This document shows positions 1 through 64,000 of a DNA stretch of 64,000 nt, in pieces. Under the pieces are notes generated by a model, which was given only the letters and a program-made list of their open reading frames with translations, did not search any database and was not told the origin of the DNA. The number at the start of each line of letters is the position of its first letter. The first letter of the stretch is position 1. The stretch spans positions 144,912,351 to 144,976,350 of the forward strand of contig CP136062.1 of assembly GCA_032622095.1 (NCBI GenBank), written 5' to 3'. Position numbers and translations under genes: made by a program. The DNA comes from Siphonodentalium dalli (Eukaryota > Mollusca > Scaphopoda > Gadilida > Siphonodentaliidae).

Positions 1-1037
1 TGTGGTACAAATTGATCACACACACCTCTATACCGTGTATCTAGTTCTCAAATACACCTGCCAAATTCAGTTTCGATGATAGTCCAGGGACATCCCGGTG
101 TGTGGTACCGATCAATACACGACCTTATGATAAGAAATGAGAATCTGTCCACGGATAATGAGCACTAATACTAAGTCAGCGCCTCCATAAATTTGTCATG
201 GATATTATGTGATATATAATACCGGACATGTTGCATGTACCTACCCGAGTTCGTATCCGTTTGGCGTAGCGATATCAGCATGTGGAAGTAGGTGTTCCTT
301 TAATATGTCAATTGCCTCGGGCACTTCATACTGGAATACATACAGCAAACACTCCACATGATTGCATGAAACATTCATGACCAGGTAATACCAAGATGCA
401 ATATTCCTTTCTGTATTACAGAATTGAGGAGTAGATCGATTAGGAAATGCTAAATCAAACGACAACTAATGGTTATATAGGAATTCCTATTCACGTGTAT
501 TAATTAAGTAAGTAATAGTTAAACTATATTTTCAATATACCAGATAAAAGCGGCACATAATCGCCGTGTCTCAATTTTATCATATCCGTTTCTCGCTTAT
601 CGTGTGGCTTACATGTATACCCTGAGGCAACATATGGCAACTTCCCTTCAGAGCATAACATTCCACATCTTTCGAAGATTGTTTTCCATATGAGAAGTGT
701 CGCTTTTGAATTCTACGGCACTTTTTTTTATGTGTTTGGCCCTTTTGTCTAAATTATACATTTGCTGGGGGTATGGTGAGTAATTCTCTTAATACTGGGC
801 ATAATTTTACGTATAACGCGTTGAATTTGGTTTCAGCTTGAAGGGGTGTTTTCATGTCATAGTAGTTTATAACAAAATTAAACATGGATATATTATGTAA
901 CTTTTTACGAATTTAAATCTAAATTGTTTTCTTCAAATGTTTCGAGTAGCGTGAAAAAGTCACACTGACAGTATTCTGAGGGTCGACAGGACCATAATAG
1001 CAATGACTGTAGTTATTCTCCTATTTTTTGCATAGAG
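1..1037. other. Intergenic or intronic DNA, no clear gene
   Basis: Apart from the exon-like island at 245-449, I see only AT-rich unique sequence. It has no long frame, no clear repeat and no RNA gene. Confidence 0.5.
245..449 (-). CDS. Candidate internal exon, function unknown
   Basis: On the minus strand a 205-nt open segment is bounded by an acceptor-like sequence (pyrimidine-rich then TTTAG, just above 449) and a donor-like CGG|GTAGGT just below 245. The frame through it stays open for about 67 codons. It reads like ordinary globular protein, with a segment near EVPEAIDILKEHLLPHAD that looks helical and with several Cys and Trp residues. Entry phase would be 1 and exit phase 2. No family is recognised and no partner exon is visible, because the window starts here. 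It could equally be a chance frame or a relic of a repeat. The basis is the splice motifs and the composition only. Confidence 0.3.
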
Positions 1038-2058
1038 TCTTAATATTGTTAGGGAATGATTTGTTTCCTCTGTTTCCATGTTTCAGAAAAAATAGAAAAA
1101 ATAAAAACATATAGTGTAAGCACTGTCCCAGTTTGTTTCGTGATGTTTCCACTGAATCAACTTGAAATAAAATTGCTTCGGAATCTTAATATTGTTAGGG
1201 AATGGTTTGTTTCCTCTGTTTCCTCTGTTTCCATCGTTTCAGAAAAAATAAAACAAATATAAATATATAGTGCAACCACTGTCCCAGTTTGTTTCGTGGT
1301 GGTTCCACTGAATCAACTTAAAATAAAATTGCTTCGGAATCTTAATATTGTTATGGAATGATTTGTTTCCTGTTTCCTCTGTTTCTATCGTTTCAGAAAA
1401 AAATAAATAAAAATAAAAATAATATAGTGCAACCACTGTCCCAGTTTGTTTCGTGATGTTTCCATTGAATCAACTTGAAATAAAATTGCTTCAAAATCTT
1501 GATATTTTTAGGGAATGGTTTGTTTCCTCTGTTTCCTCTGTTTCCATCGCTTCAGAAAAAATACAAAAAAATAAAAATATATAGTGTAACCACTGTCCCA
1601 GTTTGTATCGTGATGTTTCCATTGAATCAACTTTAAATAAAATTGCTTCGAAATCTTAATATTGTTAGGGAATGGTTTGTTTCCTCTGTTTCCATCGTTT
1701 CCGAAAAAAAATAATATATATATAGTGTAACCAATGTACCAGTTGGTTTCGTGATGTTTCCACTGAATCCTTGAAATAAAATTGCTCCTGAGTCTTAATA
1801 TTGTTAGGGAATGGTTTGTTTCCTCTGTTTCCATCGTTTCAGAAAAAGAAATATATATATATAGTGTAACCACTGTCCCAGTTTGTTTCGTGATGTTTCC
1901 ACTGAATCAACTTGAAATAAAATTGCTCCTGAGTCTTAATATTGTTAGGGAATGGTTTGTTTCCTCTGTTTCCATCGTTTCAGAAGAAAACAAAAATATA
2001 TAAATATATAGTGTAACCACTGTCCCAGTTTGTTTCGTGATGTTTCCACTGAATCAAC
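1038..2058. repeat. Minisatellite, 139-157 bp period, 7 units
   Basis: Units begin at 1038, 1184, 1340, 1497, 1654, 1793 and 1934, each opening with TCTTAATATTGTTAGGGAAT. Each unit holds a run of GTTTCCTCTGTTTCCATCG, an A-rich tract of variable length, the block ACCACTGTCCCAGTTTGTTT, and ends near TTGAAATAAAATTGCT. Length differences come mostly from copy number of the GTTTCCTCT word and from the A/TA tract. The array is interrupted at 2059 by a MITE and resumes at 2562. The open frames that cross it are by-products of the periodicity. Confidence 0.9.
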
Positions 2059-2062
2059 TTAA

Positions 2063-2557
2063 AGACACGGTTGGCCTTGGCGGTGGGTATCCTGTGAAAT
2101 TATCTCCACCCGTCAAAAACCGCCACAAACAGAAAGAACATCAAAATGTAGATATACTTTGTCCGTATACAAATAAGAAAAAATCGCATAAACAGTATGT
2201 TATGGTCATATGTTTGACCATTGTTATGTAAACAAAAGCATGAAAAGTTACTTTTCTGGTGTTTGTTTATATTATGATGGTAAACATAAAGAGCGTTCTT
2301 TGTTGATGAATACCTGATATGGAACTAATAAAGAGCGTTTATGCCATTTGTGTGTGATTAGCCAGTAGCATTGTGCTGTCTTCTGTAACACAATCAGGCT
2401 CTTGCTTAGGTAAAATATAGTAGGTCTTTGTGATAACATGCTGTTTACGCGATTATCATGGTATATATGAACGGAACTGTATGCGTTTTAATGTTTTTCT
2501 GCTTATGGTGTTTGGAACAAATATGAATATTTTCGACAATTAAGGCCGAACGTGCCT
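2063..2557. mobile_element. TTAA-flanked MITE, copy 1 (495 bp)
   Basis: This 495-bp sequence interrupts the minisatellite and is nearly the same as 24198-24693. Its ends are imperfect inverted repeats: it starts AGACACGGTTGGCCTT, and the reverse complement of its end starts AGGCACGTTCGGCCTT. It is flanked by TTAA (2059-2062) and TCAA (2558-2561, one change from TTAA). An unoccupied minisatellite unit (about 1311-1335) carries the matching TTAA site. TTAA targets are typical of the piggyBac superfamily, but the usual CCC termini are not evident, so the superfamily is only inferred. No transposase is encoded. Internally the word AAAGAGCGTT occurs twice. Confidence 0.85.
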
Positions 2558-2561
2558 TCAA

Positions 2562-2777
2562 AATAAAATTGCTCCTGAGTCTTAATATTGTTAGGGAATG
2601 GTTTGTTTCCTGTGTTTCCTCTGTTTCCATCGTTTCAGAAAAAATAAAACAAAAAATATATATATAGTGTAACCACTGTCCCAGTTTGTTTCGTGATGTT
2701 TCCACTGAATCAAATTGAAATAAAACTGCTCCTGAGACTTAATATTGTTAGGGAATGGTTTGTTTCCTCTGTTCCCG
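2562..2777. repeat. Minisatellite, continuation after the MITE
   Basis: The same repeat as 1038-2058 resumes immediately after the MITE, with unit starts at about 2580 and 2736. It stops at about 2777 inside the GTTTCCTCTGTT block. Confidence 0.88.
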
Positions 2778-2783
2778 TCTTAA

Positions 2784-3476
2784 GTAGGCGCCCCATTCGC
2801 GAATTTTCAAAAAAATCTCAATTGCAATCTATAAATTTGAATGTGAGAATCATTATTTATGTAATCAATGTATCCAACAGTATTATAACAACACATGTTC
2901 ACACTGATACAATGAGAGATATGTTATTATTAAAAAAGTGGTTTAAAGAAAAAGAAAAAGAACTTTTTTGAGGCAAATTGACAGGAAGAGTTAATTGACA
3001 GGAAATATGTGCCAAAAAAAACACACACACACTGCATCTAGCTTAACGATCCAACTATAGTATGCGCTCAGTCTACCATCTTAACTCATCACTGTCTGCG
3101 AGAAAATAGATAAAAACATTTTTCATTGCATATTTAGATTTTTTGCAGCCATTTGCAGAACTATTTTCTGGAGGAAAAATCACCATAAAACAACATAATG
3201 TCTGAAAAGATGAATCAGCATTGTGTGTTTATGCCTACCAGATTATTGCAACCTCGGTTGAATAATATTTACGTTGTTTTATGTTGTTGTAGTCCTTCAT
3301 ATGATAAAATTGTTCTGCAAATGTCTGCAAAAAATACATTTCTTTCACAATGTGAGGGTGAACAGATGTTTTTATAGTACTATAGCATACATTGATAATA
3401 GATGATAATGGTTTCCCCTTCAAATTTAGAGTTTGATATTGAGATGTTTTGAAAACTCGCGAATGGGGCGCTTTGT
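2784..3476. mobile_element. Inverted-repeat element with duplicated coding relic
   Basis: The left arm (about 2784-2960, plus) and the right arm (about 3297-3476, minus) start alike with GCGCCCCATTCGCGA and align along their length. In both arms the same frame is open and gives similar peptides, with shared positions such as SQ-Q--NL, INV--S-I-T-VH and M--L. So the pair looks like two diverged copies of one coding segment facing each other, probably from a transposon protein I cannot name. The middle is AT-rich and holds a word (TTTGCAG-CATTTGCAGAAC) that is also present in the right arm. Confidence 0.55.
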
Positions 3477-4900
3477 TGAAGTGTCTTCCACATGTACTTG
3501 TAATCATATTCACTGAAACCACGACATATGTTAATTACACCACGAAGGTACTCAAAGTCCTAAACATTAAAAGCTTGCAAAGATCGTTTTGTACCATTTG
3601 GAAGGAGTAGTCGTTTTATACTACAAAACTACCAAGCATGTAATCGCCAGAGTATGTATTTGGCCATTACGTTTATGAGATCAAGCAAACTAATTAGTAT
3701 TCGCGCTAAAATAGTTCGTTGGTTTTTTATATTTATTCTAAAATTGCCTGTTTCGAAAAAGTTATGTTTTCCTCTGTTAGCGCGAACACAGATATATTCC
3801 TACGTATTTTTGTCAATTACTGTGAATTATGGATGAAAAAACGTACCAAAATCACATTCACGTTTTAGGCCTATTGGCGTCACCAGTTATCTGCGTAATT
3901 TGCATGTATAATAATGTCGCCTATAATATCGAATAGAACTACGTTTACATAATAAAGCTACGGACCATTTAATGGGCTGACCTTATATATGAATAGTGAG
4001 GTAGTGGGGCGTTGATACACAAAGTTATTATGCTAGATATGATGACTTGTATTATTATAACTCACACACGTGATTAGATCAGCATGCTCAAAGGTGTTAT
4101 GGTATCTATATAAAGTAATTTATGAATAGTTGATTTCACCATCGATTATTAACCCAAAATGCTATAACATAAATTGTGTTTGGTCAAGATAGTAATTATT
4201 CACGGCGTTATATTGCTACACAAAGAGCTCGGAGTGGATAATATGTCTTCAATGTTTTTATGTCGATTTTACCAATGCCAGGTATTGATGCATATAATCA
4301 CGTAATGCATAAATCCAGGAAGAACTGAAAGAAATATTCATGTATAATATCTACTGTTATTAAGAAAAGAAAACAATGATTGTTAAGACATACTATAGGT
4401 CACACTTTGTTTCGCATTTGTCTATTCAGATATTTTTTTCTCTTGGCTCTACATATATGCGATGTTGTTTCCTGTCACATATTTTACTGCCCAAACTCAT
4501 CAAAATGACAGTCTTGAAATAATATAAGCTGACAATTCATATAACTGATGTGGAACTTTGCTACTTGTAAATTCATTGTATAATTATGTAACGTCATACT
4601 TGCCATAGCATTCTCGTCTCCCAGTATCGGATCGCACACTGAAGAAAGCAAAACATCATAGATAGAAAACTCATTGTATGTGTCATGTATATTTATTACT
4701 CAAGAGACTACATATTGTTCTATACTTTAACAAAGTTTGAGTATTGCAACAGAATTGAATATAATTGCAAATTCATAAACTCATATCGGACAACTTATTA
4801 AAAACAAAATGGACGCAAAACTAGCAAGCTCATCGCAAATGAAACTGATTATCATTTTACAGAATTTCGCCATAGCCACAAATTTTCAATTTTAAAATGA
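3477..4900. other. No gene seen; AT-rich unique sequence
   Basis: I see no convincing exon, RNA gene or tandem structure here. All frames are short and low in complexity. Confidence 0.5.
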
Positions 4901-4914
4901 ATCCGGTATACATG

Positions 4915-5264
4915 TACTTAAATAACACAGAGCTAAACGAAATAGGAAACATTGGGCATTAATCCTCCACACAATTCTTAGGAATCCATAGAGATGAAAA
5001 CCTGACATTCAAAATACATGTATCTGCTATTTGTTACAAAAATGACGAATGCCATATACATGTACCACGTCAATACATTTGAACATTTCTTTCCTGCTAG
5101 TGCATTTAAAACAGTATGCTCTAATACAAAACCATCTGGTATACGGGGTTCAGATATGGGTCACGTCTCTACGATCAAAAACAATGTCCATGCTTAAAAA
5201 AGCGCGATACGAACTGTATAGATATGTAATCAGAAATATAGCAGCCACACCTAACCTCTTTTAA
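4915..5264 (+). pseudogene. LINE reverse transcriptase relic, post-catalytic region
   Basis: Frame-shifted translation gives pieces typical of the region after the catalytic palm in CR1/L2-type LINEs: a TQFLGIH-DENLTFK-like block, then (5100-5264) an NHLVYGVQIW-like block and MSMLKKAR. Stops and shifts separate them, so this is an old fossil. The piece carrying the FADD catalytic motif lies downstream at 5418, which is the wrong order for one intact copy. Either there was a rearrangement or these are two different insertions. Confidence 0.65.
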
Positions 5265-5417
5265 AAAAGAAAACACTCAACATCATTCATATCCATAAAG
5301 TTAATCAAGCTGTTTCCATGCGTGATGGTATAATAATTATGCTCTTGAAAGAATCATTCATCGATATGTTCACCAAATGCACAACATGGCAAAATTACAC
5401 ATTAGTTTCTAAAACAC

Positions 5418-5627
5418 CATCATTTTGCAGATGATACGACTCTTCATATATCCGGCCACAACTATCGGAATATTGAAAAGCAAGTTAATTCGGAATTGAT
5501 CAAAGTCCATCATTGGTGTTGTGGCAACAAATTAGCAATTAATGCATCAAAAAGTAAATACATGTTATTACATCCCACCAGGGGTCAATACTATGAACAA
5601 TTTTATACCTGTGAATACAAATAGTAT
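5418..5627 (+). pseudogene. LINE reverse transcriptase relic with FADD motif
   Basis: An open frame of about 70 codons starts HHFADDTTLHISG, which contains the catalytic FADD of RT motif C. It goes on through a W-C-GNKLAINASKSKYM block, the usual W---N-L-LN--KT-- region that follows motif C in non-LTR elements. It ends at a stop near 5627. Flanking RT motifs are missing on the 5' side. It is a fragment and not functional. Confidence 0.75.
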
Positions 5628-5629
5628 TT

Positions 5630-6612
5630 ATTAATTTGTAATTACAAATTTGTGTTAACTATCACAGTGGTTTCACAGTACAGGGAAAATTTAGCCGTAT
5701 TATTGTAATACCTTAGACTGGGCGAGGGGTGAAACCCCTAAAACGTAAAAGAAAAAAAATCACCACTCTGCTCCCATTCACCCGTTATCAGTGTTATCTG
5801 TATACCAGTTCAAATTAGACGGACATGTATATAGAGCTAAAATAACTGACAACAATTTCTATGGGAAAGTTACAATGCGTGATATTATTGTGTGATTAGT
5901 GATATCGCCGGTACTATGAAACGATGAGCTAACAAAATCTCGCAAATTTCACAAAGATCTACTGCTGATTATTGTAGATCGCTTACGGGCTAACCGTTAC
6001 CTGTGAGTGATTCACAATATATTGAATCACGGCAAGCCAAAGTTACAAAAGAATTAACCAAACATAAGTTGAGAGGTGGTCGCTTATCAGAGCTATTCAA
6101 TCGGTACACGGATTGCTAAGTTGATGACCACTTGTCTGCGCAAAGTTAACTAATAAACTTTTCGTTTGTAGAGTGTGTATGTAAGTACAAGTCAGTGTAA
6201 TATCGAGTACTACAACAAATTTGGTATCATTGTTTTCACAAATTACAACCATTCAGTTTGTGAAAACAAAATATTATTTTGATGGTATAACATTATATTG
6301 TGCCCATTCTATGATTTCATCGAGGCAGGAACGTGGCTCCATTTTATCAGGGGGCGCCCATCACAGTATCTAAGCAGGGACGTGCTAAGGCTCTCGGTTA
6401 TGGGAGGGGTGGTCATTTTATAATTTCAAACTGCTCCGATATCTCATAATATATCGAGATAGTGAAGTGGCTATATGGGATCAGTTTGGTGATGGGGTGT
6501 TCATCCTATAATTTCAATATGCACCCTTTGAATAAAAATAATGCCTATAGTTCCACATAGCGATGGAATCGTATATCAAGAGGCGAGTATTTTAATTGTT
6601 CTACGCTGATAA
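5630..6612. other. No gene seen; one small hairpin
   Basis: I see no coding signal. At about 6228-6280 the words TGTTTTCACAAA and TTTGTGAAAACA form an imperfect inverted repeat. The palindrome AATTTGTAATTACAAATT occurs near 5635-5652. Confidence 0.45.
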
Positions 6613-6925
6613 CAAAAGTTAGTCAATGTGACTAACATATGTTAGTCAAACATTTTTCCCCAGGATGACTTAGTTCAGCCAACATGACTGAGGCATAACA
6701 TTAGTCAAAATTACTAGGGTGATGTTAGTCATAACGACTAAGAAATGGGGATTCAAAACGACCAATTAGTCAAAATGGCCAGGATTTAGTCATAACTTTT
6801 CTTAGTCACTAGGAAGGCGAAAATGTAAGTTGCGGAATTATGTGCAAATAATTCCAATATTTGACCAAAGTTACTCAATATGTTTGTGACTAAGACTAAG
6901 TTAGTCATATTTAGTCAAAATGTCA
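6613..6925. repeat. Cluster of TTAGTCA / TGACTAA words
   Basis: About thirteen copies of TTAGTCA or its complement TGACTAA, or one-base variants, occur in roughly 310 bp on both strands. Spacing is irregular, so this is not a clean tandem repeat. The word resembles an AP-1 half-consensus, but the cluster may simply be a decayed short-period repeat. Confidence 0.55.
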
Positions 6926-6933
6926 AACCCTCT

Positions 6934-6948
6934 GGGGGGGGGGGGGGG
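6934..6948 (+). repeat. Poly(G) tract, 15 G
   Basis: An uninterrupted run of 15 G. Similar runs occur at 13570-13582 (13 G), 35516-35527 (12 G) and 61371-61384 (14 G). The last lies within a dispersed repeat. Confidence 0.9.
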
Positions 6949-7574
6949 TTGGACAACTTAATGTTACAGCTGGAAAATCAGAAGCCAACCGGGGTAAACA
7001 ATTACATTTCACAGAAATATAAGTTTCTGATTGAGGGGTGGGGTACAGTTGGATATCGACGTTGGCGCACCGAAGATACCATCTTGCCACGTCACTGTAT
7101 TTATGCTGTAGTCATTTGTGAAAACTGTGCTTGCATCTTCGTATTCGTGTCCTTTACCGTGACCAAATGCGTTCGCGTTGACGATCGAAACTCAAAGATA
7201 TCACTCACTATTTATATCGACCACCAACGTGTTAGAGACGTTGTGACTCATAAGATTTGGCGGCGACTCGCCCCTTCCTATTCTGAACAGCTGTAATGTG
7301 CCAGGCATCATGTTCCGAAGACCGCTATCGTCATGTCCCTGTTTATGAGATTTCCTTTGATAAAACATTTTCGCTACATCCCTGCGAATCAGATGGTTAT
7401 ATGGTCCGGTTTAAGGGTGTGAAAATCGACAATTTATGTTTGACACCCTATATAGAACTTCTAGACAAGTTCCTTAACGATGTAACTTTCAATAAATTGG
7501 GTAATTTTAGTAGTTACAAGGAACACATACTGCTACCTCACATCCAAGCTGACACCCCCTAAGGTTTGACAATT

Positions 7575-7795
7575 TCTAAATATAGGCCATTTCAATCCAA
7601 ACTTTTGACCAAAGGAGGTAAATATGCAAATGTTGGTCTAAAACAAACACATACCCTCTAATAAATTGTTGGAAAAACAAAATAAGAGAACAAGTTCAAC
7701 CTATTGTTGTTGTAAAATTTCCAATTCAAGTTGTTTCAGGTATCAAATTTCCAACTGTTGAAATTGTTGATAAAATGTTTGGGGCGAGAAACATA
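7575..7795 (+). repeat. Dispersed repeat, GGAAATTTCC family, diverged copy
   Basis: This stretch aligns loosely with the segment at about 38810-39030 of the macrosatellite. Both have a GACC/GATC-AAA-GAGG/TAGG-AAATATGC-A-TGTTG block, then an A-rich run, then several AAATTTCCAA words. A reverse-strand relative is at 61230-61560. The nature of the element is unknown. The upstream 7000-7570 holds no recognised gene. Confidence 0.5.
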
Positions 7796-7801
7796 ACCCA
7801 A

Positions 7802-7906
7802 CCCCCTTGTCGCGACGTCACTGCGGGTTGTACTTGAGATTTCCAGCTGACAAAACATTTCACAAGGGGGTGAATCGACCCCTTGTCGCCACGTCCCTGC
7901 GTATCA
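7802..7906. repeat. Short tandem duplication before LINE fragment
   Basis: CCCCTTGTCGCGACGTC (from 7803) and CCCCTTGTCGCCACGTC (from 7879) are near-identical, about 76 bp apart, and precede the LINE fragment. A further diverged version seems to lie at about 7320-7400. They may be remnants of the insertion target. Confidence 0.5.
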
Positions 7907-7909
7907 TAG

Positions 7910-8478
7910 ATGGTATCATATCTATGCTAAGTGAAAAAATATCCAGTGAATTATATTCCATAAATAAGGTAAAGCGAATGCTACCCAAGAACTGCCTGAA
8001 AACACTATACTTCTCTTTGATCCACAGTCATCTCATCTATGGTTTGTCAATTTGGGGCCATGCATATACAGGAGGCACTATCTTTAAACAACAGAAAAGG
8101 GCAATCAGAATTATATCCAATCAATCATATAGAAGTCATACAGAACCCATTTTTCTGTATGAAAATATTTTGAAATTCCACGACTTATATCAACTACAAG
8201 CTGCGACGTTTATTTTTGACTGGAAAAGAGGAAATCTTCCCAAATCTTTCAATGAATCATTTGATTATACAACGGCTAAAACCCGACAGGCAGGCAGTCT
8301 AAAAGCATCAACTCCTAGAACTGCTTTTAGTTCTGTGTTACCTAAGCACACATTCCCTGACATATGGAACTCATTGGATAAAAATAACAAAAACATAACC
8401 TTTCGAAATAGATTAAAAAAATTACTGACAAAAAGTTATATATCGCGATACTCGTCACAAATTAAATGCAACAATTAA
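7910..8478 (+). pseudogene. LINE ORF2 C-terminal fragment (CR1/L2-like)
   Basis: An open frame of about 190 codons covers the region after the RT palm. It starts near SMLSEKISSELY, goes through LYFSLIHSHLIYGLSIWG (the conserved Y--L-----YG---WG block of CR1/L2-type LINEs), RAIRIISNQSYRSHTEPIF, and ends at a stop at 8476-8478. The catalytic RT and the endonuclease are absent, so this is a 5'-truncated insertion. The frame itself is unbroken, suggesting a moderately recent copy. The 3' UTR follows directly. Confidence 0.85.
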
Positions 8479-8985
8479 TTTTGTCGAGATTGTACAGATA
8501 CGTAAACTGCACAGCATGAGCCCCACCATTAATATATAAACTTGCTATTGAAAAAGCCTGGTATGTTCACCTTACATTTTGGCTGGAAGATACGCAAAAT
8601 TAGTCTTTACAATCAGATGAGTACGAACAAAATGAAAAGCAACGATAAAAGGCTGTCGATCTGGTCCTTTCTAAAGACATCATACTTCAGCCAGACTCTG
8701 TACCTATGATAAAGTAATATTAAGCCCAGTCCATAGTAAACCGTCATGTGTGCACATAATGCAATAAGATTGGATACACCATTCCGTTATTTCAAAATAT
8801 CATTCCATTTCACGTTGTAGTTTTATGAATTAAATTACAGTTATATATAGGGGCGGCAGGAAGACGGCCCATTTGGCCATGCCGCTCGTGTACAATATAC
8901 CTATGTTCACTTTTGAATATTGTGTTTAATTGTTACCAACTGTCTATATTTTGTACAAATAAATACTACTACTACTACTACTACA
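8479..8985 (+). mobile_element. LINE 3' UTR ending in (TAC)n
   Basis: This is the non-coding tail of the LINE at 7910-8478. Near its end come GGCCATGCCGCTCGTGTACA, then TACAAATAAATAC followed by about six CTA/TAC triplets (about 8962-8984). A microsatellite tail instead of poly(A) is usual in the CR1/L2 group. Confidence 0.7.
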
Positions 8986-9556
8986 CCAAGAACATCTTTC
9001 TCCCAAAACTTCCATTTCATGCATATATCAATAAAGATGGAACACCTTAGATACCGGATTCACACCACATCATAATATAGGTAGGTGTTTAAATGACTAT
9101 CAATAAGGCATTCAATAAAATTAATAATTTGAAATGTAACGATATATAAGGATATCCCGACTCCGTGATTTGCTCGGTTTAATAAGAGCTGTTTTCATCA
9201 ATTCCAATTCGTTTAATATTATCGACCCATAATACATAGGTATTAAGATAACATATAATACATTTATGTACATGACTTACATCATAGATATTCAAATGAT
9301 ATACATTATAATATATGAACAGTATTTACTTTTACTACATAAATAATATACCTGTTTGCCATAAGTTTTGTCCGCTGACGCTATCAACTATGGTGCCATA
9401 TGATTGATCCATACAAAGTGCATAGACACCCTCACTTATATTACCAGCGAGGTAATATAATTAAGAGTATGTATCCACTCTGGTTTAGTCGCTTGCGCAT
9501 GTTATTTCTTGTTAGCTTCGTATGAATACAGTGTCATTTACTGTCATCTTCGGTAT
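8986..9556. other. No gene seen; AT-rich
   Basis: AT-rich sequence between two LINE fragments. No exon, hairpin or tandem repeat stands out. Part may be the 3' UTR of the minus-strand LINE that begins at 9557. Confidence 0.5.
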
Positions 9557-10720
9557 CTACCCAAGCTTGTCCGTATTTATAAGTTCACGATTGATTATTT
9601 TAATAAAGTCGCACAATTTTCGTATGTCTGTTGAATTCTTCTGGTTAAGTATTTCGCTCATTGTGATAGTATTTTGTTTTCTGTTAATAAATTTTGATAG
9701 TAATCGCGGTTGCTCGGGTGATAGTCTCTCGCATTCGAAAAGATAATGAAATTCATCTCCAATCTTTCTGGAGTTACAGAGTGGACATAGTCGGTCAGTT
9801 TGTTCAGGTTTTCGCCAGCGTCCTGTTTCAATCGGTAAATGGTGGTTACTTGTTCTAAATTTACATAATGTAATCCGGTTTACTACGTTCAACATTAGAT
9901 ACCTTTCGAAAGATAAGTCATGTTTAAAAATTTGGTATATCTTACCACGACTGGAGTTGTTCATATCAGTTTCCCAATTATCCGTGAATTGTGAAATTAA
10001 ACTACACTTTATATACGAAACGAACTGGGCAGTATCCGGTATGCGTTCCATGTGCCATGCATGCAATTGGTTACAATGTTCTAATAAATCATAGATTCGG
10101 TGTAATAAAGACAAATTATTAGCGTTGATATCGAACATAGTATGTGCTAATTTCAGAAATATTCTGGGATATCTCACCTTACTATTCATAAATTTACACC
10201 AATATTTTATAATTCTCGTGTTTATATACACGTCAATTGGTAGCATCCCACATTCCCCATACAGCATAAAGTCTGAGGTTAAGAATAGGCTTCATAAATT
10301 TTCGATGAACTTTTTCCAGAATATCATTGTTACCAAAACCCCAAATCTCGCAACCATATAATCAAATTGGCATAACGAGCAGGTCGAACAAATCAAGTTG
10401 GTGTTTGATCTCGAGACAGTGCGTTCGTGATTTTCCAATAACTGAGTACTTGGCTTTGGTAGCTTTTTCTGCCAGGGCCTTTTTTGCCGTCGTGAATGAT
10501 CCAGATTTGCAAAATATTATTCTAAGGTAATTAAATTTGTTTACTGCTTCGATTCTTCTACCTTTGAACAGAAATTTTGTCTTTTTTTGGGAGATTGGTC
10601 TTCGATAGGTTGACAATTTTCGTTTTCTCTATATTCACTGTTAAATCCCCTATATCGCAATCCCCAACTTCATTCAGTGCAATCCTACTCGGTTTATGTG
10701 TATCCTTTAAATAGAGCGGG
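9557..10720 (-). pseudogene. LINE ORF2 C-terminal half, decayed
   Basis: Read on the minus strand, it starts in the region after the RT palm (DLTVNIEKTKIV near 10650). It passes through a GRRIEAVNKFNYL block (10362-10616), an LYGCEIWGFGN block (about 10330-10370) and a 236-codon open tail (9557-10267). The tail has LCKFRTSNHHLPIE and a CPLCN---IGDEFHYLFEC zinc-binding motif, characteristic of the C-terminus of one LINE group. At least two frameshifts and one TGA interrupt the frame. The tail resembles that of the LINE at 22.8-26.7 kb, so both probably belong to one family. Confidence 0.85.
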
Positions 10721-11506
10721 TACTACTTACTATATATAACATCATTTTGGTTGCTCTTAATTTCCTTTATAATCTCGCCCCATCTTATTTTGGTTTTTCC
10801 GTCACCAACGTACCCTGCAATGAATTAAAGGGAAGGAACATGTTAGCTGTGGACAATATTTAATATTACGGTGTATCTCTTCGATCTATTTAAGAAATTA
10901 CTGGCAGATCGATTGGAGCCATGCAAGTCATTTCTTATAATCATATATAATCATATACCAGTACATTTTAATAATAGACCATTAACAATTTGAACACCTT
11001 TTCAAAACTACAACAACAATTGTCAGTAACATTGTTCAAATTCCAACACATTTTCCCAACAACACGCAGCGATCGGCTTGAAGTGACGTAGGTGGTTCGT
11101 CGCTTTTTTGAAGAGAACACCACGTAGCAAGCACGTGAACACAGTCGGCTTGAAGTGACGTATATGATCATCGCTTTTTATTAAGTTGTCACTTCAGCTA
11201 TTGTCTGATGAAAGTCTGAAACGTTCGTGTAACCGGTATGGCGATTTGTACCGATTCTCACGGAAGCTAATTGTGTGAATGCAGGGGGTGTGTACTTATA
11301 CTGCAATAGCCCTAACATATAAGACCCGTATAGTGCATATGTGAGATTTATATGGAGGCAAGGACGCAGTATGAGTGTTCATTGCTTCAGATATGCTTGC
11401 TTTAATTAGTGAGCGTGAACAAATTCTCACTTCTTATCGAAATGGTCATGCATCGATCGGAATGGCACATTGATATATCCCTAAACTCAGATCAAGCTTG
11501 AAAATT
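10721..11506. other. No gene seen; short duplication at 11073-11183
   Basis: CGGCTTGAAGTGACGTA occurs at about 11076 and again about 70 bp on, each followed by a TCGCTTTTT word, so a ~70-bp tandem duplication. Each copy contains the CRE-like TGACGTA. Nothing else is recognised. Confidence 0.5.
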
Positions 11507-11585
11507 GCCCATGTCGGGATTCGAAGCCGCGCCTACCTGGTATCGCCCAGACTGCGATATTATCCACGACCAAACTACGGTGGGC
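11507..11585 (-). ncRNA. tRNA-like fossil (SINE head or tRNA pseudogene)
   Basis: The minus strand reads GCCCACC at the 5' end and TGGGC at the 3' end, which can pair as part of an acceptor stem. An A-box-like TAGTTTGGTCG and a good B box GGCTTCGAATCCC are in the expected order. The 79-nt length fits a tRNA. I could not fold a clean anticodon arm, so a tRNA pseudogene or the head of a tRNA-derived SINE is more likely than a functional tRNA. Confidence 0.45.
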
Positions 11586-11586
11586 T

Positions 11587-11636
11587 ACGGTGACATCATT
11601 AAAAAGGAAGTACGGTGACATCATTAAAAAGGAAGT
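11587..11636. repeat. 25-bp perfect tandem duplication
   Basis: The 25-bp unit starting ACGGTGACATCATTAAAAAG occurs twice in a row (11587 and 11612) without a mismatch, directly beside the tRNA-like sequence. Confidence 0.9.
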
Positions 11637-11639
11637 ACT

Positions 11640-14010
11640 TTCGTCGAAAGTTGGGAAGCGTATACGTCTCATGATGTGTATACGATAGGAATTACTCGTT
11701 GGTTTCAGGTTTTGCAGAAATGTTCCTAACTGAGCATTCCTGGCAAGCATGATATATACCATTTTCCGAAAATAAAATAAAAATAATAACAATACTGTAT
11801 ATGTATTGCAATTCCAAAGGTTAACTTATTATACATACTTCTAGCACGGGTTTATTGAGCACTATCGTGACAGTATTTCGTAACTTACACATAATTCTTT
11901 ATATACGTGTACAACCCACTATATGAGTATCTCACTGACAGATGAAACATATCAATATACGTGAATCATCCTCAGTTGTCATAAGATTTATTCAAATGTA
12001 AGCGCGTAGTGTTGCAACAAGTTTTCCATACGTGACAATTGAATGGATTGTATAGCCTAACATTTAGCTTGTCTCTAAAAGACTTGGCTGCACTAACACA
12101 ATATTTTGTTAAATTAACTAAATAATAGTTAACTTTGAAACCAACTATTTGGTTACCCACAATCGACTTAACAAATTTAACCCTATTATTTGATAACCCG
12201 ACTTCCGATAACGGGTTCTGAATAAGTTTAGGTGCAATTAACTCATTTAAAAATGTTGGGGTATTATGGTAACCTAACTGCCTCATTTTTGTATCGACTG
12301 AACTTTAGCTAAAATTAACTTAATGAATTGAGTCTGCCAATATTGGTTACATCAATGAAATAGTTAGAGTAGTTTCGAATCCCAATATTTGGGTCACCAA
12401 CTGAGGCTTAGTAACAAGATATAAATACATATTTGATCATTAAGCTGAGAAATGTTTGGTATGGTGTTTAGTTACAACATCTAGCTAAATATTTAGTCAA
12501 CTTCAACTGAATTGATGTGTAATTAAATATTTAGTCATTAAGCTGGAAAAATCAGCACGGTTTGGTGAGCAGTGACCCTCTTGTATGAGGAGGGTTTTAA
12601 ATTTAACTATTAACAAAATAATAAAAAGTGAAATACTTTATTCCTCATTGCAGAATCATACAGAAAATTTACAAAAATACTCTTGCAATAAATATATTTG
12701 AATATTAACAAAATACTACTGAAGAAAAAGTGATATTTGTTTACAAAGCGTGTCTCAAAATCGATATATTTATTCAAATAATACACTTATAACCAATACA
12801 ACTCAATAATTGAAGACTGATTCTTGATAAATAAGGATGTCACTCCCTACCAATGAATACCAGTTGACAGTTGAGCACCAATTAAGACAATATTGAATGA
12901 CAAGACATAGCAAGTTCACATTAATACCCAATAACATAGTTTTCACACATTTGCAGAAGTAATGGCCATAACTTCAACTTACTGAGAGGTCTGAAACTTA
13001 GTTGTATCAAAATATACCATTTGGATCGGGAAATAGTTAACAAATGACTATAATATTGTGCTATAAAACCTGTGTATGAGCCTTTTTGTTTAATTCAGAA
13101 TGCGGTGTACATTGCCATACCCCGTGGATGTCTTCGCCCACCCTGGCTAGATCCTACCAATTATGACAAAAAAATATTTTGACAATAAATTTTTTAACTC
13201 AAATTTTGTTAAACCACCAAATTACCCAGCAGGTACTTTCTAACCGCGATTATTTTCAGATAAAACAGCGACATGACACAATGACGATGTTTTGCTTACT
13301 TTCCTTATAATGGTATGACACATCGAGAAATTGTCATATGTAGATGATGGGTTGCGGGTTATCCGTACTGGACACCTCTACCCGCCCGATCCAAAATCCT
13401 GACTCAAACAACTCAACAAGTTAATAATTCGGACCGTTTCGTGACTATACGCATATAAAGGAAATTAAGCAATGAAAGGTATCCCACCCCACTACCATAG
13501 CAACGTTTCTTGGAAAATGTTAATTTCGCGCTGGTTCATGCCAAATCTTGTCAAATTTAGCTGCTGAATGGGGGGGGGGGGGTCACATGCCTGGACATAT
13601 TCCCCACCCCAAACCCTGACTCAAAATTGGTTTTCAAGGGAAAACTTAATTTCGTGCTGTTGCTATTCTATATGACTACATCAAGGAAAATTAGCAGTAA
13701 TATCATACAAGAAAACTAAGATGCATGCATCAGGTCACCCATAAACTATTTAGCATAGAATAATTCAGCTCTGTGAATTATCCTGCAAATTATTGATTTC
13801 AATAATCTATTGTAGATATGCAAATATTGCATAGAGTAATTGGCACAAAGGACAAACGAATGGGAGATATTGGTAACGAAGGGCAACGTTTCTTTTTGTT
13901 GCATCTAATGTCCAAACAGGATATCCAGATGTGGTAAGAAAACAGATTGGCACTGTTTTCACTAACTCGGGGAAGTTTCCCTTAAGGAAAGTAGAGGCAT
14001 GGATGGTAAT
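11640..14010. other. No gene seen; AT-rich with TTAACT/TTAGTCA words
   Basis: From about 12060 to 12550 words such as TTAACT, TAGTTA and TTTAGTCA recur, reminiscent of the cluster at 6613-6925. TATTTAGTCATTAAGCTG-like words occur near 12435 and 12530. A 13-G run lies at 13570-13582, with two related GAAAA-TTAATTTCG-GCTG words on either side. No gene is supported. Confidence 0.45.
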
Positions 14011-14017
14011 CATGACA

Positions 14018-14475
14018 TGTTAAGTAATGCCCAAAGTAATTGAGTACTTAACCACAGCAGAATTATGGGCAATTTTTCAGGATTTAGTGGGAAATATCGC
14101 TTGTTGTCATTCATCTTAAAGCTCTCGATAAGAGCTTTCCGATGAATGGCAACAAGCGATATTTGTGACTAAATCCTGAACAATTACCGATAATTCTGCT
14201 ATTTGTTTTGGCTGGTCTCGATATAGCAAAGTTACAAAGTTGACAGTAAGACTCAAATGTGAAGAGTACAACAGAAAGATATGATATTCTGTTTGCTAAT
14301 GAGTCATTTAAAGGATATAAAAAATCTGAATAGTAATGCTTTCGATGAAGGCGATCAGTGTATTTAAGAAAGATATAAGATATTTCCAAGTAAGTCCTGA
14401 AAAATTACCGATAATTCAGATGTGGTTAAGTGGTCAATTACTTGGTCAATTCCTTTGGGCATTACTGTAGACAAT
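14018..14475. mobile_element. Nested long inverted repeat (foldback element)
   Basis: A near-perfect hairpin spans about 14055-14205. Its arms share GGATTTAGT-GGAAATATCGC, AACAAGCGATATTTG and AAAGCTCT, closing on a 4-base loop near 14133. The outer left sequence (about 14018-14085, with AATGCCCAAAGTAATTGAGT) is found again, inverted, at about 14395-14475. So one left arm has two right-hand partners. It is probably a foldback or MITE-type element that has suffered an internal duplication or insertion. Confidence 0.7.
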
Positions 14476-16045
14476 GAACTGTTGATGCGGGGAAAAATAC
14501 AAATATGTTTGAAAGGTTTTATTATGTAAATATAGAAACTTGAACAATATATTTGTACATATGCACATGTAAACAAGTGGAAAGTTAAAAAAGTTAACAT
14601 AAAATATATATAATCAGATTTGTAGCCTCATTTGTATCACGGTAAATGTAGAACAATATCACAGCAGCACATCGGTGATATTGAATACAGTAATATGAAA
14701 AGGAAGTAAATAGTTATATATGTGCCAGGTTGGCAAGAGTAAGCAACTAGCCCTTAATATGTATTTGAGACAGGATGAATGTGGAATGATGGTACAGAAG
14801 TTGGAGGTACATATACTGTACGTCACGACATGGAACGACATGGTTTCGTGGTTGGTGAGTACCATGTATGCAAAATGTGGAAAGCTACAAACACATAATA
14901 TATTATTAGGTATATACAAGGTACATTTGGTGTTGAAGGGTATATTTATAAGCAAAAGTCACTTAGTGACAAAAAAAAGCTGTTGTTTTCTTTTTTTGCA
15001 GATCTCAAAGGTGCACTTAATTTCAGAACCGCCAAATAATAAAGGAAAGTGTTTGTCTGAATGACATAATGTGTCACTGTGCTTACACTGCTAGGAGACA
15101 GCTGCTCTGTATCCTAGCGATATATACATGTAAATAGATCTGGTTTTTATTTCATGTCAAACAGTCAATATAACACGGAATATCTAGAAATAACTTGCAG
15201 CTTAAAAAGTGAGCGTCTGAGACTATAATCAAATGTAAACAGGTCACACGGCACAAATAAAAAAAATGGATGGAACTGAGATAATAATGCTTGCTAAAAT
15301 AGGACTAGATTGATGAAATTGAGAAAAGCAGAATGAGTGGTAATGGTAAATACAAATGATTAAAAAATGGGGGTGTCAGTTTTGAAGCGTGCATATGTTC
15401 TAACAGTCCATCCAAATCATATGCATCAATGTTCACAAGTTGATCGTTTTGGTTTTGATCGTTGATCCGGCCAGATGAAAAAAAATACAATGCTACCAAA
15501 GCAATTACTGTACACTGAACACCATTAAATGGTGAAAAATGTTGGCAGCCCTGGTGTAAATTTGCCGTCACAGCTCTGACCATGGTGATTGACTGATTCC
15601 GAATCAGATATACAGTAAAATGTAAGGCAAAACAATAAAATATTATTATCAGTATAACAAATAGTGAATGGAGAAAAATTCGTTAAAAGAAAAAGATTTA
15701 TTTGGAATTTGCATTATTTTGATTTGTAAATCTAAATCGCGAAATAAAAATCAGAGGGTCCAGTAATTTGAGTAAATTTAGCAATCGCAGAAAATGGCAA
15801 CACGCCAACTACTTGAACTAGTAATAGTAACAGAACAAAGGGTCATTGAAATCTGCGATTATACAAATCAACTTCGCAGGTGCGGTGGATATTTGCAGAA
15901 CTTATATTACCATCGTGTTATCAACACAAAATTGACTATTATTGATCAAATAACATCGCAATCATAAATTAAATAAATGAAACAAGTCAATAGAAATCTA
16001 TCTGCCTGGACTGAATACAAAAATGGCGACGTCTTCATGGAATTC
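14476..16045. other. No gene seen other than peptidase relic
   Basis: AT-rich sequence. The 14720-15064 plus frame has no recognisable domain and I regard it as chance. Confidence 0.45.
15305..15583 (-). pseudogene. OTU/papain-like peptidase fragment from a large mobile element
   Basis: A 92-codon frame contains ANLHQGCQHFSPFNGVQCT followed by VIALVALYFF and, further on, a DLDGLLEH segment. This resembles the HQG---FS----G-QC--ALVAL pattern, with its presumed catalytic Cys, of OTU-like peptidase domains seen in some Helitron-like and other large eukaryotic elements. The frame ends at a stop soon after, and no His/Asp part of a catalytic site is recognisable. It is an isolated relic. The family call is from motif memory only. 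Confidence 0.45.
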
Positions 16046-16690
16046 TATCAATTCTGCGCATGCGCAAGAAACTTTCAAATAAGGAGTTGCTATATAAGGA
16101 AACTGCAATCTCAATAATTACCAAGCAATTAAAGTCTTAACATACAAGTCAGAAATATTGTTTCATGATCGAACTGCGGATCTGATAATAATCGAAATAT
16201 GTAGGCGAAATAATTTTTAATTAGTTAATCACATGATTTAGACATCAACACACTCTTAAATACGCAATACACCGCCATCCAATGTCGTTATTTAACTGGG
16301 TCGGTGTTTCTTGTTATCAATCGTTTATTGCTTCGTTTTAGTAAGACCCTTGTATCTGTTCTGCGCATGCGCAAGTCAATTTCCATAATTGGAATTTCCA
16401 TATATGGGATTTGTGTTAACCGCAATACCGATCAAGCCATAACAAATAACCACGCAATTATCTTAGCATAAAAATAAGATATATTGTAATTTATGCAACT
16501 ACGACCCTGATAACCCTGATAAGAAATAAAATATACCGGCCAATTCATTTTAAGATCGTTATTTCACCTTGCTTTAGGCATCAATACACTCTTAAACGCA
16601 CATAAACGACCCATTGGCGTTAAATTAAATATACTCGGTATTTATTATATGACTTTTTTATTGCTCAGTATAGAGTTAGACCCTCGACAC
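16046..16690. repeat. Diverged ~310-bp tandem duplication with NRF1-like sites
   Basis: Two copies begin with TCTGCGCATGCGCAAG (16052 and 16362). They share later words including ACCAAGCAATT/ACCACGCAATT, CATCAA-ACACTCTTAAA and TTATTGCT. The core TGCGCATGCGCA is a palindrome matching the NRF1 consensus. Outside the core the copies are clearly diverged and have small indels. Confidence 0.65.
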
Positions 16691-16936
16691 CTGTCAATAT
16701 ATTTGGGCTGAATGCATCTGATGCGGTATTATTCCTCGAAATAAACAACAAAGACGTCATTACTTCCAAATGTAGTTTGGGCTAACATTTACACAAATCC
16801 TGCATCTGTTTTCTGTCGACACACACATCATTTCAGAAACCACTGTGAAATAAACACCCAAGGTTGAGTGAAATGATTATTTTTTTCTCGAATGCAGCTG
16901 TGTCAGAGGGTTAACATACTTGTCTTGAACACAACA

Positions 16937-16942
16937 TTTATT
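16937..16942 (-). promoter_or_regulatory. Candidate poly(A) signal AATAAA (minus strand)
   Basis: AATAAA on the minus strand, about 230 bp downstream of the stop codon of the candidate terminal exon at 17170-17432. This distance is plausible for a short 3' UTR. The hexamer alone is weak evidence. Confidence 0.35.
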
Positions 16943-17169
16943 CTAAAATATAAGTTTTCTCGGTATTTCATGGCATACTAATGCCTAATACATGATATAA
17001 TGTTTTGTCATGTGGGGGATATCCATGGTGGGTGAGATATCCTACAATATTTCCTCCTGTGGGGATATACAGGGGAAGATATCCTGTTGTACCAGTTAAA
17101 TTGGGCATATGACCCCGAGTACCTGTTAGAGTTATGTGAAACACTCAGGTAGGGAAAAACATCGCCGCT

Positions 17170-17432
17170 TTAATTGGCACATGAGCAACGAAATGTTCGC
17201 AGAGGGGCAACATAACCGCGGGTGGGCGAATCGTCCATGGAGAATCCACAAGAGTTAGTACCAGGTGCGGACAAGAAGCAACAACTGATGTTTATCATGT
17301 CGAATTGCCTACCAGACATACCAGTATAGATGAAGTCATATTTTCTCCCGGCACGCTTCATCGACCTGTATAAACTGTCAGTGGCATTTACGTCCATGCG
17401 ATTTGCAATAAACACTGGGCTCGCATCCGGAT
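17170..17432 (-). CDS. Candidate terminal exon of a host gene, extracellular-type protein
   Basis: On the minus strand a pyrimidine-rich tract ends TTTTTTGCAG, followed by an 87-codon open segment that closes with TAA at 17172-17170. The peptide has PDASPVFIANRMD, then YDFIYTGMSGRQFD, two adjacent Cys (ISCCF) and further Cys near the end (CSCAN), suggesting a secreted or surface domain. I do not recognise the family. Entry phase is 1, which joins the exon at 29098-29145 exactly: GAC CCA G plus AT CCG GAT gives D-P-D-P-D. An AATAAA lies about 230 bp downstream. The intron would be about 11.7 kb and contain several LINEs. Confidence 0.55.
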
Positions 17433-17619
17433 CTGCAAAAAACAATGAACACATTTTAACTGCTTATTTATTTCTGAAAGAATAATGCATTTGGAAAGTG
17501 ACGAAAGTCTTTGTCCGGCAATTTTTTTCTTGAAGAAAATGTATTTATATATATACTTATAGATTATATTCTTTCTGAAAAGTAACATAGATATAATAAA
17601 ATCAAGTAAACAATTTAAA

Positions 17620-18499
17620 ATGGGCATTTCCACGCAGATCTCCGGAGCAAAAGATACAGGGTATGTAGCAAATTGTTATGAGTGTGACTTAATGCGGTAC
17701 AACAATACATATCTATCTGGCGTTCGGCTTGGAACTTATTCATGGCTTGAAGTTGACAACACGGGTATACATCGTTCGGAGAACACAATGCTGCACAATC
17801 GTCGGATAAGGCCAAAGTCGACATTGTGTCATGCACCTACTCAAGCAACCGAGCCGAACAACGGTAAAAAGATCGAAGTTCACTCGTGCAATGACGGAAA
17901 TACACCAATTGACACGCTGATTGTGGGCGCTAGCAATATGCGTCAGTTACCCTTCAGGGACCCTAATATGAAGCTTGTGTTCCAGTCTGGAGCAAAAATC
18001 GAAGACTTCCCGAACCTTCTAAAAGCCGAAAAGGAAGAGAAAGGTAACACGATAGCTGCAAGTGCGCTGAAATATGTGACAATTCACTTAGGTACAAACA
18101 ATGTGACGAGTTCCAAAAACAATATCGACAGCGCTAAAGTTAAATTTGCGTCAATGCTGCCAAAACTACCCGCGGCTGTGCCGAATGCCACAATTAACGT
18201 GTGCAGTATACCTCCACGGAAGGGCACTGGGATGAATATACAGGAGCGGAATGAAGCGACTGCTAGTCTGAACAGATTTGTTAGCGAGTTCATTTCTAAC
18301 GAACGGGTGGGATCGGACGTGAAATTCGTTGACAATACTGAGATATTGCACACAAGAGGGACGCGTAGTGAAATCTTTGGATCAAAAACAGGACTCAAGC
18401 GGTGTTCACCTCAGCCCGGACGAGAAAGGTCGTCTTGCTGAGAAATTGGAGGACATCAGTGAGGGTGACAGAAAACGCAGGCGCAAGGACGACGCCTGA
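17620..18499 (+). pseudogene. SGNH-hydrolase-like protein, one frameshift
   Basis: The frame from 17620 shows an SGNH/GDSL-like fold from about residue 95: LIVGASNMRQL in place of the GDS-L block, with the nucleophile Ser in GAS, then IHLGTNN as the oxyanion block. Near 18375 the frame shifts. In the new frame the D--GVHLSPDEKGRLA block (catalytic His region) is followed by a basic tail ending at TGA 18497-18499. Esterase-like domains of this type occur in ORF1 proteins of some CR1-like LINEs, and no ORF2 follows here. So it is either an orphan LINE ORF1 or a retrocopy. The first ~90 residues are not recognised and the start is uncertain. Confidence 0.6.
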
Positions 18500-18839
18500 T
18501 TAGAGACTAATGGACCTTTCCACAGCTGTCAATCAAATATGTATTAGCGGATATTTTCGACCAATCAGCTACTGAACCGGCCAATGGCTGCAGTGAAAAT
18601 TCTGCTGCCATCTTTCTTCACCCTAATTTTGATATCCATGCATACATTCAGTGTTAAATTGGCTATATTCAAACAACTTTTTTGTTGTCAAATAATAATA
18701 TACTGAGATTTATATTTACACCATGATGTTATAAATTTATCCGTGATTATAACAATGTTTTCATTTAGCATGACACTTGTCATAATTTTCACATTTAATG
18801 GCAAAACGAATGGGTGCTCTCTTGTTTAGATATATTAAA

Positions 18840-19380
18840 GAGTTCAGGGATCTGTCTGTCTGTTCTGGTCTGTTCACGATTTTTCTTCCAGAGCCTTTGA
18901 CCGATTTCAACAAAATTTGGTGTGGTGCCTCGGGGTAATACGAAAGATGTTATAACGGCCGTATTTTTTTAATTAAAATTTTTGAACAAATTAAAGTTTT
19001 ATTTAATTTGTTTTTCATATTTTTTTTATTTTTTAATAAGAAGTTTCAATCTAAAAATCTAAAAAGCAAATTTAAAATTTAAGTTAAAAATTTAATTTAA
19101 ATTAAAAAAAATAATTTAAGTTTCAAACTAAAAATCGAAATAGAAAATTAAAAACTTAAGAATTTTGTTTTTAATTTATTTAGAAAAATTTTTTATTAAA
19201 AAAAGAGATTTACTTTTTTGTTCAACAGCAGATCAGAGTTCAATCTAAAAAAAAAATTATAAAATGAATTTAAATAAATTTTGTTTTAAATGTTTAAAAG
19301 ATCAAAATTTGCACGAATCATATACACGAGTCTGTTTCAGCATGTGCACGTGCTGGTGTGTTCACATCAGAAGTCCATCT
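18840..19380. repeat. Dispersed-repeat-like sequence and AT-rich tract
   Basis: 18850-18960 has GATCTGTCTGTCTGTTCTGG and a following CAACAAAATTTGGTGTGGTG phrase of the kind common in invertebrate dispersed repeats. From 18965 to 19300 the sequence is almost only A and T, in words such as AAATTTAAGTT and TTTAAATT. No gene. Confidence 0.5.
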
Positions 19381-19738
19381 TTTTTCGTTGTTGTGTAGTT
19401 TCCGGCCGCAGGCCGGGCAGGATGGTCGGAACGCATTGTGCAATTCCCTTCACCCTTTCTTGATATATTCGATGAAGATCGATTTTTGAGGCTGTTGTAT
19501 TTGGAGGCAAAGCAGTGCAGTGGAAGCGTGGATGAGGAGTCGAGGCTGTTGGGATGTGAGGCTTGGTTTAGGCTGGATGTCTGGTTGGTGTGGCTGTTGG
19601 TTGGCTGGCTTTAAGGCTGATGCGTCTTGGATGCTTGGTTGGTGGTGTTGTTGGGGGCTGTATTGGCGTTGGCTGGTGAGGTTATTGGCTGGCTGGTGAT
19701 TTGGCTGTTGGTTGGCTTGGTTGACGGTTGTATGGGAT
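19381..19738 (-). mobile_element. Probable 3' UTR of the Jockey-like LINE
   Basis: G/T-rich on the plus strand, with many TTGGCTG words, continuous with the ORF2 stop. No clear poly(A) marks the end, so the left boundary is a guess. Confidence 0.4.
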
Positions 19739-22474
19739 CTAGATGGGTCTGTCGGTGTTGTCGATTTCTAGGATGGACTTGGTCTTTTTGGTGGAGAGCA
19801 GCTGGTTTCGTAGATGGAGTTCTTGGATGAGTGGGCTGTTGTCAATTCTGGCGAGGGTCTGGTTTCTGAGGTCGGTTAGTCGATGTTTCATCCTAGGCAT
19901 GTCTGCTGCGTCGTGGAGGGCTTGGACTGGTGTGAAGATTGGCTGATGTAGAGCGATGCGGAGAGCTTTGTTTTGGACTTTCTGCAGGGTTTCGATTGAG
20001 CTGTTGGAGGCTGCTGCTATGATGGGTGCGCCATACTCCATTACTGGGCGGACGTATAGTTTGAAGAGGTTGATGATGGTCTGGCTGTTGGTTCCCCAGT
20101 CGGTACCTCTGAGACAACTTAGCAGGTTTGTTCTTTTTCTGGCTTTGTCGGCGACTTTTTTGATGTGCGCGGCGAAGGTCATTCGTTGGTCGAGGGTGAT
20201 TCCTAGTAGGATGGCTTGGTTGGATGGTTGAACGGTCTCGTTGTCTATCTTGATGTTGATAGTCTGTGTTGTTTTTCTCTGGTGGAATATGATGAGTTGT
20301 GTTTTCTTGGCGTTGAGTTTTATTCTCCATCTAGAGCACCATGTTGATAAGTCGTCGAGGGTCTTTTGTAATCGTTTTTGTAGGATCCTGGGGTTTTTGT
20401 GTGTTGTCCAGAGTCCTAGGTCGTCGGCGAATTGTGAGATTTCTACGTTGTTTCCTGGGTTGGTGGGTATGTCATTGGCGTATATCAGGAAGAGGAGTGG
20501 GCTGAGTACTGATCCTTGTGGGGTTCCGGCGCGTAGGAATACTGGGCTGGATGTGTCGTTGTTGATGCAGACGCTGAGTTGACGATCTTGTAGGAAAGAG
20601 GATACTAGTCGTGTGCATTTTCGGGCGATGTTGAGCTGGCTGAACTTGTATCTTAGGCCGTCGTGCCATACGGAATCGAAGGCCTTCTCAACGTCAAGGA
20701 ATACTGCAGCTGTTAACCAGTGTTTGCCAAGGGATAGTCGGGCGTCTTCAGCTAGTCGAACGATGTGTTCCATGCCTTCTTTGCCTTGTCGATAGCCGCG
20801 CTGCCACGGGTTGAAGAAGTTGGAGGATTCAAGGTGCTCTCGTAGTCGGCTGCTGATAATTCTTTCGAATAGTTTCCCGGTACATTGGAGGAGGCTGATG
20901 GGTCGATAGTTGTTGGGAATGGTGCGGTCTTTTTCTGGCTTAGGTATCATGATACCGACGGCGGTTTTCCATGCTGTTGGGAAGTATCCAATGGTCAGGC
21001 AGGCGTTGAATAGCAGGAGTAGTCTGGCGAAGAAGGCTGGAGGGGCTTGTCGTAGGATGGAGTATGTGATGCTGTCGTTGCCTGGTGCTGAGTTGCCTTT
21101 TCCCTTCTTTAGGTTAGATGCGATTTCGTCTTGTGTGATTGGAGATGCTACGGGGAAGACATCATCGTGGTCGTTGGTGGTACTTGGAAGTCGTTTGAAG
21201 AGGTCGGGGTTGTCTTTGATGTGGTTTTCTACAGTTGCTTTGAAGGCGTCGTCGTAGGCTGGGCCTTGGTGGGTGTTGTGGATTTTTTGAAGGTTGTCGT
21301 CGAAGGCTTCTGCTTTTTCTTTGTCTCCTGAGGTCAGGCTGCCATCGGTTTTTTTGAGGGGTTTTTCTGTGCTGTTGTTGTTTTTTCCTGTGCCTGTAAG
21401 GGATTTGAAGGTACTCCAGAAGTTTCTGTTCATTCTTTTATCGCTGAGTTCGGTTGTCGACCGCTGCCAGGATGCTTGTTTTTCTTTTTTGACTGCCGTT
21501 TTGACTTGTCTGTTCATGTTGTTGTAAAGATTTCGGTAGTACATGTCGTTTGGGTTTTTCTGCTGGAGTCTTCTTAGCTTGCGTTTAAGTCTGATCATTT
21601 TCAGAGTTTCGGGGGAGACTCGCCATGCTGTGGTGTTGACTTGCTGTTTCGGGCATGCTGTATCTAGGGCTGATTCGAGGGTTTGGGATAGGTGCTGGCA
21701 TGTCGCGTCAATGTCGCTGGTTGATGTGATGGGTGAATTGTCTATGCTGTTGGTGGGTTGCTGTCGGAAACTGTCCCAGTCGGCTTTATTTAGGTTGCGG
21801 CGGAGGGTTTTCGGGTGGCGATCGGTTGAGGCATTGCTGGATCTTATGTGTACGGGTAGGTGGTCGCTGGATACGTCGTCTCCGATATAGCACATGATTC
21901 CTTTAGATGCGATGGATGGAGTGGCAATGGCTAGGTCTAGGATGTCCCATTTGTTGGTCGCCGCGTGGTGATGTGTTGGTTCGTCTATGTTGTTTAGTAT
22001 GAGTAGATCAAGATCTTCGATGATGTTGAACATTCGGTCACCGTTTCTGTTGGTATCTTTACAGCCGTAGTAGGTGTGCTTCGCGTTGTAGTCTCCGATG
22101 AAGATGCAGTGGTGGTGGGTTGATGTGAATTGTTTGAAGGAGGCATTGCTGAGGTCTGTGTTTGGCGGGTTATATGTGGCGACGATGGCAGTCTTGGCAT
22201 TGCGAATGGTGACTTCTACTGCCTGGGTTTCTTCGTCTAGGTCGTCGGTGTTGAGCATGGCGTGTTTCAGGTCTTTGTGGATGAGGAGAGCGACCCCGCC
22301 ACCGTGTGCGTTACGGTCACGGTGGGCGATCTTGTAGTTGGTGAAGCTAACCCTGCTGTTGTCGTTGAGTTTCGTTTCGTTGATGGCGATAACGTCTGGT
22401 TGTTGGTCGGTGATGTACTCTTGAAGAATTTGGCGTTTAGCAGATAGTCCGTTTATGTTAACGTGGAGTAGGTG
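19739..22474 (-). CDS. Intact Jockey-like LINE ORF2 (endonuclease + reverse transcriptase)
   Basis: One uninterrupted frame of about 911 codons encodes an APE-type endonuclease and a reverse transcriptase that together drive target-primed reverse transcription. Endonuclease motifs are all present: VNINGLS, INETKL (Glu), GDYNAKH (Asp, Asn) and SSDHLPV (Asp-His). RT follows with YRPISLL, FLDVEKAFDSVWHDG (motif A), GTPQGSVLSPLLFLIYANDI (motif B) and QFADDLGLW (motif C). No ATG precedes the endonuclease start at 22474. The frame stays open to about 22610 and the first Met is at 22258, already inside the endonuclease domain. No ORF1 is visible upstream, so the copy seems 5'-truncated. It is placed in the Jockey clade by motif style. 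GC content is clearly higher than in its flanks. Confidence 0.9.
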   Translation of the reverse strand, partial: HLLHVNINGLSAKRQILQEYITDQQPDVIAINETKLNDNSRVSFTNYKIAHRDRNAHGGGVALLIHKDLKHAMLNTDDLDEETQAVEVTIRNAKTAIVATYNPPNTDLSNASFKQFTSTHHHCIFIGDYNAKHTYYGCKDTNRNGDRMFNIIEDLDLLILNNIDEPTHHHAATNKWDILDLAIATPSIASKGIMCYIGDDVSSDHLPVHIRSSNASTDRHPKTLRRNLNKADWDSFRQQPTNSIDNSPITSTSDIDATCQHLSQTLESALDTACPKQQVNTTAWRVSPETLKMIRLKRKLRRLQQKNPNDMYYRNLYNNMNRQVKTAVKKEKQASWQRSTTELSDKRMNRNFWSTFKSLTGTGKNNNSTEKPLKKTDGSLTSGDKEKAEAFDDNLQKIHNTHQGPAYDDAFKATVENHIKDNPDLFKRLPSTTNDHDDVFPVASPITQDEIASNLKKGKGNSAPGNDSITYSILRQAPPAFFARLLLLFNACLTIGYFPTAWKTAVGIMIPKPEKDRTIPNNYRPISLLQCTGKLFERIISSRLREHLESSNFFNPWQRGYRQGKEGMEHIVRLAEDARLSLGKHWLTAAVFLDVEKAFDSVWHDGLRYKFSQLNIARKCTRLVSSFLQDRQLSVCINNDTSSPVFLRAGTPQGSVLSPLLFLIYANDIPTNPGNNVEISQFADDLGLWTTHKNPRILQKRLQKTLDDLSTWCSRWRIKLNAKKTQLIIFHQRKTTQTINIKIDNETVQPSNQAILLGITLDQRMTFAAHIKKVADKARKRTNLLSCLRGTDWGTNSQTIINLFKLYVRPVMEYGAPIIAAASNSSIETLQKVQNKALRIALHQPIFTPVQALHDAADMPRMKHRLTDLRNQTLARIDNSPLIQELHLRNQLLSTKKTKSILEIDNTDRPI

Positions 22475-22800
22475 AAAAGAGTGTTTTTGTGTGTGTTGTG
22501 ATGTTGGATGGTTTCTTTTGTGAGTTGAGTTTTGTATATGGTGTTGACAGCATGTTCGACGTAATAGACAATATTTATATGGGTAAAGTCTTATTACCAG
22601 TGGGCGGTACTAACGCTGTGGGTGTGGTCTCTGTGGAAAGCTCCATTGTTGTGCAACCAATTATTGTTCTAGTACCTGCCATATGTATTGTGTTGGTAAC
22701 GGTGTATGTGACCATACAGTGCATGTGGGCGGGCCCGATAGCTAATGAAACTCCGAGTACATGTGATGTTGACACAAACAATACGTCAATCAACTGCGGT
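22475..22800. other. Junction between two LINEs lying head to head
   Basis: The minus-strand frame remains open to about 22610, where a TAG stops it. On the plus strand an open frame runs from 22489, but its sequence is not recognisable until the endonuclease of the next LINE begins near 22800. Neither LINE's exact 5' end can be set. Confidence 0.4.
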
Positions 22801-24193
22801 CGCACTGACCAGGCGGTGACAGGCGTAAATTATATCCCAATTATTAATTCCCATTATAGAAGATGATATAAGTATACCGTATTTTGAAATTTGTGTAAGC
22901 AAGGGAAAACAGATTGGAACCGGTGTACGTTGTGGTGGCATTTTAATAGCCGCAAAATCGCAATTTTTCAAATATATCACAGTAGTTGAATCGGAATCTA
23001 AAAATGTGGTCTGGGTACGTGTGGATTCGGATCGCGAATTGAACTCACGAAGCATACTTATTGGTGCGGTGTATATTCCACCGACAAACACGATGTATTG
23101 TAACGATGATTGGCCAATTGAGTTAGAAACTGATATACGCCGTTCTGATGTGCGGAGATATGAACGCTCGCTCAAACAACATGTGCGAACTTAACAATGC
23201 AATCAACTTCACTGATTTACAACACATCACAGACGCCACGAATACTCAATCACTTTTTGACTATATACACCTCGATGGTGACAATGAATCTCAATCAAAT
23301 TGTATTCCCATAAATAAACGCTGCTCCGAGGATAAGGGGAAAAGTAACAGCTATGGGTATAAATTGATTAAGTTCTGTGAATCGACATCTATATTTATTG
23401 TTAACGGACGATTTGGAGAAGATAATGGCCATGGTAAACTTACGTCATCCGAAAAGAGTGTAATTGACTACGCTTTGGGCAATATCAATCTATTGCGAAC
23501 AATAGAGAACTTTCGGGTGAACGAGTTCTCTCCCCTATATTCAGATATACACAATGCACTTCATTTATAATTGAAATTTGACGCTCGTCACGATGTGGGA
23601 GCACATGATCCTCTTATAACTACCAATGTGGATCCCGAAACTATTCGTAAAATAAAAAAATGGGACCCTGACAAGAGAAATGATTTCGCTATGAATCTTG
23701 ATCACAATAAAATTAATCAAGTAATTGAAAAATTAGAGCAATGGCGAGCTGAAACTGGGTCTGCTTGTAATCAATTCATAGTGGATGAAATATGCGAGGA
23801 TGTAACATGTATTTTATTGGATTCCGCAAAAAACACATTTGGAACATACAACCCAAATCACAGGAAAACAATACATAAACCACCAAATCAAACTTGGTTT
23901 GACGACGATTGTAATTCAAAGATACAAGCTTTTCACAAGGCAAAACGACTATACAATAGAGAAAATCACTATCAAATAAACAGCATATGGAAAACGCTGG
24001 AACTCTTTATAGAAAAGCTATGGATTCGAAAATAAAGAATCATCTAGATGCAGATATTTCTGAACTCAAGAGTTACAGCAATAGTTCCAGCAAGGCATTC
24101 TGGGATAAACTAAATAAATTATCCAATGATAATAAATTTCAAAATAACACCACAAACTTAGATCTGGACATATTTTCTGATTATTTTAAAAGC
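22800..24193 (+). pseudogene. Decayed LINE ORF2, endonuclease part
   Basis: In several frames this reads as an APE endonuclease and the linker to RT: YFEICVSKGKQIGTG and GILIAA (22870-22960), VVWVRVDS and ILIGAVYIPPTN (about 23000-23095), CGDMNARSN (23148-23175), SIFIVNGRFGEDNGHGKLTS and VIDYALG (23390-23480), and a YSDIHNALHL end. The linker has FHKAKRLYNRE (23930-23965) and LDIFSDYFKSL. At least four frameshifts or stops break it. It continues after a MITE at 24198. Confidence 0.85.
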
Positions 24194-24197
24194 TTAA

Positions 24198-24693
24198 AGG
24201 TACGGTTGAGTTGGCCTTGGCGGTGGATATCCTGTGAAAATATTTCCACCCGTCAAAAACCGCCACAAACAGAAAGAACATCAAAATATAGACAGACTTT
24301 GTCCGTATACAAATAAGAAATATCACATAAACAGTATGTTATTGTCATATGTTTGACTATTGTTATGTAAACAAAGCATCAAAACTTACTTTTCTGGTGT
24401 TTGTTTATATTATGATGGTAAACATAAAGAGCGTTATTTGTGGGTGAATTCCTTATATGGAAGTAATAAAGAGCGTTTATGCCATTTGTGCAATTAGCCA
24501 GTAGCATTGTGCTGTCTTCTGTAACACAATCAGGCTCTTGCTTAGGTTAAATATAGTAGGTCTTTATGATAACATGCTGTTAACGCGATGGTCATGGTAT
24601 ATATGAACGAAACTGTATGCGTTTTAATGTTTTTCTGTTTACGGTGATTGGAACAAATATGAATATTTTCGACAACTAAGGCCTCACATGCCT
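24198..24693. mobile_element. TTAA-flanked MITE, copy 2 (496 bp), inside LINE
   Basis: It is nearly the same sequence as 2063-2557. It lies between perfect TTAA repeats (24194-24197 and 24694-24697). Removing it restores the LINE reading FKSL-ND in one frame. The ends are AGGTACGG... and ...CATGCCT. No coding capacity is evident. It therefore moved after the LINE had inserted. Confidence 0.9.
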
Positions 24694-24697
24694 TTAA

Positions 24698-26749
24698 ACG
24701 ACTGAGACGAATCTGATGATCTAGGTAATTATATAGATGAATTAAATGAGTCGTCGTTCCATGACAGTTATCTAAATAACACTATAACCGAAGAAGAAAT
24801 TAAATCTGTCATTTCCAATTTGAAAAACAGTAAAGCCGCTGGTCATGACGGGCCTTTAAATGAATATCTGAAGGCTTCTGTTGAGAAAATGATGCCCATT
24901 TATTCGTTACTTTTCAACTTAATCTTGGAATCTGGAAACTACCTCCGGGAATGGGCCGTTGGGATGATAAAACCTATATATAAAAAGTCTGGTGACCGAA
25001 CTATGCCGGACTCATATCTGGGAATTACACGTTTAAGCTGTCTTTCTAAAGTACTTATAGCCATTCTAAACAATAGAATGGTTTCATTTTCAGATGATCA
25101 TGAAATAATTTTAAAAAATCAGACGGGATTTAGAAAATCCCACTCAACCGCAGATAACATATTTGTTTTACACAGTGTAATAAACCTATACCTAAAAAGT
25201 GGTAAAAAATTATATTGCACATTTATTGATTTTAGAAAAGCTTTCGATACTATATGGAGGGATGCAATATGGCTGAAATTAGCCCAATGCAATATCAACG
25301 GAAAAATACTTAATGTCATTAGAAATATGTACGGTAAGATAAAAACATGTGTAAAAGACCGTCACAATATTTAAAACTTTTTTGTTAGTAATGTCGGACT
25401 TTTTCAAGGGGAAATAATGTCACCTTATTTATTTTCCTTGTACATTAACGACATCCAAGATTTTATGAATGATTGTGCAATAAAATATTTGAGTTATTTA
25501 GATGAACTATACATTGAAAATGTGGGATGTTACATAAAATTGTTTTGTATTCTTTATGCAGATGACACAGTATTAATGTCTGATACAGAAGAAAATATGC
25601 ACCTTTCTCTCCAAGCATTTGCAGATTATGCAGATGCTTGGAAGTTACGAGTAAATAAAAAAAAACTAAAGTCATACTATTTAGTAATAAACTACCCAAA
25701 CCAATTCCTACTTTCAGATATCGAGGTCAAGAACTCGAGACAGTCAAAGAATTTGTATATTTGGGAGTAACAATTTTTTTTACAATGGAAGATTTTGCCA
25801 AAATTTGAAAAAAATAGTTACTATTGGCACAAGAGCAATGTATGGATTACTAAACAAAGTGAGATATCGCAAGCTTCCAATCGATATTATGTTAAAACTA
25901 TTTGACTGTATGATAATACCCATCCTATTATATGGGAGTGAAATTTGGTGTCACGAAAGGACTCAAATTATTGAATCGCTTCATCTTAAATACTGCAAAA
26001 TTATAGGATATTTGAAAACAAGTACACCAAACTATATGGTTTACGGTGAATTTGTCCGACACCCTCTGTCCATTGAGATTAAGTGCAGAGCACTATCTAT
26101 CTGTTCCAAACTACTATCACATTAGGGCTCAGAACTTGCCAAACATATATATGTTCTTGTTAAAGAATTGGACCACAATTCTGATGGCTCATTTAATAGC
26201 CCATGGCTATTTTTTATTTCTAAAACCCTGAAAGAACTTAACATGGAAAGAGCATGGACAAATCAGTCAGGTTTAACACAAGCTGAAATTAGAACTATAA
26301 AATCAGAGCTTATTGAGCGACACAAGACAGAATAATTTACTGTAATGCAGAATGCAAACTCATCTAGAGCACGTTTTTATATAAGTATTAAAACGAGACC
26401 GGGCATGGGTCGCTATCTGAATTTCTTACCGGCTCACTTAGCAAACATTTTGCTAAAATTTAGAACCGCAAATCTAAAACTGCCTGTCGAATATACAAGA
26501 TGGAAATCTAAATCTGTGGATAATTGTGACAAAACCTGTGATATTTGCGGTGATGGCACGGGTGATGAATACCACTTTATTATTATTTGCAAAGAACTAC
26601 AGGCAATTCGATCATACTATATCCCGAAATATTACTGGGAGAATCCTACGAAAGAAAAATTCGAAAGACTGCTATCTTTGGAAAATCAACTATTACTGAA
26701 AAAAGTTAGTACTTTTTATCAAATTGGCATCAAGAAAATTAAAATATGA
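24698..26749 (+). pseudogene. Decayed LINE ORF2, RT and C-terminal part
   Basis: This continues the LINE from 24193. RT blocks are KAAGHDG (24830), TFIDFRKAFDTIW (motif A, about 25220), GEIMSPYLFSLYINDI (motif B, 25407-25455) and LYADDTVLM (motif C, about 25550). Then come the LLYGSEIWCH block (25925) and PNYMVYGEF. The tail (26345-26749) has LLKFRTANLKLPVEYTRW and CDICG---GDEYHFIIIC, a zinc motif, and ends at TGA. Several stops and frameshifts (for example near 25372, 25768 and 26123) make it non-functional. Its tail resembles that of the fragment at 9557-10720. Confidence 0.9.
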
Positions 26750-27045
26750 CTGAGCCGATTATTCCAAATTTAAAAACTTGTGATTAGGTACATTATTTAT
26801 AGTAGCGAATAATTATTGCAGTCAAAATATGATGATAATGATATTATAAAGACTTAAATTATAATATAATTATATATATAAGATATTATAATACATATTA
26901 TGATATATCTATACATTTATCATATTCTATATTAATATATGTATGATTGTGTAACAATTGTTTTTTTTGTGACCTATTGTACATATTGTATATATTTTAT
27001 AGCATGTTTCGCCTTAATTGACGACTTTGCAATAAACAAACCTCC
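26750..27045 (+). mobile_element. LINE 3' UTR
   Basis: AT-rich tail containing TATTGTACATATTGTATAT and a terminal GCAATAAA at about 27031-27038. It is taken as the 3' end of the LINE before it. Confidence 0.55.
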
Positions 27046-27047
27046 TT

Positions 27048-27119
27048 GTAGTATCCAGTGGGGTGGTATGGTTCACGAAGCGAAGCGGAGTGAACTATAC
27101 CCACCGATGGGTACTACAT
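27048..27119. repeat. Hairpin, 72 bp
   Basis: TGTAGTATCC and GGTATGGTTCAC pair with GTGAACTATACC and GGGTACTACA around a GAAGCGAAGCGGA loop. It lies directly downstream of the LINE 3' end and may be a small foldback element. Confidence 0.65.
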
Positions 27120-27217
27120 GTATACCCGCGTAGTTAACGACAAGACATGCTATAATTATTATACTTCACCGAAAAATTCGCGACAGTAATGTTGCCTATG
27201 TTCACTGCTTTTTGCAT

Positions 27218-27302
27218 GAGTTTGGTATAGTAGTGTGCTAATTTGTGTACGATACTATACAAGTATAATAGTGTGTCAAATTTAGCACAACACTACACCA
27301 TA
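27218..27302. repeat. Hairpin, ~85 bp
   Basis: TGGTATAGTAGTGTGCTAAT pairs with the inverse sequence ending AGCACAACACTACACCA, around a CAAG loop. The stem is imperfect but about 38 bp long. Confidence 0.6.
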
Positions 27303-27859
27303 GGACACAGCTCTCGACCAATCAGAAGGCGACATTTATGTGTGAGGTGAAATATTGCATAGGATAATTACTTTAGGGTCGAAGTGAGCGTTTGAGTTGG
27401 AACTTCGCCACGACAACACGCAAGTTCGCACTTTATCATTATTTAGAAAGTCGTTATGATGCACGAGAGCAGCAACGTTGACACAGATCGGTGGGTGCCT
27501 CACCCCAGCCGACTTCGGTAATACATGTAGACAGTTGGATATTTCACAATGTTGTGAATTGCCAAAATGTACTTAGGGTGCTTTCGGGACGCAATTCACT
27601 TGGACCAGCACGACTGATACTGTTCTGATTGAGCTCAATCAACGCCATCTAAACCACCGCTTTCTCACTGGCGTAATCTTTGCAGCAAGAAAATATCAGT
27701 GTATAATTGTACCTAATATTTTCTTGCAGATATTTTCTTGCAGCTACATGTGGACGCCTATTCATGTGGATATTTTTAATGAGATGTAATTATAAGTTAT
27801 AATCTCGGTTCCTTCGCGATTTATAGGTTTGTCATTCGGCTTGACGCCTTTCATCTGTG

Positions 27860-28200
27860 TAAGGGAAGTCGGTTGCCGAGATATAGCGTATTGGTCTCTC
27901 GTGCTAGCGGACCGGGGATCGAAGCCTGGTCAGGGTATTCTGACAAAAATCAGAACACGGTCAGATACAAAGTTTGTCAGGCTGAAAAGTCTCATTCGAG
28001 ATCATTGGATAAAGATCCGAATGCAAAATGCCGATCCCCCGTTACAACATTTGTCCAGGTATGTTGCCGTGGGTGCAGTGCGCTGTCCGATCGGACATTA
28101 ATGCATACCCGTGTACACCCCTCGGTATGTGCACGTTAAAGAACGCTACTGGAGTCACAATATGGTTTTAAAGTTACTCGACCGTGGTAGCTAGCTGGAC
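27860..28200 (+). mobile_element. tRNA-derived SINE
   Basis: An A-box-like TAGCGTATTGG (27884-27894) and a B-box-like GGGGATCGAAGCC (27914-27926) have normal tRNA spacing, so this is a pol III promoter head. Downstream, GTGCACGTTAAAGAAC (about 28129-28144) matches a word I recall from conserved 3' domains of several invertebrate SINEs. No clear poly(A) or microsatellite tail or target duplication is visible, so the end is approximate. Confidence 0.65.
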
Positions 28201-28305
28201 CTCCACATAATCTTCAAAAATTGAAAGCGTCGGAGTAATATGTAGAAGTATAAGTAGAAGAAATTACATTTTGAAACCGAGCTTGTTCCTTAATCCTTTG
28301 AATCC

Positions 28306-28368
28306 GGAGACCGGATTACCGGTCCAACCCTTATATTCCTATATCCCCGGAGACCGGAATACCGGTCC
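28306..28368. repeat. Pair of GGAGACCGG palindromes
   Basis: GGAGACCGGATTACCGGTCC (28306) and GGAGACCGGAATACCGGTCC (28349) lie 43 bp apart. Each is itself a near palindrome. Confidence 0.75.
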
Positions 28369-28431
28369 GGAAGTCATATGATATTTGACACGAAATTACA
28401 GCGCAATAAACGCATATATCAACTAGAGTTG

Positions 28432-28805
28432 TACTTCTACTATGCACACATGCGTCACACGTTTACCCATCTGACTTTGACAGTCAAAGTGGTGACAGAA
28501 GGTCTGTTTCTTCACGCATGCGCAGATGCCTATTTTGAGGAAAAAATCACCTTTTATCATCGGAAAAGGGGAAGTATCACATTATAAATTTCGCGATCAA
28601 AGCACAAATTAATTAGAAAAATGCTTCTACTTTGCACGAATGAGTCACACGTATGTTCATGTATCTCTGATTTTAGCAGCCATTCTTGGTGACAGGGAGG
28701 CTGTTTCTTCGTGCATGCACAGAGGTGCATTTTGAGAAACGCCTTTTATCGTAGACAAATGATAAGAATTGTGTTATAAATATATTGCATGACCAAAGGG
28801 AGCCG
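28432..28805. repeat. Diverged ~190-bp tandem duplication
   Basis: Two copies begin CTTCTACTATGCAC (about 28432) and CTTCTACTTTGCAC (about 28623). They share GTGACAG, CTGTTTCTTC-GCATGC and CTTTTATC words at matching spacing. Confidence 0.65.
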
Positions 28806-29097
28806 AAATATAATCTAAATGTATACTGAACGTGGAATAGACTGTTTCGTTGAAATATACCTTGACATATTTCACCATTCACTAGTTCAGTTTAATATCA
28901 GTAGATTGATGTATAGTTGAGCTCATACACATACACATGCATATGCGTCCCAGTTAAGACCATTACGAGTTATGTCGTCGTAAACGCTATGTAACGTCAG
29001 GCGCCTCGTGTGTGGACAATTTAACGTTCAGGACGCTGGGGTACAAAGGGTTAAATAAGAAGACAAAGTGTGACTGATATGTTACGATATAACTCAC

Positions 29098-29145
29098 CTG
29101 GGTCGGACTCGGACTCAGCAAGTACCTCACTGTGCTCGAATTCAT
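29098..29145 (-). CDS. Candidate internal exon of a host gene (48 nt)
   Basis: On the minus strand a pyrimidine-containing tract ends ATTACAG, then a 48-nt exon, then the strong donor CAG|GTGAGT. In the only frame compatible with the exon at 17170-17432 it encodes EFEHSEVLAESESDP, an acidic linker. Entry and exit phases are both 1. Joined to the downstream exon it gives ...ESESDPDPDASPVF.... The exon is short, but a strong donor, an acceptor and an exact phase match together make it credible. The exon upstream of it was not found. Confidence 0.5.
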
Positions 29146-29987
29146 CTGTAATTATAGGAAATCAAATACATGTATCGCCCTTCGTTAAGTAGTTTCGATA
29201 TAGCGATATGGTATGGGTCCTGTCTATTTATCTTTGGTATGATAGTATGTGGGTTGTGCATGCGTCAATGTGGCCACCGGTCGTTCGCTTGAATTTTTTT
29301 TAAATAACAGCTTTTATCATCTATCGACATCCGAAATATCTGCAACATTACGTGGATAATAATTTATCACAAGATGCCAATCCACGGAATACTGTAAAAC
29401 AATTAGCTGCCACACGCTTTGCCATTTAGCTTATTTCTCGATAACCTAAATTTATTGATTACTTTCCCGCTACAGAAATGACGGCAGCGCCGAGTGACCA
29501 CGCCTATACCGCGTGCCTAAAATTTACATGGGAACTGTTCGATACTTCCTAACGTTTAACATGAAATTTCGGTGCTGCATCATAATTCCTTCGGGTATGA
29601 CTGTATTGACAATAACCGTACTAGATTCAATCCACATGTAACCAGACAAATCAACAAGATGGAATATTTGCAAAGAAATGAAACACGGACATTGAAACTA
29701 TCAAGGGTAGGGTTTGCGCGAACACGGTCGAATATCAATCACACTTGCAACTGCAGCTGTCCGGTACCACGCGATACGTGATCAGTTGCGACAAGCCAGT
29801 CAAAAACGCTGAATAGCCGATGAGATGATCAATCGATAAGCATAAGTTTTGCGTGATAGGTGTGTCTTTCAACTTGACATGTCTTTTTCGTCGGAAATAG
29901 TCTCAATGTTTTACGCTCGTTATACTTGCCACTTCTACGTTTGCTGGTTCTCTTGTTAAATGACGGATTAAATTATAAGAAATGACT

Positions 29988-30122
29988 CTTGATTCGATTA
30001 ATGTTATAAGTTATAACCGAAAATTTTGAAGATAATTTTTTTATAACTGGGCTACGCGCGTTATAGAATTTATCATCAAACTTTTCGGTTATAACTGCAT
30101 GACCTTAATCGAAACAAGATTT
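29988..30122. mobile_element. Short foldback/MITE, ~135 bp
   Basis: The arms share TCTTG-TTCGATTAA, GTTATAACCGAAAA and GAT-ATAA words in inverted order around a GCTACGCGCG centre near 30054. No coding capacity. Target duplication is unclear. Confidence 0.65.
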
Positions 30123-30211
30123 ATTTTTTAAATAGACGAGTTACATGGATAATAGACGAGTTATACTACTATAGGGGATATTTGTTACAAAATATATTTT
30201 GTGAAATTTCA

Positions 30212-31230
30212 AAGATGGAAGGCGAAAAGGACCAAACCAAAAGGCGAGCAGTGAGCTGACACCACGACCGGCGAAGAAACAAATGTTGTGCAATATACCT
30301 TCAAGTTCAGTGGGTGAGATCGCTTCTATTTACTCTAATGCACATGCAGCATCAAACAAACAATTCATGTACATAAACAGTCAATTGCCAGCTATAACGA
30401 CACCAAGAATGTTTTGTTTACATGACCCAATCAATAACCACTGTCCCAAGAACGAACAATAACTATATCTACGCCAATAGAACTGCAAGTTCAATGTCAA
30501 TCCCCCCAACAACATTTCCAAATGGAAATCACAGCGACAGTAAATCTGACACTATAACAACCATGTTACAGAAGATAAATTTAAGGTTAGACACCCTTGA
30601 CCAAATGAATGACGAAGTAAAGAGTGTCAGTTCCCGACTTCAAGCAGTAGAACACCTCATAGAACCAATGTATATGGATGTACAACTTCAGTGCGACGTT
30701 TGCAGAAATTGCTCATGATAGTGTGATCAAGCAGAACGACATCGGTAAAATGGTAAACTGCATGTGCAAGCGATTCAATGATGTTGTTGGTGAACTCGGT
30801 GTGCTTCAAAGTAAACAAATTCAAACAACCGAACATTTGATAGACCTTGAGAAATGCGGTATTAAGTGCAAACTAATTTCTGTGAGCATTGACGAAGATG
30901 GAACTGACAATAAAACAACAGACGCCGTTCTTCGTGACTTCATTGTGAACACTCTTTACAGTGATGAACATATTGACTTCGGAACGTTCACCGGGTCGGA
31001 TATAGGCGCCATACACCACACAGCAAGAGGAATCCCATAGCTATGTTCGCCAAGTATAATCAAAAGGAGCTAATCAAGAGAGCCGTTAGGGGACTTGTTC
31101 AACATAATGAATATCGTGTATACGAACAGTTTCCCCAAAGAAGTTCAGGATTATCGTAAGCAGGTGCTCCTACCCATAGACAAGGACGCCAGGCGGCGAT
31201 GTGAAAACGCGCGCGTGACTGGAGATTGAT
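30212..31230 (+). pseudogene. LINE ORF1 (coiled coil + RRM-like)
   Basis: Pieces in different frames make one ORF1-like RNA-binding protein: a low-complexity N-terminus (about 30239-30420), then a coiled coil with heptads around LQKINLRLDTLDQMND and VSSRLQAVEHLI (about 30565-30665), then HIDFG and HRVG-like words. After them come FAKYNQKELIKRAV (31045-31085) and an EQFP-EVQDYRKQVLLPIDKD end (about 31120-31185). This order matches L1-type (Transposase_22-like) ORF1 proteins. At least three frameshifts are present. ORF2's endonuclease follows at 31880. Confidence 0.7.
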
Positions 31231-31257
31231 TTTTTAGTGCGAATAACGCTATAGTAT

Positions 31258-31641
31258 ATGCGGACAAACAACCAACCTACCGGTGGTGCCCTTACAGACA
31301 GAGCCGTAAGATTCAAAATGTATCAGTTAACATGTTCAGCTTCGACCGTCCTCCTCCGGTGGGAGCTCCCTCGCTGGCCGGGCCAGTTGGCACACCACAT
31401 GTCTTTGCCACAGGATCGACCTTTTATTCCGGGTCGCTACCTATGAACGCAGCATGTGGTGGTCCGATTGGATTGGTCAGTGGTGTGGGCCCCACCGGAA
31501 GCGGAATTGTTTACCAACACCAGGGAAGCTTGCCAAATTTGTCTTCACCGGGTTCGGGACCTGTATTCCAGTTGGAGACTGCGCCGTCCGGTTCTCTGAT
31601 TGGGTGGGCGGATCTATTCTATCAGCGATAACGGGCATTTA
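31258..31641 (+). pseudogene. Pro/Gly-rich LINE linker, no domain recognised
   Basis: The frame from 31332 reads FSFDRPPPVGAPSLAGPVGT and continues rich in Gly, Pro and Ser to a stop at 31629-31631. It lies between the ORF1 and endonuclease parts of the LINE and is probably the ORF1 tail. It has no known motif. Confidence 0.4.
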
Positions 31642-31879
31642 AATTCGGTCAACAGCTCGGTGCCTGAAAAAATTGTATCGACTTTCGCCGCGATGTCCGG
31701 TGCAGGCTCCGGTGGGGTTGGCGCTGTCAATACTGGTGCATAACATAATGGAGGTTCGTCCAACCACACAACACATGTATCCCATAGCTAGGAATTCGCG
31801 GCTGAGAGGACGGACCTCATGTTCTCTAAATATTGGGTGGTATCATTGGACAGATTCATGATCCAGAATTCGTTTCGTT

Positions 31880-32490
31880 TTGACACAGTACATGTATGAT
31901 ATAATCTGTTTTCAAGAAAATAAAACTGATAGTTTTGACACAATTGACATCCCAGGGTTTGAGGTTCTGATCATCCACCTTAGACATGAAATATCGAGGT
32001 TTAAATTCGGTGTGCATTTTAATTCGAAAGAAACTTTCGTGTCTAGTCGCGCCATTATGTGGTATGGTTCAAAATTAAAACGGACATGGATCCAATTTTC
32101 GTAGGATATGTGTATATTCCGCCGGAAGGTTCTAAATTTTGCTCGAACGAATCTTTCGATATATTACTGACAACAATTGCCACAATTAAATCATTGGCAC
32201 TAAATGTAATGCTTTTCGATGATTTCAACGCACGAACCGCCAGGCTTTTGGATTTCGGCCCAGGAGAACCGCGAGATGGAAGCGCGTCGTTCAACCTGGA
32301 AGATGTAGAATGCACTGCGTTAGTCACAGGATAAGCACCCCAACATTTTTGGTTACAGGTTAATGCATGTGTGGAGAGCATCCGAAATTCTTATTGCCAA
32401 TGGAAGGGTGGACGCTGACAAAGCTAATGGTCGATTAACATTTTTAAAACAAGCAAGTGTTGTCGATTTTCTCATATCATTGTTGCCATG
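31880..32490 (+). pseudogene. LINE endonuclease fragment
   Basis: Blocks are DIICFQENKTDSFD (31895-31940), GYVYIPPEGSKFCSNES (32105-32155), FDDFNART (catalytic GDFNA-like, with Gly changed to Asp, about 32215-32240) and ANGRVDADKANGRLTF with VVDFLIS (about 32395-32480). Frames shift between them. No RT follows, so the copy ends within the endonuclease and is interrupted or rearranged. Confidence 0.8.
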
Positions 32491-33337
32491 ACACTGATAA
32501 ACACACACGTGACAATACACGCTCTTTTACGTAGGCATAATCTTTCTTGGGAGCCAGCTCTCCATCATCGCCAATTGGCGCGTATATTACACTATTTTGT
32601 TGAGCGATTTCCACCTCATAAACATTCCACACAAACTCCTATCATATCATCGACAGCTGACTTGTGCAAGTGTGTTGGGTAATTAGACAAGTGCTGGATG
32701 TTGGCTAAACCTTGAATGTGGTCATGTAGAAATGTAGAAATGTTGAAAAGATTTGATACCATCGTGGTGTATGCTTTCCAAAGTAAGGGCTTGCGGTGCA
32801 CCATGAAAGAAACTAACCACGTGGGTTCACCGACGAATGAATAAATAGCATCGGGTAATGTTGTTAGTACTATTTCATCATCATCGAGTTCATCTGTCTA
32901 GAGGTAAAACAATTATCCAAATTTGTCAATTAACTTGTTCAGTATACCACATGTCATTTCGAAGGGTGCATACAGTTTGCTGACTACAGTAAATGAGGGC
33001 GTGATTAATCACATCATGGTGAGTCATATTACATAAAAACAGACAGTAGGTTCACATATATGTATGTACAACTGTGGCAGCTACTAATTGTGCTACTATG
33101 GAAAATGAACCCTTTCTCTCTGGGTAAATGCGACAACATCGCCACAAAAAGGACATTTGCAGGCAACTATGTATTTGCCCGAAACGACGAAGGGATGGGT
33201 CATTCTCAATGTCGAGTCAACGTTTGTTATTTACTTCAGTTTTGAATATACGGGACCATTCTGATTTTGGTGGAAACATGCCATATGAGGAGAATTGGTA
33301 CATGTACTGAACACGAGTATATGACATGATAATACGC
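32491..33337. other. No gene seen
   Basis: Unique-looking sequence between two LINE fragments. All frames are short and lack motifs. Confidence 0.45.
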
Positions 33338-33766
33338 TCAATATCGGAGAAGAACATATTCCTCAGAGAGATGCGAGTGTAATCTTAAAATGAAGATGTA
33401 TTTGCACGCTTTGGTAGGTAATATCCGACAAAGACTCCCAAAGAGACTGAGTTTGCGAGCATCTATGGTTGAACAGATAGACCATAAGCCCATAAGACCG
33501 AAAACAATGTCAGTTCTAGCTCTCACAGGCAATGTTTGAATGAGCTTAAAACAAAATCGGTGAATTTTCTCGAGATCTGATATGTTTGCTTGAGACATAC
33601 CGTAAAGGAACTCTGTCCCGTATAAACCGTTTGGCAACACAATTGATTTATATATGATTGCACAACTTGACGGTGTGATACCACCAGCATATATCCCTGC
33701 GTTGCTCAGATTACGGGGTTGAGAATAGGTCGAAACACTGTGGACAACTTGTATACGGCCGGACAT
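33338..33766 (-). pseudogene. LINE ORF2 C-terminal fragment
   Basis: An open frame of 142 codons shows YKSIVLPNGLYGTEFLYG and IHRFCFKLIQTLP-R--TDIV-GL, matching the same region of the LINE at 52.6-54.6 kb (VVLPKSLYGTEI, KRTSTDIALGL). Then LSLFGSLCRILP parallels LCFLGQLIHLPP. It is a short orphan piece of the same LINE group in the opposite orientation to the 30-32 kb copy. Confidence 0.75.
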
Positions 33767-34332
33767 TTTATGCCATGCACGGATATACTTATTTAACTCA
33801 GATAATAGAATTTATAAAAGTTTGGTCCCGGTTTTTCATCAACATGGAACAATGAAGATTGTAATACGACCTTGCCTAAAGCCACATACAAGGCTCGTCC
33901 TGATTGGTCACTATCCTGTATTCCCATGGAGACACGACCTTCGTTTTGTGGTACAATTCTAGATATTCCGAAATTTCGTAGAATCAGTGAACTGATGCAA
34001 CGCCTCAAACTGTCAGAAGTCAAACCACACGGGCATTGGTTAATGTCATGCTATAGACTGAAGAAAGAGACATATACTGACTATCTACTGTACTATACCG
34101 AATTTTATTTAAGATAGAACAAACATAAGTCTGAATTGAAATTGTTTTGCTAAAATGACAATGAAAAGGGGTCGCCGATCAATAGTGACGTCATGCTTGA
34201 CGTTACAGTTTTAAGAGAAGAAGTTTGGTGGAAATTCATACCACGCAGAGCTAGAAACTGGGCTATTATATAGCAGGTTGAACGTATGTCACTACAATTT
34301 CGACCAGAACATACAGTCGAATTACATAAAAA

Positions 34333-34475
34333 AGTAAATACTCTGCTCATCGGCGTGTATAGTAGAATTTGACCACATAAACTGATTGTAGGACTCCACT
34401 TCGCGTCGTCCTACAATCAGTTTACGTGTGATCAAATTCAACTATACACGCCGATGAGCAGTGTATTTATTTCTT
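34333..34475. mobile_element. Near-perfect hairpin element, ~143 bp
   Basis: The arms of about 60 bp share CTGCTCATCGGCGTGTATAG and AAACTGATTGTAGGA in inverted order, with few mismatches. The loop is about 15 nt (CTCCACTTCGCGTCG). It is likely a recent foldback insertion. Target duplication is not evident. Confidence 0.8.
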
Positions 34476-34989
34476 AATTGATCATTGTGAGTCTATTTCC
34501 TGCATGGTACAATTATGAATTTAGAGTGTGTGTCACTTATGTGTGAAAAATCGAGAACAGTTTGAAAAGATCATCGCCAAGTCTATAAGGTCTATATATC
34601 ATTAGTATGTGTATATATCGATCTTTAGTTCCTCTATTGTATGTACCATATCATAATATACCAAATTGCGTATACATATTGTTTAGGTTAAAATGAGCCA
34701 TGTATGGTCGATGAAAGTCGACATTTGCTCTTCAAGAACTTCAATGAATGGATTCATTTATTCGATCTAATTATCTTCGGGTACAGCAAGCGAACACAAA
34801 GTTGGTAAGCATGTGACTTGCAATTCCGTTGCAACGCATTTAGCATACAAAATTATGTATTCGTAAATTCGAAGGAGGAATAAGGTTAGTGGGTAAATGA
34901 AAGAAATATCGATTTACATGCTTTATATGCTGTGCAAAAATTGGCCATAACAAGTCCAGCCTGTTCTCCCGAAAATGCGCATATTACCT

Positions 34990-35345
34990 GCTTACAATAT
35001 AACTTGTTTTAGGTAGATTATATGCTTAGAATCGCCTCATTTTGAGTCGATAATGTGCTGAAAATGAGATCTTTTTAGTCGCATTATCGACTCATAACGA
35101 GGCGATCCTAAGCATATTGTGTGCGGACAATGACACAAATAAGCCAACTCGCGACTGTTCGGGTGTACGCTCTTTAACATGCGCTTTTATTGTGGGTCAT
35201 AAAACGAAATAACGGATATGACTCCATTATCTGCGTATTTCAGAATCAAATAATCGCATTATGTACCTATTTCATATTATAGGTCGATTATGTGCGTGTT
35301 TGCGCGAGGATATGTTGACAAGTCATATACATGTTTCGGCTGCTG
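34990..35345. repeat. Dispersed repeat with internal hairpin, relative of 37360-37700
   Basis: The segment contains a hairpin (35018-35120: TATGCTTAG-ATCGCCTC-TT--GAGTCGATAATG and its inverse). It also shares words in order with 37360-37700: GCATATTA, GTTTTAGGT, CGCCTCATTTTG, CATTATCGACTCAT, TATTTCAGAA-CAAATAAT and GAGGATATGTTG. The latter copy leads straight into the macrosatellite. Confidence 0.6.
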
Positions 35346-37359
35346 TTATTTTTTCCTTCAGAAGTGTGACAAATTTTGTTAATGATAAGAAAACTATATA
35401 GACTATAACACGAATGCTCTTATTGTTCCTTGCTAACGATTTTATGACTTAAGTAACAATGTATGCAGCTTATAAAGTCCGCGTCAGTGGATTTCACCAA
35501 TGAAATTGTTTAATTGGGGGGGGGGGGATTGTTCGCAAGTTGTAATTTAACACAACAATCCATGGAAAGATATATACATTGGATGTAATGTCTCACCTGT
35601 CGTGTTCGAAACTTGAAATGAGATGATATGGGAAACATCAGCACCGAAAAGCTGAAAAAAGAACGACGTTGAAGCATAACGAATACACAGACAGCACCTT
35701 ACTCAAATGTTAACTGTAACTAGTCCAATGTGAAGAATTCCTCAATTTTCGCAATAAAAACGAAGTCATACAGTATAAACGAGATGATTATTAGCAACCA
35801 CAACCGCGCGTTGGTGCTAACACCTTAGTCGCAGGTGAACGATAACGTCATATACATTTTTTCTATATTTTCTATAGCAATGAGCTAAATTCTGGTGGCG
35901 TGTACGTTTTTTTTGTGAAATTAACACGTGCCTTCCGTTTAGCAACTGTCTGGATATTGTCAAATTACGGAATCGGCAGTGGACCAACGAGATGAAAATA
36001 AAACTGTCAACTTCACAACTTCCGAAGTATTCCCTTGTGATTTAGGCATATATTAATTTAGACCAATTTCGTTAGTTAGCTTCATGAAAACCAGAGAAGA
36101 CGTCATGACACGGTTCATGTCGTCATTTTACGTCATGTTGAATTTGCGTGCCAGAATCCAGACAGGATTGCACAATCCATGTCATGTCGTCTCCATCGGG
36201 GCAATTGCATGATGTTACATAAATTATTATTAACGTTATGTCGCCGCTAAAAGTAAATTCGATGCGCAACATGTGTGGTTGGTTGCTCCACTACGTGTCA
36301 CGTACGATTCACATTAGTACATATAATGATTAGACCGGGAAATATGATGACATGTTTTTTGTTTTTATTGTAATTGATCAACGTATTCACCCATCTCACT
36401 GCATGTATGTGAACTTACACATATGCACGTCAGTATACTGTATTTGTGAATATTTATCCATATACATTTTGGCAATGGTCGGCCTCGAAACAGGAAGTTA
36501 GTAGTTTTTTATGAAGTGCGTTGATATTTTGTTTGATCTGTATGATCCGCATTCAGTTTTTCATTTAATTAGTTCTAAACACTAAATGAAATATTACATA
36601 TGTTTGGGCAGAAATGTTCTGGAAAAAAATGTGCATACTATAGTTTTCACCAATGATTTTGTCACCTATTGTCACCACATCTTAATATGATAGTTGCATA
36701 ATAATAATAATGTAAGTTTGATCAAAATAATGCTATTCGGTTTACAGCGCATTTTAGTTGCAAATTAACAATACTATAGTTATGCAAATTAGACACAGTT
36801 TGGGTTGGGGTTTACACACAACGTATTGTCAGGATGCAACTGCATGTTGAGTGGTGATGGCATCGCTGCCGCTCTCTGGACTTCTGAGGTATCTTCTATA
36901 TATTGTTTCGGAGCAACTTTTGTTGAAATGTAATGGGAGCGTGCGACAGTAAGAATTGCTATGTGACGCGTCTCCAATCAGAAGAAAGAAGAAAGGGACG
37001 AGGGATAACAATAGACTTTTAATTTCACTCAGTTTGAAACATGCAGTGATCCAGGTAAGAAATGACACGCTTGTCTAGATACATATTAGATTACCAACTC
37101 GTTGCATCGATCAAAATCACCGAGTTTATCGCAAATCGAACAAACTTTACCACAGACTGAGCGACCGGTGACGGGCTTCAAGAAAAAAAAGCGTCTGTAT
37201 GAAAGTTTCAAGAACATATTTATTCTAAAATCTGCTAATAATGGCTGCGTTGGTTGTTCAAAAAGACAAGAAGAGCAATAATTGAATTTGATCGTATTAC
37301 AACAGGCAATGCAGCCATTATTAAATATTTTAAAACTTGATCTTGAATGTTTTAAACCA
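35346..37359. other. No gene supported
   Basis: It holds a G12 run at 35516-35527. A minus frame at 36829-37068 has a hydrophobic N-terminus but no splice or domain support. No repeat is recognised. Confidence 0.45.
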
Positions 37360-37656
37360 GCCTGGTCTCCAGAAAATCAGCATGTTATCGGCATATAATT
37401 GGAATTGTTTTAGGTTTATATTCGGCGTAGACTCGCCTCATTTTGTGTCCATTTAATGAACTGAACATGAGAGTGTTTTAGTGCCATTATCGACTCATGG
37501 GCGGACAACGCGAACAAACGAGCTCACGACTAACCAGAAAACGTGTTTCCGCTGTGGCCCGCGCAATTAAACGTAATAACTGATATAAGTCCACTATCGG
37601 CTTATTTCAGAAGCAAATAATCCAACATGAATAGTTGTGAACATTGTAGGTTGGTT
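37360..37656. repeat. Partial, diverged copy leading into the macrosatellite
   Basis: Relative of 34990-35345 (see there). It runs without a break into unit 1 of the 2.65-kb array, so this family may be the ancestral left flank of the unit. Confidence 0.55.
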
Positions 37657-37882
37657 ATGAACCTATTTTTGTAAGGATATGTTGCTTATACAGATACATC
37701 AGTCTGTGTTTGTGAAAATAAGCAAACTACATGTACGGGCTTATTTTATAATTGTGCGAAATAAGCTCGTATTGGCATTATTTGAAAACTCAAATACACT
37801 TTATATGGGCCTATAACACTGGTTATTAAAACAGCCCTATGCAGGACTATTTCAATATGAAATAAGCACACATTGTATTCAT

Positions 37883-38098
37883 TTAGGTGGTTTCGCCGCG
37901 CCAAAACATGCGATAATATCGTTTTGGCACGCGCCGAAAGCGACACAAGCGCCAACATGTGCCCCATAATGTGGCACATTTTGGCGCTTCTTGTGCTTTC
38001 GGCGCGCAATTAATGGCGCATGTGTTGTCGCTTTCGGCGCGCGCCAGAACCGCCATTAGGAAGTGGCCATATACTAATAGTATTCCATATATTGGCAT
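37883..38098 (-). CDS. Small cysteine-containing ORF, unit 1 copy
   Basis: A 71-codon ORF begins with ATG and a hydrophobic stretch (PIYGILLVYGHFLMAVLARA) that looks like a signal peptide. About 50 mostly polar residues with five Cys (two NTC-INC, one PKC, two TCWRLC) and many Arg/Lys follow. The same ORF occurs in units 2-4. Part of it lies in a GC-rich palindrome that may explain its composition without selection. Differences between unit 1 and unit 3 here are four replacements and one silent change, which does not support purifying selection. No family recognised. Confidence 0.3.
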   Translation of the reverse strand: MPIYGILLVYGHFLMAVLARAESDNTCAINCAPKAQEAPKCATLWGTCWRLCRFRRVPKRYYRMFWRGETT

Positions 38099-38344
38099 GA
38101 TTTAACTTCAATATACACGTAAAACAGTCCAATATGTAACTACACAATGTATTTCCATACGAAATAAGCCCATATTGGCATTCATTAAACTACCTTTTTT
38201 CATCGACACGACAGGATTCACGCTATTTATAATTTATAACGCGCCATTTAACGGAAAAACCATATGCGAATATTTAGGTCCAATATGAACCTATTTCCAC
38301 GAGAATATGCTGAATGGATATATGCAATTCGCCAAATTATTTAC

Positions 38345-38417
38345 CTTAAATGCGAATACCGCTAGTTTGTCGGCCGTGTTCCCAATTACCGTATACGTTC
38401 TTCTCCGAAAGCGACAT
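38345..38417 (-). pseudogene. Exon-like segment, unit 1, broken by 17-bp deletion
   Basis: It is homologous to 41424-41513 but lacks 17 bp (the stretch around GGGGATGTGTGTACAGT), which shifts the frame. The acceptor- and donor-like motifs are still present. See the unit 2 entry for description. Confidence 0.5.
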
Positions 38418-39052
38418 GGTGAATACACTGCAGGTAAATTTGTGCCTTATTTATAACATGATATCTGCTTCTTAACAATTGTAACTTAATCAGCCGAATG
38501 ACAGACACACACGTACTGTGGAACACTTACGCATAACGTAGAGGTAATTAGTGGGGTGATATGGGTTATAATGTAGATCAACAGCATTTCTGCACAGGGA
38601 TGTGGCCAGAGGGTATTCGTTGTTGGAAGGGGTGGTACCTTGATATTTCCAACAAAAATCCCACCTCATTGAACCTGACTAAACTCACAAGTTCTCGAAA
38701 TTCCATTGGTTCCACCCCCTTTTAAGTTGGAGTTTTCCGTTTTCCAACTAGTACCCAAAGCTGTTTGAATTTCCAAAGTGACACCCGCCTAAATTTGGTA
38801 ATATAACCGCTGATTTCTATTTCAGTAATATTTTGATCTAAAGTAGGAAAATATGCGACTGTTGATCTAAAAAAAAAATTTCCACAATAAGTACTGGTTG
38901 TAAAATCAAACTATGAGAACAATTTTAACCTACGGGTGTATTTCTGGTGCGAAATTTCCAACTGATGTTGTGTCCGTAGTGAAATTTCCAACTTGAAAAG
39001 CTCGACCAAAGTTGGCCCCTGCCCCTGTTTCTGCATCACATTCATAGATATA

Positions 39053-39516
39053 TGTGACCCGCCATATCAAATCCAGTCGTAAGTCGGGATTGTTTTACCC
39101 TGTGCCAATGTATTCTCTTATATAAGCGAGTCGACAATAGGTCACCTCGCATATATAAGAGAATGCATTGGCCTAACAAAAATTTTATAATTTTTTTTTA
39201 AATAAATGTTTCTGACAATTTTTAGGACATAAAATAAAAAACATCCATTACCCTGCAGGGAGCCCCACACATATATAGAAGCATATAGAAGAGTGTCGTC
39301 CGCTCATGTTTTTCTGGCGCTCTGTATGGGTGAAATTATAAAATTGTTAAAGAATACAAGAAAACATTATTAAAATTGTAAAAAATTGTTAGGCCAATCA
39401 ATGCATTCTCTTATATATGCGAGGCGACCTATTGTCGACTCGCATATATAAGAGAATGCATTGGCACAGGGTAAAACAATCCCGACTTACGACTGGATTT
39501 GATATGGCGGGTCACA
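39053..39516. mobile_element. MITE with ~125-bp terminal inverted repeats, TA target
   Basis: The ends start TGTGACCCGCCATATCAAAT on both strands and stay near-identical for about 125 bp (39053-39177 and 39388-39516). Each arm can also fold on itself through CATTCTCTTATATA and its inverse. Units 2-4 of the array have the empty site, ACATATTAG. Comparison gives a TA target duplication (39051-39052 and 39517-39518), as in the Tc1/mariner group. The AT-rich middle has no coding sequence. It inserted after or during array formation, only in this unit. Confidence 0.9.
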
Positions 39517-40922
39517 TATTAGTCATCGCGGCATTCGAGAACACTGGCATCCACACGTGTTTCTCCGCCTTTTTAAGTTCGAAACAACATCTGAAAGCCA
39601 TTTATATAACTTTTTGCAATGTTTTTATTTTCTCCATATCAAAACCCAAGACACTGTTACCGCACATCATATAATGTACCTGTGCATGGTTCTCATAGGA
39701 AAGAGTGCACGAGCACGGAGCGTAAAATTCCGAAGCTTTCATATTCATGTAGATAGCGTACATTTGGTTTTTCTGTAATAAGTTTCTCTCACTTGAAAGG
39801 AAATTGCTCACATGACCACACAGGTTCACACGGTTCTGATAGCATTATCTCCAACCAGTATTTATTTTCAATTTAAATATTTTAGTCTGTACGTCGAACA
39901 CTGTCTTACTTTCGGTCATGTCTATACCCCACTCGAAGAACAGGGAGGAGTATACTATACTAATTACACGAGTCCGTCTGTCCGTCCATGTTTTTTTTAA
40001 TCATTTTTGTGAAATTTGATTTATGATTTTACCGAATTCACTAAAAGCTCTATCCATATTGAACTATTATATTTGAAGATAACTATAAAGTCAAACAAGG
40101 GATGTAACTCTGGTAAATTGAATTGATGCATCGTGTAGTAGGTCGGCATCATTTCCCCCGAGCTGTGGTATCAACATACATGTACCAATGCACAACTGAG
40201 TCAGAAGATTCATGCCCAAGTTTCAAGCTGAAATGTTCTATCGGACACAAAGTTCACAAAATCTCCCAATCTGTGGTATTACAATTCCAATGGACAACGA
40301 AATCCAAAAATAAAGACATTCACATCATAATGCATGTTTGTTATGGACGCGTTGGCGCGTTTTACATTAAGTACAGCAAAGGGTCTTAAAAAGTCTGGAC
40401 AAAACCTGCCTAATGTGGAGATCCTTTCCACAATTCTGGTCTACCGGCGTAGTAAATTATATCCAAATTTGAAATATCGATACTTGAGAATAGTGTTGTG
40501 AACTATTACGGACTCGATGGACGGACGGTACGACGCATGTAAACAGACAGAATGACGGCTTGATGGGAGGACGGACGGACGGACTGAGGTGTCCACTACA
40601 TGTACATACAACCGAACCCTCATTCGGAGGGTCGGTGGCATAATAACTTGCCGTGATCGCTATCATTTGTGTTATTACTTTCCGTCGGCGATTTTATATA
40701 GACGCTCTATATAGTTTTTGTTTTCTCTTAATGAACCTATTTGTGCGAGGATATGTTGCTTATACAGATATACACCAGTCTGTGTTTGTGAAAATAAGCA
40801 AACTACATGTACGGGCTTATTTTATAATTGCGCGAAATAAGCTCGTATTGGCATTATTTGAAAACTCAAATACACTTTATATGGGCCTATAACACTGGTT
40901 ATTAAAACAGCCCTATGCAGGA

Positions 40923-41165
40923 CTATTTCAATATGAAATAAGCACACATTGTATTCATTTTGGCGGTTTCGCCGCGCCAAAACATGCGATAATATCGTTT
41001 TGGCACGCGACACAAGCGCCAACATGTGCCCCATAATGTGGCACATTTTGGCGCTTCTGGTGCTTTCGGCGCGCAATTAATGGCGCATGTGTTGTCGCTT
41101 TCGGCGCGCGCCAGAACCGCCATTAGGAAGTGGCCATATACTAATAGTATCCCATATATTGGCAT
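40923..41165 (-). CDS. Small cysteine-containing ORF, unit 2 copy
   Basis: This copy of the ORF described at 37883-38098 lacks three residues (FRR) after CWRLCR and has a different, longer C-terminus (80 codons in all) because of nearby indels. The signal-peptide-like start and the five central Cys are kept. Confidence 0.3.
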   Translation of the reverse strand: MPIYGILLVYGHFLMAVLARAESDNTCAINCAPKAPEAPKCATLWGTCWRLCRVPKRYYRMFWRGETAKMNTMCAYFILK

Positions 41166-41423
41166 GATTTAACTTCAATATACACGTAAAACAGTCCAAT
41201 ATGTAACTACACAATGTATTTCCATACGAAATAAGCCCATATTGGCATTAATTAATCTACCTTTTTTTCATCGACACGACAAGATTCACGCTATTTATAA
41301 TGTGTTTTAACTGTATCCCGCGCCATTTAACGGGATAACCATATGTGAATATTTAGGTTCAATATGAACCTATTTCCACGAGAATATGCTGAATGGATAT
41401 ATCCAATTCGCCAAATTATTTAC

Positions 41424-41513
41424 CTTAAATGCGAATACCGCTAGTTTGTCGCACGTGTTCCCAATTACCGTATGGGGATGTGTGTACAGTACGTTCTTCT
41501 CCGAAAGCGACAT
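41424..41513 (-). CDS. Exon-like coding segment, unit 2 (30 codons)
   Basis: On the minus strand TTTACCTGCAG is followed by a short leader and then ATG (41513). The 30-codon frame starts MSLSEKNVLY, contains HTVIGNTCDK and ends VFAFK at a donor-like AAG|GTAAAT (just below 41424). Units 3 and 4 are the same, and a diverged inverted copy at 51594-51683 keeps 90 nt with no indel. About 75 bp upstream another donor-like GTAAGT ends a further frame, but the phases do not fit in both families. It is a plausible first coding exon, not proven. No protein family is recognised. Confidence 0.35.
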
Positions 41514-43596
41514 GGTGAATACACTGCAGGTAAATTTGTGCCTTAATTTATAACATGATATCTGCTTCTTAACAATGGTAACATAATCAGCCGAATGACA
41601 CGTACTGTGAAACACTTACACATAACGTAGAGGTATAAATTAGTGGGGTGATACGGGTTATAATGTAGATCAACAGCATTTCTGCACAGGGATGTGGCCA
41701 GAGGATGTTCGTTGTTTGAAGGAGTGGCACCTTGATATTTCCAACAAAAATCCCACCTCATTGAACCTGACTAAACTCACAAGTTCTCGAAATTCCATTG
41801 GTACCCCCCCCCTTCTAAGTTGGAGTTTTCCGTTTTCCAACTAGTACCCAAAGCTGTTTGAATTTCCAAAGTGACACCCGCCTAAATTTGGTAATATAAC
41901 CGCTGATTTCTATTTCAGTAATATTTTGATCTAAAGTAGGAAAATATGCGACTGTTGATAAAAAAAAATAAAATTCAACACTAAGTACTGGTTGTAAAAT
42001 CAAACTATGAGAACAATTTTAACCTACGGGTGTATTTTTGGTGAGAAATTTCCAACTGATGTTGTGTCAGTAATGAAATTTCCAACTTGAAAAGCTCGAC
42101 CAAAGTTGGCCCCGCCCCTGTTTCTGCATCACATTCATAGACATATTAGTCATCGCGGTATTCGAGAAAACTGTCATCCGCACGTGTTTCTCCGTCTTTT
42201 TAAGTTCGAAACAACATCTGAAAGCCATTTATATAACTTTTTGCAAATTTTTTATTTTCTCCATATCAAAACCCAAGGCACTGTGACCGCACATCATATA
42301 ATGCACCTGTGCATGGTTCTCATAGGAAAGAGTGCACGAGCACGGAGCGTCAAATTCCGAAGCTTTCATATTCATGTAGATAGCGTACATTTGGTTTTTC
42401 TGTAATAAAACGTTTCTCTCCCTTGAAAGGAAATTGCTCACATGACCACACAGGTTTACACAGTTATGATAGCATTATGCTCCAACCAGTATTTATTTTC
42501 AAATTAAATGTTTTTAGTCTGAAAGTCAAACACTGTCTTACTTTCGGTCATGTCTATACCCCACTCGAAGAACAGAGAGGAGTATACTATACTAATTACA
42601 CGAGTCCGTCTGTCCGTCCATGTTTTTTTTAATCATTTTTGTGAAATATGATTTATGATTTTACCGAATTCACTAAAAGCTCTATCCATATTGAACTATT
42701 ATATTTGAAGATAACTATAAAGTCAAACAAGGGATGTAACTCTGGTAAATTGAATTGATGCATCGTGTAGTAGGTCGGCATCATTTCCCCCGAGCTGTGC
42801 TATCAACATACATGTACCAATGCACAACTGAGTCAGAAGATTCATGCCCAAGTTTCAAGCTGAAATGTTCTATCGGACACAAAGTTCACAAAATCTCCCA
42901 ATCTGTGGTATTACAATTTCAATGGACAACGAAATCCAAAAATAAAGACATTCACATCATAATGCATGTTTGTTATGGACGCGTTGGCGCGTTTTACATT
43001 AAGTACAGCAACGGGTCTTAAAAAGTCTGGACAAAACCTGCCTAATGTGGAGATCCTTTCCACAATGCTGGTCTACCGGCATAGTAAATTATATCCAAAT
43101 TTGAAATATCGATACTTGAGAATAGTGTTGTGAACTATTACGGACTCGATGGACGGACGGTACGACGCATGTAAACAGACAGAATGACGGCTTGATGGAA
43201 GGACGGACGGACGGACGAACGGACTGAGGTGTCCACTACATGTACATACGACCGAACCCTCATTCGGAGGGTCGGTGGCATAATAACTTGCCGTGATCGC
43301 TATCATTTGTGTTATTACTTTCCGTCGGCGATTTTATATAGACGCTCTATATAGTTTTTGTTTTCTCTTAATGAACCTATCTGTGCGAGGATATGTTGCT
43401 TATACAGATACACCAGTCTGTGTTTGTGAAAATAAGCAAACTACATGTACGGGCTTATTGTATAATTGCGCGAAATAAGCTCGTATTGCCATTATTTGAA
43501 AACTCAAATACACTTTATATGGGCCTATAACACTGGTTATTAAAACAGCCCTATAAAGGACTATTTCAATATGAAATAATCACACATTGCATTCAT

Positions 43597-43812
43597 TTAG
43601 GTGGTTTCGCCGCGCCAAAACATGCGATAATATCGTTTTGGCGCGCGCCGAAAGCGACACAAGCGCCAACATGTGCGCCATAATGTAGCACATCTTGGCG
43701 CTTCTGGTGCTTTCGGCGCGCAATTAATGGCGCATGTGTTGTCGCTTTCGGCGCGCGCCAGAACCGCCATTAGGAAGTGGCCATATACTAATAGTATCCC
43801 ATATATTGGCAT
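43597..43812 (-). CDS. Small cysteine-containing ORF, unit 3 copy
   Basis: 71 codons, the same as in unit 4. It differs from unit 1 by Q/P, K/R, G/R and V/A replacements. See 37883-38098. Confidence 0.3.
   Translation of the reverse strand: MPIYGILLVYGHFLMAVLARAESDNTCAINCAPKAPEAPRCATLWRTCWRLCRFRRAPKRYYRMFWRGETT
43640..43759. repeat. GC-rich palindrome inside macrosatellite unit
   Basis: GGCGCGCGCCGAAAGCGACA (43640-43659) is a perfect inverse of 43740-43759. Between them AAGCGCCAACATGTGC and GCACATCTTGGCGCTT form a second inner pair. The equivalent lies at 46297-46416 in unit 4. It is GC- and CpG-rich in an AT-rich setting. Confidence 0.85.
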
Positions 43813-44079
43813 GATTTAACTTCAATATACACGTAAAACAGTCCAATATGTAACTACACAATGTATTTCCATACGAAATAAGCCCATATATGCCATATTG
43901 GCATTAATTAATCTACCTTTTTTTCATCGACACGACAATATTCACGCTATTTATAATGTGTTTTAACTGTATCCCGCGCCATTTAACGGAATAACCAAAT
44001 GTGAATATTTAGGTCCAATATGAACCTATTTCCACGAGAATATGCTGAATGGATATATCCAATTCGCCAAATTATTTAC

Positions 44080-44169
44080 CTTAAATGCGAATACCGCTAG
44101 TTTGTCGCACGTGTTCCCAATTACCGTATGGGGATGTGTGTACAGTACGTTCTTCTCCGAAAGCGACAT
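44080..44169 (-). CDS. Exon-like coding segment, unit 3
   Basis: Same as 41424-41513, with acceptor-like CTGCAG just above 44179 and donor-like GTAAAT just below 44080. Confidence 0.35.
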
Positions 44170-46253
44170 GGTGAATACACTGCAGGTAAATTTGTGGCTT
44201 AATTTATAACATGATATCTGCTTCTTAACAATGGTAACATAATCAGCCGAATGACACGTACTGTGAAACACTTACACATAACGTAGAGGTATAAATTAGT
44301 GGGGTGATACGGGTTATAATGTAGATCAACAGCATTTCTGCACAGGGATGTGGCCAGAGGATGTTCGTTGTTTGAAGGAGTGGCACCTTGATATTTCCAA
44401 CAAAAATCCCACCTCATTGAACCTGACTAAACTCACAAGTTCTCGAAATTCCATTGGTACCCCCCCCCCTTCTAAGTTGGAGTTTTCCGTTTTCCAACTA
44501 GTACCCAAAGCTGTTTGAATTTCCAAAGTGACACCCGCCTAAATTTGGTAATATAACCGCTGATTTCTATTTCAGTAATATTTTGATCTAAAGTAGGAAA
44601 ATATGCGACTGTTGATCAAAAAAAATAAAATTCAACACTAAGTACTGGTTGTAAAATCAAACTATGAGAACAATTTTAACCTACGGGTGTATTTTTGGTG
44701 AGAAATTTCCAACTGATGTTGTGTCAGTAATGAAATTTCCAACTTGAAAAGCTCGACCAAAGTTGGCCCCGCCCCTGTTTCTGCATCACATTCATAGACA
44801 TATTAGTCATCGCGGTATTCGAGAAAACTGTCATCCGCACGTGTTTCTCCGTCTTTTTAAGTTCGAAACAACATCTGAAAGCCATTTATATAACTTTTTG
44901 CAATTTTTTTATTTTCTCCATATCAAAACCCAAGGCACTGTGACCGCACATCATATAATGTACCTGTGCATGGTTCTCATAGGAAAGAGTGCACGAGCAC
45001 GGAGCGTCAAATTCCGAAGCTTTCATATTCATGTAGATAGCGTACATTTGGTTTTTCTGTAATAAAACGTTTCCCTCGCTTGAAAGGAAATTGCTCACAT
45101 GACCACACAGGTTTACACAGTTATGATAGCATTATGCTCCAACCAGTATTTATTTTCAAATTAAATGTTTTTAGTCTGAAAGTCAAACACTGTCTTACTT
45201 TCGGTCATGTCTATACCCCACTCGAAGAACAGAGAGGAGTATACTATACTAATTACACGAGTCCGTCTGTCCGTCCATGTTTTTTTTAATCATTTTTGTG
45301 AAATATGATTTATGATTTTACCGAATTCACTAAAAGCTCTATCCATATTGAACTATTATATTTGAAGATAACTATAAAGTCAAACAAGGGATGTAACTCT
45401 GGTAAATTGAATTGATGCATCGTGTAGTAGGTCGGCATCATTTCCCCCGAGCTGTGCTATCAACATACATGTACCAATGCACAACTGAGTCAGAAGATTC
45501 ATGCCCAAGTTTCAAGCTGAAATGTTCTATCGGACACAAAGTTCACAAAATCTCCCAATCTGTGGTATTACAATTTCAATGGACAACGAAATCCAAAAAT
45601 AAAGACATTCACATCATAATGCATGTTTGTTATGGACGCGTTGGCGCGTTTTACATTAAGTACAGCAACGGGTCTTAAAAAGTCTGGACAAAACCTGCCT
45701 AATGTGGAGATCCTTTCCACAATGCTGGTCTACCGGCATAGTAAATTATATCCAAATTTGAAATATCGATACTTGAGAATAGTGTTGTGAACTATTACGG
45801 ACTCGATGGACGGACGGTACGACGCATGTAAACAGACAGAATGACGGCTTGATGGAAGGACGGACGGACGGACGAACGGACTGAGGTGTCCACTACATGT
45901 ACATACGACCGAACCCTCATTCGGAGGGTCGGTGGCATAATAACTTGCCGTGATCGCTATCATTTGTGTTATTACTTTCCGTCGGCGATTTTATATAGAC
46001 GCTCTATATAGTTTTTGTTTTCTCTTAATGAACCTATCTGTGCGAGGATATGTTGCTTATACAGATACACCAGTCTGTGTTTGTGAAAATAAGCAAACTA
46101 CATGTACGGGCTTATTGTATAATTGCGCGAAATAAGCTCGTATTGCCATTATTTGAAAACTCAAATACACTTTATATGGGCCTATAACACTGGTTATTAA
46201 AACAGCCCTATAAAGGACTATTTCAATATGAAATAATCACACATTGCATTCAT

Positions 46254-46469
46254 TTAGGTGGTTTCGCCGCGCCAAAACATGCGATAATATCGTTTTGGCG
46301 CGCGCCGAAAGCGACACAAGCGCCAACATGTGCGCCATAATGTAGCACATCTTGGCGCTTCTGGTGCTTTCGGCGCGCAATTAATGGCGCATGTGTTGTC
46401 GCTTTCGGCGCGCGCCAGAACCGCCATTAGGAAGTGGCCATATACTAATAGTATCCCATATATTGGCAT
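46254..46469 (-). CDS. Small cysteine-containing ORF, unit 4 copy
   Basis: Identical at protein level to the unit 3 copy. See 37883-38098 for description and doubts. Confidence 0.3.
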   Translation of the reverse strand: MPIYGILLVYGHFLMAVLARAESDNTCAINCAPKAPEAPRCATLWRTCWRLCRFRRAPKRYYRMFWRGETT

Positions 46470-46727
46470 GATTTAACTTCAATATACACGTAAAACAGTC
46501 CAATATGTAACTACACAATGTATTTCCATACGAAATAAGCCCATATTGGCATTAATTAATCTACCTTTTTTTCATCGACACGACAATATTCACGCTATTT
46601 ATAATGTGTTTTAACTGTATCCCGCGCCATTTAACGGAATAACCAAATGTGAATATTTAGGTCCAATATGAACCTATTTCCACGAGAATATGCTGAATGG
46701 ATATATCCAATTCGCCAAATTATTTAC

Positions 46728-46817
46728 CTTAAATGCGAATACCGCTAGTTTGTCGCACGTGTTCCCAATTACCGTATGGGGATGTGTGTACAGTACGTTC
46801 TTCTCCGAAAGCGACAT
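46728..46817 (-). CDS. Exon-like coding segment, unit 4
   Basis: Same as the unit 3 segment, with the same flanking splice-like motifs. Confidence 0.35.
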
Positions 46818-48182
46818 GGTGAATACACTGCAGGTAAATTTGTGGCTTAATTTATAACATGATATCTGCTTCTTAACAATGGTAACATAATCAGCCGAAT
46901 GACACGTACTGTGAAACACTTTACGCATAACGTAGAGGTATAAATTAGCGGGGTGATATGGGTTATAATGTAGATCAACAGCATTTCTGCACAGGGATGT
47001 GGCCAGAGGATGTTCGTTGTTGGAAGGGGTGGCACCTTGATATTTCCAACAAAAATCCCACCTCATTGAACCTGACTAAACTCCCAAGTTCTCGAAATTC
47101 CATTGGTAAGTTGGAGTTTTCCGTTTTCCAACTAGTACCCAAAGCTGTTGGAATTTCCAAATTGACAACCGCCTAAATTTGGTAATTTGCTTGCTGATTT
47201 CTATTTCAGTAATATTTTGATCTAAAGTAGGAAATTATGCGACTGTTGATCTAAAAAAAATATTCCACACTAAGTACTGGTTGTAATATCAAACTATGAC
47301 AACTTTAGCCTACGGGTGTATTTTTGGTGTGAAATTTCCAACTGATGTTGTGTCAGTAATGAAATTTCCAACTTGAAAAGCTCGACCAAAGTTGGCCCCT
47401 GCCCCGGCCCCTGTTTCTGCATCACATTCATAGACATATTAGTCATCGCGGCATTCGAGAACACTCGCATCCGCACGTGTTTCTCCGTCTTTTTTAAGTT
47501 CGAAACAACATCTGAAGGCAATTTATATAACTTTTTGCAAAATATTTATTTTCTCCATATCAAAACCCAAGGCACTGTTACCGCACATCATATAATGCAC
47601 TTGTACATGGTTCTCCTAGGAAAGAGTGCACGATCACGGAGCGTCAAATTCCGAAGCTTTCATATTCATGTAGATAGCGTACATTTGGTTTTTCTGTAAT
47701 AAAACGTTTCTCTCACTTGAAAGGAAATTGCTCACATGACCACACAGGTTTACACAGTTCTGATAGCATTATGCTGCAACCAGTATTTATTTTCAAATTA
47801 AAGGTTTTTAGTCTGAAAGTCGAACACTGTACCCCACTGGAAGAACATGGAGGAGTATACTATACTAATTACACGAGTCCGTCTGTCCGTCCATGTGTGT
47901 GCCAGTTTACCGTTATCGAGTTATCCTTTGTTTATCTTAACTAATTATTGTTTACCTTAAACTGATATCTCAGCCATATACATAGTTAACAGATCTCAAT
48001 GAAATTTGGTATATATATATTCGCCATCATGATGACGGACCGATGCTTGTTAAATCATGGTACTGATTCACGTGCGGAAATGTTTTTTTTTTATAATTTT
48101 TGTGAAATATGATTTATGATTTTACCGAATTCACTAAAAGCTCTATCCATATTGAACTATTATATTTGAAGATAACTATAAA

Positions 48183-48769
48183 GAGTTGAAATCAGGACGT
48201 GCCAGACCCGCGGCCACCGATATGTGGCATCTACTGTAGATGCATTGCAGCCAGCTTACGATCATATACCAAGACCATGCAGTGACTACTTGTTGAAACT
48301 TGCTAAATTAACTGACCACGGTTGGGGGAATGTGTAAGTGGGGACGCATAACCCCGCCGCATATCTCTGTTGCAGAATATTCGACCATATACGTCGCACA
48401 TTTGGAAGACAATATGTATGATGAAATATGGCTCTCGTTGGCATGGACGTGTTGTATGATTACGTTCACGTAGTAGTGGTGAGCGCTTGCGATAAGTTAG
48501 CAGTATTAGCACTCTAGGTGAATTAGAAAAATAAATGTATCGGTAACTCCAAGTTTCTCAGCATCTATGCTATTCCGATTCAAATTCCAGTTTAGAGAGT
48601 GTGCAATGGGTGTATTTTTTAAATTATTTTCGAAATCCAAGACATTGGTATCATTTCCCCTTCAACTGGGCTGTCAATACACCAAAGCACAACAAAATCC
48701 GATGATCCATGCCCAAGGTACAAGCGGAAATGTTTATACAGAGACAAAATTCAGAAATTCCCAAATAAA
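48183..48769. repeat. Extra block in unit 4, partly a local duplication
   Basis: It is absent from units 1-3. Its right part (about 48620-48769) aligns with the following 48810-48960: ATCATTTCCCC, CTGTCAATAC/CTATCAACATAC, CATGCCCAAG and AAATGTT-TA occur in the same order. So a diverged duplicate of the downstream segment lies next to unrelated sequence of unknown origin. Confidence 0.6.
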
Positions 48770-49500
48770 ACAAGGGATGTAACTCTGATAAAATGAATTG
48801 ATGCATCGTGTAGTAGGTCGGCATCATTTCACCCGAGCTGTGCTATCAACATACATGTACCAACGCACAACTGAGTCAGAAGATTCATGCCCAAGTTTCA
48901 AGCTGAAATGTTCTATCGGACACAAAGTTCACAAAATCTCCCAAAATGTGCTATCACAATTCCATTGGACAACGAAATCCAAAAATAAAGACATTCACAT
49001 CATAATGTTTGTTATGGACGCGTTGGCGCGTTTTACACTAAGTACAGCAAAGGGCCTTAAAAAGTGTGGACAAAACCTGCCCTACGTGGAGATCCTTTCC
49101 ACAATGCTGGTCTACCGGCATATTAAATTATATCCAAATTTGGACTATCGATACTTGAGCTGTGTTGTGAACTATTACGGACTCGATGGACGGACGGTAC
49201 GACGCATGTATAGACGGACAGAATGACGGCTTGATGGAAGGACGGAAGGACGGACTGAGGTGTCCACTACATGTACATACCACAGAACCCTCATTCGGAG
49301 GGTCGGTGGCATAATAACTTGCCGTGATCGCTATCATTTGTGTTATTACTTTCCGTCGGCGATTTTATATTGACGCTCTATATAGTTTTGGTTTTCTCTT
49401 AATGAGCTTAGAGGTCCATCAGTCATCCGCTTTTGTATCCTGATCTGTTTAGTATTGGTTTGTGTTGAGCAATATGGGAAAGCTTCAATAAAATACCGGG

Positions 49501-49870
49501 TTATGAATTACATAACGTTTGTATACGATTTTCCGCCCAGTTTTCTGACAGTATTGGGGTGAAATTCGCAGCCAGCATTGCTCGTTTAAAAATACTTATA
49601 TCTCCCATCGATAAACTCCGTTTACATGAGACGTCTGGTTTAGAATGGTTCTCTCCCCTGCAGTTCGCAAAATAGCAGGTTAAAAAGTTGTCTGATACCA
49701 CTGAAATTGCGATTCCAACTGATGAGTTTTCTGGGAAATGATTCGTGTAAACATGGCCAATGATAGGGTTGTGGAGTTGTTCCTCACGCGGGTTGGTTTT
49801 GTTATCAAAGGTCGTCAACAAACTCATTAGTGTTGGCGTGTTCCCTGTGTTTCAAAAGGCCAATATTAAA
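49501..49870 (-). pseudogene. LINE endonuclease C-terminal fragment
   Basis: The minus frames read HANTNEFVDDL (about 49815-49850), PTRVRNNSTTL (second frame), then HVYTNHFPENSSVGIAISVV and SDNF, and an SFKRSLS/ISIFKRAML linker. This is the N-PTR-----S-IDH-YTN region of CR1/L2-type endonucleases followed by the linker to RT. Frameshifts are present and no RT remains. Confidence 0.7.
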
Positions 49871-50814
49871 ATCGCCCGAAAGTTAGCTCCTCCATTTTCT
49901 CAACAAATAATCTCAAATCCGCATTTGTTGCTGAATTTGGCCTATAAATTAGCCCACGTATTATGCTTTTCGCCTTTTCACAAATTATTTAAATAATTAA
50001 GGAGTCAAAAACGTCTAGGATTAATATAGTTGAATCATCTATTATTATAGATGTCATACCATCTTCGATATACATTTCCATTCCTCACCTTCCATCTTTT
50101 TCATCAGTACAACATTTCGGGTGTATTCGAATTCGTGTTCAGCTATATGTTCGCGAATTGTGGGGAGTAAGAATCCAGACCCGCGAACATGACTTGTGGT
50201 CACGTGCGAGTGTCCCCGTTCTATATTTAGTGTATGTTCTTGCTAACCTTTCGTTCGAGAACATAGCAGTACACGGATTAGAATACACAACTGAACGCCA
50301 GCGGTTGATACCCGGGTATTGTGTAACGAAAGCCTTTGCGTATCGGAAAATTTTCCGACAAAGCAAATATATCAAAAGAGTGTTTTCCCCTTGTATGTCA
50401 TGGACAAGTTCAGTGAGTCTATCACAAATGGGCATTTGAGCTTTGGCAGTTCATGTTGAAAATGGAAACTGACGACATTTCTGAAATGAGCGATTTCTTT
50501 GACTTCGTATTGGATGGAACACCCCAATGAGTGTCTTCAGAATTAAGAAGGGTCTCGTGCGTTTTGATTTGGGGGGTTAATAACTCTATTCGCGAGCGCA
50601 CAGGGCAGAGTATCCATATATACATTTCAATTAGAGCGAAAACCATGCACAAATGTCAACATATTTTGAACGAAAAAAACCCACAAATATTATGCTCCAA
50701 TTTGGGACCTCATTTCATTTTTCCCCACTTTTATACAATTTGTGATTAGTTTTTGGTTCATTTAAAATCATCTTTCTTTTGTATTTATCAGTAATGATTG
50801 ATTATACCTGAGAA
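49871..50814. other. No gene supported
   Basis: It has moderate-length frames on both strands (for example 50139-50439) without motifs or splice support. Confidence 0.4.
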
Positions 50815-50899
50815 AGGTATAAATATATAGAGGGGATATATAACCCAAAAATTGCACTATTGGCTGAAAGTCCCAATCTACACCCCTTGTAAATGAAAA

Positions 50900-50957
<58 letters not shown>

Positions 50958-51120
50958 GGGAAATATTACCCCCAAAATTGCACTATTGGCTGAAAAGTCC
51001 CTATCTAGACCCCTTGTAATTGAAAAAAAATAATATATATATATAGAGAGAGATGGGAAATAATACCCCAAAAATTGCACTATTGGCTGAAAAGTCCCTA
51101 TCTACACCCTGTAATTGAAA
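50815..51120. repeat. Minisatellite with TA and GA microsatellites, 3 copies
   Basis: The block AAAATTGCACTATTGGCTGA occurs at about 50848, 50974 and 51071, each followed by AGTCCC-ATCTA-ACCC and TGTAA-TGAAAA. Between copies lie (TA)n and (GA)n runs of different length. Period is about 97-126 bp. Confidence 0.85.
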
Positions 51121-51278
51121 ATCTATCACACAAGTTATAAAAGATACCTAACACATCGGTACTATAAATATATAATTATATGTATTTCACTTTATTATGT
51201 TTTCTCAAATATTGTATTTGTGTATGGTTTAATGAGAATAAACTGCAATCTCACACATCCCCGTCGAGTAACTTTTTT

Positions 51279-51340
51279 GGATTGGGCTTGAGTTGTGCAG
51301 ATTTGTTTTGGATTGGGCTTGAGTTGTGCAGATTTGTTTT
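51279..51340. repeat. 31-bp tandem duplication
   Basis: GGATTGGGCTTGAGTTGTGC starts at 51279 and again at 51310, each followed by AGATTTGTTTT. The two copies match perfectly. Confidence 0.9.
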
Positions 51341-51593
51341 GTTGATTTGTTTATTGACCGCATGTAAAGTGGACCTTAGATTACGAAAGCGTAGTGTCTT
51401 AACCATTCGGATATATAGAACAAAAGAACGTAGGGTCTGTATCGTATACATCGTCAGTAAGTCGGCCGAGGCTTATCTGCACGGTATGCGTAAGTGAATG
51501 TTACACATTGCATGTGCGTCTGCCATTCGGATGATTATGCCAGAAGAAGCAGACGTTTTTTAAGGCAGACATTTACCTGCAGTGTGTTTCACC

Positions 51594-51683
51594 ATGTCGC
51601 TTTTTGGGAAGAACGTATTGTACACGAGTTGTCATACGGTAATTGGGAACTCTTGTGACAAAATATCGGTATTCACATATAAG
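51594..51683 (+). CDS. Diverged inverted copy of the macrosatellite exon-like segment
   Basis: TTTACCTGCAG precedes a leader and ATG at 51594. The 30-codon frame MSLFGKNVLY...HTVIGNSCDK...VFTYK ends AAG|GTAAAT, as in the array copies but on the plus strand. Against unit 2 there are several replacements and three silent changes with no indel in 90 nt, while the leader differs by one base in length. This supports ATG as the start, if it is coding at all. An acceptor-like TTATTTGTAG lies about 95 bp downstream and would lead quickly to a stop. Confidence 0.35.
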
Positions 51684-51830
51684 GTAAATACTTTAGGATA
51701 TATCCATTATAACCCCTGATTTAGTGTTCCTGCTAACATGCTATGATCCTGCTGATTTATATATGATGTTATTTGTAGGACAAAACTATGTTCTAAGTGC
51801 AAGAACAAAAATAAACTATTTACTATTTAC

Positions 51831-52554
51831 TGCCCGGGCAAGCCCATGGGCAGTATAATATGGTGTCTTATGGTAATAGGATATATACAAAGCATATATA
51901 GGTTGTGAAAATTGACTTGCTGTGTCATCCGCCGGCGGGTTTATTTATCCCTTAAATGCCGATGTTGACTAAAAGAACCCGAGAGATCCCGGGCAGACCC
52001 AGAGACCCGATCCCACTATATATCGATGACTAACTGTGTCCAGACACCTATTAAACGTAAACGTCGAAGATTGACTCGCCTTCTTGTTCACGGCCAGGTT
52101 AATTAACCCCTTAAATGACGATATGGACAAGAAGAGCACATGCGAGACAGTGTAAGCCCGGTGGCCCAATGGGCCCACGGACACTATAATATGATGGCTC
52201 GTGGTAGTACGATACATGCAAAGCATAGGTTGTAAACGATTACTTGCTGTGTCATCCACCGCCGGCTTTATTAACCATTTAAATGCCGATATTGGCTAAA
52301 AGAACCCGAGAGAGCCCGGGCAGACCCAGAAACTCGATCACACTATATATATATTGATGAATAATTGTAGCCATACACCTATTAAATGTAAACGGTGAAG
52401 ATTGACTCACCGTCTCGTTCAAGACCTGGTTCATTAACCCCTTAAATGACGATATGGGCCAGAAGAGAGTACCTGATAGCTCGGACAGCTCCATGGACCC
52501 ACAGACCGTATACTATGGTGCCTTATGGTAGTATAGGATACACACTAAGAATAT
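51831..52554. repeat. ~330-bp tandem repeat, left block
   Basis: It holds the end of one unit (51831-51898), one unit (51899-52224) and a second (52225-52554). Diagnostic words are GAAAATTGACTTGCTGTGTC, CATCC-CCG, TTAAATGCCGAT, AGCCCGGGCAGACCCAGA and CCTTAAATGACGATATG. Neighbouring units are clearly diverged from one another. Confidence 0.85.
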
Positions 52555-52559
52555 GACTA

Positions 52560-54633
52560 AGTGACGACAGTAGCAGAACCTCGGCCCCAGAGTGTGAACC
52601 CATTGTTATATCGGAAATTATTAACGCAATTGGTAGCTTGAAATGTAATAAAGCACCAGGGCATGATTCTATATCCAGTGAACATCTTCGAAGCTATTCC
52701 GATGGACTAATCCAGTGTCTTTGTATTCTTTTTAACTCTCTTCTCAAGTTTGACTGGATTCCCCCGGAGATGAAACTAGGCGTGATAATTCCTCTTTATA
52801 AAGGACACCCAAAGCCACCAATATTACCCGACAGTTACAGAGCGATAACGCTTCTACCTGTCATCTACAAGCTCTTTGAGACAATTCTTCTGAAACGCAT
52901 ACTTAGCAGTGATAAGGTCAAAGATTTCCCTCATAATCTTCAGTGTGGCTTCCAGAAAGGTTTAGGATGTAATATGACTTCATTTATTCTGCAAGAAGCC
53001 ATATCGTACGCAAAAGACCACGATTCTCGTATATTTGCTGCGTTCTTAGATTCCAACAAAGCCTTCGACCGCGTGTGGAATATTGGACTCCTTTATAAGT
53101 TCATACAACTAGGCTTCCCGCGGAAATTTGTTAGATTGCTATCAAACATTCACGAGGACATAGAAAGCGTTATTCTATATAATGGTAACGTCTCAGAGAA
53201 GTTCAGCATCGGACAAGGAACAAGGCCAGGAAGTGTGCTCTCACCTTTCTGTTATCTTACCTACATAAACGACCTTCTGATCGACCTGAACAAATCACAG
53301 TTCGGACTGAGTGTTAGTTCTATTCCATGTGCAACACCAACGACCGCCGACGATATAGCAATTCTCGCCCTTACCAAGCAAGGACTTGACTCTCTTGTAA
53401 ATATCTGCTTTGACTACAGCGTTCGTTGGAGATTTGGATTTTCCTGTGTGAAAAGCAAGGTAGTCGTATTCAACGAGCCCAGGTCATTATATGACCGTAA
53501 AAATCGTCGCTGGATACTCGGGCCTGATTCGCTGCAAGAAGACAAGGGGTGCGTTCACCTTGGCTTGTGTCAGGAAAAATTTGCAAGTAGCTCCTCATTT
53601 GCCTCAGACGTCGCCGCAAAACTTAGGAAAACCTTCTTCTCTATGATTGGCAATGACTCTCTTAAATACGCTACTCCTCTGACAATGAACCACATGTTAC
53701 GGACCGTTGTCCTACCCAAATCATTATACGGCACGGAAATCACATCACTTCAAACACAATCATCTGTTAACATAATAGAACGTTCTCTGCGCACGTGTGT
53801 AAAATACTCGCAGCAATTACCAAAACGCACAAGTACTGATATTGCGCTTGGATTAATTAGTAGGACAACTTCCTGTTCAACGAGAAATACATAACCGCAA
53901 ACTGTGCTTTCTGGGGCAGTTGATTCACCTTCCTCCTGGACATCAAACTCCGCTTAAACTATTTATTTTCAAAGCACACCTGTATCGTCTATTTCGTCGC
54001 CCAGCTTCCGGATTTGTTTCTGATGTTTTCCCTTTACTTGAACAGTATGGACTCATGGTGCACGTTGACAACTTTCTACTCCACGGGAACTTCCCTGATC
54101 ACAAGTCATGGAAGACAATCGTTAAAAGTGTTGTAAAGATAACGTACACGACACAGTGGAAAGCAAATATTTCCAACGAAAGAAGGTTTTCTATTGTCAA
54201 ACATGTTCTCCGTGACCCCCTATCCGGATGGAAAATATGGAGACTCTTTCAATGTCACCCAAACGCAGCTGATAAATTCTATAACTTGGCCAAACTTCTC
54301 AACAAAACAACCTACCCAAATAACTCGACCTGCCACCAGTGTTATAAAGCATACGACAACGAACTTGATCACTTAATGTTCTGCTGTACAGCCCACGCAA
54401 TTCTGATGTTAAGGAACCAGTTATGGGGGACAATACTAAATCATAACGGCGTTTCAGTGTTCCTCTACTTGGACGGCTTACCTAAAAATGAATTTCTAGC
54501 AATCCTGCTTGGGACCAAGGATCCGTACTTAACATATCCCATTCAGAAATGCCACAACCTGATTATCGAGGTGTCATCATCTTTTCTTCTGACAATGTCC
54601 AGACTGGTGTCAAATACATATCAACTGATATGA
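52560..54633 (+). pseudogene. LINE reverse transcriptase and C-terminus, one frameshift
   Basis: Frame 1 runs from the truncation point through CNKAPGHDSI, DSYRAITLLPVIYKLFE, FLDSNKAFDRVW (motif A, catalytic Asp kept), GTRPGSVLSPFCYLTYINDL (motif B), TADDIAIL (motif C, both Asp kept) and PKSLYGTEI. Near 53865 the frame shifts. The other frame gives GQLPVQREIHNRKLCFLGQL and continues to 54631 with a CHQC---------H---C zinc motif. Apart from this shift it is intact, so the insertion is young. The endonuclease and ORF1 are missing through 5' truncation. Confidence 0.88.
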
Positions 54634-54838
54634 CAATGTCAGGATACAAGCCAAACTTCTGAATTAACATTAGAACCTAATGCATGTAATATTTTCTGTA
54701 GTGTTGCTCCTCATTTGATCACACGGTTGTGATATACATATATATATATATATATATTGTGTGTGTGTGCAGGCTAACACATATATATATAATTTATTTT
54801 CTAAATAGTATATGGTGCCTAACTATTATCATAACAAC

Positions 54839-55136
54839 CTCACGCATGTGAGGTGTTCTTTAGTGACGCCCGTCACTCGACGGCTATATGGGTGATGGAT
54901 ACATATATCTGCTTTGTGCACCAAACATGTGTATCATCTGTTTTCTAAGCATACTATACATAACGAATAATGTCATGACCTCTCGCATGTGAGATATTCC
55001 TTGGTGATTCCCACCAGCGATCACACGGATGCGATATATGTAAATTTATTTTCTGCACCCAACATATATATGTGGTATTCTAATTAGTCTATGCATGCAT
55101 AACATTGGATCACCATAATAATCTCACGCATGTGAG
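54839..55136 (+). repeat. Hairpin-bearing tandem repeat in LINE 3' UTR
   Basis: CTCACGCATGTGAG (a palindrome apart from its centre) occurs at 54839 and 55123, with CTCTCGCATGTGAG at 54980, spaced 141 and 143 bp. Each is followed by a similar TTCCTTGGTGA/TTGCTTAGTGA-type block and a CACA-GG-TGTGATAT word. It may be a structural signal for the element's own RT. Confidence 0.75.
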
Positions 55137-55467
55137 ATATTGCTTAGTGACGATCATCGACCACATGGGTGTGATATATGTAACTTCGTTCTGCGTATCC
55201 ATTTTATGTATAATTTGTTTTATAAATAGTCTATATTTCGAGTTATACGTTCAGCACTCGAGAACACGAGTACTATGTTTACTTTGTATTTACAATTATA
55301 CACCATTCGCATGTGATCATTATAACGTCACATGTCTATATTTATACATTGAGTTCATGTGCTTGTGATTTGATCTCTTGATTTATGTACAACATATTTG
55401 TAAATGACCATGTACAAATTATATCTCTCCTCAAAAGGAGGCAATAAAGAATATATATATATATATA

Positions 55468-56155
55468 GGTTGTAAACGATTACTTGCTGTGTCATCCACC
55501 GCCGGCTTTATTAACCATTTAAATGCCGATATTGGCTAAAAGAACCCGAGAGAGCCCGGGCAGACCCAGAAACTCGATCACACTATATATATATTGATGA
55601 ATAATTGTAGCCATACACCTATTAAATGTAAACGGTGAAGATTGACTCACCGTCTCGTTCAAGACCTGGTTCATTAACCCCTTAAATGACGATATGGGCC
55701 AGAAGAGAGTACCTGATAGCTCGGACAGCTCCATGGACCCACAGACCGTATACTATGGTGCCTTATGGTAGTATAGGATACACACTAAGAATATATTGTG
55801 AAAATTGACTTACTGTGTTATCCACCAGCGGTTTTATTAGCCCTTTTAATGCCAAAATTGGCTAAAGGAATCAGGGAGAGCCCGTCCACAACAGAGACCG
55901 CACCAAACTATATATCGATGGCTAATGGTATAGCGAGACACTTACTAAACGTAAACTGTGAAGATTGATTCGTCATCTCGTCTACCACCGGGTTAATTTG
56001 CCCCTTAAATGACGACATGTGCCCGAAAAGAGAGCCTTGTTAACCCGGGCAGACCCATTCGGAAAGTATAATATATGAAGCCTTGTGGTAGTAAAATGCA
56101 TATGTTGTGAAACATTACTTGCTGTGTCATCCAACGCTGGTGTTATTGACCCAAC
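55468..56155. repeat. ~330-bp tandem repeat, right block
   Basis: The first unit (to 55794) is the same as 52225-52554. The next (about 55797-56104) is diverged (TTAGCCCTTTTAATGCC, CCCCTTAAATGACGACATG), and a third is cut off at about 56155. Confidence 0.85.
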
Positions 56156-56257
56156 TCTATTTATTATTTGATCTAGAGTTTCAAGTCCACGATCCCCGTG
56201 CTAAAATATGTTTCAGATTGTTGACCCATTTACGATATTGACCCATCGAGGGCTGCA

Positions 56258-56480
56258 TTAAACAGCAATGAGAGTAGTCCTATTTCCCCTCTGAATATAT
56301 ACATACATGTATACCGATTTTGGTATATAGTCAGATATCGCTAATATTACTCCCAGTGTCAGAAACAGCGTGTCGAACATGACAGCTATCATTGTGATAT
56401 AACCGACGATCCAACGTTTTTGTCTCTTTATTTGAATAGAATAGTCCTTTCTAGTTATTTCGATATAAACCTTAGGACCG
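56258..56480 (-). CDS. Weak exon candidate with one membrane segment
   Basis: On the minus strand CGTTTTCCATGCAG precedes an open segment of about 73 codons with QIKRQKRWIVGY, then a hydrophobic stretch (ITMIAVMFDTLFLTLGVILA) suited to a membrane helix, ending at TAA. It lies in unique sequence between 330-bp repeat blocks. No family or partner exon is seen, and a hydrophobic chance frame is possible in AT-rich DNA. Confidence 0.25.
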
Positions 56481-56959
56481 AGTGTTCTGCATGGAAAACG
56501 CAATTTACATCGGAGAATTTACTCCAACAACTTGCATTGTTCACATTACGAGAGGATGTCAACAAGCATATTAAACAGAGTCTAACTATGCTCATTAAAA
56601 TCAGCGTCATGTCTCGGAACTCGCTTCAACCTTTATGATTTGTGGCATTCAGGACTTTGATAATTCAGCGAATAGTCGCTTGCATGCAGTTGATGCAAGA
56701 GGTATTCCAAAGTACCCTCTGACGTGCTATCAAATTTGGCGAAAATTATTAGCTAGATTCATTAATCACATATATTGGATATATTTGTGTGTGCTCTACT
56801 ATAGTTATAACGCCCCATTACTATACTATTGGTATAACATCTTTCTGCTAGAGATCAAAAGACTTTCCACTATAGGTATACATGTATAAATTCCGACGCA
56901 TTTCCCAACGGAAAGTCATCTACCTACATTATAGTTTGGAATAATATGATACGAGAAAA

Positions 56960-57215
56960 TAAGTCCGTGCTCCCCTGACCCACGGCGTCATTTAGGGGGT
57001 TAATGAACCCGGTCGTGATCGAGATGGCGAGTCAGTATTCCCAGCTACGCTTCTTTTAGCCAATATCGGCATTAAAGGGGTTAATAAAACCGGTGATGGG
57101 TGGCATGGCAAGTAAATTTTCACAGCCTACATGTATGCATCCTACTAGCATAATGCATCATGGTATACTGTCCACGGGTCCATGGGACCGCACGCGCTTG
57201 GCTGAGATTTCTCGT
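56960..57215. repeat. ~330-bp repeat, inverted orientation
   Basis: Reverse complement of the 330-bp unit: GGGGGTTAATGAACCC, CTTTTAGCCAATATCGGCAT, AAAGGGGTTAATAAA, GTCCACGGGTCCATGGGACC. It is diverged from the forward units. Confidence 0.75.
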
Positions 57216-57217
57216 GA

Positions 57218-58877
57218 TTCACTAACTTATTGATATTAGATATGGAGCCACTCTGAAATTTCACTTTAATTTTTCGAATTTAAAGAGCGTTTAGTGATTA
57301 TATAATTTATTAAATGTCGCAATTAATCTTACCATGACATATGCGATATAAAATTAGACATATACAGTAAGTATGACTCTGCTAAATATAATGCCACATG
57401 TTTATAATAAAATTGGAACCCCCCGTCCACGATGACCGTCAAAATGGCAACTGAAAGAGGACAATTTGGCGGTTTTTCACCAATATCTTCTAGATCAGTT
57501 TCTATTTTGTATTTTTCATATTAACTGATCATGGAAGCAATGAAATATGCCATTCGATTTTCTAAAATAACTTGGTATGAAATTTCACCAAGAATTACCG
57601 TTAGGATTCTAGTCATGTTTTAAGAAGAAATGGACAGAACTGTGCACAGTAAGTGAGGTATGCCATTGATTATGAATATTTCAACTCAATGGAACAAAAT
57701 TGTCACATGTTATTGGGCCAGAGTAGGCATATAATTATGCCCCATCTCAGTTAATTTTCAGATTGCTGCTCATTTCCGTTCAAAACATGGCCAGAATCCG
57801 ATAAAAAGTTTTCGGCAAAATTGCATTTTGCATCATTTAAAATGGAATTGTCATGCCCCATAATGTACATCCAGAATAGAACATTAGTTGTCAGTTGATT
57901 AACTAGCATGTTTAATAACAAAGTGAATCACAACTTGCTACCTTTACAGAAGAGTAGAGCATAATGTTCGGGTTTTATGTGAAAATATCAACTTTTCTGT
58001 AAAATTTTGTGGACATTTTGGAAGCCATCTTGAGTATTTCTTTCTAAAAACACCTCAATGTGATGCATCTAAGACGGATCAAATCATAAAAAAAACCCAA
58101 ATATATTTCCAAATAGTCCAAGCCTGATAAGTTAGAATTTTGAGAGAAAATTTCAATATGTGGGTAATTTAATCGTAACAATTAACCAAGATGCATCATA
58201 AATGTAAGTATTCAATGTATTTACGACATAATATTCAATTTTAAACCACAACTTTTTTTACAAGCAATCGTATTATATTTTGGCCGCCATTTTGACAGCA
58301 ATTTTTAGCCAAAGTGACAATTTTAATTTCATTGGGTTAATATAGTCACACGTAATGGGATGCATTACTTACATTGTGCAGTTCTGCTCATTTCTTGTTG
58401 AAATTTGACTAGGATAAATTTATGATTTTTGGTGAAATTTTATATTGAATTCTGTAAAAATAGATTTTGTTAAGGATTAGAAGGAGATGGAACCCCATGC
58501 ACGACATATTTCACTGCTACAGTGATCCGTTAACATGAACATAACAAAATAAAGTAAAATTGTCAACCAGTTTCAAACAGCTGAAACTGATATAGAATAT
58601 ATTAGTGAAAAAAATGTCAATTTTTCCACTTACGGCTTCCATTTTGAGGGCCATCTTGGGCGGGGGGATTCCAATTTTGGTTTAAAATTTATCATTATAT
58701 CTCGCAGAGTCATACTTACTGTATATGCCTAATTGTTAATTGCATATCCCATGGTAAGAGTAATTACGACATTTAGTAAATTTAGTAAACGCTCTTTAAA
58801 TTCGGGAAATCCCTAAAATTTGGGGTTAAAGTGAAATTTCAGCGTGGTTCGATACCTAATATCAATTAGTATGTGAA
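57218..58877. mobile_element. 1.66-kb element with ~0.5-kb inverted arms
   Basis: The left arm (57218-57706) and right arm (58314-58877) align as inverted repeats along most of their length. Shared blocks: TTGATATTAG at the tips, CTGAAATTTCACTTTAA, TTTAAAGAGCGTTTA, CAGTAAGTATGACTCTGC, ATTGGAA-CCCCC, TCAAAATGG, ATCAGTTTC, AACTGATC/AACGGATC, GCAATGAAATATG/GCAGTGAAATATG, AGAACTG and AAAATTGTCAC. The middle (57707-58313) is not palindromic but has related CCATTTTG/CCATCTTG words. No coding frame of note. It lies within inverted 330-bp repeat sequence. Foldback-type or long-TIR non-autonomous DNA transposon is most likely. Confidence 0.82.
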
Positions 58878-58924
58878 TATGTGCAAAATTTCATACTTTA
58901 GTCATAAAGTGAACAATTTTGTTA

Positions 58925-59005
58925 CTAATCTATTCCACCATACTACCATAAGCCATCACATTACACTATCCGCGGGCCCATGGGGCTGCCCGGGCAGTAA
59001 TTAGT
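58925..59005. repeat. ~330-bp repeat fragment, inverted
   Basis: CCATACTACCATAAGCCATC and GCGGGCCCATGGGGCTGCCC match the end of the 330-bp unit on the minus strand. Confidence 0.65.
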
Positions 59006-59033
59006 CACACTCATATATCAAAGTGCAAATACG

Positions 59034-59061
59034 AAAATGACGTTACTTGTAACGTCATTTT
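59034..59061. promoter_or_regulatory. Perfect 13-bp-arm palindrome with CRE half-sites
   Basis: AAAATGACGTTAC, then TT, then its exact inverse. Each arm holds TGACGT. It could be a binding site or a small hairpin, and no gene lies next to it. Confidence 0.6.
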
Positions 59062-60335
59062 TGTAAATTGTCAACTTAATAGACACATTTCGACTTTTGA
59101 ATGACGACAGATATAATTATTGCGAATAGCTATTTGTTGTCCCGTAATGTTTTTGGGCGGTCCAAAAACCTTTAATTGACGACAACGAGTCTGTTTGCTT
59201 CCTACTGCGTGTCGTAATTATTTATTATTGATGATCAGAAACATATTAGTATTTTCTTTCACTGATATACCGAGAATACATATTTAAAATGTCCATTCTG
59301 CTCATATAATATAATATTCGGCCGCTAGTCTTATTTTTATAATGATTAAAACAAATTCCGAAGTTAGCCGAAGATTTTGTTTTGTAGACATGGAAAATAA
59401 ATGTAAGTTTCACTTTTCGTCCAGTGATTAATTCAACCGCAATTGCCCTCATCTATACTCTCATCTTAATCTGCAATTTAGGATATGTATAGATAATTTA
59501 AAAGTAATGTCAAATATTTACCACTGAACTTATTTATATTGTTTTCTGACCCTTCTGTTATATGGACCCAAAATATATTTGGCAGTTTGTTTTTGAAATT
59601 TTGTGATTAAAGTAAATGAAATTTCATCTTGTATACACACTCCATTTGATTAATATTCCCGCTATATTTCAGAACTGGCCATCCAAGACTGGTTGGTTTC
59701 ACGATAACGACAACTGTGCATTATTATAACCTAAATAATGTAGAGTTATTGCCCTCCGAATGTCGAGTTATTGTTCAATAATGCACAGTTATTGTGTTCC
59801 ATTGACAACGCATACATACGCAAAGATAGCATATATAAAGTTTGCACGCGAAATTCATGAATTCGATCGCGGCTTTTGAAGTTTGTCGCGTTAATATAAT
59901 ATGGAGAGAACACTGCGAATGCAACAACTTCGCCGAAATACGTCGCAGTTCTCTTAATAAAACGTCTTTAGTTATTATGTATCGCGGTGTGTTATTACAA
60001 AGCCCATATAAATGCTCATATTTTACGTGGGACTTAACTGTTTTTTCTGTAAAAGAAATCACAGATGAAGTCTTGGAATATTATTAAGTATATTCTACCA
60101 CGATGTATTAATAAATTATCATATATTATTTCGGTTTTACACGCAGTTATATACATACACATGTTCATGCGCTCGTCTTTCCGTTACCGGAATAGTCCAA
60201 TATGTATATATTGTATTAATATACAGATTGCATATACGCGAAGACTTTAAAAGTTATATATGCAAGTGTTATATAGACATTGGTCATTTCGAAAACATTC
60301 CACATTTCCCAGATGCCCTTAGTCGTGTGGCAATA
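59062..60335. other. No gene supported
   Basis: Apart from the hairpin at 59704-59795, the frames here are AT-rich and lack motifs. Confidence 0.45.
59704..59795. repeat. Hairpin, ~90 bp
   Basis: AACTGTGCATTATT (59713-59726 region) and AATAATGCACAGTT (59777-59790) are inverses, and the pairing continues outward imperfectly. Confidence 0.65.
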
Positions 60336-60560
60336 AAGAGCGTTTAGTTTTAATTTATCGTGACGCGGTATAATATAGATAGTGCGGTTTATTGATGTGG
60401 GATTTAATAAGTTTACGTTCATTGTAATGAATCATTTGTATATGGTGTGCACTATCGTTTTGCCGACTTGTGTGACAATGATGAGCGTTTAGATTTAATT
60501 TATCGTAACGCGGTAACAAAGATGAGTTTGTTTATTTCTGTGCATATATTGATGTCAGAT
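60336..60560. repeat. Diverged ~147-bp tandem duplication
   Basis: GAGCGTTTAGTTTTAATTTA and GAGCGTTTAGATTTAATTTA start at about 60339 and 60484. Each is followed by TCGT-ACGCGGTA, and later by GT-TATTGATG-like words. Confidence 0.65.
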
Positions 60561-60659
60561 GATGCATTTCACAATTTATATCACGCATTATAGGTATATA
60601 TGCATAGTATAATTATGACGCATATATATGATAGCAATATATCCATGTACACCTATGCA

Positions 60660-60812
60660 AATGATCTCTAATGAGTCGCAATTCTATAAGAAAGTTATTA
60701 ACCGAGTGTACTAAATTCGATTCGAGTCGAGCTTTTGCGAGGCTCGAATAAAATTTAGTAGACGAGGTTAATAAATTTCGTATAAAATTGCGACGAATAT
60801 GAGATCCATTTT
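60660..60812. mobile_element. Foldback element, ~150 bp
   Basis: The arms share GTCGCAATT-TATA, TTATTAACC, ACTAAATT and CGAG words in inverted order around a CTTTTGCGAG centre near 60735. Outer flanks (ATGATCTC-AAT and its inverse) extend the pairing to about 75 bp per arm. Confidence 0.75.
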
Positions 60813-60986
60813 ATCACATAATCACATTTTAGATGGGAACAACTATATCGAAACGGCTGGAATTAGAACAAATTGGTATTGATTTCCTTATCACAATCAA
60901 AGAGGAAGTAAAGACACCTTCAAGAACAAATACAGATCCATTTTTAATGTGTCTTTCATGTTGACAACATTGTTCAACCACCCTTA

Positions 60987-62130
60987 GGGTGCATTTACAT
61001 TGCTATATAACTGCACACAGATCTACACGCAGACTAGTGTACACGGGTTGATATAGAAATGCACACAGAAAGAAAACGATATTAGTTCGTGTGAGCAAAA
61101 ATCGTGTCCGCTAAACGTCACGGTCAACGCCGAAGCATTGCGACAGGCAAATCTGTTTTGATTAATTGTTACTCGGGCTTGGCGAATGTGTTTTAGTTTT
61201 CGTTGTCATTTCAACCCGTGTATTTCGAATATTGAACACGGACAGGGACGTGGCAACTTTGGTCAAACTTTTCAACTGTTGGAAATATCATACCTGACAC
61301 ATTAGCTGTAATTTCCAAACCAACAATATGTTGAAAATGAACTTGTAGTTTGATTTTCAAACATTTTATTGGGGGGGGGGGGGGTTTATTGTTTTCGGAC
61401 CAATATTTGCATAATCTCCTACTTTTTATCAAAATTTTGGGCTGGAATGGCCATCAGCTGGAAATTTTCCAACCTTATCATGGGGGCGGGTGTCAGGTTG
61501 GAAATTTCAGACACTTGGAAAGATTGTGTTCTGATCCCTCCCCGTGGCCAGTCAAAAACTGCTAGTTAATTTAATAAAACAATATTGTCCTACATTTGGT
61601 CAACATTGTCATTGGAATTGTCATCAGTTGGAAATTTTACTACATTTGGTCAAATAAAGGGTGTTGTAGGGTGGATACCCATTCCACACAGTTCCAAAAC
61701 GGCCACCGCCCAGATGGTGTCAAACAGGAGACCTATATATATATATAGTTGATCACCTGAAATCCTAAATATTGGTGGAATGATTGGAATCTCCATCTAA
61801 AGCTATATGTGTGCTCGCAAGCCTCTATTTGTGTATACTGTTGTTTATTGTGTATTCCTATGCGATTTTCATACTTTCTTCGAACCATTATCAAGTGGTA
61901 TAAGGATACACTTTAAATACATGCGGCACATACCAAATCGCTGTTGTCTGCTGATGGTAGATCCATTTTTATGTCTGGCCTAAACTGAAACGACTCGTAG
62001 TGAATTGTCAATTACCAGAGTACTGATCAGCGCGCGTTCACTATTAGTAATCGTATTGTGATCACAGTAATGCGCGACACGTGACTTCATACAGATCTGT
62101 ATACAGTTCTATATCAGTGTAAATGCACCC
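60987..62130. mobile_element. Harbinger-like non-autonomous transposon (1144 bp), TTA target
   Basis: The ends are inverted repeats: GGGTGCATTTACATTGCTAT (left) against GGGTGCATTTACACTGATAT (right, reverse complement), and the pairing continues weakly through ACTG-A-ACAGATCT. A TTA lies directly outside on both sides (60984-60986 and 62131-62133), the target size of PIF/Harbinger. No transposase is found. The element contains a copy of the GGAAATTTCC-family repeat (61230-61560), which probably inserted into it. Confidence 0.7.
61230..61560 (-). repeat. Dispersed repeat, GGAAATTTCC family, minus copy
   Basis: It aligns with the reverse complement of about 46980-47410: CAACTTTGGTC-A-CTTTTCAA, GTTGGAAAT, CCTGACACA/ACTGACACA, TAGTTTGAT, GCATAAT-TCCTACTTT and ATCAAAAT in order. 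A G14 run (61371-61384) interrupts it. Confidence 0.7.
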
Positions 62131-62364
62131 TTATGAAACATGCTTGTCTCACAGTCAATACTAAATAACCCAACAGAAGTCGAATATCATAATTCTATTC
62201 TAATTCACATAATAATAAAGTTCCGGCATTGACATCGACATCATTGCGCTGAAATCTGACGGCACTGTGCGTGGCGATAATACACACGTGTCTTACTAAA
62301 TGATATGAGGCCGGGTTTAGGGGCTAATTATGTGATAAACATATTTTCGAAATATTGTGCACCC

Positions 62365-62619
62365 ATGACAATCTTGCGACTGACACTGATGACAATTCGC
62401 TTCGTCGTTACAATTAGCACTCTAGCGGCGCGGTCTATTCAATATCCCGGTCATAAAACGTCCACGACTGATGATGATTTATTCTCTAATTCATATGAAT
62501 ATATACAGAGTTACAAAGAGTTCTTTTCAGAAGATAATATAAATAGTATGATAGGGTATATACATATTTTATACACGTCTCCGGTACAATGGGGAAATAT
62601 TTCACCCGTCATGGGTTAA
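62365..62619 (+). CDS. Small ORF with signal-peptide-like start, weak
   Basis: 84 codons from ATG at 62365. The first 20 residues (TILRLTLMTIRFVVTISTLA) are hydrophobic with a basic start, followed by a polar, acidic stretch (TDDDLFSNSYEY, FFSEDNINSM). A GG|GTATAT donor-like site near 62557 could end an exon. No family recognised. It could be a secreted peptide exon or a chance frame. Confidence 0.25.
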   Translation: MTILRLTLMTIRFVVTISTLAARSIQYPGHKTSTTDDDLFSNSYEYIQSYKEFFSEDNINSMIGYIHILYTSPVQWGNISPVMG

Positions 62620-62779
62620 TCGTTTTATCTTGGGGTTCGAAGATGTCAGGTAGGTTTTTATTTAACCTAATAAAAGCAGAAGCATGCATAAGAGGAATGT
62701 CGCCGATTGTGTGGAAAGTCAAAAGGTTATCTAATTACGAAGATTGTCAATGGTCGTAACGGTAGATAAGTATTACTAT

Positions 62780-63370
62780 CAGTAACACTGACTCGGGCAC
62801 GGGCTCGGCGACCAGATAAAACTCGTATCCGGGGCAAGATACATTCACATACCAAATTTCAAGTCGATAGCTCCACCCGTTTCCGAGATATATAGCCCAA
62901 TGTCATTTGCGGATACCTCGATCACGTCACGATCTGTTGGCGGCGTAATATATTTACTGAATGTTTTTCGATGAGCGAAGCATGGTCCTGCGTTCTTCCC
63001 GATAATTAAGGTAGAGACTTTAAACGTACACAGGCGTGTGATACATCATTGGAAAGATGAAGCGCCACAGATTCTAACCGTGCAAATTATATGACTGGCA
63101 ATTTATTATTCGCGCTATATCGAATCGATTTGTGAGCACCGAACTGAAATATATTAGCGCAAAACGGCGTAAAACAGATTTGACCTCGGCACGTGAAAAG
63201 TTGACCTCGGATCTGAAAATTAATATGCCTATGCCACTTCCCGACCGATAGTATCCTCACATACGAAGTTTCATCGAAATCGGGTCGGCCGTTTTCGAGT
63301 TCATCGCGAACACACAGACCACAGATACACAGACCACAGATACACAGACAGATCTTCCAAAAATATATAA
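62780..63370. repeat. Dispersed-repeat-like sequence with short tandem at the end
   Basis: ACATACCAAATTTCAAGTCG and ATACGAAGTTTCATCGAAAT are alternative forms of a phrase common in invertebrate repeats, each followed by a GTTTCGAG/TTTTCGAG word. At 63311-63350 CACAGAC-ACAGATACACAG repeats twice. No gene. Confidence 0.45.
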
Positions 63371-64000
63371 TAGATATATACTAATTAACGGTTGCTTATA
63401 AAATCTTGTGGGGTGGGTGCTGGTTTGTTCTGACCAATTTGCGGGTTTGTTCTGCGCAGAGTTGAGTTATTTCCCCTCACGTCGAAATGATACAGCTTGA
63501 ATGTGCACCATCAACAGATTACACATACATGTATATAAGCTTATATAATTGTACAATATAATAAATATAACATTTATATCGCTATACATGTTTAGCCAGC
63601 AGAACATGATAAAATGGTCATGTCTGCGACGTGCAAGAAGTTTTATATTATGCATAGTCAAATTACATTGCAACATCCTACATCACACGGAGTGAATTAG
63701 TATAACTATCATCTATATGATGCAGGATGCCGCAGTTTACATTTGGCCATGCTAAATATCAACACTGCATGCTGTACAAACTAATAATGATAATATTAAT
63801 ATAGTGAAGAACAATTCGAATATATCATTCTTTAGGATATAAGTACATGTACAATTGAGAGTTCAAAGTGGACTTTCCTAAAAGTATACATACTTGGTTA
63901 AGGATTGCGCGGTCATGCAAATTCAAAATTTCGCCCTTGGTCATAATGTTCGCTTTTCCGCGGTATTTTTCTGGGATAAATTTATCCCTAATGTTTTGAA
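63371..64000. other. No gene seen
   Basis: AT-rich sequence to the end of the window with no supported feature. Confidence 0.5.

Follow-up and report, generated by a model that had tools for sequence, protein, structure and literature searches.

A truncated LINE between identical 330-bp dimers of a satellite-like array: probably an ordinary insertion with an 8-bp target-site duplication

LINEs with an apurinic-like endonuclease (APE) generally generate target-site duplications of 10–20 bp (PMC6895275), and those of the rotifer LINE Hebe are given as 7–12 bp (PMC2861651). Far longer duplications are also on record. R9 of bdelloid rotifers, an element specific for rDNA, is described with a target-site duplication of 126 bp (PMC6895275), and a duplication of 1228 bp is reported for 1 of 25 ZfL2-2 insertions in wild-type DT40 cells (PMC2666801). 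The cleavage consensus given for the LINE-1 endonuclease is TTTTT/AA (PMC8565326).

The locus analyzed here lies in a window of 64,000 nt (the whole stretch of DNA examined) and consists of a truncated LINE in a short satellite-like array, flanked on both sides by the same 330 bp (Table 1). Like R9, it combines a LINE in a tandem array with a long duplication (PMC6895275). The R9 duplication is described for the element, whereas a single copy is at hand here and an alternative short duplication exists; R9 is specific for rDNA, whereas Rfam matched no rRNA family in the window. ZfL2-2 offers the precedent that a very long duplication is possible at a single LINE insertion (PMC2666801), but that case comes from cell culture and no tandem array is mentioned in the passages that describe it. 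With ordinary APE-type insertions (LINE-1-like and ZfL2-2-like), the locus shares 5' truncation, a reverse transcriptase related to LINE-1 ORF2p, a proposed short duplication, and a pyrimidine-rich inferred nick. It differs from them in that this short duplication would lie within a duplication of one array dimer and that the endonuclease part is absent from the copy. The array itself can be likened to the central repeats of the oyster Helentron Cg_HINE, which also form a short array of monomers mostly 140–180 bp long (PMC7492417), by monomer length alone; the Helentron/HINE criterion consists of sub-terminal inverted repeats, with a microsatellite to the left of the array and a palindrome to its right.

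Table 1. Features of the LINE insertion and of the surrounding array (window coordinates)
Feature	Coordinates	Strand	Basis or remark
Partial B monomer at the left array end, with closing linker AAAGCATATATAGG	51842–51902	+	Similarity starts at 51842
Dimer U1 (A1 51903–52062, B1 52063–52229), with closing linker AAAGCATAGG	51903–52229	+	77% like the identical block
Left copy of the identical block, dimer U2	52225–52554	+	330/330 vs. 55465–55794
Proposed left copy of the 8-bp target-site duplication, AAGAATAT	52547–52554	+	Recurrence at 55447
5'-truncated LINE body	52555–55446	+	Own 3' end somewhere in 55446–55464
Reverse transcriptase frame, 445 aa	52557–53891	+	RVT_1 E 7.2e-20; human LINE-1 ORF2p E 3.9e-19
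C-terminal frame in another phase, 258 aa, with CCHC-like motif	53857–54630	+	zf-RVT E 0.056, below the Pfam cut-off; CCHC label is our own reading
Small predicted hairpin near the LINE 3' end	55426–55441	+	Fold of 55395–55464
Proposed right copy of the 8-bp target-site duplication, AAGAATAT	55447–55454	+	Recurrence of 52547–52554
AT run and AGG, read as array linker (rival reading: LINE tail up to 55464)	55455–55469	+	Layout
Right copy of the identical block, dimer U2	55465–55794	+	330/330 vs. 52225–52554
Dimer U3 (A3 55796–55957, B3 55958–56104) and partial A4 (56105–56151)	55796–56151	+	Monomer split

Splitting of the repeats at shared anchors gave complete monomers of 147–167 bp of two alternating types, A and B. 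Monomers of one type in adjacent dimers are 77–87% identical (138/158 positions for A1–A2, 124/156 for B1–B2, 126/158 for A2–A3, and 110/142 for B2–B3 in the monomer alignment), and A and B monomers are 70–77% identical to each other. An AT-rich linker directly precedes every A monomer, and TTGT follows it in each case; the linker sequences are AAAGCATATATAGG, AAAGCATAGG, AAGAATATA, and ATGCATATG. From this layout, the identical block is exactly one A–B dimer, that is, one array period, cut in the linker at each side. AT runs of the array do change length, since the AT tract inside monomer A of U2 exceeds those of A1 and A3 by 4 bp. Rfam returned no matches in the window at gathering scores and none in 51000–57500 up to an E value of 1, results that do not speak for a ribozyme-bearing satellite. 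Downstream of the array, at 56960–57200, lie fragments of monomers A and B in inverted orientation, 66–80% identical to array monomers. At the opposite border, a tail-like AAATAAACTATTTACTATTTACT at 51809–51831, ~10 bp before array similarity starts, is possibly the end of another retroelement.

BLAST comparison within the window matched all 330 positions of the two block copies, in agreement with the first-pass annotation, which had noted ~330 bp of the same sequence on either side of the LINE. That annotation had also described the nearby tandem units as clearly diverged, and the flanking units are indeed only 77.4% (51898–52227) and 74.2% (55808–56058) identical to the block in the BLAST alignments. 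Chance similarity of the copies was ruled out, because 330 consecutive matches would not be expected where neighboring units are so diverged; the same comparison indicates that the identity of the block is recent. Zero differences over 330 sites place the divergence of the copies at no more than ~0.9% (rule of three, our own arithmetic). Identity ends abruptly on both sides, with C/T at 52224/55464 and G/A at 52555/55795.

The sequence between the block copies would be classed as a LINE (non-LTR retrotransposon) by the reverse transcriptase predicted in it, whose best solved relatives include human LINE-1 ORF2p and R2 (E 9.1e-16). The polymerase domain of the element begins at residue 85 of the 445-aa frame, and the 5' truncation lies a short distance upstream of this domain. 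The RVT_1 match and the missing 5' part thus bear out an earlier description of the insert as a truncated LINE. That Pfam identified no C-terminal domain apart from the weak zf-RVT match is the only hint toward the APE type; the LINE was probably of this type and lost its N-terminal endonuclease by 5' truncation. At the 3' end, the predicted hairpin is followed by GGCAATAAAG and then by the AT run, with AATAAA at 55443–55448 as a plausible LINE polyadenylation signal. The hairpin is no more stable than shuffled sequence (z −0.68; 41 of 200 shuffles fold as well).

No second copy of the LINE was found in the window at the DNA level in a comparison extending to an E value of 1e-8. In searches for relatives of the reverse transcriptase frame, 2 stretches of viral_contigs and 18 of genome_contigs matched the pattern and none was confirmed; no stretch of viral_contigs matched the pattern for the C-terminal frame. 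A DNA pattern from the LINE 3' end led to 2 viral contigs and one from the array linker to none, while a second 3'-end pattern led to 13 genome contigs and no viral contigs. When these 15 contigs were compared with the LINE and the array, DNA matches among the 20 best rows were at most 25 bp long and one protein match had an E value of 0.70 (L003); all were taken as chance. The window's other LINE remnants are distantly related (27% over 432 columns at 21154–19940, E 8e-37; 25% over 322 at 24745–25707, E 4e-26; 38.6% over 70 residues at 33676–33467; 24% over 146 at 33354–32941). Inspection by eye of the surroundings of four such remnants gave no clue to the 3' end of the present family, and no clear tail was seen at the remnant at 33.7–32.9 kb.

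Several other retroelement-like features were seen in the window. On the minus strand, 19742–22609 encodes an unbroken LINE protein of 956 aa that has both an endonuclease and a reverse transcriptase domain; it lies in a stretch of raised GC (0.489 at 20001–22000) and strong strand skew and is possibly a young element. Another LINE, with broken frames, lies on the plus strand at 22829–26746; within it, 24210–24698 is 92% identical to 2070–2562 and looks like a separate repeat. A 292-aa plus-strand frame at 17563–18438 has a GDSL-like lipase/acylhydrolase domain (E 5.1e-06) and is perhaps part of a retroelement protein. An ACT-repeat tail at 8964–8987 follows a LINE-like C-terminal frame at 7774–8475 in which Pfam recognized no family, and contrasts with the AT run at 55464.

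The junctions of the LINE contain a second, much shorter repeat. The 8-bp sequence AAGAATAT directly precedes the LINE and recurs starting 18 bp before the right-hand block copy, where it is followed by the AT run, AGG, and the start of the right-hand U2. It is present at 4 places in the window on both strands together, 3 of them here, and no suffix of the left flank longer than these 8 bp reappears within the 35 bp preceding the right copy. As a control, 8-mers from the window were sought in the 35-bp tail at 55430–55464. With junction positions left out, the 8-mer taken lay in that tail at 152 of 63,917 positions, 44 of them not purely A/T; with those positions included, the count was 185 of 63,992. 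For 8-mers ending in ATAT or TATA, the corresponding figures were 131 of 1715, and 29 of 1613 without the pure AT ones (junction positions included). The AT-rich context makes the match less striking and its occurrence by chance unlikely, though not overwhelmingly so. The repeat was noticed after the junctions had been inspected rather than beforehand. A length of 8 bp is slightly below the 10–20 bp generally given for APE LINEs (PMC6895275). A target-site duplication is present under either reading of the junctions, and both 8 bp and 330 bp fit the letters.

The two readings give different empty sites. Removal of the LINE with one 330-bp copy leaves U1-U2-U3 with spacings of 327, 326, and 309 bp, and removal of the LINE with one 8-bp copy leaves U1-U2-U2-U3 with spacings of 327, 340, 326, and 309 bp; both are regular arrays. 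In the latter, the sequence before the right copy takes the form of a linker: the reconstructed U2/U2 linker, AAGAAT-(AT)n-AGG-TTGT, has the same layout as the first linker, AAAGCATATATAGG-TTGT. Its left half is identical to the closing part of U2 and its right half to the opening part, as expected where duplicated dimers meet. It is ~13 bp longer than its neighbors (spacing of 340 vs. 309–327), owing to the length of the AT run. The first nick would fall at CAACCTAT^GCTTTG in the 330-bp reading, unlike the LINE-1 consensus. In the 8-bp reading it would fall at ATATTCTT^AGTGTG, which resembles TTTTT/AA (PMC8565326). Counted on both strands, the strict motif TT(T/C)TT^A has one occurrence in 1075 bp of array and 155 among the 128,000 positions of the window; TAAGAA at 52546–52551 is such a site. 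A looser motif of five pyrimidines and two purines occurs at 18 sites in the array (5 plus, 13 minus). The argument from the nick motif is a weak one, since endonuclease preference varies among LINEs and the domain is absent from the present copy.

The locus is probably an ordinary LINE insertion, with an 8-bp duplication, in an AT-rich linker beside a recently duplicated dimer; this level of confidence reflects likelihoods weighed by judgment and is not a computed probability. Target-primed reverse transcription would have placed the LINE in an AT-rich linker separating two dimers, with AAGAATAT as the resulting target-site duplication. In a separate event, most likely before the insertion but possibly after it, one dimer would have been duplicated in register by unequal exchange or slippage, with the exchange in the AT-rich linker, so that the flanking dimers became identical. 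It is plausible both that the LINE entered an AT-rich linker and that the exchange fell in the same AT run, and the AT run would belong to the array rather than to the tail of the LINE. Simple unequal exchange by crossing over within the dimer was rejected, because the left copy, which is U2 to its last base, would then be a U2/U1 chimera. Since an ordinary 8-bp footprint can be read at the junctions, the long copy is more likely an array duplication than a record-length insertion scar, and a block of one period is what an array duplication predicts. Fresh tandem duplications are not rare in the window: 4 of 16 TRF rows (units of 14, 15, 25, and 31 bp, 2.0–2.5 copies) are 100% identical, and tandem units of ~2.65 kb at 37657–49405, with one segment in four copies, are ~91–97% identical over long stretches. 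Weak inverted similarity (66–76%) to parts of the ~2.65-kb units was also seen at 51473–51708 and 61235–61509.

The strongest competitor is a true target-site duplication of 330 bp, which we consider unlikely. Here, the bottom-strand nick would lie in the U1/U2 linker and the top-strand nick in the U2/U3 linker, one period further downstream, and the LINE tail would consist of AAAGA and the AT run. The identical block exactly flanks the LINE, the empty site U1-U2-U3 is also regular, and both inferred nicks follow TAT (bottom CCTAT^GC, top AATAT^AT). Since AATAAAGA occurs repeatedly in the window (11 times on the plus strand, once on the minus), AAAGA may well be the LINE's own. The precedents of 126 bp in R9 (PMC6895275) and 1228 bp in ZfL2-2 (PMC2666801) raise the prior of a 330-bp duplication and lower its novelty. 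However, it leaves two coincidences, the equality of its length with one array period and the 8-bp match at the ends of the LINE, both of which the 8-bp reading explains. One version of the 330-bp reading would place the two nicks at equivalent positions of neighboring dimers, with the array period setting the size of the duplication to one dimer, 330 bp; we regard it as unlikely. The 8-bp reading, for its part, must accept that a dimer had been duplicated and that, of all linkers, the LINE hit the one between the duplicated dimers, and requires a short overlap because AATAAA at 55443–55448 extends 2 bases into the proposed duplication. It would be contradicted if members of the LINE family ended in ...CAATAAAGA and an AT run at unrelated sites. 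Of the original proposal of a giant target-site duplication, the placement stands, but a length of one period and an 8-bp duplication readable at the same junctions weigh against the 330-bp stagger. The extra dimer might instead have been made during or because of the insertion, the LINE first entering the linker between U2 and U3 and producing an 8-bp duplication there; a second U2 would then have been added on its right by repair, or by a template switch to the linker between U1 and U2 in a sister copy. Such a course would give the same hybrid linker and full identity, and the joined flanks fit it as well as they fit the favored explanation, but it needs a second, coupled event at the 3' junction of the LINE and nothing in the sequence prefers it to a separate duplication; we rate it as improbable. 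The first-pass suggestion that a unit was copied within the array accordingly survives as an in-register dimer duplication, but nothing requires its tie to repair of the insertion. An assembly artefact, in which two haplotypes or array units were wrongly joined in an AT run, appears the least probable of these explanations: the AT-rich linker bordering the block is a possible place for a false join, but the window contains no N and both block copies run on into distinct, plausible neighbors.

If the ordinary reading is true, the locus calls for caution, as an insertion beside a fresh array duplication mimics a giant target-site duplication; a search for short duplications concealed in AT-rich linkers should come first. 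If the 330-bp reading is true, it would suggest that second-strand cleavage can be positioned by repeat register, which would bear on how LINEs choose the site of the second nick.
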